Part shown: positions 1-64,000 of the stretch, piece after piece
Layout of the letters: each line of letters begins with the position of its first letter
Position numbering within the stretch: the first letter of the stretch is position 1
Assembly: GCA_014904985.1 (NCBI GenBank)
Contig: MU128982.1
Coordinates: 108,773 to 172,772, forward strand
Direction: 5' to 3'
Length of the DNA stretch: 64,000 nt
Origin: Hydnum rufescens UP504
Lineage: Eukaryota; Basidiomycota; Agaricomycetes; Cantharellales; Hydnaceae
Notes under the pieces: model-generated
Database searches by the model: none
The model's input: only the letters and a program-made list of their open reading frames with translations
What the model was told of the DNA's origin: nothing
Position numbers and translations under genes: made by a program

Positions 1-2
1 TC

Positions 3-1007
3 ATGCCTGATGTAAGGATCAAAAACGAAACACCTCACATTCTCAATATTGCCCTATCCCAAGTCGCTCCTCTTCATTTCTCCAATGCTGTCGCGCCAGG
101 AGGTGGGTACATGTACAATGAGGCTTGCATGAGTAAAAGGCCGACCCTTCTCCCACATCCCGTAAATGAAAATGCCGACTAGAAACATTCGCAACGCACA
201 CTGGGTCCGTTTGGTTCACTGTTGAATGGCGGATCGACAACGTTCCACCGTCCCTCGAGACCGAAGAGACCGCCACGAAATTAAAAACGATAAAACTGAG
301 TAATCGGTACTCTGCTGCGAAATCTGCGAAGACGATCGGGATAGTGACCGCTGCTGGGCTGGGTCTGGTGGCACTTGCGGTGCCCGCGGCTCTCTCTACC
401 GCGGCTGCGGCAGGGAGTACCAGCGCTGCTGCGCTGCTGGCAAGTTCTGCGGTCCTTTCGGCTGCTAGTACCCCCGAGGCTATCGCTTTCAGCACATACG
501 CTGGTACGTACATCCTCCTAGGGCATCCATCCGGCGTGGAAAAATAGCTGATAAGGGTATACCCTCTGTAATATCCCTGCTGCCTTCTCGCCGTTGGACA
601 ATTTCCAAACACCCGCCGCGTACCTAGCCTCCACACTCACTGCTTCCGCGATCGAAGCAGTATGTGAAGACCATGGAGTCTCACCCGAGACCTCAGAAAA
701 ACTCAAGCAACGTGTCAATATCATCTCCTCCGTGGTATCTGCATCATCCCTCGGGGGCGCCGCAGCCAAAAAGGGTCCCAAAAAAGCCCTCTTGTCTGCT
801 GGGACCGCGATCGTATCTCGGATGGCGGCACACGGGAATAAGAAGGCGGCGGCCGTCGGACTGTTGCCGCCCGGGAAGACCGAGAGAGTCTACGGCGTAT
901 ACATCTCATTCAAACCAAGGAGTTTGGCTATACGGGAGGCATGCAACGATAGAGGAGAGATGCACATGCAGTTGTGGGACGTGGACAAAGGCCAACGCCT
1001 GGTTTGA
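3..1007 (+). CDS. uncharacterised basidiomycete protein, 290 aa, three exons
   Basis: Three exons join cleanly: 3-102, 183-503 and 556-1007. The first intron has donor GTGGGT and acceptor CTAG; the second has donor GTACGT and acceptor TAAG. The joined frame is open for 290 codons and starts at the ATG at position 3, so the gene is probably complete, although an upstream exon cannot be excluded. The N-terminus (VRIKNETPHILNIALSQVAP, then GSVWFTVEWRID) resembles a family of Agaricomycete proteins of unknown function that I recall as having an aromatic-rich beta-type N-terminal region. Residues about 85-135 are a very Ala-rich hydrophobic stretch that could insert in a membrane. The C-terminus is Lys-rich, then ends in a short charged tail. 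No catalytic motif is visible. The function is unknown. Confidence 0.7.
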
Positions 1008-2385
1008 CTACATATCTATTTCGACGTTTTGACATTTTCGCTTTATTTTATGCCTTGTGTGGACTGACTCGTCTTGTTGTAGCATGCATGTATATTCATG
1101 TAGAGATACATAGCGTGTATGCTATCAATGGGATTTGTTGTACGGACAATCAATGAAATTAATAATGCCCCAAAGGGTATCCGTTGCGGAGAAGACCAGA
1201 GATAGTGTTTCTGGCATGTGGCTTCTCTAGAGACCTATGTCCAAGAATTTCCCACAAATGCTTCATGTATATTTGTAGGGAAATAAGAATGTTTAATTTC
1301 TGACCCAACAGAGCACAAGAGGTGAGATGAAGCAGTAGAGAGGGTACGCAGAGTCGCTGGCACTGGGAAAAACAGGAATTGTTCAATATCCACCCGATAC
1401 CCAGTGAAGAAATCGTTCATGTACAGTACACTGCTGCATTCAGCGTGGATTCCCCGTCACACAAGATACGCATCGTCAACCACAAGATGATGTCTCCCAT
1501 CACAGATTCGATTAGGTCGAGACCCGCGGCCCAGGCTAGAACGAGGTGAAGATCCTGGACCACGTGTATCAGCAATTCTCTTCCCCAATGTTTCTGGGCA
1601 AGGAGATCCTATAATGCGGTCGTGAGATCGCTTCTTCAGGGCGGGATGGCTCTCCTTCCAATGCTGGAGCTGAAGGGGAATGGAAGATGCGCGTCCTCCG
1701 TCGACTACCGGAGTGGCCAGTAATTACCGCTTTCCAATGATGGAAGAGTGCCCTTTTCTATTCGCAACCTCACATGACGGTGATGGTTCCTCGACATGGA
1801 ACACGCCTCTATGAGGCCTTGCTCTACACCCAACGGTACACTCGCGGGCTTCGTTCCAGTAATGCTGATGGCCCTCTATCGTTGATGAGAATCCAATTCT
1901 TGTTTATTACTGGTCTTGGAATTCTTGGGTATTCCCTCGATCTTCCAATATTTCCATATTCATGGCGATTTGGGACAGGTTCACCATGCGGCTGCTACCC
2001 AAGCTTTGAATGGAAAATTACACAGCTGACCCAAGTGTGAAGATGACACAATATAACCAACTCAGTTCGGTGACCAATGTATTGACAGTCGGTATCGACC
2101 CCACAGATAATCCGAACCAGACAATAGAACAAGGCATTATCGGTTTCTAGCAAAGGATGATACTAAATATACCAGTTGATGCGTGTGCAGTAGAAGGTCC
2201 TTCGACGAACAAACTGACCCAAGTACCGGACAGTGCGACAAATAACCATCTCGCAACCCCAACCAGAACACTTTGCGGGAAAGATGCGAGTCACCCAGAA
2301 CCTTGCACGATATTAATAAATCTGAAGGATAACACCCAAAGAGGTAAGCACGGAACTTGCCGGTACCCATAAAGCCCATGTAAGG
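1008..2385. other. intergenic, no gene recognised
   Basis: About 1.4 kb between the orphan gene and NTE1. Open frames here are short, lack recognisable motifs and do not join through good splice sites. The last few hundred bases presumably hold the NTE1 promoter. I see no RNA gene or strong repeat. Confidence 0.5.
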
Positions 2386-5300
2386 ATGGACAGAGATCCC
2401 TCTCATCCTCTCATCTCCCTCGTTCGGGCCTGTGTCTCGGTTACATGTGAGCTTAAGCTCACCGTTATTTTTCCCTCCTTTCTGATTGTGGGTTTTAGTC
2501 TGGATTCTGGCATGGGCGCGCACGTTGGTTGCGTTTACGACCATTACTGTCCCTCGATTCGTATACGCAGTCCTATCGTATTCGTTGACTCTGAGGGTGA
2601 GTCCAGGAAAGAGCTCATATGAGCATTTGAATTTATCTCTCCAGCGAACTAGCTCGATTTCAGGTCGCTGGCGATCCTATTTCTTCTGTTTGGCGTTGCG
2701 CTATCATTCTTTGTTAGATATAGCTATTTGAACACTTATTGTGCGTTAAATGGTCATTCAATGTCCTCTCGCTTACTTATTTTAATCTCCACTAGCGACT
2801 CTGAAAGAGGTACCCCTCACGAAACCCGATCTCGAGGAATTGCACCCAGATGTTCAGGGGGCAGATCCACCCAACCCCTTCCATAATTATCTGGACGAAT
2901 TTTTGCTGGCCATCCGAGTCTTCGGCTTTCTCGAGAAACCCGTAAGGATTTACTTGCAGCATCCCTCGTGCATCACTTATGACGCAATTCGAAGGTGTTC
3001 CATGAACTTGCCCGTCACTTGCAAACAAGGAGATTGATCGCAGGAGACAGTTTATCTCTCGACCAAGATAAGAACTTTTATTGCGTTGTCGATGGTCTCG
3101 TTCAGGTGTATGCGAAGACAAGTACGACATCGGCCGAGCCTGAGGGAATATGGGCCGAAGAAGAATTAAACGGATATCAGTTGCTCAACGAAGTAGGGAG
3201 TGGGGGAACGCTCTCGAGCCTTTTCACGATCCTGAGCTTATTCACCGAGAACGTGAACCTTGCGTGGCCCGATGAGGAAGTCGATGAGGCCAGTCCTGAC
3301 ACACCGAGTAGATCTCGTGCGAATTCAGATGTCTCCAACCTCGACCTTGGTACGGGCTCTGGAACTCTACGGCGATCACGAAGGAACTCGGTGTCATCAT
3401 CTGGATCGACTGTGCAAGCACCCGATACCGTCCTGGACTCTGATCAACAACCTTCCCTCCTTTCAACATCCAGCCGGATAAGCAGCAGTACCAACACATC
3501 ATCCTATCGTTCCACCACCTCCAGAGACCCAAAACAACCCCGAACCAGGACCCGCAAAGCAACGCTGCCGGCAGGCCTCGAGCCTAGTATGAATGGCTCC
3601 TTGGCGAGAGCCACGGTAGATACCACACTTGCCGTCATCCCAGCTGGTCTGCTTGATATTTTCTTGAATTATCTGTTCATCTAATTAATTATCCGATGGA
3701 TCCAGAGGCCTTCCGCCGACTCACGTCCAAATTCCCCAAGAGTTCCGCACATATTATCCAATAAGTGGTCCATCGATTCTTTATAGCTTACTTGCTTATT
3801 TTATTCCGCATCTGTACAGTCATCCTGACTCGTTTTTCGCGGGTCACTTTCAATGCAGCCCACAAATATCTGGGATTAACGACAGAATTGCTACGCACCG
3901 AAAAGGCCATCAATGACCTTGCCTGCCACCCTCTTCCCAGAGACTTCTACCAAGGGGGTGGTATGCAACAACTCCGCCAGCGTTTCACGCCTGAAGTCCA
4001 GAGTGACAATGGTGACGGGGAGTCCTCTGAAGTGGAGACAGACTACTTTGGATTCCCCCTAATCGCGGGCAGGGAAATGCACGTTCTGGTTTCTCCCAAG
4101 GGAAATCCTCGTCTATCGCGTCCAGCACAATACACGACTCGACCTCTGGTCACTTCCGCCGCAGATCTCAAGTTAATGCAGGTGATTTGCACAGCATGAT
4201 CGGAAGCTCAGATGCCTATCGCCCTCTCGTCCGGAATCAGAGCCTCCTATTCAGTCCTAGTTTGCGAACCATGAATGATCACGCGGCTCGCCATGTCACG
4301 GATAACTCGGGCGATTTCGACCTGCGCGAAGGGGTGATGGACTGTATTGCCAAGTCAATAGGTCTCATACAGCCTCCAATCAGCGGATCCATATCGCCCA
4401 CCGAGACATCGCCCGCATTCGGTGCCTCCGATCCATTTGCACGATCGTCGCTCAACACGTCATTTCAGTCCTTATCCTTCTTGCAAGCGGCGGACGATGC
4501 ATCTAGTGTCACGGGTGGCTCCTCTGTCATGATGGGATCCAACAATGCTGCCATCGACAACGAAGTGGAAATCCTTTTCTTCCAAGCGGGTGATACGCTT
4601 GTCAAAGCGGGGGAAGCGGATGCTGGTGAGCAATTCCACCGGGTTGGTGCCATTGATGATAGGCTTATATGTAGTGTCATAGGTATGTTCTTCGTCATCG
4701 AGGGCATCTTGGACGTCTCTCTTCCCCCTGAAGACGGTGCTACTAGTAAGGAGCCGGAAGCACTTCCCCTATTCACTCCAGGCCTACACAAGAAGTCTGC
4801 TGTAGGACTGCAAGCCTCTAAGCCAACCAAGCCATCGAAGCACTTATTTACTGTCAAGTCTGGTGGTATCGCAGGATACTTGGGTATGTATTCGTGGCTA
4901 TAGTCACAAGACCGCACGCTCAGGCCTACTCCCACTCAGCGTCTCTTTCTGGTATCCCTCATATGTCGACATCCGAGCCAAGATGGATACGTATGTTGGA
5001 TTCTTGTCTCACAGTGCATTGGAACGTCTTCTGGAGAAGAGGCCCATCGTGCTGCTTACGCTTGCGAAGCGCCTTATTTCTCTATTATCACCATTGGGTG
5101 AGATGACTGGGTTCCTTGATGCCATCGCCACCCGCTCATTCATAATATTTTTGTTGTCCTAGTATTGCAAATTGACTCGGCGCTGGACTGGATGCAAGTC
5201 AACGCTGGCCAAGTTTTGTGGCGCCCAGGCGAGCCCAGCGACAGCTTTTACATCGTTATCAATGGACGATTGCGAGATATTACAGAGAAGGACGATGGAA

Positions 5301-8045
5301 ACTCAGGAAAGTGAATATTGTAGATGAATATGGGCAAGGTCTGTCCATCTTTCTCGTGTGCTTTTGAATTTATTTGGGTGTGGAAGGTCTAACCGTGGGC
5401 CTGATATAGGTGATACTGTCGGAGAGCTTGATGTGATCACTAATTCTACACGCAAGACAACGTTGCACGCGATTCGAGATACAGAACTCGTGCGGATGCC
5501 TCTGACGCTGTTTAACGCTATATCTGCCCGGTGTGTGCACCTAAATGTGTTGTCCCAACTGCTTCTAATTTCTCTTTGTGATTTAAGACATCCCAAGACC
5601 ACAGTCCAGTTCGTAGATAAAATGTTTCGTTTCGTTACGCATCCTTACTGATGCATTGGCCCCTAGGCTGCTTCGCATGGTCGCCACCCGTGTCCGTGAA
5701 ACGGCGGGCGCCAGTGGATCTGCGGTGCCTGGCACTGAAATGGGGAGCAACCTGAATCTAAAGACGGTCGCTATTGTCCCCTCTGCGCGAAATGTCCCGT
5801 GGCAGCGTTCGCAAAGAAACTCCAGGCGGCGCTAGAGGATAATGGAGCGCCCACATCGTATCTCACTCAGGCATCAATTACTAGTCACCTTGGGCGGCAC
5901 TCGTTTACTAAAGTGGGGAAACTCAGAGTCGCTGGATGGTTAGCTGATCAGGAGCAGCGGTATCGTATCGTATTGTATGTTGCGGATTCTGCCGTTAGCG
6001 CTCAGTGGACACAAACTTGTATACGCCAGGTAAGACGACCCCATCATCGTTTCAAGATGACAGAATTGGAATCATCTGACACAATCGATCCCAGGCGGAT
6101 TGCATAATGCTGGTGGGGATGGGAGACGACCCTAGCATTGGTGAATATGAGCGATTGTTGCTTTCCACGAAGACGACTGCTCGCAAGGAGCTCGTACTTC
6201 TCCATCCTGAGAGGACGGTGGTCCCTGGTTCAACGCGGGAGTGGTTGAAGGTATCCTGGGCCTTTCTCCCCCTATGGATCGATTTCTTACAATCGAGTGT
6301 TTAGATTCGACCGTGGATACATTCTCATTTCCATGTAGAACTTCCTGTGCGTGATATTACACTGTCTGCTCCGTGGGGCTTCTCTTTATGGGTTTGTCAC
6401 CTCATCCCAGGGTATCATAATTCCAAAACCGGCGCCTGTCCTGCTCGATCCTGCAGCCATGGTGGCATTCAAGAAATTGAAGAGTCAGGTCCAAATTCGG
6501 ATAGAAAAGTATCGAGGGTCTACGTCGGTACCGTCCCCACAACGACCGAGCCATTCGAGTGATTTTGCAAGACTTGCACGTCGTCTTTGTGGCAAGTCGA
6601 TTGGTGTCGTGCTAGGTGGCGGAGGTGCACGGGGAATATCTCATCTGGTATGACGGTCTAGCTCCCGTATGTGTGGTGCAGCATTAATTTCTTGAGATCA
6701 TTCGTCCTAGGGGATCTTGCGTGCTCTAGAAGAGCATGGTGTGCCCATAGATCAAATTGGGGGTACTAGTATGGGTGCATTCGTGAGCGGACTCTATGCA
6801 CGGGATGGAGACTTGCTCTCGAGTGTCGGTCGAGCGAAACAGTTCAGTAGTCGGATGGGTAACGTCTGGCGCATCCTTTCCGATGTGACCTATCCGATAG
6901 TGGCATATACAACAGTGCGGTGCTCGCTGTTTCCTTGTTATTTTGAATACTAAATAATACGCTTAGGGCCACGAGTTCAATCGTTCAATTTACAAGGTTC
7001 GTCATAGTCTACACCCATACCTAATCCACGTAAAACAGGATATTCATGTTTTCACAGGCTTTCTATGATTTGCACATCGAGGACATGTGGTTGCCGTACT
7101 TCTGCAACACTACAAATATTTTGACTTCTACAAATGAGATACACAACTCGGGCTACGCCTGGCGATATATTCGTAGGCTCAATCAATCATCATTCCCTAG
7201 GCATTATTTAACCTGGGGATTGCAGGAGCATCTATGACACTCGTAGGTTTGTTACCCCCTTTAAATGACAACGGCAATGTTCTTGTCGACGGCGGTTACA
7301 GTACGTGCATTTTTGAGTTTTCAAGATTGCATTTTGACTGACTATCTTGTGCACAGTGGATAATCTTCCTGTACGTTTTGGGAACCGGCCCATCGCCATT
7401 GTTCATCCATCATGGCTGAAGCTGGTCGATTACACATAGGTCTCCACAATGATGTCTATGGGAGCCAGTGCAGTCTTCGCAGTGGACGTAGGCTCGGTAT
7501 GAAGACCCTGGTCTCATTCGCTTCAGGATGCTGACCACCCTCTTTACAGGTCGACGACACATCGCCACGAAGTTTTGGTGATACAGTATCGGGATTGTGG
7601 CTCCTTTTCAATCGCTTGAACCCTTTTGCCGCAACACCTAATGTTCCACCCATTACGGAGATTCAAAGTCGATTGGCTTAGTGCGTCGCTTACTCTTACT
7701 GCTGCCAACTTGCTTCCTAGCTAATGTCACTTTCTAGTGTATCGAGCGTGAAGACATTAGCGGATGTCAAGGTCATGAAGGGATGTTGGTATATGCCTAT
7801 TCCTGTCCAAGAGGTCAGTTAATCACTCCTTGCCGAAGTCATTGTCTAATATGAGCTTCCGAGATCAGTTCAGTATCCTCCAGTTCAACAAATTCGAGCA
7901 GATATTGGCGATTGGATATGAAAGAGGGAAAAAGATGCTGCAGGAGTGGAAGGACGCAGGGAATCTTCCGACTGGGTACGAGGAAGGGTATCACGGGGGA
8001 GACAAGAGGAAGAAGGGACGGAGCTTGCGACGGAATTCAATCTGA
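2386..8045 (+). CDS. NTE1: lysophospholipase NTE1 (neuropathy target esterase homologue)
   Basis: This multi-exon gene encodes the ER-anchored serine esterase that deacylates phosphatidylcholine and lysophosphatidylcholine. The start at 2386 splices at 2449 into an N-terminal membrane segment ([12 protein letters not shown], then [15 protein letters not shown]). Exons at about 2795-3690 carry the first cyclic-nucleotide-binding-like domain ([21 protein letters not shown]), followed by a Ser-rich linker. A second such domain lies at about 4570-5700 ([35 protein letters not shown]). The patatin domain follows: glycine-rich [11 protein letters not shown] at about 6615, an intron, then the nucleophile elbow GTSMG at about 6765. 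The end at 8045 has a basic tail. Single-base deletions break the frame near 4167 (AAG before TTAATGC) and 5795 (in GTCCCGTGG). Both lie beside short homopolymers and look like sequencing errors, so I treat the gene as functional. Confidence 0.93.
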
Positions 8046-8190
8046 TCTGTAGCCCAAACTCTGTTGTATTATGACAATGAAATAAGAAAGGCTACGTTCA
8101 ACTTCCCATACCGGCCTCGTCAGACAGGAACAAAGTTTGCATTAGGGTAGCAATAGCGGAGATGGAAGGAGATTCCTCAATTTATGAATC

Positions 8191-10257
8191 CTAGCGACGA
8201 GGAATACCGCGGCCGCGTCCACGCAATGCTCTCTGTGCCTGTGCCTGTGATACCGGGGGACCCGATTTCGGCTGCATCAAAAGAGTAAAATCATACGATG
8301 AGCTACAAGATTTGATCCTGGGAATTAAAATCTTCCGAAGAACGAGACTCACCGCTTCACTCTGGGGATTTCTGACGGTCTCATCTACACTCAAGATCAG
8401 GCAAGCCGCCTCCGCCGCACTGCCGATGGCATTTATCTTCACCAGGCTTGGTTCCCATACGAATGCCTCCATGTTATCTCGTACACCTTCCCCTTCGACG
8501 TCCACGCCTGCCCAAACATCTCCAGACGCATGTCGCTGGCGCAGCTTGTTCAATACATCTGTCGAATCGAGACCGGCATTATCGCAGATCTGGCGAGGAA
8601 TAATTTCTAATGCCCGAGCGAACGCAGTGAGGACCAACTGGATTTTGCCCGGTATCGTGCGTGCGTGCGTGCGGAGGTAAGCACTGAGGTCCATCTTTAC
8701 GGATTAAATATCCGTGGTGAGTAAGAAGCCTGAGGGATGTTTGGATCGAAAAGTGAAATCACGCACTTCAACGGCGCCACCGCCAGCGACAACTTCGCTA
8801 TTCTTCACTGCACGTTTGACGACCATGATAGCATCGTGGAGGCTGCGCTCCACCTCCTCAATGAACTGCTCCGCCCCCCGCGGAGCAGTAGCGTACAAGT
8901 CTTAGCCTGGGGGCAGTCTTCGAATACATTATACCGCTCGCTGCCAATTTGTCTCTCTTCAAATAGTCCGCAGGTCCCCAGGTGCTTCCTCTGGATATTC
9001 GAGCAGGTGCTTTGCGTGCTTCCCCCCACAGCTTGCACGACGCGCTTAAGATCGGCGCTCGCGACCCGTCCCGCACAGAAGATTCCTCGATCTGCAAACC
9101 ACTGGGTGGCCAAATCGCCGATGGGCAGTTTGGAGAGACGACTTGCGCGCCCGTTTTTTGTATCAATTCGAGTTTGTTGTAAATGATGGTCCACTCCGCA
9201 TCGACGATTGCTTGATAATCGGCCACGCCTCCCACGCGGACTTCTGCGTTGTCCTTTTCGGCTTTGAGTTCGAGCTCGACGTTGAGGCAGAGAATTAGAG
9301 GGTTTTTAAACAATTTGGGCTGTTGTTCGGCACCAGCATAGGTGAATGTTTTCTTAAATGATACTCCACGAATGAGCAATGAATCCTAGAAAAAAAATGC
9401 GATCAATGATCCGTGATGCATCCTAGAACCTAGAATCCGTCTCTAACTTGTAGTCCTCCTCCAGGAATTTTTTTCACCCCAATGAGACTCTCGTCGAGGT
9501 CGTTCTGGTCCAGACATAGGACTGCATCCACGACCATTTGTGAAAAGAAGGGTTTTTGAGAGTGTATCAGTTTTGAGGACATTGATGTCGAGGCGCATTT
9601 GAGGAGAAGTGATCTAAACTGTCTGCAAATTGACGTGTTGGACATCGAGGAGAAACTTTGGAATACTGGGGCTTACTGAGAATCGGTCTTGTCGATAGTT
9701 ACTTGGATTTCTTTTACACGGTCGATGGCCTGAGAAAATTCAGCTCGGAGATGTCGCAGATATACGCAATAACAATTTGCTTGACCATTTGTGCTGCTAA
9801 TCGATACCCTTTCATGATGAGATGTGGGCTTACGCCTTCTTCGATATAGCCACGCACTTCCTTAAGCAGATGGGCGGCAAGAAGAACGACACTGGTTGTC
9901 CCATCGCCTATTTCTGCGTCCTGGGCCCGGGCAATGTCTACCAGGGTTTTCGCAGCGGGATGTACGATGTCTAACAATTTCATGATTGTCGCGCCGTCGT
10001 TTGTAATCTGTGCTTCTCCTCGATCGTTGACAATAAGTTTGTCCATTCCCCGCGGCCCCAGGGTCGTAGAGAGCGTGTCTGCAATAACCATGCACGCAGA
10101 AATATTTGATAGTAATTGACCTTTTCCTTGTGAGGTATCTGTTCCTTCCTTAAGAAGGATCACAGTCGGTTGCTGTCCAAATTCACCAAAGTTAGTATCC
10201 ACACGAACGACGCATCGTGAACGCACGACTCACCATCCCTTGTATGCCTCGTTGCAT
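8191..10257 (-). CDS. CCT7: T-complex protein 1 subunit eta (CCT7)
   Basis: Subunit of the cytosolic chaperonin TRiC/CCT, which folds actin, tubulin and WD-repeat proteins using ATP. Exon 1 is only 24 nt (10234-10257, MQRGIQGM) and splices to exon 2 starting at 10172 ([20 protein letters not shown]). Family signatures are plain: [24 protein letters not shown] (ATP/Mg site), [41 protein letters not shown] and RTIPGK, ending in the Gly/Arg-rich tail typical of eta ([10 protein letters not shown]). Two one-base deletions shift the frame, near 9140 (between QVV and SKLPIGD) and near 8880 (in a G run within LLRGGAEQF). Both restore perfectly when one base is assumed missing, so I regard them as sequence errors. 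The 5' end lies 76 bp from the bHLH gene on the other strand. Confidence 0.95.
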
Positions 10258-10333
10258 GGTGTTTTCAGTTCAAGTTTGCAAACGCGCTACTGACGTTCTC
10301 GGCAAATGCCGTCGCTTGGTAACTACAACAGAG
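10258..10333. promoter_or_regulatory. shared divergent promoter, CCT7 / bHLH gene
   Basis: Only 76 bp separate the CCT7 start (minus strand) from the preferred bHLH start at 10334 (plus strand). The two genes must share or overlap promoter elements, and the 5' UTRs probably overlap the partner's region. I see no clear TATA box. Confidence 0.45.
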
Positions 10334-11308
10334 ATGAGTCCCCAAGAAAGCGATAGTAGCCCACACCGTCCATCATATGTATTACAGCAACCCCAGGGAC
10401 CGCAATCTCCAACCCTCCATCTCCAGTCCCAACCAACATATCCCTTAGTCCCACCACCCGTCCCATACCAGCAGTTCGAATATAACTTCCCCACTGCACT
10501 CCCTGAGCAATTACTCCGACCCGATGAATCCTCTAATGGAAATGAGCTGTTCTCGGCGTCGGAGCACACCAATCTGCTAGGATTCCTTGATCAGTTCGAA
10601 TGGCAGTTCGATCCCCTTTTACCCTCTGGAATTCCTGCGTTTACAGCTGGGGATACCACACCTTTATCTTTGGGAAATTTAACCACCTCTTCATCCCTCC
10701 CAAATCGCGTCCCTCCTCGCTCTGGATCTCCTGGCAATTCTTCCCATTTATCAGGAGCTGTATACATGCATGCACCTACGGCCTATGCCCCTGGTGCCTC
10801 CGCCTACCCAATCCCCTCACGACTTCCTGGCTCCAATTCGCCACCACCACAGAACTACCATAGGCAGTACAGTCCCCCTCATGAATCAGCACACCCTAAA
10901 CAGGAAGAACCAGATGATTCGCATGTGGGAACGTCAGACGACGGTGGAGGTGGCGGGGGTGGAAACCTAATGGGTGGCCGACCACAGAAACCAGTGCTCA
11001 GTACCCCGGAGAAACGCGTCCGGCACATACTGTCTGAACAACGAAGACGAAATACAATACGCGATGGGTACGCTGCACTCACGTCAATGCTTGCCGCCCA
11101 CCCTACGGCGTCCTCTCGACCTGCTCCTCCGAAACCCGTGCGTGCCAGAGGGAAAGGAACACGTGGGCGGACGCGAGGCAAAGGCAAAAGCGGTGTCCTC
11201 TTTCGAGCTGTCGAGTATGTCAAATGGCTCGAAGAAAGCGTGGAGGATCTCATGGCGGAAGTGGAAAGGTTCGAGGCTGCGGTCCAACCTGGATGGCGCC
11301 CTCAGTGA
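10334..11308 (+). CDS. basic helix-loop-helix transcription factor
   Basis: Single-exon frame of 324 aa. The start at 10334 (MSPQESDSSPHRPSYV) is preferred over in-frame upstream codons because those overlap the CCT7 5' region. The N-terminal two thirds are Pro/Ser/Gln-rich and probably an activation region, with an acidic Gly stretch before the DNA-binding part. The basic region and helix 1 read KRVRHILSEQRRRNTIRDGY, with the E-R-R-R pattern that contacts E-boxes. A Lys/Arg/Gly-rich loop follows (KGTRGRTRGKGKSG), then helix 2 (FRAVEYVKWLEESVEDLMAE) ending as a short coiled coil. The domain sits at the extreme C-terminus, as in fungal Ino4- or Cbf1-like single-domain factors, but I cannot assign an orthologue. 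Nuclear, DNA-binding; the target genes are unknown. Confidence 0.85.
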   Translation: MSPQESDSSPHRPSYVLQQPQGPQSPTLHLQSQPTYPLVPPPVPYQQFEYNFPTALPEQLLRPDESSNGNELFSASEHTNLLGFLDQFEWQFDPLLPSGIPAFTAGDTTPLSLGNLTTSSSLPNRVPPRSGSPGNSSHLSGAVYMHAPTAYAPGASAYPIPSRLPGSNSPPPQNYHRQYSPPHESAHPKQEEPDDSHVGTSDDGGGGGGGNLMGGRPQKPVLSTPEKRVRHILSEQRRRNTIRDGYAALTSMLAAHPTASSRPAPPKPVRARGKGTRGRTRGKGKSGVLFRAVEYVKWLEESVEDLMAEVERFEAAVQPGWRPQ

Positions 11309-11894
11309 ATCAGTGCGGCTGAAGACGCAATGAGACTGCTTTGATGGGTTAATTTACAGAGAAACTGTTATTTTCTTGCAGTTTCCGTCTCAAGATGTTT
11401 CTGAGTAAGGCTGCAAACAGACGTCACCGCCATAGATATTAAGATGGCCGTTGGGCTGATCTGGGCTGAGTTAACACCGTACCATTGAACGTGAGTATCG
11501 ACGAATCCGGAAAGCACCAACTACTTTCAATCTCCCTGGACCTGATGCATCGACCTGCCACGTATAGGACCAAGCCAGCCAGGTCCCCGACATGATCATG
11601 GAGCAAGGCACCGCATCAGACGGCCTGCACGTCAGAATGCGGCTGATGGAGATGCGCGCGTTTTGTTAATATCGGATATTACCGGTTATGAAAACCCGAT
11701 TCAATTATAGGAGGCACTGCCCCTGTCCCGTGCAGTGTGAGGTCCAGGCAACACACGGAATACACGTAAAAAGTGTAAAAACGCGCTTCCGCCTAATAAA
11801 CATGGCCAGCTATAAAAGTGTGGGGTGATTTCTTGGTCCACCCCCGTCCTATTTCCACTGTTCCACCTTGATTTTTCCAACACTGTCGCGATCG
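11309..11894. other. intergenic, promoter of secreted-protein gene
   Basis: No supported gene. The segment ends with a TATA-like CTATAAAAG at about 11810, roughly 85 bp before the next start codon. Confidence 0.4.
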
Positions 11895-12848
11895 ATGCTC
11901 TATCCACTGTATCTTTTTGCTTCGATTCTTGGTTTGGTCTCCGCCGCACCCGCCCCCACCTCACCCAAATGTGTGACGTTTGAGACGGGTTTCCTCGCGA
12001 CTAGGGAGATCACGGACGATAATGGGATTGGTACTGGTACGTAGAGGATGATCTTCATCCATATGCTGCTGTCAGAGTCCCAAATACGACACTTAGGAGT
12101 GTACAAACACTTCGCGTTCAATTGGAGGAATGAGCTCGCGTTCTATCATAACACCCCTCACCCAGAGATACGGGTAGAGTTCCAGGTGCGTAGAAGATTC
12201 CCCTTGACGCGTCGTTTAAGAGATCAGGACCTCAACGGCTTCTGATGCAGACGTGTTTGCCGAACTACGCACACGGTGACAATTTCCTCATGTCCAAGTA
12301 CGGTGCGTTGAAGAAGTTCTGGCAGTCTGAGTCTCTTGCCTAACGACCTTTTCTTGCAGGTCGCATCTACCTGCCCGATACTAAGCAGTGCCTCGCCGTC
12401 AAGGTCGGATTCCCGTATTTTCTCATTATTCTATTTAAATTCCTGATCTGATCAGACTTTCTTCAGAACGCCGACAGTCCCACTGGGCCTTACTACGTTG
12501 AGCGCCGCGCATGCCTCAATAGTGCTGCTGGAGAGATGACCACCGCAGCCTCGATTCCTCAGAATTGGCTTGATCAACGAGGGTTCTTGAGCTGGGTTTG
12601 TTCCTTCCCCTCCCTTTGTTGTTGAAGCAAGCACTGGAATTTATATGTATTCTCATCAGGTTGGCAAGTCTAACGCTAATTCCACCGTCCTCCAAGGCAA
12701 TTGCAAAGCCGGTGACTTCGGTTATGCTATGGACAAACACGGGATACCCCTGTCGGACAAATCTGGCGAATATCGGGTGTCGCTAATATGCATCTACAAT
12801 GGTCCCAACACCCCACTCAACTCTGCATTCTGGACGACTCAGACATAG
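11895..12848 (+). CDS. small secreted protein, about 200 aa
   Basis: Six exons join without a frameshift. The ATG at 11895 opens a clean signal peptide (MLYPLYLFASILGLVSAAPA). The first intron begins GTACGTAG near 12038 and the next exon starts with GVYKHFAFNW. Later exons give TCLPNYAHGDNFLMSKY, GRIYLPDTKQCLAVK, NADSPTGPYYVERRAC and finally VGKSNANSTVLQGNCKAGDF, ending at the TAG at 12846-12848. The mature protein has about six cysteines spread over its length, suggesting disulfides, and is rich in Asn, Tyr and Gly. Layout and size fit small secreted proteins of plant-associated fungi, but there is no recognisable enzyme or lectin motif. Function not assigned. Confidence 0.75.
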
Positions 12849-14788
12849 CCGGGTGCGTGGGTGGCTGTTTGTGGGTGTTCTTGGGATGGTTGGTGTGGTT
12901 TGCCGGGGTTTGACGTAACGACCACCACCCGAAGAGACTGGTTTCTAAGTTACATTGCCCGTGCTTCTGACTGCTGGATTTGTTTGGACTTTTTTCCTCG
13001 TGATTCCTTGTACCCAAGACCTGTCACTCTTTGTGGAATAGGGGTTATCTCAGATGACCTGTGCTATGTATTGGAAATACTGCGCATCATGGCATGGAGT
13101 AGCGCAACGGGAAGCCAAACGTGGATTCATGGACCCGCTTCAGGAAAATAAAGTGGATTGAATTCACTTTGGGCTTCGCAACAGTCCCAGAGTCACCGAA
13201 CAGAATGATGGACCCGGAACGGTATTGCTATGTAGAGACACCTAAATAGACACAGGTAAACCGTTCCGATTATCTACAGTATGTAGGGGTGTAACAGGAA
13301 TCTCTGAAGATTCGATGTATCTTGGATCCATTCTGGGGGCTTGGTGAAGCTCCTAACCCAGGTCCCAGGTAGTCGCAGTCGTTAATCCACATGTCTTCGT
13401 GTCCAGAGGATGGGTACGACGAGCCGACTGTATATCCTACAGGCTACGGACAGACAGCGAAGAGGCTTTACATAGTACCCCAAAACGTCATGAGATATGA
13501 ACGGTTCTCAGTCCCTCCCCCACGAATCAAGCCCCACAAATAGAGACCTTTAGGCTGGCGCTAATGAAGTGCCGAAAAGTCTCGATACTATAGGCATTGG
13601 AGCATGAGATGACGAGTATCCAGAGGTTCATTCTCTCACCGTAATATGGTGATCAACTCTCGGCCACGATGGGTGACTGATTACGCAACCAACGGAATGC
13701 ATTGTAGAAGAAAGGAGCCGTAGGGATCGTAAGCATAATCGGGCATGGGAGTGTTTGTTGCAGTTATTGGTGGCGAGTGGGTAAGCCGCTAAAGTCTCAT
13801 TGCTTTACAAAGAGCAATCGGGGGTAAGGGTGAGCAGGGCCTCCGCATTCTCTTAAGCGATGAGGATGAAACCTGGTCGATTCCATAGCGAGGTCCATTG
13901 CTCCTACGGGGCGACTCATGCTGACATCCTCAACGCCGTCGCTCCATGTTTCCAATAGGGATACAGGGGTTCAAGCGGGAATGCGGCTGTAGTGGAAAAA
14001 AGATGTGACAGGCAAATAAGCCACGTATCTCCCAGCCAGTCGTTGATAGATCTGGGTAATAAAATGGGGCTGGCCATGGCCGCCATGGATGCACCGTCAT
14101 TGCAGGACGGCAAGCCCAGACTCTGGTGCTGACAGCAACTACGTCGTGCGAGGCGGATGAAGATCGATTACGCGTGTCTACTAGGGATGATCAAGGGACC
14201 ATGTATGAAGGTGTGACCGGTACATCCGAGATTCATAGGGTATGGATGGCAACGCACAAAGGCCGTAGGCAGGTTCTTGCCAGAGGCAGGGACCGGCAAA
14301 ATAAGGTCGCGGAGCTCTCGCGGAGCACCCCGCACCCCGTCCGCTGCGCGGGGCTGCTGTGGGGACACCTTGCACCCATCCGCGAGCTGCCGCCGAGTTC
14401 TCGGAAGGACATTTCAAATGCTCCTGATCAAATTCGTTCGCGGCTAAAAGTCAAGAGCGCGTAGCCTCTTACAGGCAAAACCAGGGAAATACATTTGGTT
14501 GGCTACAAAGGCTGCACCATAGCCAGAAACGGTGCCCCAGAGGCCCATGCGTGTTCCTACAGATTCCAATCCACATACTAAGACATAGCTGCAGAGAAAA
14601 TACTGTACTACCGGGAGGGCAACCCGGAAGCAAATTACCGGATATTGCCGCGTGGCGTCTTTGAATGAAATAGGGAACACAAAAGCCATTTATTGTTCTC
14701 TTAAATCAAAAGGTTGCAAGAGAAATGGCCACCTTCTCGCTCTTTCTTCCTTCCCCTTCGTCGCTGGTCGACCTTAGTTCGTTTTCGA
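12849..14788. other. 1.9 kb without a recognised gene
   Basis: Contains only short unrelated open frames on both strands. None carries a motif or joins into a convincing spliced product. No tandem repeat or strong hairpin stands out. Confidence 0.5.
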
Positions 14789-17638
14789 ATGTCGCCGACT
14801 CGTTTCCCAAGTCCAAGTCCACCACCGCACTACGGGGCTCAAGGCGCGGAGCCCCAGGACTCTTCCTTTGTCGAGCAACCTACCGTATATCTATCTGAAT
14901 CTACGACTCCACCTAATAGACATGCCTTGACCCCTTATCTCACCCTTCCTCATTTGCTTTCTCTCACCTGGCTGGCGTATCCCATTCTTTCTCTGCTCTT
15001 CGTTGCTTTTCAAATCATCAATTCCACTGGAAGTGCACAGGATGCCGTTGATGACGCCAAGGCTGCCCTTATGACTAGCTGTATTGCAGCACAGACTGCT
15101 GCTACTGCAGCCGCCAGTATCCCCAGATATCTGGCGAGGGGACGAACCAGCAGATAATCGATGCTGTTAATGCCAGTATCAATGCCTCCAAGGCCACCAT
15201 GATTTTCAGGTTCGTTGAGAGTGGCTCATAACCATAGTTCCTTTCTGATTGGACTTTACAGTCTTACAATCGTTGAAGCCATCATTCTCTTCATGATCGA
15301 TACCTATCGAAGCACCTTTTTATGCTTTCTCGAACTCGTTGTCCGCGGCGCTCTAGCGGTCCTCATCGGTGCTGTTCAGACCGTAGGTCCCTCCGATCCA
15401 GTATTAGCCTGCTCCATCCAATCAACGCTCACATTGTCAGCTGCCAGATGTCGGACTTTATCACGAGCACATTCAACGGAATCCGCACTTCGATCCAGAA
15501 CGACGTAGCAACGGCGAATAATGTGATTCAAGCCGCTGTCTCCGGGATTAACAAAGTCACTTCCCTTGTACATGTCAATCTGAATGTCCCACAATTTAGT
15601 ATTCCCTCCCTGGACGCGCTCAACAATGTCACTCTCCCAACTGGATTTGAGGATGCACTCCTCCAGCTCAACAGTTCTCTCCCTACCCTGGACCAATTGC
15701 GCAATGCCTTAGACGCAGTGTAAGTGACTCATTCTGGCAATCGTTAGACACATGTTTTACCTATGGTTCTGCCAGGATCGAGAAACCTTTCGATGCTGTT
15801 AAAGCGGATATTAACAATACATTCAGCGCCATCCAGTTCAATAGCTCAGTTCTTAATGTCCCTACCCAGAACACTCTGGCTTTTTGTTCCGGCATGGATC
15901 TGAGCGTTGTAGACAGTCTCGGCCGCGACATTGTCAAAATCGCTCGTGCTGCTGCTGCACTTCTCGTTCTTGCTGCTCTACTACTGGTTGGGGTAAACTG
16001 CGTCATCCAATGGTGGAGGTGGCGCCGTCTCCAGGATCACCTTGAGAACATCCGTATGGCCTGGCGCTCCGATCCCATGGTCAGTCCGAATGAATCCACA
16101 AGCTCCAGGCGATGTCCCCGAATTCGAAATGACAAACCATAACTTGATGCTTCTTATCAACACTGCGGAACATCCATTGCTTTCTCGAATAGCGAACCAT
16201 ATCACGCGAGCGTTCGGTCTGTCGCATTCGCAACACGTCAATCTTCGTTTCTTCGCTAGTTACGTGTTCTACCCCCCGGCCCTCGCATGTCTCCTCATTG
16301 GTGTACTTGGCATCCTCTCCGTGGAGTTGCAGCTTGCTGCGCTTGGCCCCCTTCAAAAGCACTATCATGCACAAGTGAACAGTACGGTGAACAACTTTTC
16401 GAACCAGATCGCTCTGGCAATCAATTCGGGTATGACGAATCAGAGTACGATATATGCCACACAGGTCAATACGCATATGCTCGACGTCCAAAACCAAATC
16501 AACAACAATGTTTTTGGTTGGGTGAATACAACAACGACTGCGCTCAATGACACCCTCGTTGCATTCTACGACGAGCTACAGAGTGCGGTGAACTCTACTC
16601 TGGGCGGAACCGTCCTTGCCAGTCCGGCACAGGAGTTTTTGCGCTGCATGATCGGCACGAAGATCCAAAGTTTGGAAGCCGCTTTAACATTTTTGCATGA
16701 TAATCTTCAGGTAACAGCTCATCTTCGCGTACTCCTCACTAGTGACTGACGGATTCACTTCATGGATCACGATTAGGTGAACATGCCGTTGGTGAGCAAC
16801 AACGTCCTTATGCTCAGCAACGGCACCGTAGACGAGGTTACGAAGCCAATTGCCTTGGCTGCCGTCGGAGCCCCCCTCCAATTCGACCTCCAACTTAACC
16901 AGCGGGAACGAACAAGGCGTCGTCGGCAAAGTAATAACTCGCTATATCGTTTCGTTGAAGAAGCAACGGATATTGTTTGCAATCTTTCTTGGTCTCTGGC
17001 TCTTCGTCGTACTCATTGCATTGCTCATCATCTGCTGGCATGCATATGGGTTCGAGGTATGGGAGGAGCATAAGCGGCGCAGGTTTCAGAAGGAAAAAGA
17101 TGGCCTCATTACCCCATGGTTTCATCTCAGTAGACAAAGATCAGGAGAAAGACCACTCCACCCTGCGAGCCTTGCTGCTCCCCCGCACCATTCTACGTCC
17201 GTCATAGCGGAAGCGAAGGAACGGCGAGTCGAAGGTGCTCCGTATGGAGAGGAAGAGAGATCTACAACGGATGAACATGATTTGCACTCGTTCACACCTC
17301 TAGCGACCCCAAAGCGATCGATCTTTTCAGCAGTTCTGCCGTCTAGTCGCGGAATCAACGACGGCACACGATATCCGACCCTGCAATCTCTTTTCGCGGA
17401 GGATTCAAATGCTAGGGTCGATCCAAAAGACCTGCATCCGCTCTCGCGCACGAATCCTCGGTTCCAGCAGAGCTGGGACTCACACCTCGACGCGCGAAAG
17501 ATGGCAGATCCGGAGAAAGATGCTCGAAACAAAGGCAGTTCGGCAACTTGGAATCGAGCCAAATTACGAAATGACTCGCGTCGACTAACGAAACAAGATC
17601 CGTTCGAGTATAGGTCGCCTGGTGACGACTCCAGGTGA
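14789..17638 (+). CDS. PRM1: plasma membrane fusion protein PRM1
   Basis: Multi-spanning membrane protein needed for plasma-membrane fusion during mating or hyphal fusion. The start at 14789 ([17 protein letters not shown]) is followed by TM1 ([18 protein letters not shown]), a long extracellular part with many N-glycosylation sites, TM segments at about 15240-15370 ([20 protein letters not shown]), 15930-16000 ([19 protein letters not shown]) and 16260-16320 ([17 protein letters not shown]), and the last TM at about 16970 ([20 protein letters not shown]). EFEMTNHNL and [15 protein letters not shown] agree with basidiomycete PRM1. Frame breaks occur near 16075 (after AWRSDP) and at the C run near 16872. 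Each is repaired by one base, so I suspect sequencing error. The stop at 17636 may be bypassed by an intron into 17700 onwards. Confidence 0.88.
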
Positions 17639-17699
17639 TTTCTCTTGTTTTCATTAGTCCCGCAGTGATGCTTACTGATCTGGTTCTTGCCGTAGAACC

Positions 17700-18301
17700 T
17701 TACGACGTGCCTCAAGATAGTCAAAATCCATGGACTTCTGGATGGGCTACGGAAAGCCCTCAACGGAGTCGCGTTTTGGAGGGCGAAGGAGTCACCTCCT
17801 GAATCTCAAAGTTCACAGGACCAAAATAACGCCCAAAATGTTGTCATTCCCCCCGTCACGTATTCCTCCCCCTGCTCCGCAACCATTCGTACTGTCGGCG
17901 CCTCCCCCTCCCCGTGCCCAGCAGGATCCAGTTCGCCGCGCGCGTGATATTCCTCAGTCTGTGCGGTTCACTGACGAGCCCAGATCCCCGTCGACGACTG
18001 TTGCAGATGTCGACCCAGCCCTGCCCATTCACTACCACTTTGTGCAACAGCGCGAGCGGCCCCAACGCATGTCCAACCCTTTCTCACCAACATCAGCCTC
18101 CCGTCAGCTCCCAACACCACCCGCGCATCGTCGATCCCAATCACGCCAGCGCCTCTCGACTTTCCCACCTCCCGGACTGCCCACATCACGAACTTTGACT
18201 CCTGCCGCCCGAATCCTTTCTCTACACCTTTCGATGATCCGAATACACCCACTCAAGATTCACACCGCCCGAATAGCGCTCGCGTCACCGGCAGGGCGCT
18301 A
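17700..18301 (+). CDS. proline-rich open region, possible PRM1 tail or separate small gene
   Basis: A Pro/Ser-rich stretch immediately after PRM1 shows coding-like composition in more than one frame: FWRAKESPPESQ near 17750, PQSVRFTDEPRSPSTTVADV near 17960, and NPFSTPFDDPNTPTQDSHRP near 18210. The frame changes between these parts, so either small introns or indel errors separate them. It could be the cytosolic C-tail of PRM1 or an independent disordered protein. I cannot decide which, and the ends are approximate. Confidence 0.3.
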
Positions 18302-18701
18302 TAATGTGCAAATCCATGTATCACCTTGCTTTGCTAGAATAGCTTTCATACGACTGATGTCTGTAATATCCACACGTAAATTGTTGTATTTTTGCTGCGT
18401 TGTACCATGGCCTTGTAACACGCCTCCCCCACCTTGTATCAAGCCAAGCAACTGATCTCATATCATTATACGGATAAGTAGCAATCAGATTGGCACATCA
18501 GTATGTACATTACCTCCTTCGGCAGCACATGTACGGCGCTGAAAGTCCCATGAGGACAATACCAGCCGAAATACATAGTCTAGGCAGCAAGAAGCCCTCA
18601 CCATGGAGAGGAGATTGAGTCATCTGGATCATTACAGCCCTTTGCATGGAACTGTGGAAGTTTTTTTTCTACTTTCCTAGACTGAGTTGAACCGGATGCG
18701 G

Positions 18702-18863
18702 CCGACTCTGACACATTGATTCGTATACTGCTCTCACCTCTCTGCTACCACCTACTCAACCGATGCCCCCCTTGCCCAATGCCTGTTGTGTGGTAAGATC
18801 GGGCTGTAATCTTGTCGCATTATGCATTGCTACTTAACTGGGTTCTCAGGCTGGGCGCTCATG
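18702..18863 (+). repeat. left arm of 150 bp inverted repeat
   Basis: This arm matches the reverse complement of 19441-19593 over about 150 bp with small indels, at an estimated 80% identity or more. Shared blocks include ACACATTGATTCGTATAC, CCACCTACTCAACCGATGCC and GCATTATGCATTGCTACT. The loop between the arms is about 577 bp. It may be a foldback element or an inverted duplication. Confidence 0.8.
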
Positions 18864-19440
18864 TACTGGTAGGGGGCTTGAGAGCTTGGCTAGTACGGAC
18901 CAGTCAGCATTACATAGTACTAGCTAAGCAATCCTTCTCTGGTTACTCACCGACAAGAATATTGTCAAAACGACGAGTGTTGTCTGTCTAACTCCCCCCC
19001 CCACATTGTATACCTTATCCAAGGCCATTCACAGCCTCCTCTCTCTAAAACACACACCCCTCATAATTCTTGTAATTTGAATCATTATAGTGTAATGAGT
19101 ACGCTGCTGTGCGGAGAATATTACAGTGCAACTCACTGCCGGGTGCCGGGTGCCGGGTGCGGATGTGAACACACTATGGCATACGACCTTGGGGAGTTCT
19201 CAAACTTTCTGCGTCGGACTTTTTTGAAAAAGATGAACTTTGAGTACATGTATCTCGCAAGTATGAACATTGCGTCATGAAGTAAAATCGAGAAGCATGG
19301 GCATTGTAGGGCGATAGATACATACACAATGCGCTTGCCACTCACTCATAAACTACAATGAAGTCCAGTAGCCTATAGTGGAATTTGCACACACACAAGT
19401 CGCGCGAGGTCGGGGCTCTGGAGGCTGTCGTCGATACCGC

Positions 19441-19593
19441 TTCGTGGGCGCAGAGAACCCGGTTAGTAGCAATGCATAATGCAACAAGATTACAGAACTT
19501 ACCGCATAACAGGCATTGAGGGGGGGGCATCGGTTGAGTAGGTGGTAGAGCAGGGAGGTGCTTGCGGTATACGAATCAATGTGCCAGCGTCGG
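19441..19593 (-). repeat. right arm of 150 bp inverted repeat
   Basis: Reverse-complement partner of 18702-18863. A 62-codon minus-strand frame (CLLCGKFCNLVALCIATN) runs through this arm and a decayed version of the same peptide is present in the other arm, so the repeat may derive from a short coding segment. Confidence 0.8.
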
Positions 19594-20028
19594 TTTCTTT
19601 ATAGCAATGGATTGCACTACTTTGGTTCCTATGGAATGGACCACTGCCAATTCGAGCTCAAGATATATCAATTCCACTAGGTTCATTGGCGAATAGGTGA
19701 GGACACCTGGCTGTGGGTTAGTGATGCCGCGACTCGGAGTCGATAAAAAAATAAACACCTAGTAGTGACCTCATTACACCACTTTTCTGCCCACACTCAA
19801 CAACTCCTGCCACTCTTTTGTATTCTCTTTCAGACTGCGGTACAAAGAAACCATGACCGGTTATAGTGAGTGAGAAATTTTTCGACTCCGTGACTCGGCT
19901 CGACTCAACTGAATTGAGTCGAGTCGCGGCAACACTACTGTGGCTATAGAGAACATAGTGGTAGCGATGAAGCATGACATCATCAGTCCGGGCCCTTCCA
20001 GCTATTGCTTCCGACATCCGCCACCATC

Positions 20029-20829
20029 ATGTGTCTCTCACCATCAGATGTTGCTTCTGTTGAAAAATGGGCAAACAAGTATGCGCATTACTGTAATGTA
20101 GCCAGTGCCCAGGGAGCCATACTTCGGAAGGAGCCTGAACGATTTCGAGCTGCATACAAGACTGTGGCTGACCGGTGGAGGGTTCAGTCTGTTGCAGCTG
20201 GCCAGCGGGATGATTTTATGGCTCGCATGGAAGATAATTGCTTGAAGGAGCCTCAAAATTTCACTGAGTAAGTCCTCTTCATCTTTACTGAGAAGACATC
20301 TCATACATGTCTTCCAGCCGTGTAGAGATAGTCTTCTCTGCTAGCTCCATGATGCAGGCAATTGGAATTTGGATACTTGCAGATAAATCAGACCAATTCA
20401 GGACTCAATTCTACAAGAGACAGAATGAAATTTCGTATGTATTTGGATGATCCCAGCATCAGTTGAAGAGGATTAACCACAATACTGCCTATACCATACA
20501 GCGAAGAGCTGATGATTCAAGGGGAGATTCCACCCCAGCCCAAGAGCATATCTCCCTCGGTTCCCACCCGCCGTCTTCATTCTTCGGAAGTGGATGAGTT
20601 TAAACGTGACCCGTCATTGCTTCTTGGCAAAAATCTTCTCCACTTGGTGGTGGCTGGAGATAGCAAACTGAAGCGCCCTTATGAAGTTGTTGAGTTTGGT
20701 GTGACTATAGAAGTGGGAAAGTGGTTCCGGGTGTCCTATGAGGACACTAGGGAACTCAATCGCCTTGATGCAGAAGAAATGGATGATTGGCTGGAAAACA
20801 GCCATATTGTTGATTATGATTTAGTTTAA
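20029..20829 (+). CDS. uncharacterised protein, about 225 aa, three exons
   Basis: The ATG at 20029 (MCLSPSDVASVEKWANKYAH) splices out of a GTAAGT donor at about 20267 into VEIVFSASSMMQAIGIWILA, then again at about 20433 into EELMIQGEIPPQPKSISPS, and stops at 20827-20829. All joins keep frame and the splice sites are good. The protein is mainly charged and soluble. Base composition is more AT-rich than in neighbouring housekeeping genes. I do not recognise the family. The nearby AT-rich orphan at 22732-23382 has a similar style, and both could be lineage-specific or mobile-element-derived. Confidence 0.6.
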
Positions 20830-21140
20830 TCTCCTTCAAGCACATTGTACCAATTACTGTACATGCACTTGCCATTGTTTATAATTTAGCACAGTTCATT
20901 CACTACTGGACTGCTTCACTCCACCAACCCCTGAGTACGGCACACCATAAGAAAGCTCTGGTCTCAGTTTGGGATGGATACATCATGAGAGACTTCAGAG
21001 CTCCTGCCGCACGGAAGGTCCCCCGAGTCCATACAAGATATGTGGGCACATTCAAGTCGACCCCAATTGCAAAAAGATGAAGGAGGACAAACCCGAAAGT
21101 CCCATGAAACACAGGATAATTTTGTTACAAGCATTCCGTA
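20830..21140. other. intergenic
   Basis: Short convergent spacer between the plus-strand orphan and the minus-strand hydrolase. Nothing recognised. Confidence 0.4.
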
Positions 21141-22378
21141 CTACAACTTAGCTTTGTCGATCGTGGGGAGATCATCCAAAAAGGGTTCCATGACGCTCAT
21201 CCAGACGTCAGTATCGAAATACTGAAACCAAAAATGCCCAAATTGGTCCGTAGGAACAGACCCAGGAATCTGTCGTGAAGGGTCGACCGTGACCCGCCGA
21301 GCGTGGGGGATTCCGCGCATAATGTACTCCGATTCGGCATAGTGAATAAGGCGGTCCAGCGTCCCATGAATGACCAGGATGCGGACCCCCGAAGAGATCC
21401 TGGGAAGACTGCTGCGAACGTCTGTCGCGGCCAACTTCAATGGCATTCGCGTAAGCTGAGTACATCGGATCAAATACAACGGTGACTTACTGCTTGCGCC
21501 TGCCGGGCTAAGAAGATTTGCATGAAAAATTGGTTTGAGTAGGAAGGAGCAAGACGCGTAGGGGGGGTTCTCTCGTACCGATAACTTTCACTGGGCGGCC
21601 CGTCAATTCGGTGGGGAGCGATCGTTCGAACTTGGCCTTATTAATTGGATCCTTCAACCATTCTTTGTCGTAATTCAGCTCTCCTATCTCACGCGTAAAC
21701 TCCGCCCTTTGTGCGTCCGTAAGACGGACTCCGGATTGTTGAGCACGGTGGAAAATTTTGGACATGTATTGTAAGAATTCGGGATCGCCATGTGGAGCTT
21801 TCGTGGTTGTCGCAGCAAGAACCGCATGCCCAATAGTGAAGGGCAAGGGTGTAGTTATCAGTATTTGCTGGAGGATCCCGCCTTGAAGAATAGAAGGTGG
21901 GTATAAATCTTCAGTGTTATGGCATGGCAAATGAGGGCTAGGTCCAGACCTCCCATTGAGAAGCCACAAAAATCGACGGATTTCCAACCGAGGTGTTCAA
22001 TTAGAGATACAGCATCAGCTGCTAAGGTCGCGATTGTAAATTCTTCCCTGGCGCTAGTTTTTACTATTGAAGCACCAAAGTCCCTGTTGAGATCGCAGTA
22101 TGAGGCATCCCACAGGGAGTGCGAGTTGAGATAAACTACCGATTGTCAAAGAGCAGAACTGTCCCGATTGTAAGAGGACGTCCAGGAGGGCACGGCCGAG
22201 AAAAGCTCTCACCAGGGCGCTTGCGAGCTAGCGGTTTGCTTAATGGATCCCACTCCCCATAACGCATAGACATACCACAGATGAAGACCAGCGGCCTTAT
22301 TCCTTTGCCAAGATGCTCGCTGCCGAGAATTTCGTAGCCAATTTGGGCGCCATTGGGTAAGGGAAAGACAGAAGGCAT
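21141..22378 (-). CDS. alpha/beta-hydrolase fold protein
   Basis: Multi-exon gene on the minus strand, starting at 22378 (MPSVFPLPNGAQIGYEILGS). Exons join to give LVFICGMSMRYGEW (oxyanion-side strand), VLLFDNRDFGASIVKT, then the nucleophile elbow GFSMGG at about 21945 (the GXSXG motif with Ser as nucleophile). The last exon has ILVIHGTLDRLIHYAESEYI, with the Asp of the triad in HGTLD, and a likely catalytic His in QFGHFWFQYF. The order Ser-Asp-His and the overall length of about 300 aa fit the haloperoxidase/epoxide-hydrolase-like branch of the fold. The substrate cannot be told from sequence. No signal peptide is visible, so it is probably cytosolic. Confidence 0.85.
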
Positions 22379-22731
22379 GACCAGTGAATTTTACAGGCGG
22401 AATCGGACGGTATGCTTACACGCCGGAACCCGAGGTAAGCAATTAATTGTGAGGCCATTCATTTCGGGTACTGCCGTTGTACGACCTCGGTCTCGTGACG
22501 AGACTACAGTAGTGGACAGGCAAAGACGGAAAGTTTCACTGAGGTTGATCCAGTGACTTTGAGGCTTTGAAAAGTGGTTTTTTGGATTCCCCTGGTCTCT
22601 GCGGTTCAGAAACACCCCTAATTGAGGTCATGTGATCAATATTTAGCGCCCACTGGATTTTGGGCAGAAAAATAAAATTAAAAAGCCTCCTGGCATGCCT
22701 ATATACATCAGAAAAATTATTCAACTATTTA
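22379..22731. other. intergenic, carries one copy of a direct repeat
   Basis: About 350 bp without a gene. The segment 22629-22665 recurs at 23572-23610 (see the repeat entries). Confidence 0.4.
22629..22665 (+). repeat. 37 bp direct repeat, copy 1
   Basis: Shares ATGTG-TCAATATT-AGCGCCCA and GGATTTT-GGC with 23572-23610. The two copies flank the orphan frame 22732-23382. Confidence 0.6.
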
Positions 22732-23382
22732 TTAGAATTGATCAGTTGAGGATAGATTCAATGGCAAGCATTGCACGCCTTGAGACAGTGCGGTGTGAGT
22801 GCATGGTTCAGGTGACGGTGAACCAGAGGGAACATAAATAGGGGGCACAGGACTGCCAGAATTGATAGGTAATACAGGCGAGAAAAAGAATGTATCGAGG
22901 TTCCCTTGAGACAGATTCTCCTTTGCACCATGATTTCTCGTTTGTCCAGTCTTGCTCATGATATCATTATTGAGTCCTCTCACATACTTTGTGGGCCATC
23001 CTGCAAAAGATCTAAGGATACTATCATAAAGATCTGGATAAATCTCACTGTGTCCCTGTGCCTTCCCTTTCCTCTTTTGCTTGTTCTGCTTCGGGTGATA
23101 AGTTGGATCCATATGTGGCCCTGTATTGAGTTCCTCAGTGGCCCTCTTGAAAATAGAAAGGATATAAATATCATCAGCCTCTATATCAGATTCCATCGGA
23201 TCATCCAATAGAGCATCATCATGGGCAACAAAAGTAGGGTACTCATTATTTTGAGGGGTGCGTGGATCCCAACTCTCATCATCCAAGCCAGATATTTCAG
23301 ATTCAGTGTCAGATGTGAGGTCATAAGATTTAGTCAATTTAGACTGAAGGGTAAAGTAGGATGTAATCAGTGAGTCCCCCAT
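22732..23382 (-). CDS. uncharacterised acidic/basic protein, 216 aa
   Basis: Single open frame starting at MGDSLITSYFTLQSKLTK. The first half is strongly acidic (SDTESEISGLDDESWD, then DDALLDDPMESDIEADD). A Lys-rich patch follows (HPKQNKQKRKGKAQG), which could be a nuclear localisation signal. The last third is Pro/Ser-rich. No domain is recognised. It is AT-rich and flanked by a 37 bp direct repeat about 940 bp apart, a layout that suggests it may have arrived with, or within, a mobile element. Confidence 0.45.
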   Translation of the reverse strand: MGDSLITSYFTLQSKLTKSYDLTSDTESEISGLDDESWDPRTPQNNEYPTFVAHDDALLDDPMESDIEADDIYILSIFKRATEELNTGPHMDPTYHPKQNKQKRKGKAQGHSEIYPDLYDSILRSFAGWPTKYVRGLNNDIMSKTGQTRNHGAKENLSQGNLDTFFFSPVLPINSGSPVPPIYVPSGSPSPEPCTHTALSQGVQCLPLNLSSTDQF

Positions 23383-24031
23383 TGAAGGAAAGAAAGAGCA
23401 CAAGTATGGCTGACATTGGATAGATCTCGGACATTGCCACGGAGTGACCCGACTTAAGGGGGGTAATTCTAAAATACTAATTTTCTTGTGTCCTGGAGGG
23501 CTGAGCCCCCCAGAACATCTACCACCGGATTCTACTGCTCTTTAGCTACATTTTGAGCCCACTGATGAGCACATGTGCTCAATATTAAGCGCCCAACAGG
23601 ATTTTTGGCTCTTTTTAATGAAAAAAGTGCCTGTAGTAAAGAAATGAGACCGTGATCACTTAGCTAGGTGTATTTTAAGTGTTTTCCGACAGTTTACGGA
23701 AGTCTGAGTGGCCTCTCTCAAGTTGCAGAGAAATTTGTCGACTTAGCCTGTCCACTACTGTACACCATACCTGGCGCTTAGGTTTCGGTAGCTTCTCGGA
23801 CGGATTCGGTTCCAGCAACAATTACGAGACCAAGGTCAAATATTCAAAGGTGCTGATGCTGTTGCTTCTAACAAACCGCTGGATGAGCACTAATTGCGCG
23901 ACCTTGTACAGAGACCTGCTCATGTCTTAGAGTGGTAGGTGACAATAGCCTCGCAAGCTGGGCCAATTATGACCTTATTCTTAATTCTATACAGTATCTA
24001 TTCATTCCATGTTTTCCAAACAGTCTAGAGT
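23383..24031. other. intergenic, carries second copy of a direct repeat
   Basis: No gene supported in about 650 bp. The direct-repeat copy at 23572-23610 lies here. Confidence 0.4.
23572..23610 (+). repeat. direct repeat, copy 2
   Basis: Partner of 22629-22665 in the same orientation, with a few substitutions and one-base indels. Confidence 0.6.
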
Positions 24032-25029
24032 TCAAGCAGTGAACTCATATCCTCCGATCCGATTGATAACGTCCAACTCGAGCGTTGCGATCGTCGACAA
24101 AGGTGAGGCGGGGAGAGAGATTCCGGCCGTGATTTTGTCCCCTTCTGAAATCGGACCAACTCCCGACGGCGTACCAGTAAGTATCAAGTCCCCTTCCTTT
24201 ATGGTACGGAGGCATCAGCATCACCGAACCTTCGGGCACAATCAAAGTTGTGCATCTGTACCTCAAGGGCCATAATGGATGAAATGTGTTGGATCAGATG
24301 AGGTATTTGAAACACCATATCCGACGTGCTACCATTTTGTCTGAATATTCCATTGACCTGTTCATTGAGTCAATGGGCTCGAACACTGGAGAAGACGGAT
24401 ACACTAGGGACAAGTACCTTGAGCCAAAGATTTATGTTGTGTGCATCTGGAATGGCTGATTTAGGAATAAACGAACTGGTACATCGAGGCTTCAGGGGTG
24501 AGAACAACGGATATAAAGGAAGCTGCAAACATGCCTGATGGGCGTAAAAGTGTCAAAGCCCTTCGCAACGGTCCATGGCAGACCCGCCTTCTTGGCTTCG
24601 TCCTGGATATTACGTGCGGTCATGTCAATGGCTAGGGCTGCAAGAGGCCGCCAATCCCACAATAATGTCATAATTGATCATATGCATGAGAATGCAGTGG
24701 AAGTATCTTACCATAGCCCTCCACGTACGAGTCTGCTTGGGATGCAGGGATGTCCCGGCCTTGTCGGCCGATGACGACGCCCAGCTCGACTATGTTTCTA
24801 CTGATGTGAGAGCATAACAGATACCGTCTCTGAGTGATAACGCACCTTCGTGGTGTACGACACAACCTCTTGGTATCTCAACTTTACCATGATTGGCAAG
24901 GTACGAGGAAGTAGGCTTGAGAAAGAAGATGGGCTCCTTGGGAAGTGCATTGTTGAGCTCCTTGGCATGCTCTGCATAGTTGAATCCAATGCCAATGATT
25001 TTTCTACTCGTGCGTACGAAACTGGCCAT
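24032..25029 (-). CDS. fumarylacetoacetate-hydrolase family protein (FAHD1-like acylpyruvase)
   Basis: Multi-exon minus-strand gene. Exon 1 ([20 protein letters not shown], then [19 protein letters not shown]) is the classic FAHD1 N-terminus. Later exons give [15 protein letters not shown] (metal-binding Glu region), [35 protein letters not shown], and [20 protein letters not shown]. The final exon carries the family signature [16 protein letters not shown] and ends GGYEFTA at 24032. Members hydrolyse C-C bonds of acylpyruvates or decarboxylate oxaloacetate using Mg2+. FAHD1 itself is mitochondrial in animals, but no clear presequence is visible here. The length of about 225-240 aa matches the family. 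Splice junctions were judged by eye. Confidence 0.88.
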
Positions 25030-26569
25030 GATGGCAGTGCGAAAGATGAGAATGCAGCTGGAGTGTACGAATAATAAAAGACTATCTCAATGCTGATTCA
25101 CGGAAGATCAGATGGCAGACGGGAGGTGCCTCGTTCAGTCCAATCTTTAACGGTGCAAGGCGAGCAGAGTACAACAGGACCTCGATATATATGAATGGGA
25201 TCGATGACCTGTCTGTTTGTGATTGGGACTCCAACGGAAATTCCGAGTTCACCATTGCCATCTAGTCCAATCGATTAAGCCTGGATGTCGTGGGTTCGCT
25301 CAGGAACCACGTGAGGCCCCAGAGACTCAGGACCCTTTTGCCGATGGCGTTACGGTTATCACTTTCAAGAAGCATCGTAGAAATCATCAAAAATGACCAG
25401 AAATCTGCCCAAGAGATGCAAAGGCATTACCCATCGATTATATACCACACAATGCAAGACCGGGTCCACAGCCTCGTGCCCTTTTTTAAAACTCTCGAAT
25501 TGGGACTTGTGCTGTCGTACGTATATCCTGGGCCATCCATCATCCACCAATGTTTGTCGAGGGCACCGGAAGCCAGTAATATTACACTAATGTCGCGAGG
25601 CGGATTGTATCCCCGTGCCACTTCCCAGAAGGGTTTTGATTTCATGCTCACCCACATCTCTAAGGATATGACGATCATCATTGTACAGATCACAGTCCTG
25701 CAAAATATGTACATGTTTCTAAGTCCGGTCCGCATGGGTATGAGGGATGATATAGACTCACCTTATACGCGTCAGGCGTAGAATTCGCCAAGGTGCGTGT
25801 GGCATTGGACTGATCTGCTGAGACCTTTTCGGCTCAGCTCCAGGAAGTGCTTTGTCAGCTTAAGACGGTTGGCACTAGTGAATGGAGTGCCTCTCCGCTG
25901 ACACCCATTCCATCACCCAGTTTTGCGACAGAGCAAGGCATTCGGCATTCCCAATAAAGGAGGCAGGCAGATCTGAATTCGGCGCCTACCTTTGTACGTT
26001 CATCCGCGCGTTTGCTCCCGATTATGCCCTCATGGCTGGGGGCCCAGTCGACGAAAATATCGATATCCGCTTTGTGGTCGACTTTTTCACGTCGAGCGGC
26101 ATCACTAGTGTAGCTCAATTGCATCAGGTATCAGGGGTTCCCCATTCTCAAGTGTAAAGCTCAAGTCCGCCGGACACGGCCGGCGGACAGATTCTCACCG
26201 ATCTCGACGTGACTCACCTGGTTCCTATTCCATGTTATTTAGACCGGTATCCTCCCAGAAGATGTTTGTTCCCCGTCACGCCTGGGGATTTGAGTATTTG
26301 AATGTGGATGAAAGCTCTAACTGTTTTCTTAGAAACCGAAGGAAGTAACGAGACTGTGCCCACGTTCGTGTCCTCTATATATGTGTCTATCTGAGGATTC
26401 CAATTTGAATAGACGGGAATAGTACGGAGATAGGCGATAATTTGGCCTATATCCTGGTCCGGCCTTACTCTGAGAAACCCCAAGGTTTTCCATATTCTCA
26501 ATCTCCACCTCAAAGGTGGGCGATCTCTATCCTCTGCATGGAGTTACGTTTACTCATGTTGGCCTTTAG
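25030..26569. other. intergenic with retroelement debris
   Basis: Contains an RNase H fragment on the minus strand (separate entry) and a compact perfect palindrome at 26164-26187 (GTCCGCCGG, 6 nt, CCGGCGGAC). No intact gene. Confidence 0.45.
25855..26124 (-). pseudogene. RNase H domain fragment of a non-LTR-type retroelement
   Basis: The frame contains DIDIFVDWAPSHEGIIGSKR followed by ADERTKVGAE. This matches the C-terminal RNase H motif seen in LINE-type elements, in which a W-x-P-x-H-x-G-I-x-G-N stretch precedes an A-D-x-x-A-K helix. Here the usual Asn after Gly is Ser and the rest of the polymerase is missing, so this is a decayed scrap. Residues beyond it show no similarity I can name. 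Confidence 0.55.
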
Positions 26570-29304
26570 ATGTCTATTTTTGTCAAGGACGCGTCAGACC
26601 AGACCGCCATTGACACTATCCGTGCCCTGGCTGCCGATGTCGTCTTCAAAGCCAACAGCGGGCATCCAGGTGCCCCTATGGGCTTGGCTGCCGCTGCCCA
26701 CGTCTTGTTCTCCCGGTAATTTTTCTTGCGGAACCTTGCATTCTGATCCTCTGAACCTCGTCCGGCCTACAGTTTCATTACAGCTAACCCCAAAGATTCC
26801 AAGTGGTTCAACCGGGATCGTTTCGTGCTTTCCAATGGGTACGATCGCTATTCTTCCTTGTGTAGCTGGCATACCGCTGATTCGATCTTCTTGTCTTCGA
26901 ATCGTAGACATGCGTGAGTGTGAAGCTGTTTCTCGATCCCATCCACGTTCTCATTTCATCGCGTCAAGTTGCGCACTACTATACATCTTACTTCATCTCC
27001 TGGGATACAAACTCTCCCTGGACGATCTGAAGGCTTTCCGGCAAGTAGATTCAAAGACTCCCGGTCATCCTGAGTACCACCACACACATGGTGTCGAAGT
27101 CACCACCGGGCCTCTCGGCCAAGGTTTTGCCAATGCCGTCGGTATTGCCATCGCGGAGGCGCATCTTGGCGCCACATTCAACAAAGAGGGCTTCCCAGTC
27201 GTCAGCAATCACACCTACGTTTTCTGTGGCGATGGTTGCTTGATGGAAGGTGTTGCCAGCGAGGCTGCCAGTCTTGCCGGTCATCAGCAGCTTGGGAACC
27301 TCATCGTCGTGCGTGTCATTTCGGCGCTTCCGAGAATTCCTAGAATCTGTACTAACACCCCGATCCCAGATCTACGACGACAATCGTCAGTCCAAGTCCA
27401 CTAACCGTTCTTGAAGACTTGTTTGCTTATTCTGCGTCTCCCAGACATCTCTATTGACGGAGACACGAATGTTGCGTTCACTGAAGACGTCGGAAAGCGT
27501 TTCGAAGCGTACGGTTGGCAAGTCCTCACCGTCAAGAATGGCAACACGTACGCATTGCTCAATCCGCTATCCTCTTTTGGAAAATAATGCTCGTTGAGCA
27601 GAGACTATGAGGCCATCTACAACTCCATCGTAGAAGCCAAGAAAGTCACCAACAAGCCTACGATTATCAAGCTCGAGACTATTATTGGCTTCGGTTCCAA
27701 GCAGCAAGGAACTCATGGTGTTCATGGATCCCGTTCGTATTCGAATTCTCTATTCCCGTTAGCGATCTCAGCGTATGATGATTACAGCCCTTAAAAAGGA
27801 TGACATAGCCGCATTGAAGACCGCAATCGGATTTAATCCGAACGAATCGTTCGTAGTACCCCAACAGACTCGTGACACCTATGCCAAGATTGGGGAGCGT
27901 GGCGCCGCCGCCCAACAGAAATGGGAGGCTCTCCTTACTGCGTACGGACAAAAATACCCCGCAGAGCACAAGGAACTCACTCGTCGGATTCGCGGAGATC
28001 TCCCAGAAGGGTGGGAGAAGAAACTTCCCGTCTTCAAAGTTGGAGATCCTGCCGTGGCATCCCGAAAGCTTTCCGAAATTGTGCTGACGGCAATCCACAG
28101 CACGCTTCCTGAATTACTTGGAGGTTCCGCAGATCTGACTGGATCCAATCTCACCCGGGTGAAGGGCGATGTCGATTTCCAACCTCCTAGCACTGGGCTC
28201 GGAAACTACGCTGGACGATACTTCCGATACGGTGTGCGTGAACATGCTATGGGTGCCATCATGAACGGTCTTGCCACCTACGGCGCCATCATTCCTTTCG
28301 GTGGGACTTTCTTGGTTTGTTTGCGGTTATCGTTTTATTCTGATGGGAAGTAGTGCTAATGATTCGTGAGTAGAATTTCGTTTCTTACGCCGCCGGAGCC
28401 GTGAGACTGTCTGCTCTCAGTGGACACCAAGTCATTTGGGTTGGTGAGTACAATGAAGCAGGTTACATCTTGAGCGCCTCATTTACGTGGAAACTTTTAG
28501 CCACGCACGACTCGATTGGACTGGGTGAGGACGGCCCTACTCACCAACCTGTGGAGACGGTTGCTCATCTCCGCGCGACTCCGAACCTCCATGTCTGGCG
28601 TCCGGCTGACGGCAACGAGACATCGGCTGCGTACCTCGTGTCTCTCACATCTCGCCAGACACCTTCCGTCCTTTCCCTCTCCCGACAAAACCTCCCTCAA
28701 CTCGAAGGTTCAAGTATTGACCTTGCGGCGAAGGGCGGTTACGTCTTGCGTGAGGTACAAGGCAAGGAAGATCTCACCATAGTCTCCACCGGTTCCGAAG
28801 TGACTATCGCCGTCGATGCCGCGAGTAAGCTCAGCAGCTCTGGATATAAAGTCCGGGTGGTCAGTCTCCCCTCGTGGGAAGTCTTCGACTCGCAAAGCCT
28901 TGAATACCGTCTCTCCGTTCTTCGTTCCGGTGCCCCGATCTTGAGTGTGGAGGCGTACTCCGTTAGTCCCAATTTGCCTTGGTTTTTTCTTTTTCTTTAC
29001 CCTTTGTACTTACTGTACTCGTATGCATCCCTTAGACCCTCGGATGGGAGAGGTACAGCCATGAGCAATTCGGCCTCTCGGGCTGGGGTTCGAGTGGACC
29101 ATACGACCAGGTGTACGCCAAGTTCGGTCTTACCGGAGCTAGTAAGTTTTGACAACACCCTCTCTGTTTGTTGGGGGTTAAATCGGAACTGATCACTCTC
29201 CCTGACTTGAAAAAAAAGACATCGCCGATATTGGAAAGAAGACGATCGACTTCCACAAGAAAAAGGGTGGCGAAGTCATTTCTCCCTTAATCAAGGCCTT
29301 CTGA
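26570..29304 (+). CDS. TKL1: transketolase
   Basis: Thiamine-diphosphate enzyme of the non-oxidative pentose phosphate pathway, moving two-carbon units between ketose and aldose phosphates in the cytosol. The start at 26570 ([20 protein letters not shown]) leads into [20 protein letters not shown]. Further signatures are [20 protein letters not shown], the ThDP/Mg2+ motif [37 protein letters not shown], the phosphate-site region [32 protein letters not shown] with the catalytic Glu, and [18 protein letters not shown]. The last exon ends LIKAF at 29304. About ten short introns interrupt it. All domains are present in order and the length is normal, so it should be functional. Confidence 0.95.
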
Positions 29305-32300
29305 GTGATCCCCATACCCTCCCCGAGACGTACAGTGCATTGGCGACCGTTGTCGGATCGAATCCTCCATTTCTTAGTAAGAAAAGCAATGATATTCATG
29401 TAAATCCTCTTGTTGTCATTCTCAGGCCAATACAAAGTCAAAAGTAGAACATATCCCATGCCAAAGTTTCTGCCACCTCGGTGAACATACCGGGGTGATT
29501 ATAGATCAATTTCGGCTGTGGAGCCTAAATACCATTGGCGCACCCTCCATCGATAGAATGTTACTGAACGCCTCCAGTCGTTTCGTTTGTACGACAGCTC
29601 TTCGTCGCCTGCGGATATGTTTAAAATGTTTAAGAACTGAATGATGGAAACTCGCATCGGCGGGCAGAAGATTCGTTTATTCAAAAAAGGCCGACGTTGC
29701 AACTCGCAGGATGGGGCGCAGAGCAGATGTTCGCACCTCAAGGTCCTCGGGGTGAGGAGGGGATATCGAACTCGTGCCTTGTGAACTTGACTGTTACTTC
29801 AAGGAGCGATCAAGGTACGCGCTGGCATTGGGATCGTTCTCCATGTGGAAAGAATTCCAGGGCCGGCAGCAAGCCAAGGGGGGGCTTATCTAGATGCAAA
29901 TTTCCTTGAGGGAATCGTGGTCGTAACTGTTGAGAAATATCAGAAGGTTTGGTAGATTTTTTCAAGATCTTCCCAATTGTCTTGGATATATTGAGTGTGG
30001 GGATAATGGTTTTGTCCTTCTCGGCATTGACATTGAGCATGGGCTGGGGGGTCTGTTGCGACCGTCAGGATAGGTTGACCTGTTGAGATGTTGAGGACTA
30101 GGATGAAGCGCGCAGATGAGAGGGCAGACTGGGAGGAGGCGAAGTTGTTCGTTGACGCCTAGTCTGGGAACATCAAGCGGAGATCGAGCCTGTCGGAGTA
30201 ACAAGTTGGGGCAGAGAAAGCAAGACGCGAATACAAGAAAGGGCCTTGAAATAAAGACGTGCCGTAGGCCCAGTATAAAACATCGCTGTCTGCTTTGTTG
30301 CTTTCAAACCACGGGGGGTATTTGCATAATCACTTGCAGCTCAAATATACCACTACATGGATGCAACGGGTGGAAGAACTTGGTGAAACGATCGACGTTG
30401 GAGGTAACACTTCGAACTAGCCTAATTAGCGCCTGGCGCTAATTCCATTAGTCAGGAAACAACTCTAATTTAGCTCGACATGATTATGTGATCTTAAAAT
30501 GACACTGACCTCATGACTTGCCTATAAATGATCATCCATATTCGTAGATCGATTCCATAAATGAATCGACTTTTCTGATGCACATCCTACAGCTGAGCAT
30601 CACTATATATGTGCATTACATCGAGTAAAGTACGAAGTAAATAACTTGACTTCTAGCCAACAACTCACTTATATACTAACCCAATCGGTTCTAGATGGTT
30701 CGGCCTCCATGCTCGGATGGGGATTTGACAAAATCCGCGGATGATCCGGATCTGCAGATCCTTGAGCAGCGACTCGCTGGACTCCCCTTGTGTGTTCAGC
30801 TCCCAGGCGCTTCCCACATTGGAGTGAGGCTCCATCGACTGGATCGACAAAATCAATTCAGTTGGGACTCGGTTCCGCGTGGGCGATTCGACTCACCGCT
30901 CGAGCCGACGTTTCCTGATGAGGTAAATGAAGAAAACCATAGCCACGAGGTCTCGAAAGCCTGGTTTTATTCCTGTTTATGATGGCTCTAGATATCCTCC
31001 TCTGTTCGTACAGCCTAGTCAACTATTGGAGTCAACTATCGGGGGCGGGTGTTATTTTGAGCATCGGTGTTAAATTTTTTTATGATACAATAAGCCTTGA
31101 TGTGTGCTGTACATACATTATTTGTGTGTCAGGCTATACGGCACAGCACCCTTGAACTCCAATCTACAGATGGAATCCGCGGATTGACGGTTCGGATGTG
31201 CGGATTCGGATCCCTCTCAAAATGCCCCAATCCAAGCGGATGCATGCGATCACATGCGACCTAATCTGTAAGTAGCTGTGAGGAGCACTAGTACTGCATG
31301 GTATTGGGAGAGAATTATCACACGCCACTGATTTCCGTTGGCAGAGTCGAGAACGCAACCCAGGGATATTTGAACCGAGGCCATACATTTATCAAAGTTA
31401 ATTGGGCTGGGGGCCTCGATCCGAGTCTATAATAATAAGAATATCTGATATGCTTCGGCACGACCAGCAACAAGGTGGCGTATAATCCTTGATGCTGACG
31501 AGTTCGCGAATCTTTTTCGCACTCCAACGGGTACGATAGGAGCCAGAAAGCCACCTTACAGTCGTGTGGTCCCAAGGCCGTCATCTGAGGGATTAATTAC
31601 GTGCGAGATCACAAACGGAGAGTTCGGCGGCTGGCTGTGCTACCGTGCGCTCATGGTTTCTATGGAGGGCCACTTGCTGGAAATTGGGACCAATGTGTAG
31701 GACACGCACGGCTGTCTATCATGATCAATAGTGGACTCCGACCAGAATAAGATACCTGCATTTCGATTCGTGGTCTGGAAACCAGGCTTTCACGATATTG
31801 TAGGATTGATGCGATCCTACGTTCTTCCGAACAATCTCCTTTATGGGCTTAGGCGATCGTGTAACCCGAAATCACTACGGCCATGAGCAAGCGGTTTAGC
31901 TACTCCATCAGAGATAGTGGTGCCACAAGTGATCTTGTAGCTAGTATACTATACTGGGCATGGGAATCTTGAGTCCACCGAGTCGACGTGCATCCGATGG
32001 AGATCACCTCTTCAGATCCTGCTGAAGTGTGCCCCGCTGAGGCCGTCAATCGAGAGATCTCCGTGTGCTGCCAAACAAAGTTTAACGTTTCAAACTCGCC
32101 AGGTCATCGCCTAGTCTCGGAGTTTCAATGAGTCGGCATTACTCATTTGAACGACTTCCGGCGGGCATCCCAAACTCACGCACCGCATCGCGGCTCAAGC
32201 GGGGCACCCGTTCTATTCTTGGAAACGGTTACCAGAGGGGATATGTTGGGTATAATTAGGGGGCTATCTATGCGTTCGCCTATCAGGCTATCACTGGAAT

Positions 32301-32363
32301 TTCCTCTCGTAACCAAGAACGGCACATTCAACATATCCTTGGTTCCCCGCGTTCGATCGCATC
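29305..32363. other. 3 kb intergenic region
   Basis: No gene is supported. Several frames of 60-108 codons occur on both strands without motifs. Around 30710-30770 and 31165-31215 there are clusters of GGATCCG/CGGAT-type words (for example GCGGATTCGGATCC at 31200), which resemble terminal motifs of fungal DNA transposons, but no element boundary can be drawn. Confidence 0.4.
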
Positions 32364-34968
32364 ATGACCACCACTCCAGTTGGCTACTTCAGAGATATCT
32401 TCGGACAGTGTAAGTCGATAGTCTCTAGACCTCCGCAAAACGTCCCACGTGGCTGATAAGCGCATTGCTAGTTATAGGAACCCACAAGACTGAGAAAGAC
32501 TCGGAAGCTCATAAGGTGTGGGATCTAGCCTATATGGTGCTCGATCGTTGCGCAAACCTTATCCATTTCGTTGGAATCTAGATTTTTCGCGCGTACCCTG
32601 GCCACCAAACCAAAACCAGTCGATCTGGCGTACACACCCCTGAAACTATCAATCCTGATGAGGAGACAGTCCCTGGGGTCAACCATCCTGGTTCTACTGG
32701 TGTGTTCTGCCCTCCATCAGCCCCACCTCCTGCAGATCATCGCATCTCTGTTACGTTTGGTGCTTATATGTGAATCGTTCTCCAGGGGTCATCTATTGCA
32801 CGGATCGGGCAATGGCCAATGGATTCGCGTATGGGAACGAAGAATGGGTGCGCAGATCTGATTTCTTGCATAGTCTCGAACCTGTCCTGAATTCCGCCTG
32901 TTGCCATGGATGGCATGTAGGCGAATCTAGGCCAAGGCGCCCCTGAAGTGGGAGAGCTCCCCGATGCACCTCCACGCATCAACTCTCTTTGGATACCCAC
33001 GGAGGCACACGAGTACGCGCCCACGACGGGTGTGAAGAAGTTTCGTGAGGCCGTTGCTAATTTATACAACGTCGAATACCGCCAAGGCAAGGAGAGCAAG
33101 TACACGTACGAGAATGTGTGCATCGTCCCTGGAGGACGCGCTGGCTTGAGTCGGGTCGCTGCGGTCATTGGAGACGTGTATGTTGGGTACCAGGTGCCCG
33201 AATACACCACATATAGTGAGGTACGTGGACGATTGTCTGCTGCTACCGATGCCATGGAAGCAGACCGTTTCACCGTAGGTGTTGTCGGTTTTCAAGAGGC
33301 TTGTGCCCATCCCCACAGCGTGAGGTCTTGTTACGTTTCCTCCTGTCTCCCTCGTTGACCGTTACGTCATCTCTACTAGCCTGAAAGCAGAAGTGCGTCG
33401 ATGTGCTGCCTCTTTACGAGTCTGGTCCTGACTGCCGCCTGCATAGAATGGCTACAAGCTCGACATCGATCAGATAGCCGTGAGTGTCGTAGCGATATTG
33501 CAATGCTCAGCACTTTCTTACAAGCTTGTCGCGCCTTGATTCTATAGAGAGACATACAAGGCCAAGGTCTCTCTGTGGTTGTGGCCTCGAATCCGCGAAA
33601 TCCAACGGGTCAGGCTGTCATGTACGTTTTCTCTTGCAACGTACAGTCAAGTGATCATTTGATATTGAAATTCCTCGATTGAAATAGGGGCGAAGATCTA
33701 GACAAACTTGTTCATCTCTGTAAACCCCATACGACCGTCATTCTCGATGAGGTGGAGCATACAGTCTATTCACGGTGAGGACGCTTATTGACATTATCGT
33801 TCCCGCACATAGTTCTATTCTTGGTATGTTTACCCAAGGAAGGGGAGGAATACGGTAAATCCTTGTCCGCCGCTGCGTATATCGATGGTGAGGGTGTTCT
33901 GTTCTGTTATGTCCTGGACGCCGACTGACTGTTTGTCGCCGCTTGCTTCCAGATGTCAATGAAGATCCTGTGGTTATAATCGATGGACTGACGAAGAATT
34001 TCCGACTCCCTGGTTGGAGAACATGTTGGGTCATCGGACCCAAGAACCTTATTAGCGCACTTTCGCAATCTGGTGCGTAGGAGGGTGAAGGATGCGGATG
34101 TGTTATGAGGACTTACCCAAAGCATATATTTTTTCTGTGGTGGTTAGGATCGTTTTTGGATGGTGGCGCGAATCATCCGTGCGTATGACACACCCCTGGC
34201 ATTATGCGGCTGAATGCTTCTTAACTTGAGTATATACAGTCTACAGATCGCAGCTCTCCCACTCCTGGAGCCCTCCAGAGCTCGTCAAGAGAAGGCGAGT
34301 AATATTTCCAGAGATGTTTTGTGCCTGGACTGATCTCAATGGGCAATCCGTAGATTGCGCTGCAGAAGCACTTCCACATGAAACGTAACCACGTGTTGAA
34401 GCGACTCGCAGAGATGGGACTACCTGTCAAAACACCACCTGTCGCCACGTTTTATATTTGGCTCGACCTCTCTGATCTCCCTAATCCTCTGAATAACGGT
34501 CTTGTAAGTGCTGGACACCCCTTGACAGGTGGTATCGCCAGGGTAAAACTTAATCAGACTGTTTCACCCTGTAGACGTTCTTCGAGGAGCTCCTGAAAGA
34601 AAAGACCATTGTCGTACCGGGAATATTCTTCGAGGTTATTATTCACCGTCGGGGCAGACGTGTGATCCTCGGGATGCTGACCCCCTTCATTTTCGCGCAG
34701 ATTAACCCGGCTCATCGACGCGATTTGTTCTCGTCGCCATGTCACCACTTTGTCCGTATTTCATTTGGGCCTCCTCTTGCAGACCTCGACAAGGGTGCGT
34801 GTGCTCTTTTCTTTCCTGCAGGTACTCTATAATGACCCCTGGCCTGTCGAACTCGCTTCAGGTCTGGACGCAATCGAGAGAGTACTGGAACGGGCCCGAG
34901 AGGAGGGAATGATTACCTTCGGCCACAGCTATTTCAGGACCAAGGGAACCAGCGTTGTACACCATTGA
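32364..34968 (+). CDS. PLP-dependent aminotransferase, class I/II
   Basis: Multi-exon gene. The first exon (MTTTPVGYFRDIFGQ, 32364) splices at a GTAAGT donor to FIGTHKTEKDSEAHK and then IFRAYPGHQTKTSRSGVH. The fold-type I core follows: NLGQGAPEVGELPDAPPRI, EYAPTTGVKKFREAVANLYN (substrate and PLP entry), PGGRAGLSRVAAVIG, ASNPRNPTGQ, TTVILDE with the PLP-N1 Asp, and DGLTKNFRLPGWRTCWVIG, where Lys of TKNF is the Schiff-base lysine and Arg of PGWR binds the carboxylate. The C-terminal small domain ends FRTKGTSVVHH. The N-terminal extension of about 90 residues is unusual for simple bacterial forms. The substrate is not predictable. Confidence 0.85.
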
Positions 34969-35616
34969 GGGACCGGTTTTTCTCCAGAAAGGCTTGGGTG
35001 GCTGTGGCTGGATCCATACTTGATAATGTTTGTCGCTAAATGAATGAATGTAGGCCTGTGTTGTAATGCTCTGGGTTTGTTTGTGTGTCGCTATCTGTCG
35101 TGGGAGGGCGGGCGTCAGGAAACTTCCGGGTGTGTGCCCTTCCTCCTACCATTAAGAATCAAGTTGTTGCTTGTACCCTCCCTGCCGATTGTGGCTTGAA
35201 AAAGCAGCAAGGTGAACATTCACGGACGCTGAAGGAGGGAGAGTACAGTATTAGCCACTACAGGCCACAAATCGCCCCGCAACTAAGGCTTTGGTGGATC
35301 AAATGCTACGAATGATCGTCGATTAGTCTGGGGATTTCATGAAGTTAGCTGTCTTCATGATGTTTTCAGTATCGTTTCGCTGGCTCTGTGACAGCTTTCA
35401 AATGGGTTTATATAGGCAGATGTGGTAATTTGGAGAGAATAATGACCGACATCGGAAGAGTAGGTACTCCGAGCGTGATGAGTAACGTCTCTCCACAGCC
35501 GATTGTTCTCCGACAGAAGCCCATTGAAAGTACTCAACGCGATGCCACTGGATGGAGGGCGGAACCGGATAGGTATAGTCCAAATGGGCGGCAGACACAA
35601 TCGAGTCGTCCCCTCG
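34969..35616. other. intergenic
   Basis: Convergent spacer between the aminotransferase and the Lrp1/C1D gene. Nothing recognised beyond short frames. Confidence 0.4.
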
Positions 35617-36609
35617 CTACCCCTTTGACTTTTTCTTGTTTGTCTTGGGAGCATCTGCGTCATAACCTATGTGGACAAAGGAAGGCTTAAGAATCCCGTC
35701 CCGAGCAGCGAAATGATAGGAAAGCAGGGGGTACCTGCAAATGGGTCCATAGCTCTGCGTCGTTTGGTGGAGCCTGAGGGTAGATTTTTGGGAGGAGGAG
35801 GTGGGACTGTGTCCTCTGGCTCCTTCCCTATCCGCAGCGATTTTACATCGTCAACTATTTTCACCTCATCATCGTCATCCCCCGAGCTTTCGTCGCTATT
35901 TTCGGGTCGTTCATTTCGTGGGGGTTTGATGTGCGTGAAACGGGTGTGCTTCCCAAACGGGATGACAACATCGACATTATTTCCGGTTCGCTGGGAAGAC
36001 GGTCCAGCCCCAGCATGCGATGAGGCTTCCTCGGAAGCCGCTTTGGCTTCGTTTATGGCGGCTTTGATGAACCGGTTTGCGGCGGCCTTGTCGAGGGCCC
36101 ATCCTCCTAGAAGGACGGTTTTAGTGATGTAAGTGAGAAACCACAATCTCGCACGACGAAACGAAACGAACGTGTCTGTGGGTTCTCTGCTGAAGAGATC
36201 TTCTCAAAGTAACTTTTGACTCGGTTCTACAATATGGCGACAGCCGTCAAATGTTGTGTATGAAGGTTACATAGGGTTGGAACGAACCAATTCTTCCGTA
36301 ACAGCATGTTTGGCAGGATCTAAACCACGAGTTTTCAAATAAACTATTATTATTTTTTCATAGGGAGTCTGTCTCCGTTATCAATTCAGGCGTGAGGATC
36401 TTCAAAGGTCGCGCACTTAGAACAAGGTCTTGAATAACGTAGGCAACGAGCACCTGGAGCTTCGCCTTGTCGATTGTTTTCAGTGTTTCAGTATTTTGGG
36501 ACAGAGTCTTGGCAATGAGGGGCTCAAGGACCTCTTCCAGATTATCGAGAGAGGCAGAAAGGGAGGTCAAAGTAACACCAGGATCCATCAGCCGACGACT
36601 CGGATGCAA
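35617..36609 (-). CDS. LRP1: exosome cofactor Lrp1/Rrp47 (C1D family)
   Basis: Nuclear RNA-binding partner of the exosome nuclease Rrp6, used in rRNA, snoRNA and snRNA 3' processing. The Sas10/C1D domain is reassembled over several exons: SLDNLEEVLEPLIAKTLSQN, TIDKAKLQVLVAYVIQDLV, then YLKTRGLDPAKHAVTEELVR, VKSYFEKISSAENPQT and LDKAAANRFIKAAINEAKAA. The last part is acidic, then Lys/Arg-rich (PSGSTKRRRAMDPFAG), and splices at GTACCC near 35735 to YDADAPKTNKKKSKG before the stop at 35617. Basic C-tails bind RNA in this family. The start at 36609 or the in-frame ATG at 36588 are both possible. The gene is divergent from mS45 with about 40-60 bp between starts. Confidence 0.88.
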
Positions 36610-36649
36610 GTTCTCTCAGGAGGAGAGTGCCGTCGGTTTTTTCTACTGT
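36610..36649. promoter_or_regulatory. very short divergent promoter, LRP1 / mS45
   Basis: Forty bases separate the outermost start codons of the two genes. If LRP1 starts at 36588 the gap is about 61 bp. The pair joins a nuclear rRNA-processing factor with a mitoribosomal protein. Confidence 0.45.
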
Positions 36650-38017
36650 ATGGCTTCATTTACATTTCTTCTTCCTCGCGGGCTCCCCACCGTCTCGTCG
36701 TCTTCAAGACACGTCCTCTCGCGCACCTTTGCCTCGTCCTCTTCGACTCGTGATGGTGGTCGTGATCTTGGTCGCGATGATAGAAAATCCTCATTCATAG
36801 ACGATGCCCGTAGAAATGGCGGTTTCCGTGCCGCAAAGGATAAGGACGGCAATCCGATTGGTCGAGAGGGGGGCATTCTCTATCGGCAATGGCTCGAAGG
36901 TGAAGGCCGCGCGTTCAAGAATGCAAAGCCCCACAAGACGAACTGGCTAGGTGGCGAAGTCGTTGAGTTTATCTTCCTCTTTGCGCTTCTTGTCTCTGCT
37001 CTCATTTTTGTTATTACTATTGTTTTTATTTTTTGCGAACGCGGATGTGAATGTGCCTGTCCTCTAGCCATTTCCTCTCAACCCAAGTTTCAAGCCTCCA
37101 CCGCCGCTTTCGGATGCCCTTCGAAATCAAATCTTTGCGAGGTGGAAATCAAATCCCGAGCATTATAATCCTCGGATGTTGTCTATTCACTATAATCTCA
37201 GCATCAAGCGGATAGAGGCGATTATCCGTTTGAAAGCCCACGAGGCTGAATATGTCAAGGTTTGTCTTGTCTTGCGCAAGTCTTTTTTTTTTGTTTTTCA
37301 TTGGGCCCCCCTCCCACCCCTATTCCGTCTCGTTGTGATGAACATGGGAGTTCCGGAAGACAATCTGATTATGGTTGTAAATCGTTTTTCTTTCACGTTT
37401 TGTGATCCTCTTTTGTATTTCCTTTTTTCCAAGTCTTGCGCATATATTTGTCCAACGGCCCGCGCTGATAAGACTTTTCTCTTTTTCTTTCCTACCCTAA
37501 AGGAATATCCCCTCCAAACAGCTTTTGCAAAAGCTTTCGAATCCGCTACAGGCGTGTACAGCAAGGTACCCATTGAACACCAAAGGTCCGAGACGCTACC
37601 GCCCACGGACGCCCGAGAGGACGCGGCAGTACTCGACTACAGTGCCGATTGGGAACAACTGCCGTCTAGCGACGTGACGTCTGTGTACTGGGAGCCGGTA
37701 AATGAGGGGGAGGTACGAGCTTTTCTTTCTCTTTCGTGCCGGTGTATATATATACTATACGCTTTACGCTGACGATCCCACCGTATTGTTCCATATACAC
37801 CATTGGATAGGCCCCAATTGTCCCGACGACACTCGAGAAAATCGCGCAGGAGAGGCTGTCCGCCACGCACACGGAGAAGCCGCCAAAATCTGTGAGCGAA
37901 GTGAGGCGTACGACGTTTGTGGACGTGGGGTCTCGATTCCAACATACACATCACAGTGTGAAGAAGTCGAGTGCGGGATACAAGGGACCACAATGGACCC
38001 CAGAATTCACTACATGA
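36650..38017 (+). CDS. mitochondrial small-subunit ribosomal protein mS45 (Bot1/Mrps35 family)
   Basis: Start at 36650 with a mitochondrial presequence-like N-terminus (MASFTFLLPRGLPTVSSSSR, then HVLSRTFASSSS: Arg/Ser-rich, no acids). Core exons read DARRNGGFRAAKDKDGNPIG, REGGILYRQWLEGEGRAFKN, NWLGGEV, then by splicing PFPLNPSFKPPPPLSDALRN, RMLSIHYNLSIKRIEAIIRL and, after a longer intron, YPLQTAFAKAFESATGVYSK. A final intron leads to APIVPTTLEKIAQERLSATH, and the protein ends GYKGPQWTPEFTT at 38017. These match the fungal mitochondrial regulator domain (Bot1p). It acts in mitochondrial translation. The 3' half lies inside the left copy of the direct duplication described separately. Confidence 0.85.
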
Positions 38018-38094
38018 TTGCGTAACATGGGTCGTACTTTTTGTTTTTATCACCCTAAGGGATGAGAAAAAGGAGCCAAGGAAAGTCAGGTCAT

Positions 38095-38764
38095 TTATAC
38101 ACGCGAAAATAGGAGCAGGAAGACGCACCGAAGCGATGGCCTGCTGACCGACAGAGATAGGCGAGGGCGCGACCTTTGTAAGGAACTGAAGCTCCCGCTC
38201 GACGAATGGGGATTCCAGGTGATGTCGCACTCCTGTGGATGGATGATGCCACAGGTGTAGCATTTTCTCCGGTCGCCGCAGACGGCGGCCCACATGCGGG
38301 AGTTGCTGCACACGTTCATGAAGGGGTCTTGTAATTCGTTTTTCATCTCGTCATAGTTGTGAAGTTGCAAAAGGGGGTACAGGGGAGCGAAGAAGTGATC
38401 GGAAAGAAAGTTGTTGTTACAGTTAATTGGATGATGAAGGCATGTTTCCTTGGAGAACAAGGAAGGACGGAAAAAAAGAAAACTCACCAGTTAGATGATT
38501 GAAATCACGGAAGAGGCCATTCCATCGAGTGGGGAAGCGGTGCTCAGCCATAGCCTGGATTCGCACCTCCTCGGAGAAACGGTTAATGTCCTCGACAACC
38601 GCGTCCGAGATCCTAGCCAAGCGCTCCAGGGGTGTATCAGGGAGGAGCAATGGCAGCCGTGAACTGCCACATGAGGCCGATTCGAGCAGCGAGAATCGGG
38701 ACACGGAAGCAGCTGTAATTGAACTGTTTTGGGTAGTCAGATCAACTGTGGAAGTTAAGGCCAC
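38095..38764 (-). CDS. uncharacterised Cys-containing exons, copy 1
   Basis: Coding-like minus-strand exons: an upstream part containing SLLESASCGSSRLPLLLPDT and RFSEEVRIQAMAEHRFPTRW, then, across a GTGAGT intron, NELQDPFMNVCSNSRMWAAV and CGDRRKCYTCGIIHPQECDI. The CGDRRKCYTCG pair of cysteines looks like a small metal-binding knuckle. It may be the 3' part of the upstream locus (38781-40903) rather than a separate gene. The frame start is a GTG, which supports an internal exon. No family recognised. Confidence 0.4.
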
Positions 38765-38780
38765 GAAAGAACACTCACAC

Positions 38781-40903
38781 CTAGTTCATGATGTGCAGCG
38801 AGGTGACAGCATTTGCACAGTATTCGTCGTATCTCGACCACACAGCCTTGCCCTCTTCATTTTTCACTTCGATGGCGGCGGGAGTGAGCTCCTGGACAAA
38901 GACACCAGTGGTCATACCAGACGTGGTACCGGGGAGTGGAGGGGATCGGTGAAGCCGATGCCGTCGCAGACAGTGACCCAGCCAGGACCAGAGACAACCT
39001 GGGTCTGGTGAGTTGCTTTCGAATGGTTCATGTGGTGCCAGAGCCGTAGCGATTGGTGATCAGAGTGAAGTGGGACATGGCAGTGCCAATGTTTTCGTAT
39101 TTCTTGGTCCAGTACCTGAAATGGTGCTCGCCCTCAGAGTTCGCGTAATTGGAGATGCCGGGGCAGACGATGTCGTCCCGGACTGAGAAGCCGATGCTGT
39201 ATATCCACTTAAGCATCAAACATCCGAGCGAGTCCATTTGTCTGAAAATCGAAATCGAATGGGGGGATCAGATGTTCACGTGGAGGGTTGGAACACCGAT
39301 GCCTTCCAGGGCTATTGGCGCTGCGGAGATGAGGATGGTGTTGAGGAGGGAAGTCCTCTCATCCTTCTTAGACACTAACGCGTCTGCTCGCATACCATAC
39401 CCATTGCTTCCTCGTTTATGGCATTTGAAGCACCTCACAGCCTTCCACACCAGCCACATGTGTTTCCCCGAGGGATGGGTCTGGATGATCAGGTTGTTTC
39501 TCGCGAAGCACTCTTTGCCCACCTCATGACATGATCAACTATCTCCTCGACCACGCAAAGCTAACTCTCCCAACGACGGGTCCCTTCCGTAAGCCAGGAG
39601 CGCTTAACGCGAGAAAATTTATTGGAGTATTGGCAGAAGCGACAGGTGCCGTCGACGAGAAGAGATGACTTCTCCGTCAAATCCAAGGACAGTGTTCTGG
39701 ACGTCAGCCTAGGTGGCCGCTGCCAGACATTGATGCCGTTACGTTGGGTAAAAAGGGAGAGCAACAACTCTAAAATTGAACGTCCAACCTGGAGACCGAG
39801 GACGAGGCACTGGAGGCGATATTCGGCGTGAGAAGGATGTATGATATGCCTGGAGAGTCATACCGTTGGGGACGTTGGCGCAAAACTCTTTGTGTTTTGC
39901 TGGATTCTCCTAGTCGAGGACGTAGAACTCTAGACCATCCTTGATGCCAAAGAGACGGAGTGCTGTGGACATTGTGGTATGTGAGAAAAGGAGGGAAAGT
40001 ACAGTGCACGAGGGTGGCGTACTTCACCGTGGAGGCAATGGTCATGTCGATTACATATTCCATGAGATATTGAGGGATTTCGGAACTATATTGTTGCGTG
40101 GTTTAACTGGAGCTTCGTCGATGCTATGATGGACTCCCACATTCTTTGGTACATTCCATAGGCCCATGAAGCTACTGCCACAGTGATTGAAACGGGGAAT
40201 GCTGAAGGCGGGAGAGCCCAACCACGGCAGCCGCGGGACCGATAACCTTTATGGTAGTATCGACACTGAGATGTTTCCATATCATGCTTTGCGATTTAGA
40301 TCTAGAGGACACCACAATGCTTACAAACCCGGAGGATTCGGACGGCCATTTGCAAGATCTATCACCCGATGCGTCATCAGGGCTCGGAATTCTGTCGGCT
40401 TTAAACACTACACCCAAAAACTCGATTAGTCCGAACAATCGTCGCAACAATTAATGCAGGACGCGCCTGATGGTTTGGGTCATTAAAATCCCAGACGTTG
40501 ACGATGTCATCATGAATGACCCCAGTGCATTCATCAAGGCGGATGCCAGTAAAGGTTCCGGAGAACATATAGCCCCAATGCTCTATGGAAACGAACAGGT
40601 AGGCATGAGATCAGGATCTCTCGTGTTCCCCAAACGGACACACTGTGTTGTCCGACGCTGGAGGATGTCGTATCAGAATGCGAACATTAGACCAGCGATA
40701 GTACTGGACGCACTCGATCGATGTTGAGATCTTTGTTGCGAGACTGCCTCTTTAAGCAACTGCAGCCGAGCTCCGAGATTCGGTTGCTCTGAATCGGCAG
40801 GACCCTCGCCGGTCGGTGTCTGGATTTTCAGAACGGTGGCCTTCGTACGAACTTGAAGAGCGGCATTATTGGCTAACAGGCGGAGTACAGAGCCAGTGTG
40901 CAT
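38781..40903 (-). CDS. uncharacterised multi-exon gene, copy 1
   Basis: A series of minus-strand exon candidates runs from MHTGSVLRLLANNAALQVRT (40903) through SGTFTGIRLDECIGVIHDDI, SSGFVSIVVSSRSKSQSMIW, EFYVLDPEIQ-like, DSPGISYILLTPNIASSASS, RSWLTEGTRRWES, VWKAVRCFKCHKRG and FSVRDDIVCPGISNYANSEG to EVKNEEGKAVWSRYDEYCAN and a stop at 38781. The same order is kept in the second copy, which supports real coding. I do not recognise the family, and exon ends are uncertain. Copy 1 has a one-base shift relative to copy 2 near 38935 (four versus five G). Confidence 0.45.
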
Positions 40904-41121
40904 CCTGAAGATAAGTTGAGGTCAAGGTCCATTCATCAGAATAGACCCTACAGAAAGCTATGGACTGCTCGAAGGAGTCAGATCCATGCAGTCGATAACT
41001 GATGTGCAGGGAGGCGAAGGCGAGCGCGTCTCTCCCATAGCCGCTGTCTAGGATGCCGGTTTGGCTTGACTCAGCAAGTTAACCACCTAAGAGGTACTAT
41101 TTTGAGGGTGCATTAGGTGAC

Positions 41122-41414
41122 TGTAGCCCCAGATCTTTTAATCCCACAACCTGTCAACCATTAATTTCCTTATATAGTGGGCACACGGACTTAGGCTTGT
41201 GCTCATCATCTTGGTCGTTCTCTCTTCAAGAACAACCAAGATGATGAGCACAAGCCTAAGTCTGTGTGCCCACTATATAAGGAAATTAATGGATGGCCTT
41301 AAGGGCTATTTTTCTGTTCCATGCTCGCATGTCTTTATATTAGTCAATTTGACTCGATTTGTAACACCCATGGGTGGTTGACAGGTTGTGGGATTAAAAG
41401 GTCTGGGGCTAACA
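41122..41414. mobile_element. 293 bp foldback element with TG...CA ends
   Basis: Outer arms 41122-41160 and 41375-41414 are near-perfect inverted repeats beginning TGTAGCCCCAGA and ending TCTGGGGCTAACA. Inner arms 41158-41220 and 41230-41292 form a second, longer hairpin (about 62 bp, one or two mismatches) containing GGAAATTAATGG and GATGATGAGCACAAGCC. On the right about 80 bp separate the inner and outer arms. TG...CA ends recall an LTR, but no target-site duplication is evident. Confidence 0.7.
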
Positions 41415-41516
41415 CCGGGCTCCCGTCTAGTTTCGGTTAGGTACAGGTGGACTTAGAGAAATCAGTTCTCAAAGGAGCAGACCGAGTAGTCCATTCATGA
41501 TCACCCCAATATGTGT

Positions 41517-41650
41517 TCATTTGTTCAAAAGTTCATTTGTTCAAAAGTTTGTTCATTCAAAAGTCCCTTCATTCAAATATTCACTCGTTCAAATGTTCAT
41601 TTGTTCAAATATTCACTTGTTCAAATGTTCATTTGTTCAGACATTTCTTT
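41517..41650. repeat. minisatellite of TTCAAATGTTCATTTG-like units
   Basis: Imperfect tandem 14-16 bp words built from GTTCAAA and GTTCATT, about eight or nine copies. Confidence 0.75.
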
Positions 41651-41837
41651 TTTTACAGTATAATGCCCATATGATGAACATGAGAGTTCCGGAAGACAAT
41701 CTGATTATAGTTATGAACCGTTTTTCTTTCGCACTTTGTGATCCCCTTTTGTATTTCCTTTTTTCCAAGTCTTGCGCATATATGTGTCCAACGACCCACG
41801 CTGATAAGAGTTTTCTCTTTTTTTTCCTACCCTAAAG

Positions 41838-42355
41838 CAACATCCCCTCCAAATAGCTTTTGCAAAAGCTTTCGAATCCGCTACAGGCGTATACAGTAAG
41901 GTACCCATTAAACACCAAAGGTCCGAGGCACTCTTGCCCACGGACGCCCGAGAGGACGCGGCAGTACTCGACTACAGTGCCGATTGGGAACAACTACCAT
42001 CTAGCGACGTGACGTCTGTGTACTGGGAGCCGGTAAATGAGGGGGAGGTACGAGCTTTTTCTTTTTCTTTTCGTGCCAGTGTATACATATACTATACGCT
42101 TTACGCTGACGATCCCACCGTATTTTTCCACACATGCACATTGCATAGGCCCCGATCGTCCCGACGACGCTCGAGGAAATCGCGCAGGAGAGGCTGTCCG
42201 CCATGCACACGGAGAAGCCGCCAAAATCTGTGCGCGAAGTGAGGCGTACGACGTTTGTGGACGTGGGGTCTCGAATCCAACATACACATCACAGTGTGAA
42301 GAACTCGAGTGCGGGATACAAGGGACCACAATGGACCCCAGAATTCACTACATGA
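41838..42355 (+). pseudogene. mS45 3' fragment produced by duplication
   Basis: Corresponds to the last two exons of mS45: PLQIAFAKAFESATGVYSKV, then across the intron PIVPTTLEEIAQERLSAMHT, ending WTPEFTT at 42355. Compared with the parent there are replacements (T to I, K to E, T to M, F to I) but no stop. It lacks the presequence and first exons and has no obvious start, so it should be a nonfunctional truncated copy unless fused to new 5' exons. Confidence 0.8.
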
Positions 42356-42428
42356 TTGCGTAACATGGGTCGTGCTTTTTGTTTTTATCACCCTGAGGGA
42401 TGAGAAAAAGGAGCCAAGGGAAGTCAGG

Positions 42429-43107
42429 TCATTTATACACGCGAAAAATAGGACCAGGAAGACGCACCGAAGCGATGGCCTGCTGACCGACAGAGATAGG
42501 TGAGGGCGCGACCTTTGTAAGGAACTGAAGCTCCCATTCGACGAATGGGGAATTCCAGGTGATGTCGCACTCCTGTGGATGGATGATGCCACAGGTGTAG
42601 CATTTTCTCCGGTCGCCACAGACGGCGGCCCACATGCGGGGGTTGCTGCACACGTTCATGAAGGGGTCTTGTAATTCGTTTTTCACCTCGTCATAGTTCT
42701 GACGTTGCAAAAGGGGGTTCAGGGGAGCGAAGAAGTGATCGGAAAGAAAGTTGTTGTCACAGTTAATTGGATGATAAAGGCATGCTTCCTTGGAGAAGAA
42801 GGAAGGACGGAACAAAAAAAGAAAACTCACCAATTAGACGATTGAGATCATGGAAGAGGCCATTCCATCGAGTGGGGAAGCGGTTCTCGGCCATAGCCTG
42901 GATTCGCACCTCCTCGGAGAAACGGTTAATGTCTTCGACAACCGCGTCCGAGATCCCATCCAAGCGCTCCAGGGGTGTATCAGGGAGGAGCAATGGCAAC
43001 CGTGAACTGCCACATGAGGCCGACTCGAGCAGTGAGAATCGGGACACGGAAGCAGCTGTAATTGAACTATTTTGGGTAGTCAGATCAACTGTGGAAGTCA
43101 AGGCCAC
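42429..43107 (-). CDS. uncharacterised Cys-containing exons, copy 2
   Basis: Second copy of 38095-38764, with the same CGDRRKCYTCG motif and RFSEEVRIQAMAENRFPTRW. Copy differences include R to D in the LERLARISD / LERLDGISD region. Function unknown. Confidence 0.4.
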
Positions 43108-43123
43108 GAAAGAACACTCACAC

Positions 43124-45263
43124 CTAGTTCATGATGTGCAGCGAGGTGACAGTGTTCGCACAGTATTCGTCATATCTTGACCACACAGCCTTGCCCTCTT
43201 CATTTTTTACTTCGATGGCGGCGGGACTGAGGTCCCGGACAAAGACACCAGTGGTCATACCAGACGTGGTACCGGGGGAGTGGAGGGGATCGGTGAAGCC
43301 GATGCCGTCGCAGACGGTGACCCAGCCAGGGCCAGAGACAACCTGGGTCTGGTGAGTTGCTTTCGAATGGTTCATGTGGTGCCAGAGCCGTAGCGATTGG
43401 TGATCAGAGTGAAGTGGGACATGCCCAATGCCAATGTTTTCGTATTTCTTGGTCCAGTACCTGAAGAAGTGCTCGCCCTCAGAGTTCGCGTAATTGGAGA
43501 TGCCGGGGCAGACGATGTCGTCCTGGACTGAGAAGCCGATGCTGTATATCCACTTCTGGGAGCATCCAAATACCTGAGCAAGTTCATTTGTCTGAAAATC
43601 GAAATCGAATGGGGGGATCAGATGTTCACGTGGAGGGTGGAACACCGACGCCTTCCGGGGCTATTGGCGCTGCGGAAATGAGGATGGTGTTGAGGAGGGA
43701 AGTCCTCTCATCCTTCTTAGCACTAACGCATCTCTCACATACCATGTCTATCGCTTCCTCGTTTATGGCATTTGAAGCACCTCACAGCCACCCACACCAG
43801 CCACATGTGTTTCCCCGAGGGATGGTCTGGATGATCAGATTGCTTTCTCGGGAAGGCACACTCCTTTGCCCAACCTCATGGACATGATCAACTATCTCCT
43901 CGACCACGCCAAAGCTAACTCCCCCAACGACGGGGTCCCTTCCGTAAGCCAGGAGCGCTTAACGTGAGAAAATGTATTGGAGTATTGGCAGAAGCGACAG
44001 GTGCCGTCGACGAGAAGGGATGACTTCTCCGTCAAATCCAAGGACAGTGTTCTGGACGTCAGCCTGGTGGCCGCGCCAGACATTGATGCCGTTACGTTGG
44101 GTAAAAATGGAGAGCAACAACTCTGAAATTGAACGTCCAACCTGGAGACCGAGGACGAGGCACTGGAGGCGATATTCGGCGTGAGAAGGATGTATGATAT
44201 GCCTGGGGAGTCATACCGTTGGGGACGTTGGCGCAAAACCTCTGTGTTTTCCTGGATTTCCGGGTCGAGGACGTAGAACTCTAGACCATCCTTGATGCCA
44301 AAGAGACGGAAGTGCTGTGGACATTGCGCTATGTGAGAAAAGGAGGGAAAGTACAGTGCACGAAGGTGGCGTACTTCACCGTGGAGGCAATGGCCATGTC
44401 GGTTACATATCCCATGAGATATTGAGGGATTTCGGAACTATATAGTTGCGTGGTTTAACTGGAGCTTCGTCGACGCATGATGGACTCCCACATTCTTTGA
44501 TACATTCCATACGCCCGTGAAGCTACTGCCACAGTGATTGAAACGGGGAGTGCTGAAGGCGGGAGAGCCCAACCACGGCAGCCGCGGGACCGATAACCTT
44601 TATGGTAGTATGAACACTGAGATGTTTCCATATCATGCTTTGTGATTTAGATCTAGAGGACACGGCAATGCTGACAAACCCGGATGATTCGGACGGGCTC
44701 ATTTGCAAGATCTATCACCCGATGCGTCATCAGGGCTCGGAATTCTGTCGACTTTAAACACTACACCCAAGAACTCGATTAGTCCGAACAATCGTCGCAA
44801 CAATTAATGCAGGACGCGCCTGATGGTTTGGGTCATTAAAATTCCAGACGTTGACGATGTCATCATGAATGACCCCAATGCATTCATCAAGGCGGATGCC
44901 AGTAAAGGTGCCGGAAACATATAGCCCCAATGCTCTATGGAAATGAGCAGGTGGGCATGAGATCAGAATCTCTCGTGTTCCCAAACGGACACACTGTGTC
45001 GTCCGACGCTGGAGGATATCGTATTAGAATGCGAACATTAGACCAGCGATAGTCAACAGACTGGACGCACTCGATCGATGTTGAGATCTTTGTTGCGAGA
45101 CTGCCTCTTTAAGCAACTGCAAGAGCCAAGCTCCGAGATTCGGTTGCTCTGAATCGGCAGGACCCTCGCCGGTCGTTGTCTGGATTTTCAGAACGGTGGC
45201 CTTCGTACGAACTTGAAGAGCGGCATTATTGGCTAACAGGCGGAGTACAGAGCCAGTGTGCAT
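43124..45263 (-). CDS. uncharacterised multi-exon gene, copy 2
   Basis: Second copy of 38781-40903. Its last exon is open longer than in copy 1, from FDFDFQTNELAQVFGCSQKW through FSVQDDIVCPGISNYANSEG and SGPGWVTVCDGIGFTDPLHS to EYCANTVTSLHIMN and the stop at 43124. This suggests that copy 2 is the better reading. The first exon MHTGSVLRLLANNAALQVRT starts at 45263. Other exon candidates follow the same order as in copy 1. No recognised domain. Confidence 0.45.
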
Positions 45264-45681
45264 CCTGAAGATAAGGTGAGGTCAAGTTCTATTCATCAGA
45301 ACAGACCCTACAGAAAGCTATAGACTGCTCGAAGGAGTTAGATCCATGCAGTCGATAACTGATGTGCAGGGAGGCGAAGTCGAGCGCGTCTCTCCCATAG
45401 CCGCTGTCTAGGATGCCGGTTTGGCTTGACTCCATCCTAGTCACTAAGGTAACATCAGGTTGTTGTCCAGTGTGATCAGGAACCAGTGGGCCCAAAAGGA
45501 TCAGATCGGGTCTACCAAATTTCACATGGAAGCTCGTGCTTCTCGGACAGATACAGTTGACATACACAGGAATGCTCCTGCGTGCCTGGCTTTGACACTT
45601 CTTATCATGTGCACGGATTGAACGGACTTAACACATATCCACGTACACCGACGCCTCCTCTCCTTCTCTAGTCCTTCAGCT

Positions 45682-46991
45682 ATGTGGAAATCTATTCGCC
45701 AGCGTTTTAAAGCCACCAACAAAGACAACGATGCAACCAAGCGCTTCAGGGTCCTCATCCTTGGACCGGCGAACGCAGGAAAGACCACTCTGCTCGAAAG
45801 ACTAACAGACAGCCCCGCCGGGGCGGCTATAGTGACCCGGAACAGTAAACGTGTAATTACTACAGATGTTCAACTCAATAGAGCTGCTGGTCTAATGCAT
45901 ACCTTTCTCTCTCAGATCAAGGAAGTCCCCAGGGGATACGATCAAGTAAGAGCCATCCTATCAAAGGCACGCTACGATTGCTCGATGCTTTCACACGATC
46001 TAGCGAGGGATTCACAATATCGACGACGAAATCACTTATGCATCGAACTCCGACTTCGTCTTTCACGACTCTGGCGGTTTCGAGGCCGGTGGGGTCAAGG
46101 AAGTCGAGGCCGTCTGGGAATTTATTCGAAAGCGCTCGCTAGCTCCGCCTTCACAGCAACTGCATGCGATTTGGTGCGTTCCCCCGTGCACATTCACATG
46201 TCCTCATACTTCGACTCATCAATTATTACAGGCTCTGTATTCCAACAGATAGTGACAGGCCCTTTGGATTCCTGCAGTCAGGCTTTTTCTCCAAACCTAC
46301 AGCATCAGGTACGTCCCAAGAGTTCCAGCATTTGGCCCTATCTGTACACACTGGTCCATGTATCCCTCAGTACCTGTTATTGGGATCTTCACCAAGTTGG
46401 ATGGAAGAGAAACGAAAATGATGACTGAGGTTCTCGGTCCTGCTCCCAGCCCATCTGATTTCCTCGATCGTGCCCCGGAGGTGGAGCGGAAAGTGGCTGA
46501 ATTTATTGACGGACTCGAGACACAATTTCGGAAGCAGCAGCACCCACCTGCTGGTTTCATCAGGGTCGGAAGTATGTATACTCTATCTGAATAGCAATTT
46601 TGGCACTTAAATCTATGGTTAAAGACATGCATGAAGATACTGAGCAGAGTGTAGCATCATGCGAGCAACTTCTTCGAACCACCATAGATGCACTTCCCGA
46701 TGGGACCCAGAGATTGTTGCTCAGCCTCACGGTTTGGAAAAGAAATCGCCGGATTCATACCATATATGTTGTACAACGGTGAGTGTGGATGTCCAACCAG
46801 ATTGATAGTGACTAATAGTCTTTATCTCATAGTGTCCTTGACAGTGGAGCTGAAGGTACTGTCTTGAGTTCTACTGATGAGATGATGGTACAATTTGACT
46901 ATATTCAGGGAACATCATGAACAGAACCCCAGGACCTGGGGAAGATGAAGAATCCCAGTTACGTGCAGATAATGGGTTCAGGATTCTCATG
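45682..46991 (+). CDS. P-loop GTPase that reads in frame into a microexon array
   Basis: Plus-strand gene starting MWKSIRQRFKATNKDNDATK. GTPase motifs: G1 GPANAGKT at about 45760, G3 DSGG in FVFHDSGGFEAGG (about 46065), G4 TKLD (about 46390). This fits a basidiomycete family of soluble G-domain proteins (50S-binding/septin-like superfamily). Exons before and after introns near 46174, 46312, 46572, 46779 and 46856 all join in frame without indels. Exon 46833-46855 (23 nt) and exon 46909-46991 follow; the latter reads NIMNRTPGPGEDEESQLRAD then NGFRILM and ends in phase 0 at a GTGAGT donor. From there the only continuation is the array of single-codon exons. An alternative start is the ATG at 46917. 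NGFRILM resembles the strand before a P-loop, hinting at a second G domain interrupted by the array. Confidence 0.75.
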
Positions 46992-49617
46992 GTGAGTGAC
47001 TCTGTCACTTGTGGGCAGTGCACTGATTGTATCATATCCTGTGCCTGTAATAACTGGTTGTGACATTATTGGTTCATTGGATGGTATTCACAATGTAGGA
47101 GGTATGGCCACAGGCACTAACATTTGTTGCATGATCACTGACTTACATATCTCTTTGTGGCCTTGACAATGTAGTTGGTCAGTCTGGATCTCTGACAATT
47201 TGATACATGGCAGCTGGCTGATAGATTTCTTGATGCCATTGGGAACACAGTATGTGAGTCTGGATCTCCCACCATTCAATGCATGGTTGTTCCCTGATAC
47301 AACTTCTGGTGGAATCTGTAATGCAGGGGGTGAGTTTGCATCTCTCAGAATTTGATGTGAGATTGCTGTTTGTACAACTTTGGGTGGCATACATAGTGTG
47401 TGAGTATGCATCTCCCACCTTTGGATCTGCACTGTTGCCACCAGCTGATATATCCCTTGGTGATCTTTACAATGTAGGAGGTAAGACTGCATCTCTCACA
47501 GTTTGATATGTGGTCACTAGTTGAGAGAACTTTTGGTGGCATGAACACATAGAAAGTGGGTTGGCTTCCACCACTGTTTGATGTATGATGATTAACTGAT
47601 TCCTTTTTGGTGGCATTAACACTATAGTATGTATGTCCAGATGTCTTGGAATTCAATGCATGGTTGCTGATTGGCAAATATTTTGTTGACATTAACAATA
47701 TAGTATGTGAGTGTGGATTCAATATGAGGTCCTTGGCTGATAGATGATTGGGTGGGAAATAAAATAGGAGGTATGTTCATATTTCCCAGTATTCATGGGT
47801 GGTTGCTGGTTGATGCATCATTGGGTGACATGGACAATACAGTATGTAAGTGGGGCATTACTATAAGTTAGCACAGGGTCACTAACTGATCTATCATTGG
47901 ATGATGGACAATGTAGAAAGTCAGTCTGGCTCTCTTGCAATTTGATGTGTGGGCTGATATGTCTTCTCTGTCATGGACAATGTAGGCAGTAAGTCCAGTT
48001 CTCTCACAATTTGATGTGTGGACCTTTATTGATATTTAACATTGTTTGGTGCCATTGACACTGCAGTCTGTAAGTTTTGATATTTTCCAATTTGATGTGT
48101 GGCAACTAGTTGATACAATGTTTGGTACTGATAATGTAGGATGTAAGTCTGGGTCTCCTCTGCCTTGATGCACCATCACTGGCTGACATATCACTGGATG
48201 ACATTGGCAATCAAGAATGTGGGTGCCCTTTCAATTTTGTGTGTGATTGCTGGTTGATCCATTCTTCTGTGTCATGACACAGCTGGTGGGCTGCTTCTCT
48301 TACAATTTCATGCAGGGTCACAGGCTGATACATCAATGCATGGTATTCACAATGCAGGATGTGAGTATCCCCCACTATCTAGCTGATACACTTGTTTCAA
48401 TGTCATCATCAATATAGTATGTGAGTCCAGATACCTCCCAGTTTGATGTGTCAGTACCAGCTGATACATCATTGGGTGGGATTGATAAAATAGAAAGTAA
48501 GTGCATGTCTCCCACCATCCATGGGTGCATGTGGGGCTGATACATCCTTTGGTGGCCCTGACAACATAGAATGTAAGTGTAAATTTCTTAGTATTCAATC
48601 TATGGTTGATGGCTAATATATCTTTGGGTGGAATTGACAATACAGACTGTAAGTCTGGTTCTCTTCTGATGCAAGGCCAAGGTGCAGACTGATATTTCTT
48701 TGTCTGACATGTACAATGTAGGAAGTAAGGCAGGATGTTTCACAATTTAATGCATGGTCACTTGCTGATACATTGTTTGGTTCCATGACAATGTAGCATG
48801 TAAGTGTGGATCTCCTCTGATTCAATGTTGGGTCACTGGTTAATATAGTCTGTGGTGACATTGATAATGTAGGATGTAAGATCTAATCCCTGTCACTTTG
48901 GTACAATCACTGGTTGATACATATCTGGATGACATTGGCAACCTAGCAAGTAAGCCTGGCTCCTTTAGATTCAGTGTGTGGTGACAGGCTGACCCCACCA
49001 ATGGTATCAACAATGTAGCTGGTGGGCCAATGACCTGTCACCATTTGATGCAGGATTGCTGGCTGATTCATCATTTGATGGGATTGACAATGTAGGAAGT
49101 GAGTTCCATCCCCTGCCTTGTGATACATGGGTGTTGGCTGATACATTGTCTGGTGGTATCAAAAATGTAGGAGGTATGTTGAAATCTCTGGAAATTAATT
49201 GTGAGCTCACTGACTTACATTGTTTGGGGGTATGGGGAATATAAGGCAGTGAGTTTGCCTCTCCCACTGTTCATTGGGTCCTTGGTTGATGTATCTTTGT
49301 GTGGCATTGTCACCATAGTATGTAAGTCAAGATATCATACTAATTCATGCATGGTTTCTGGTTGATTCATGTTGGGTGGCATCTGCAACTAAGAGGGTAG
49401 GCCTGGATGTTTGAATACAACACCACAGGCTGATTTCTCTTTTGGTGGGGTTGATAACATAGCAGGTAAGATGGGATCTGTTAGAATTTGATATCAGGTG
49501 CCTAGCTGATAGATTGGTTGGTCACCTGAACACTGTAGGATGTAAGTCCATATCACCCACCATGTGAAGAATGGTTACCAGTTGACACATATGTGGGTGG
49601 CATTCACAACATAGGGT

Positions 49618-50689
49618 GTAAGTCTGGATGTCCTAGAATTCAATGCATTGTCCTTGCTGATTCATCTTTTGGTGGGATTGACACATAGCCTGTAAGTGTG
49701 GATGTCTTAGAATTCAATGCATTGTCCCTTGCTGATTCATCTTTTGTGGACATAGCTGTAAGTGTGGATGTCTTAGAATTCAATATTGTCCCTTGCTGAT
49801 TCATCTTTTGGTGGGATTGACCACATAGGGTGTAAGTGTGGATGTCTTAGAATTCAATGCATTGTCCCTTGCTGATTCATCTTTTGGTGGGATTGACCAC
49901 ATAGGTTGTAAGTGTGGATGTCTTAGAATTCAATGCATTTGTCCCTTGCTGATTCATCTTTTGGTGGGATTGACCACATAGCATGTAAGTGTGGATGTCT
50001 TAGAATTCAATGCATTGTCCCTTGCTGATTCATCTTTTGGTGGGATTGACCACATAGCTTGTAAGTGTGGATGTCTTAGAATTCAATGCATTGTCCCTTG
50101 CTGATTCATCTTTTGGTGGGATTGACCACATAGCTTGTAAGTGTGGATGTCTTAGAATTCAATGCATTGTCCCTTGCTGATTCATCTTTTGTGGGATTGA
50201 CCACATAGCGTGTAAGTGTGGATGTCTTAGAATTCAATGCATTGTCCCTTGCTGATATCTTTTGGTGGGATTGACACATAGATGTAAGTGTGGATGTCTT
50301 AGAATTCAATGCATTGTCCCTTGCTGATTCATCTTTTGGTGGATTGACACATAGTTTGTAAGTGTGGATGTCTTAGAATTCAATGCATTGTCCTTGCTGA
50401 TTCATCTTTTGGTGGGATTGACCACATAGCTGTAAGTGTGGATGTCTTAGAATTCAATGCATTGTCCCTTGCTGATTCATTTTTTGTGGGATTGACCACA
50501 TAGCTTGTAAGTGTGGATGTCTTAGAATTCAATGCATTGTCCCTTGCTGATTCATCTTTTGGTGGGATTGACCACATAGCTGTAAGTGTGGATGTCTTAG
50601 AATTCAATGCATTGTCCCTTGCTGATTCATCTTTTGGTGGGATTGACCAATAGCGTGTAAGTGTGGATGTGCTAGAATTTCAGGCGCCC
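49618..50689 (+). repeat. homogenised part of the array, first contig
   Basis: About 14 units of 73-76 bp, nearly identical to one another. The spacers are CCT, CT, GGT, GTT, CAT, CTT, CTT, CGT, AT, TTT, CT, CTT, CT and CGT, so the third base is always T while the first two vary. Two-base spacers occur mostly as CT beside CTT and may be dropped homopolymer bases. Confidence 0.85.
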
Positions 50690-50714
50690 NNNNNNNNNNN
50701 NNNNNNNNNNNNNN
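50690..50714. other. assembly gap of 25 N
   Basis: The gap lies inside the array. The sequence after it repeats 47591-49640 almost exactly. Confidence 0.99.
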
Positions 50715-52755
50715 ATTAACTGATTCCTTTTTGGTGGCATTAACACTATAGTATGTATGTCCAGATGTCTTGGAATTCAATGCATGGTTGCTGATTGGCA
50801 AATATTTTGTTGACATTAACAATATAGTATGTGAGTGTGAATTCAATATGAGGTCCTTGGCTGATAGATGATTGGGTGGGAGATAAAATAGGTGGTATGT
50901 TCATATTTCCCAGTATTCATGGGTGGTTGCTGGTTGATGCATCATTGGGTGACATGGACAATACAGTATGTAAGTGGGGCATTACTATAAGTTAGCACAG
51001 GGTCACTAACTGATCTATCATTGGATGATGGACAATGTAGAAAGTCAGTCTGGCTCTCTTCCAGTTTGATGTGTGGGCTGATATGTCTTTCTCTGTCATG
51101 GACAATGTAGGCAGTAAGTTCAGTTCTCTCACAATTTGATGTGTGGACCTTTATTGATATTTAACATTGTTTGGTGCCATTGACACTGCAGTCTGTAAGT
51201 TTTGATATTTTCCAGTTTGATGTGTGGGAACTGGTTGATACAATGTTTGGTACTGATAATGTAGGATGTAAGTCTGGGTCTCCTCTGCCTTGATGCACCA
51301 TCACTGGCTGACATATCACTGAATGACATTGGCAATCAAGAATGTGGGTGCCCTTTCAATTTTGTGTGTGATTGCTGGTTGATCCATTCTTCTGGTCATG
51401 ACACAGCTGGTGGGCTGCTTCTCTTACAATTTCATGCAGGGTCATGGGCTGATACATCAATGCATGGTATTCACAATGCAGGATGTGAGTATCCCCCACT
51501 ATCTAGCTGATACACTTGTTTCAATGTCATCATCAATATAGTATGTGAGTCCAGATACCTCCCAGTTTGATGTGTCAGTACCAGCTGATACATCATTGGG
51601 TGGGATTGATAAAATAGAAAGTAAGTGCATGTCTCCCATCATCCATAGGTGCATGTGGGGCTGATACATCCTTTGGTGGCCCTGTCAACATAGAATGTAA
51701 GTGTAAATTTCTTAGTATTCAATCTATGGTTGATGGCTAATATACCTGTGGGTGGAATTGACAATACAGACTGTAAGTCTGGTTCTCTTCTGATGCAAGG
51801 CCAAGGTGCAGACTGATATTTCTTTGTCTGACATGTACAATGTAGGAAGTAAGGCAGGATGTTTCACAATTTAATGCATGGTCACTTGCTGATACATTGT
51901 TTGGTTCCATGATATAGCATGTAAGTGTGGATCTCCTCTGATTCAATGTTGGGTCACTGGTTAATATAGTCTATGGTGACATTGATAATGTAGGATGTAA
52001 GATCCAATCCCTGTCACTTTGGTACAATCACTGGTTGATACATATCTGGATGACATTGGCAACCTAGCAAGTAAGCCTGGCTCCTTTAGATTCAGTGTGT
52101 GGTGACAGGCTGACCCCACCAATGGTATCAACAATGTAGCTGGTGGGCCAATGACCTGTCACCATTTGATGCAGGATTGCTGGCTGATTCATCATTTGAT
52201 GGGATTGACAATGTAGGAAGTGAGTTCCATCCCCTGCCTTGTAATACATGGGTGTTGGCTGATACATTGTCTGGTGGTATCAAAAATGTAGGAGGTATGT
52301 TGAAATCTCTGGAAATTAATTGTGAGCTTACTGACTTACATTGTTTGGGGGTATGGGGAATATAAGGCAGTGAGTTTGCCTTTCCCACTGTTCATTGGGT
52401 CCTTGGTTGATGCATCTTTGTGTGGCATTGTCACCATAGTATGTAAGTCAAGATATCATACTAATTCATGCATGGTTTCTGATTCATGTTGGGTGGCATC
52501 TGCAACTAAGAGGGTAGGCCTGGATGTTTGAATACAACACCACAGACTGATTTCTCTTTTGGTGGGGTTGATAACATAGCAGGTAAGATGGGATCTGTTA
52601 GAATTTGATATCAGGTGCCTAGCTGATAGATTGGTTGGTCACCTGAACACTGTAGGATGTAAGTCCATATCACCCACCATGTGAAGAATAGTTACCAGTT
52701 GACACATATGTGGGTGGCATTCACAACACAGGGTGTAAGTCTGGATGTCCTAGAA
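50715..52755 (+). repeat. second copy of the diverged array segment
   Basis: Matches 47591 to about 49640 (offset about 3120) with very few substitutions. The single-codon spacers are the same in order, except that GAG at 47768 is GTG at the equivalent unit near 50892. It is likely an unmerged contig overlap or the other nuclear haplotype. Confidence 0.85.
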
Positions 52756-55575
52756 TTCAGTGCATAGGTACTTACTGATTCATCTTTTGGTGGGATTGAC
52801 CAACATAGCCTGTAAGTGTGGATGTCTTAGAATTCAATGATTGTCCCTTGCTGATTCATCTTTGGTGGATGACATAGCTGTAAGTGCAGATGTCTTAGAA
52901 TTCAATGCATTGTCCCTTGCTGATTCATCTTTTGGTGGGATTGACCACATAGCTGTAAGTGTGGATGTCTTAGAATTCAATGCATTGTCCCTTGCTGATT
53001 CATCTTTTGGTGGGATTGACCACATAGGGTGTAAGTGTGGATGTCTTAGAACTTCAATGCATTGTCCCTTGCTGATTCATCTTTGGTGGGATTGACCACA
53101 TAGCATGTAAGTGGATGTCTTAGAATTCAATGCATTGTCCCTTGCTGATTCATCTTTTGGTGGGATTGACCACATAGCTTGTAAGTGTGGATGTCTTAGA
53201 ATTCAATGTCATTGTCCCTTGCTGATTCATCTTTTGGTGGGATTGACCACATAGCTGTAAGTGTGGAAGTCTTAGAATTCAATGCATTGTCCCTTGCTGA
53301 TTCATGTTTTGGTGGGATTGACCACATAGCGTTGTAAGTGGTATGTCTTAGAATTCAAAGCATTGTCCCTTGCTGATTCATCTTTTGGTGGGATTGACCA
53401 CATAGCATGTAAGTGTGGATGTCTTAGATTCAATGCATTTCCCTTGCTGATTCATTTTTGGTGGGATGGACAACATAGCTCTGTAAGGTGTAATCTTAGA
53501 ATTCAATGCATTTCCTTGCTGATTCATCTTTTTGGTGGATTGACCAACATAGCGGAAGTGTGGATGCTTAGAATTCAATGCATTGCCTTGCTGATTCATG
53601 TTTTGGTGGGATTGACCACATAGGTGTAAGTGTGGATGTCGTAGAATCAATCAATGTCCCTTGCTGATTCATCTTTTGTGGATTGACACATAGCTTGTAA
53701 TGGTGGATGTTTTTAGAATTCATGCATTACCTTGCTGATTCATCTTGGTGGGATTGAACAAATAGGGTGTAAGTGTGATGTCTTAGAATTCAATGCTTGT
53801 CCCTTGCCTGATTCTCTTGTTGGTGGGATTGACCACTAGGACTTTAGTGGGATGTCTTAGAATTAAAATTTGTCCTTGCTGATTCATCTTTGGTGGGATT
53901 TACACCACAGGTTGTAATGTGGATGTCTTGAATCAATGGATTGACCCTTGCTGTCTCATCGTTGGGGGATGACCCACGAATAGGTTGTAAGTGGTGGACT
54001 TAGATCAATGTATTGGTCCATTGTTGAGTTCATCTGTTTTGGTGGATGACCCAATAGCATTGAAGTGTGAGGTCCTAGGATTAATGCATTGGCCCTGCGA
54101 TTCATTGTTGGTGGATTGACCACATAGCATGTAAGTGTGGAGCTTAGATCAATGCAGTGTCCCTTGCTGATTCATCTTTGGTGTGATGACCACATAGCCT
54201 GTAAGTGTGGATGCCAGAATCAAGGCATTTCCCTTGCTGGATTTTTTTGGTGGGATGGCCAATAGCTCTGTAAGTGTGATGTCTTAGATTGCATGGATTG
54301 TCCCCTGCGAGTTCATCTTTGGTGGCTGCACAGTTTGAAGTGTGGATGTCTTAGAATTCATGCATTGCCCTTGCGATTCATTTTTTGTGGAAATTGACCA
54401 CATAGCCGTAAAGTGTGGACTTAGAATCAATGCATTGTCCCTTGCATTCATCTTTGTGTGGGATTGGACCACATAAGGTTTGAAGTGTGTGGTATTAGGA
54501 TTCATGATGGCCCTAGCTTATTCATCTTTTTGTGGGATTGGACCAGTAGTCGTAAGTGTGGAGCTTGGAATCAATGATGTCCCTTGCTGATCATCTTTTT
54601 GGGATGGCCACATGGGTGTAAGTAGTGGATGCTCTTAGAAATAAATCATGCTCCTTGCTGATCATCTTTGGTGGATTGACCCACACAGTTGTAAGTGTGG
54701 ATGGTCTATAGATTCAATGATTTTCCTTTGCTGATTCATCTTTTTGTGTTGTTGACAACATAGATGCTAAGTCGTGGATGTCTTTAGATTCAAGTCATTG
54801 CTCCCTTGGCTGATATCTTTTGGTTTGGAAGTTGACCACATTAGGTTGAAGTGTGGATGTTTAGAATTTTTGTCCCTTGTTGATCTCATCTTTTTGTGGG
54901 ATACCACATAGGCTTGTGTTGGATGCTTAGAATCAAGCATTGTCCCTTGCTGATTCATGACCATAGTTTAGTGTGGTAGATTCGATGCCACATAGCATTG
55001 TAAGTGGGATGTCTTAGAATTCAATGCATTGTCCCTTGCTGATTCATTTTTTGGTGGGATTGACCACATAGCATTGTAAGTGTGGATGTCTTAGAATTCA
55101 ATAGCATTTTCCCTTGCTGATTCATTTTTTGGTGGGATTGACCACATAGGCATGTAAGTGTGGATGTCTTAGAATTCAAGCATTTTCTGTTCATCTTTTG
55201 TGGATGACATAGCATGTAGTGTGATGTCTTAGAATTCAATGCATTGTCCTTGCTGATTATTTTTTGGTGGGTTGACCACATAGCTTGTAAGTGTGGATGT
55301 CTTAGATTCAATGCATTTTCCCTTGCTGATTCATCTTTTTGTGGGATTGACCACATAGCCTGTAAGTGTGGATGTCTTAGAATTCAATGCATTGTCCCCT
55401 TACTGGTTCATCTTTTGGTGGGATTGACCACATAGCATGTAAGTGTGGATATCTTAGAATTCAATGCATTGTCCCTTGCTGATTCATCTTTTTGTGGGAT
55501 TGACCACATAGCCTGTAAGTGTGGATGTCTTAGAATTCAATGCATTGTCCCTTGCTGATTTTGGTGGCCTTAACA
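52756..55575 (+). repeat. homogenised part of the array, second contig
   Basis: About 38 copies of the 75 bp unit. Spacers again are NNT-type (CCT, GGT, CAT, CTT, TTT-like). Between about 53600 and 55000 the units are full of random one-base gains and losses, then become clean again by 55000-55575. Confidence 0.8.
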
Positions 55576-56265
55576 ATGTAGCTTGTAGGTCCAGATCTTA
55601 CAATTTTATCCATCATCCTCACTAATCCATCTTTTGATGGCATTGACCATGTAGGGAGTAAGTCCAGATGCCTTAGAATTCAATGTATCATCCCTTGCTG
55701 ATTCCCCCTTTGGTGGAATTGGAAATGCAGTCTGTAAGTTCAGATGGCTTAGAATTCAATGCATCATTGCTTGCTGATGTCCCACTTGGTGGTTTTGTCC
55801 CCATAGGAGGTCAGTCCACACCTCCCATGCTTTGAGTCATCATCTCTGGATCATCTCTTACTTTGTGACATCTACCCCATAGGCTGTGAGTCCCCATCTC
55901 TTACTATTCAGTGCATGGTCCTTGGCTCATATACATTTTGGTGCCATTTACAATGTAGCTTGTGAGTTCCTAGATCTATATAATGGAATCATATTCTATT
56001 TTCCAACTGCACTCCTTACAATTCAATTTTCAATTTAAACAGGACAATGTAAGTCACATCTAATGTGTGAAAGCCAAATAATTGTGTACACTTGCACTCT
56101 CATTCATTGCTCACCCATGCCTTCATTCTATCTGGTGAATGTTGTCAATCTGCCCCTCAGACCTCATCCTGTTCTCATCTTGATTTTCCTAGCTGCCCCA
56201 ACATGCAGGGGATCAAGGCCTGTGTGCCCTTCCTTAAACTTTCAGTCAGTTTAGGTTTTCATTAA
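55576..56265 (+). CDS. proposed 3' end of the microexon gene
   Basis: After the homogenised block, diverged units resume with spacers CTT, GGA, TCT, GAG, GCT and CTT, then a six-base exon GACAAT at 56043-56048 followed by a GTAAGT donor. The next good acceptor is the CATGCAG ending at 56208. From 56209 the phase-0 frame reads GIKACVPFLKLSVSLGFH and stops at 56263-56265. The resulting C-terminus would be L G S E A L D N plus this tail. The last exon rests only on splice signals and frame and is speculative. Confidence 0.35.
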
Positions 56266-57844
56266 TTTGCCACCTCCAGGAAGTCTAAGCATTCATTGCA
56301 GCATCACCAGTCCACACCATCCAAGCCAGATGTTCACTACCTGGTGTTTGTTTGTTGTCAGTGTTGAGACTGATTCTGAGTGCACAGGAGGTTGCTGATC
56401 TTGGCTTGTTGAACTAGTGGTCATCATTTGGATTCGGGAGGGCAGGCATGCCCATGAGACAGAGCATACTGCTAGCTCTATCCAGGCTCAGATCAAGGAT
56501 GATGGAGATTTCCCAGAATATGGTTCATACAATATTGCATGGAAACTTGCAAGGATCATTGATCAATATACAGCATTGTAGGCATCATGTATAATACATA
56601 TATCAACCATGATGTACTCCAATGAGATTGAACTCCATCCTTATTGTTGAGGTAGACAATCACTGCCATTATCCCCATAACATCCACTTCTGTATGTACT
56701 GGCAGTTCCCATAGAACTACAACACTAGCTTCTGATCCCAACACTTATCTCCAACAGGCTTTGGGGAAATTGATTGGAATCATTGTTCCCCAAGTGAGGA
56801 CCACAAGCTGGAGGCATAGGTGATGGCACACTAGTCAATCATACTTGATGCATAAGTGGGTCCAATAGTGATGGGGTGCCATAGGGGTGCCAATTAGTAA
56901 TTCAATATTGAAAAATCAACCCAAATGGGGCCCCATTGTGATGCAATGGGTGTGATATAGTACATTACATAATTTAGTTTGAACTCAAAAGTCCTGTGTA
57001 TGTGGTAGATTCTGCAGAGTAAGAGAAAGAATCTTTGCCCAGACATGTGAGAAATTGTTAACCTTCATCCCCTGACATGCCCCTTTGTGTGATTAAGCTA
57101 ACCTGCAGCTTGTCTAATGGCCATTAACTGCTGGCCTTAACCCCTGACCTTGTAGGTCTGCATATGGACTCAATTAGGGAACACAGAAAATAGAGCCCCT
57201 GCCCTTCTTACTGACACCATTCCTCTCCAATAGAGAGCTGGTGTGCTGCTTGGCCAACAGCTACTTTATATCTTTTACCACCTCCCCCTTTCCTCCACAC
57301 CCTTTTCTCCCATGCCTGGAATGAAGCCAGTGCTGACAATGGTGGGATTCTATCTTCTCCTACTCCTCCCCTCCTCAGGCTGGTCAGTCACTTTTGTCCA
57401 TCATATTTGTCAGGAATGAATCGATATTTGCTTCCACCTGACCTTGGTCAGCCATTTAGGCTGACCTCAAGAGGACCATTTGAGGTCATTTCACCAGCCT
57501 AATGAGGCCTAATGTTCTTTGATGTCAATTGACAATCATCAAATTGGCTTTATGAAAAATTTGACTTTGGCCAATATCAATACTACATGGAGGTATAACT
57601 GCATGGGGATATTAGGAGGGGGTCCAGGAACCAGGGGAATGCCATTCATGGACTCAGTGGGTAATATGGCTTTATCAGTGATAGTAGGTTATAATTATTG
57701 ATTTGGTATTCTGATAGATATGTACACAAATGGGGACCAATTATTATGATACATGTATAATACAGGGAGGATCCATTCCTTCAACCAGGGAAAGAATGAC
57801 CTTTGAGATTAGCCAAGGTAATGGACCAATATGGGAGAGCAGAA

Positions 57845-58276
57845 GGTGAAGATGAGGAACAGTGAGGCCACAAATTGTCAGAACATACTGAAAGTAGGTT
57901 TGTTGAAAAGCTGTGATATGGGTGCACAGAATTCACTCACACACAGCCTGAACAACAACACCTTTCCACCAGGAGGAGCACATGAACTTATCAGAGAAGA
58001 TTGAGGATAGCACAGTGGAAACTGGTCAGATCATGGTGTAAATCTGCTTAATGGATTTGGACAGGTGAGCTGAATTGATCACACCCAAGAATTCCTGAAT
58101 TGGCCATGATTTGATTATCCCAGGTGGTGTTGAGTGGGAGGTGAGGGGAAGATGAGGGGCAGTGAGGCCAGAAGTTGTCAGAATGTCTTGCAAGTACACA
58201 TGTTGAAAAGCTGTGATTTGGGCACACAAAATGCACCCAATAGACTGAACAACAACACCTTTCCCTCAGGAGGTGT
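57845..58276 (+). repeat. two direct copies of a 130 bp segment
   Basis: 57845-57975 and 58145-58276 share AGTGAGGCCA, TTGTCAGAA, TTGAAAAGCTGTGAT and CTGAACAACAACACCTTTCC in the same order, about 300 bp apart. Confidence 0.7.
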
Positions 58277-59001
58277 AGTATAGTGATTAGATAATCCTTG
58301 TGTATACATGCTGTGTGACCATAGGGAACAGCCACAGCTTCTTCTGTCAAATTCTATGTTTTTTGCTCCCCAAAGTGTGAGTTGAACACCTTGGGCAGCC
58401 CAATTTCCATACCTAATTAGATAGTCTTTTCTGGTAGATATTGGGTCTAATAGACCTATAGGCCCATGGCCCCCTGGGGCCTCCTGAATATTAGGACCCA
58501 TGGGCCCATGCCAGGGGATGTTTTAGACACTGGCCCCATGAAAACCCCCCTCCACTCTTCACTCTCTGCCAACAACATTCATTCCAGCTTCCACCTTCAT
58601 TTCCATCCAAGACAGCTAGCAGGCACATCAGTCATCACCCATTCAAATAAATAATTTACATCCACTACATCCAAAAAACTTGCCACCATCCATCAGTACC
58701 TGCCCCCTCCAGCAGCAGGGTCACTATGCAGGGTGGTGGACAGCCCCAAATGATGGCTGTACACTGGAAATCAGCCTGCCACAGCTACCCATTCACTCTG
58801 GGCAGTCATTGCCCATTCAAAAGCAGTGGGGTTTCCTTATTTGGAAATCACATGTTCATTTGGACTTGCATATTCCAGCCTGCTACAAGGCCTTTTTTGG
58901 CTGCTAATTGGGCAGCACAGTACCTTTCATTTATCTCTATTTTACATTACAAAGAAGGGACTACAAAAGAAAAAAAAGAAAAATTGAATTCACACAAAAA
59001 A

Positions 59002-59118
59002 CATGGGTGCCTGGTGCCTACAGGGACCAGGCACATGATCTGAAGGGGTAATATGTTGGAGGAAACCCAGGAGTCCATGCACACAAAAATTTGTGTGCAT
59101 GGGTGCCCAGGTTCCTCC
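59002..59118. repeat. two adjacent hairpins
   Basis: 59002-59037 pairs GTGCCTGGT with ACCAGGCAC. 59058-59118 pairs 29-30 nt arms, starting GGAGGAA and meeting at CCATGCACACAAA / TTTGTGTGCATGG with a loop of about two bases. The second would be a very stable stem in RNA. Confidence 0.75.
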
Positions 59119-59289
59119 ATTATTCATTATTCACAATTTCATACAGGTCTATCCTTTTGAACCAGCCACAGGCTTTGGCTGGTCAAAATTGCCAGCAACA
59201 AGGATGATCCCATCATCATGGGATTGCCCTCATCACCATTCAGGGTAGGTGGGAAAGATAATTAGTCCCTATACTGAAAATAACTTGGA

Positions 59290-60560
59290 TTGGTAGTATG
59301 GAGCATGAACAAGGCAGCTTAAAGCAGCCCTGTTTGTGCTGAAGGAGAGGCAGGTTTGGGGGGACTTAGCTCATCACCACACCCCAGCAAGGCTGGGGTA
59401 TGGTGTCCTGCCTATTGTGCATGTGGTTGGAGTCTTTGGGTTCTTCAGTCAGGTGGATTGTGCTGAATTGTAAGATCCACAGTCATTCACAATGACAATG
59501 ACAAGATTGTGATTATTGCCATCACTTGAGGTAGGCGAGGGGGGTGCAGGTGAGCATGATGGTCCCTAAAGTGAAAGTAATTGGTACATAATTAAAGCAG
59601 CACAAAAAAGGCTGCCTAAGCTGCCCTTTTTGTACAATATGAGATGACGGACAAAGATACTTACCTGATTACCACACCCCAGCCTTGCTGGGGTGTGGTT
59701 TCCTGTCTTGGGTGCTTTATCACTGGGTTCTGTGGTCACATGGGGTCATATGACCTGTAATTGCTGGTAATGATGACTGGATCATTAGGTGGTAGCATCA
59801 ATGCCATAATTTGAAGGGGGGGAGGAGGGTGGGCAGCAGTGATACATCCTGTAATGAGAGGACTTTGAATTGCTAGTAAAGAATGACACCTATGCAAAGA
59901 GGCCAGCTTAAGAGCCACCCTCTTTGCAAAAGATGAGACATACAAATGCTCTACATATCTTATTGCCACACCCCAGCCTTGCTGGGGTGTGGTGTCCAGT
60001 TCATGGTGGCTTGTTGTTGGCTTCTTTGGGGCTGAAAGCCCTGTAATTGTATATGGTGATTACCAGATCATCACCATCATTTCACATGCAAGTGGCAGTT
60101 GGGGAGGTGTAACAGTACCTAGGATGAATACAGCTCAACATGTTAGTAAAAAATTAAAGCTGCACAAATGAGGCAGCTTAAAGCTACCCCACTGGTGCAA
60201 AAGAGGAGATAAAACACATACCTGCTCACCACACCCCAGCCTTGCTGGGGTGTGATGACTTAGTTGGTTGGTCATGCAGGGTCATATCCAGAATTGAGTG
60301 GATGATGATAGCATCATCATCATCATCATTGTCATCTTCATTGTCCTCCTCATTGTTTTATGTCTGGGGGGTGGGCCTGAGTGATGGCCCTGATGATGAA
60401 AAGAATTCAAGATGTTAGTAGATAATACAAGGAGTGCAAAAGGACCAGCTTGGACCAATTCCTTTTGCACAAAAGCATAAATACAAAACCATACCTTATT
60501 ACCACACCCCAGCATCATCACTGGGGTGTGGTGCTTGCTTGCTCCATAATTGGGTGTCAG
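59290..60560 (+). repeat. five tandem units of about 265-295 bp, each with two hairpins
   Basis: The hairpin ACACCCCAGC...GCTGGGGTGT recurs at 59376, 59671, 59965, 60227 and 60501. About 60-90 bp before each, a second stem occurs that is different in sequence but alike in form, for example GCAAAGAGG...CCTCTTTGC at about 59895-59935 and TGCAAAAGGA...TCCTTTTGCA at about 60436-60470. Period: 295, 294, 262, 274 bp. Confidence 0.75.
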
Positions 60561-61092
60561 GTGAAGCCACAACTCAACTCTGGCAAGTGCCAGGTTCAAA
60601 AAAGGTGCCCAACACCAGCAGAACAGACACCACCAAACATTGTTGAAGTGTATATGCAGATGAAAACAGATGCTAGACCAGGCTGGTCAGACACTCTTGG
60701 GGGCCTTAAAAGGTATGTCATTTTGATATCTGTATAGTGCCTGATAGGCTTGTATTATGTTTGATATCAAAAAGTGATCAAAAGAGTATTTGATAGCAAA
60801 AGAGTTGGGTTTTGAGCTCAAGTTGAGATCCATTTGAGATTAATTTTGGAACTTGTAGAATTCTGCACTGGCCAACCTGTCAATTACCTAATATCCTAAA
60901 TAGGAAATTATGTAATCCACCCAAAAAGCAGTGACATAATCATACATAACAATAACAAGTTGGTCATGCACATAGTTGTGTATGTCGCAAAGGTTGAGCA
61001 TGGCTTGGTTGGCCTCTGTCAGGATCAAATTGACATTTGCTTCCGCCTAAGGACTTACCCGTCAGAGTATTATTCTTCATCGACTCTATCAT

Positions 61093-61470
61093 ATGGCGCC
61101 TACTTCCTCAAATGCTCTTGTCTCCTCTATCCCTCCATTCACTACGGGGGTTATTGTCATCCTTGCCATTATTGGCATTTCTCTTATTATTATTGCCCTT
61201 GTTCTATCAGGCCTCGGCCAGCGGGCTATGGGCTGGGTAGCCAACCAGTGGCAGCATTGGCGCCCTTGTCAGCACCTGTCGTTCCCTCGCTCCCCACGTG
61301 AGTCCATGGAGTTGCCAATCCAGACTCCCCCTCCTCCTCCTCTACCCCCAGTCCCTGCATCCACATCACCTGTCCCAATCCGTACTCCATCCACGTCATT
61401 ACGGTCATTTGACACTTTGGACACCTTTGGAGTACCCAGGCGTACACTGCCTTGGAAGTACATACGCTAA
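61093..61470 (+). CDS. small single-pass membrane protein, 125 aa
   Basis: Open frame MAPTSSNALVSSIPPFTTGV followed by one hydrophobic helix (IVILAIIGISLIIIALVLSG), then a cytosolic Pro/Ser/Thr-rich tail ending RTLPWKYIR. It lies where CpG content returns to normal and just upstream of the retrotransposon gag. It could be a host gene or an accessory frame of the element. No known family. Confidence 0.45.
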   Translation: MAPTSSNALVSSIPPFTTGVIVILAIIGISLIIIALVLSGLGQRAMGWVANQWQHWRPCQHLSFPRSPRESMELPIQTPPPPPLPPVPASTSPVPIRTPSTSLRSFDTLDTFGVPRRTLPWKYIR

Positions 61471-61928
61471 GGGGGATACATATGGAAGTTGGGGCATAGC
61501 CATGTGGAGGTGCGCACAGGATTCGTAACACAGCTGCGTCAGCTTAGTGAGGCTTAGTGATGGTGGCTGTGGAGGCTGACTGATGGGCTGTGGAGCCGGC
61601 ATTCTAGGAGGATCCGGAAGGTTATGGAAGACGGCGGAAGGCTCTGGAAGGTTGGAGGCTGTGTGCAGGAAATAGTATTTATAGCCCTTCGCAGTTGGGG
61701 GATCACCAGTTTTGATCTCTCAGGATTCCCACTGCGATAGGTGCGAGACTTGTGTGTCCCTTGTTGTGTGGTGTATACTCAGGATTCCCACTGCGATAGC
61801 GTGTGGTTAATTAATCTCTTTCCTCTTTCTGTTTGTGGCTTCGACGGCAGTGTCGCCCTGACAGAAGATCAAAACTCATCTCTTCGACCCCACAAACATC
61901 TTCCTTATCCCTTCTACCTCCTCTCCTC
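61471..61928 (+). promoter_or_regulatory. gag leader / probable 5' LTR region
   Basis: Contains GGAAGG repeated (61614-61655), a TATA-like TATTTATAG at about 61674, and the 20-mer CAGGATTCCCACTGCGATAG twice (61724 and 61780). This fits a U3/R region of an LTR retrotransposon followed by the gag leader. The partner 3' LTR is outside the window, so the limits cannot be fixed. Confidence 0.4.
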
Positions 61929-63112
61929 ATGGACGAAATCCCCGCTGATGCCTTCTCCGTCTTCGGCGCTGCTGGAGAAGGTCTTCGTCAAATGATGGAG
62001 GCACAACAACAACGGTACGAGCAGTTGGAGCAACAGAACCTTGTACTCCAGAACCTAGTGACTCGCCTTCAGACGGATACCTCTTCTCGTGAAACTCTGA
62101 TGGCTGAAGTCGAGGCGATTACCAAGGCTGTTGTCGAGAACCTCCCTGCTCCTGTCATTGGAGTTCCTCCTGCTCCTGCCACTACTCCTTCTATCTCTGC
62201 ACGTCCCCCAAAGGCAGCTGATCCAGAGGTCTTTGGTGGTGATCGCAAGAAGGCTGATCCCTTCCTCCGTGCTCTCAAACTTAACATTGCTATTCGACCC
62301 AACTCCTTTCCCAGTGATCAGACAAAGATCCTCTATGCCCTCTCCTACATGCAAGGAGGCAGTGCTGGTGATTGGGCTTCCAACTACACACGCGCTATCC
62401 TTGATGGCGATTCTCCCTTCCCTGATTGGGAAACCTTTTGCACCCGCTTTGAGGCAGCCTTCGGTGATGCGGACCGAGAGGCTCATGCCCGTCAGCGACT
62501 TCGTACCTTGAAGATGACTCGAGGGATGACAGCTGAGGAGTATACGACGGCCTTTGAGGCCATATCTGGGAAGACAGGCTTTAATGATGGAGCCTTGATG
62601 GATGCTTATGAGCATGGACTGCTCCGTAGCTTGGTCGAGAAGATACACCTCGACACCCTCCCTATGTCCCTTCAAGAATGGAAGGACAAAGCCACTCGCA
62701 TTGATAAGTTGTGGCGTCGCTTTAACGAACAGCACTCCTTCTCTCCCACCAACCCTCGCCAGGACAATCGTCCAGGAACAATTAGACCTTTCCGCCCTCC
62801 CACTACTACTCCTCAAACTCTTCCAACCTCTTTCCGTCCTGCTGCTGCTGCTGCGCCCTCCTCCTCCACCTATGAACCTATGGACGTAGACTCCAATCGT
62901 CGTCAGAATAATCCTCGCAGAGTTGCTGGTCTGTGCTGGAATTGTAACAACCCGGGCACATTGCCAGAGACTGCCCTGAGCCCCCACGCTCTCGTTCAGT
63001 ACGAGGTGCTCTGTCATCTGAGCAGATGGAGGAAGTGGTAGAGAAAGTTCGTGCTACTCTGGCACCCAAATCTGCTGAGGATGGAAATGAGGGTGTGGCA
63101 AAGGATTTTTAA
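61929..63112 (+). CDS. retrotransposon Gag (Ty3/Gypsy type), frameshifted
   Basis: The start at 61929 (MDEIPADAFSVFGAAGEGLR) leads to a coiled coil (RYEQLEQQNLVLQNLVTRLQ), then the retrotransposon Gag core: PEVFGGDRKKADPFLRALKL, YALSYMQGGSAGDWASNYTR, WETFCTRFEAAFGDADREAH and MTRGMTAEEYTTAFEAISGK. The C-terminal zinc knuckle starts CWNCNNPG near 62935, but the frame slips by one base in a CCCGGG run. The other frame supplies HIARDC and continues to a stop at 63112, so the CX2CX4HX4C knuckle is complete apart from one lost base. Gag forms the cytoplasmic particle that packages element RNA. Confidence 0.9.
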
Positions 63113-63114
63113 AG

Positions 63115-64000
63115 ATGTCGACAGTGAAGGACACGCCCTGTTCGACAAACCGATTCTCTCTTCTTTCGACTTGTACAGTAGGACCCACAATGGATATGTT
63201 TGATCACGTTGACATTGATGGCCTACATGAAAGAGAAGACGTGTCATTATCCACAAGCCCACCACTCTATATCTATTCCACACACCTTCGCCGAGCTACT
63301 GAGTTGAAGGTCCATCTACAGACCCTAGACAGTGGCCAGCCTATGGCAGTTGATGCCCTGCTTGATTCTGGAGCGACAGGGATGTTCATCGATCAGGAGT
63401 TTGTCAAGGCCAAAAATCTTACTACTCGGCAACTCCCGCGGCCGATTCCGCTTTACAACATTCGATGGCACCCTCAACGACGCTGGCTCAGTTCGAGAAG
63501 AAGTTGATCTCCCTGATGCGCTTTTGGCGGACATAATCAGAGAAAAAAGTACATTTGCTGTGACATAGCCTGGGAAACGGGGTTCCCCTCATTGTAGGCA
63601 CACCTGGCTTGTTCATCATAACCTGAGATCAACTGGTCGAATGGGTAAAGGTGCAATGGACACGGTGTCACTGATCGGTAGTGGGTTGCGCGACGTCCGC
63701 AGTTTGTCTTAGCAAAGGAAAACTCTGGACGCAGCCTTAACCATCTGCAATCTTGTATCATTCTCACCTGGTCCTCTTCCATCGCCGCAGTCGCCAAGGA
63801 GACCCTATCCAAAAAACCTATCTTTGCCCAGTCAGTCCCTCCCGGGCAAACGCGGGAGATGGGCATCCTCCAGGGCGTACGCCAACAGTTGAGGCCCGAG
63901 GGAAGATCGTAGGGTGATAGATTCCACCACACACCACCTCTTCCCCCATATGGTCTTCGCTTGACCAGACGAGCCTCGAGCATCCCTCTTTAATAGAAAA
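63115..64000 (+). pseudogene. retrotransposon pol start: aspartic protease, indel-damaged, truncated by window end
   Basis: The frame holds the retropepsin active site VDALLDSGATGMFIDQEFVK (63350-63405) with catalytic Asp in DSGAT. It shifts near 63460 to DGTLNDAGSVREEVDLPDAL, and near 63550-63650 further slips give GNGVPLIVGTP, WLVHHN and EINWSNG, the usual protease C-terminus before reverse transcriptase. No reverse transcriptase motif is visible before position 64000. Several one-base shifts and stops make this copy inactive as read, although sequencing error may contribute. Confidence 0.75.

Follow-up and report, generated by a model that had tools for sequence, protein, structure and literature searches.

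In the hedgehog mushroom Hydnum rufescens, the middle part of one gene is built from an array of exons that are each exactly one codon long. The gene was analysed in a stretch of 64,000 nt (the window) taken from contig MU128982.1 of assembly GCA_014904985.1 (strain UP504, positions 108,773-172,772, + strand), and all the coordinates given here count within this window. A gene of one-codon exons with a paralogue-specific variable segment is, with high probability, the best explanation of the observations as a whole.

Architecture of the gene

Eight ordinary exons (303 aa, G domain) open the window gene. After them come the array of single-codon exons, one exon of 6 nt and three exons for the C-terminus, and all of these parts lie on the + strand. 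In the in-frame gene model, exon 1 (45682..45852) carries the start codon and the P-loop GPANAGKTT, with the same exon ends in the protein record P0024, and is followed by exons 2 (45916..45945), 3 (46004..46173) and 4 (46232..46308). The junctions of exons 5 (46371..46571), 6 (46625..46778), 7 (46833..46855) and 8 (46909..46991) match the protein record P0123. The last of these ends with GFRILM, and the first array donor follows it in phase 0; a preliminary description of this DNA had correctly taken it for the exon upstream of the array, and it belongs to a longer gene, as the eighth exon. On the other side of the array, the 6-nt exon GACAAT (DN; 56043..56048) occupies the same position in paralogues and in P0133, and precedes the C-terminal exon GIKACVPFLKLS (56209..56244). 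The preliminary description gave this exon as the last one and placed its end at 56265. Its start is kept, but the true end is 56244 and two exons follow, HHQSTPSKPDVHYLVFVC... (56302..56356; junctions as in P0133) and a last one ending with IIDQYTAL and the stop codon TAG (56418..56581).

The product has the G-domain fold with P-loop of the P-loop GTPases. The one Pfam scan, on the 339-aa spliced part of the window gene, returned Arf only, with 21 bits and thus under its cut-off of 22.3, and neither NACHT nor WD40. Relatives of the NLR or dynamin type were not at the top of the VIA listing, which by itself does not prove their absence.

The array begins with a diverged zone (46992..49691) in which the parser described below and the sequence give 36 single-codon exons spelling ELYGCEKYYEYKASDNLDYKNTEHDQLEEAYRQDGP, from GAG at 47099-47101 to CCT at 49689-49691. 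A homogenised zone of variable codons with a period of about 76 bp and some 2-nt spacers comes next (49692..50689), followed by an assembly gap of 25 N (50690..50714), a second copy, 97% identical, of 47591-50377 (50715..53500), indel-rich units in a stretch that looks low-quality (53400..55560) and the C-side diverged single-codon exons CTT GGA TCT GAG GCT CTT (55561..55961).

Junctions, number of units and assembly

The array was located at 46992-50653 and 50751-56160 by a chain parser in which donor, acceptor and branch-like motifs carry scores and the exon length is free (0-12 nt). In the diverged zone, 34 of the 36 junctions were parsed as 3 nt and the other two were parser slips, where the sequence reads AG-CAA-GT (codon 48947-48949) and AG-CAG-GT (codon 49463-49465). 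Because both exceptions are 3-nt codons, the initial claim of a 3-nt spacer at all of the first 36 junctions stands. The intron lengths in this zone, leaving out the two slips, were 57-107 nt, the intron of 107 nt being the first one. A motif composed of donor, 45-85 nt, AGNNN and donor was found 57 times in the whole window, always in the array and on the + strand, versus 0.1 (+) and 0.05 (-) times in the shuffled window. The initial observation was thus confirmed, and it extends beyond what was first described, to many loci genome-wide.

The number of units, initially put at about 120, agrees with the 122 junctions parsed, but the figure is inflated because of the gap and of the 97% repeat that follows it. 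This repeat is likely to be an assembly duplication or a recent one, and the window's own copy of the array is unreliable around the gap. As assembled, it has spacers of 3 nt at 90/122 junctions and other spacers at 32/122; if the latter were real, the window copy would be damaged. The genome paper describes hybrid assemblies made with ALLPATHS-LG and patched with PacBio data by PBJelly, which may or may not include H. rufescens (PMC7550596). Two readings of aberrant spacers were set aside. Spacers of 2 nt, considered as a real property, were found mainly in four noisy arrays (11/122 junctions in the window, 14/84 in C65, 10/62 in C164 and 3/46 in C123) and 3 times in 13 others; we infer that most of them are codons with a lost base (CT for CTT), similar to sequencing deletions. 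Apparent 7-nt exons, where NNTGCAA precedes GT, read as NNT plus a GC donor (GCAAGT).

A gene family with the same array

At least 32 of 40 C-terminal places listed in the genome have a G-domain match upstream, on the same strand and within 13 kb, with two of the 32 sharing one G-domain locus (C171). Arrays were counted in the 17 cases with an identified exon 8, and a clean set of 13 was obtained by dropping the window, C65, C164 and C123. With exon length free, 859 of 882 junctions were exactly 3 nt in the clean set and 1102 of 1196 over all 17 arrays, including the four noisy ones; the parse of C133a, C127, C47, C32 and C123 ends within the array, and C2, C476 and C489 were parsed in one separate run only. 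In each run, about 50-105 exons measure exactly 3 nt. Exon 8 ends with ATG/GT or GTG/GT, in phase 0, at the array donor in 17/17, and the three C-terminal exons were in frame throughout in 17 of the 21 loci tried. The 859 codons of the clean arrays contain no stop, versus 17.2 expected from positional base frequencies, and the first 31 array positions have 0/383 versus 23.8 expected.

The introns show GT...AG ends, a branch-like motif and absence from the joined product, as spliceosomal GT-AG introns do. Their mean length in the diverged zone is 71 nt, and G at position 5 of the donor reaches 1.78 bits, GT and AG themselves being required by the parser. CTRAY was present in 273 of 403 diverged introns, and in 153 of these it lay 29 nt from the end (shuffled, 64), a figure that is partly built in because CT-A motifs raise the parser's score. 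A clean 76-bp tandem repeat makes up part of the array, as it would in a non-coding minisatellite with GT and AG 3 nt apart by chance. The probability of this explanation is negligible, since the spacing stays at 3 nt though the introns are of unequal length in 1633 of 2207 comparisons of units between paralogues (pairs below 55% intron identity dropped), the codons contain no stops and joined codons appear in proteins, P0123 already contradicting it. For the same reason, namely that exon length is constant while intron length differs between paralogues, the result that the preliminary description had set as a refutation, GT and AG no more conserved than other positions, was not obtained.

The N-terminal part shows 31-47% identity to proteins of other named genera, among the matches listed. 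In the G domain-containing proteins of Agaricomycetes this part is akin, and the array part was not seen in the three from named genera that were read (P0037, P0039 and P0042). ELYG, the conserved entry string, was present in 9 of 164 proteins collected, none of those 9 from a named genus.

Protein records that spell the codon exons

Twelve protein records, P0123 and eleven others, contain the residues of codon exons in their genomic order. They support the proposal that the array is transcribed and that splicing adds its codons singly, and splicing of single codons is almost certain. P0123, which agrees with the window gene model in 150 of 153 residues, lacks three ordinary introns and nine array introns, and then reads array intron 10 (47707..47767) as VSVDSI-stop. 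These nine are the only joined codons seen for the window gene itself, and the codon exons past them are predicted to be joined likewise. The eleven further records, from relatives, have 33 joined codons in P0027, 28 in P0121 and P0124, 11 in P0126, 8 in P0128 and 4 each in P0122, P0127 and P0136. P0133 (42 codons), and P0149 and P0153 (72 codons plus two residues for the 6-nt exon), cross the variable zone into the C-terminus. P0136 corresponds to gene C123, including 22/22 residues of retained intron 5, and P0128 to C213 and C164, including 10/10 retained-intron residues. The proteins of environmental contigs (jgi) are likely to originate from RNA, judging from the proteins alone; the contigs behind P0123, P0133 and P0153 measure 936-1641 nt.

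Removal of the whole array as one long intron, with the 3-nt exons as relics, would preserve the frame, as any whole-array skip does. In the NCBI model P0008, DY directly follows exon 8 and is itself followed by VSVDSI, which could reflect partial skipping or an error of prediction. This possibility is very remote, given that the codon string is present in 12 records and that no record examined has exon 8 joined directly to the C-terminal exons. A different question is how often splicing reaches the end. Because 7 of the 12 array-reading proteins end in an apparent retained intron, the full-length protein may be a minor product. The array might even act as a splicing brake, with introns often retained, a truncated G-domain protein as the usual product and the variable peptide as a minor by-product; three of the seven (P0122, P0127 and P0136) stop after ELYG, in different gene copies. 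We consider this unlikely, because P0133, P0149 and P0153 do reach the C-terminus, the variable zone keeps its frame, its freedom from stops and the CpG in its codons, the C-terminus is conserved in frame, and truncated records are favoured by ORF calling on partial transcripts.

P0121 and P0124 carry the tail DSRYHID, and the NCBI models P0008 and P0001 are odd. An AF2 model of P0153 reached a pLDDT of 50.4, too weak for a structure search.

Similar introns and dissimilar codons

Introns of the variable zone hardly differ, between genes too, while the codons do. Unit pairs with identical 60-nt flanks have different codons in 76 of 95 cases within arrays and in 25 of 31 between arrays, and a codon and the intron beside it show almost no linkage. 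In eight of the nine arrays that contain two or more close unit pairs, codon position 2 differs in 0.69-0.74 of these pairs; the flanks differ in 0.05-0.08. CpG occurs 22 times in 64,909 nt of array intron versus 20 times in 859 codons, about 34 times denser in the latter. Codons of the form NNC number 1 in 859, and the constant T as third codon base follows from CpG loss at C/GT. In the conserved zone, codon identity between paralogues equals intron identity (0.808 each), and single-base codon differences are nonsynonymous in 413 cases and synonymous in 85, versus 0.705 to 0.249 expected, so that net purifying selection beyond frame and stops is not apparent in this zone.

The variable segment spans 25-69 residues in the nine arrays read to the end, and the strings of these complete arrays cannot be aligned from one paralogue to another (mean z 0.30, with a value of 3 reached in 1 of 36 pairs). 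Nevertheless, a string was kept in a relative: in the alignment of C6a with P0133, 20 of 21 residues agree and two indels of whole codons occur, though their C-terminus has diverged to 0.86 identity, so that turnover of the variable string is slow. Alike introns with selected codons are the probable reading of these data. Directed mutation of the two bases that separate AG from T, similar to that of diversity-generating elements, would likewise place variation on codon positions 1-2 inside near-identical flanks and leave codons nearly unlinked to the intron. It is an improbable source of the differences, since slow turnover argues against it and CpG loss already accounts for the constant T. 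Block duplication of codon strings was also tried as the source of the variable zone and rejected, the longest repeated strings being no longer than shuffles give; the exception was a string of 5 codons repeated in C213 (shuffled mean 2.6, maximum 5).

Proposed mechanism and role

The predicted protein combines a G domain, a conserved entry string (ELYG...), a variable segment specific to each paralogue and a conserved C-terminus that includes a hydrophobic stretch. Intron definition is the probable way in which the short introns are removed; each splice would lengthen the upstream exon by three nucleotides, and the frame would therefore survive gain, loss or skipping of any unit. Introns of the variable zone are likely to be homogenised and to recombine in frame, within and between genes, probably via unequal recombination and gene conversion, and intron CpG was probably lost through cytosine methylation and deamination, with selection presumably setting the codons of the variable segment. 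This segment would most likely endow the individual copies with different binding specificities, the G domain acting as a switch. Such a recognition role, drawn by analogy with fungal allorecognition repeats, is plausible but tentative. More speculative still is a family that makes a repertoire, with one residue per exon and the intron as recombination scaffold, where germ-line exchange of units and in-frame skipping of codon exons would generate a different recognition peptide per gene, across dozens of GTPase genes, and per transcript.

Relation to known systems

Lone 3-nt exons are known as rarities; in Hydnum, runs of 50-105 of them form the variable part of an entire gene family, and the records suggest that they are spliced. 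Introner elements and intron gain by tandem duplication produce many near-identical introns per genome, whereas the Hydnum arrays read belong to one gene family, with one intron per codon in phase 0. If the interpretation is true, a spliceosome working on introns of about 70 nt can assemble a reading frame from single codons, a capacity relevant to intron definition and to the limits of exon size, and a peptide can be diversified with a recombining repeat that is never in the protein and in which no change of units can break the frame. A gene with arrays of single-codon exons was not found in the open-licence PMC literature searched.

Micro-exon genes (MEGs) of Schistosoma likewise have a coding sequence of mostly tiny exons, usually multiples of 3 (PMC10526429), which applies to the Hydnum arrays too (3 nt at 859/882 junctions). 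MEGs differ in having 10-20 exons of 6-81 bp (3-81 per the abstract) and introns of 0.1-5 kb (PMC10526429), ranges outside which the arrays fall, with about 50-105 exons of exactly 3 nt and introns of about 71 nt, some of them nearly identical to one another; they are fused to a G domain and belong to a mushroom. In the Podospora het-d/het-e WD-repeat allorecognition family, units are also exchanged within and between members and a few positions per unit are diversified (PMC1805685). The Hydnum arrays share units that are alike within and between loci with diversified positions, but the Pfam scan of the 339-aa spliced part gave no NACHT or NB-ARC with WD40 or other repeats. Moreover, the homogenised unit is protein (WD40) in het-d/het-e and a spliced-out intron in Hydnum, where therefore the variable residues alone reach the protein. 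The CYP621A gene of Fusarium also shows a fungus splicing an exon below codon size; it differs in that this is a single exon of one nucleotide within a conserved motif, with no array (PMC12940212).

The exons of MEGs are hard for automatic annotation to find (PMC10526429). In Hydnum, annotation splits the genes of the family into two halves and misses the middle, because the middle is an array of single-codon exons, and further arrays of this kind may hide in 'repeats' adjoining genes.

Gene structure and gene family

The in-frame model of the gene in the window (G000:C74:108773-172772, in a 63.2-Mb genome) comprises eight ordinary exons encoding 303 aa (45682 to 46991), enters the array of single-codon exons in phase 0, leaves it through a 6-nt exon, GACAAT (56043-56048), and continues through three C-terminal exons up to a TAG at 56581. 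The public protein record P0024 is identical to part of this gene. As assembled, the window copy has spacers other than 3 nt at 32 of its 122 junctions.

The window array gene belongs to a gene family. One 76-nt array unit matches the genome at 1218 places. Arrays were read at 18 loci besides the window, and 17 arrays, that of the window included, were read together with exon 8. Every retrieved array having upstream sequence matched the same G-domain gene. Among the matches listed, the C-terminal exon was found at 40 places, at least 32 of which have a G-domain match on the same strand no more than 13 kb upstream. At L023, a locus on contig C47, approximately 17 consecutive codon units are present twice, either side of about position 6000, reflecting either duplication or an assembly effect.

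Exon length and constraint

The parser used for the arrays left exon length free between 0 and 12 nt and demanded GT and AG; conservation of these dinucleotides is therefore built in and the spacing is not. Exactly 3 nt were found at 859 of 882 junctions in the 13 clean arrays, and at 1102 of 1196 once the four noisy arrays (the window, C65, C164 and C123) were added. The preliminary description had reported 3-nt spacers at the first 36 junctions of the window array; the parser recovered 34 and the remaining two are 3 nt by eye. By a simpler count, the nearest upstream AG lies 3 nt from 21 of the 34 strong donors at 46990-49600, whereas at 1-46000 this distance is outside the eight commonest. 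The donor-AGNNN-donor motif occurs 57 times in the window, in the array only. The 859 clean-array codons include no stop, against 17.2 expected from positional base frequencies, and the 383 codons at the first 31 positions include none, against 23.8 expected. The 3-nt exons are not a product of chance.

In the conserved entry zone (the first ~31 codons), codons and introns differ equally (identity 0.808 each) and nonsynonymous changes slightly exceed expectation. Constraint is thus visible there only in the reading frame, the lack of stop codons and a small number of fixed residues.

Splicing read from protein records

Codon strings are spelled out in 12 protein records which, barring those listed with longer contigs, come from jgi contigs of 931-1641 nt, whose RNA origin we infer from the missing introns. 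P0123 (153 aa) matches the window model at 150 positions; three ordinary and nine array introns are missing from it, and its end is intron 47707 translated in frame (VSVDSI-stop). P0136 and P0128 agree residue for residue with retrieved genes in their terminal retained introns; P0122, P0127 and P0027 match retrieved genes closely and P0126 only partially. Joined codons number 33 in P0027, 28 each in P0121 and P0124, and 42 in the environmental relative P0133, where DN and the C-terminal exons follow. The 74 residues before GIKACV in P0153 correspond, by homology, to 72 single-codon positions plus two from the 6-nt exon. Records joining codons in order thus speak for the earlier proposal of a peptide added one codon at a time, and splicing of the array codon by codon is, from these comparisons, strongly supported.

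Seven of the 12 array-reading proteins are truncated in an apparent retained intron. In P0122, P0127 and P0136, each from a different gene copy, retention of one and the same array intron, the one after ELYG, gives the tail VSL..LV.VR.LGVYLL.AWIT, possibly a regulated short form. The tail DSRYHID after the 28 joined codons of P0121 and P0124 fits none of the intron read-throughs tried. NCBI models end near the array start or have the C-terminus annotated as a gene of its own (P0142, P0144, P0151); the ends of P0008 (ILMDYVSVDSI) and P0001 (NDYVSVNSI) would fit skipping or misprediction of some codon exons.

Similar introns, dissimilar codons

From about codon 31 onwards the introns resemble one another. 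The variable zone of 11 arrays shows a mean flank entropy of 0.14-0.37 bit, and codon entropy is 0.92-1.59 bit at position 1, 1.69-1.92 bit at position 2 and 0-0.90 bit at position 3, where T predominates. Single flank columns reach 1.8 bit in places, so the quiet state is not common to every flank position. Where two units of one array have identical 60-nt flanks, their codons differ in 76 of 95 pairs; between arrays they differ in 25 of 31 identical-flank pairs, chance agreement being 0.11. The nearest flank lies only in the same array for 184 units, only in another array for 95, and is tied between the two for 111.

Variable strings could not be aligned between paralogues (z averages 0.30; a single pair of the 36 reaches 3.0), even where entry strings are 0.86-0.90 identical. 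Between the H. rufescens array C6a and P0133, 20 of 21 aligned residues are identical, and the two differ by an indel of a single codon and another of four codons; the strings are therefore inherited and change partly by whole units.

CpG depletion

CpG occurs 22 times in 64,909 nt of array intron and 45 times in whole arrays, where 2,800 would be expected; in the 1.3 kb preceding each array it occurs 32-62 times. Codons hold 20 CpG in 859, ~34 times the intron density. CGN accounts for 18 of 476 variable-zone codons, against 37.8 expected from base composition. Only one codon in 859 ends in C; a final C before GT would create CpG, which explains the constant T at the codon end and suggests that codons are kept or renewed in the face of CpG decay. 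Downstream of the gene (56582-60000), CpG observed/expected is 0.02, so depletion extends past the array.

Known systems and genomic neighbourhood

One feature of the array genes recurs in each of three known systems: schistosome micro-exon genes (MEGs), isolated ultra-small exons, and allorecognition genes with WD repeats. No gene joining these features was found in searches of the open-licence PMC literature. The evolution and function of the array architecture we infer.

A few kb upstream of the gene, near-identical ORFs at 37068-38785 and 41808-43128 mark a segmental duplication, and a period-16 tandem repeat, TGTTCATTTGTTCAAA, occupies 41514-41639 (7.9 copies). Further downstream, at 61815-63507, lie ORFs resembling the gag of a Ty3-type retroelement, with a zinc knuckle (CWNC) and ALLDSGATGMFI, a protease-like motif.
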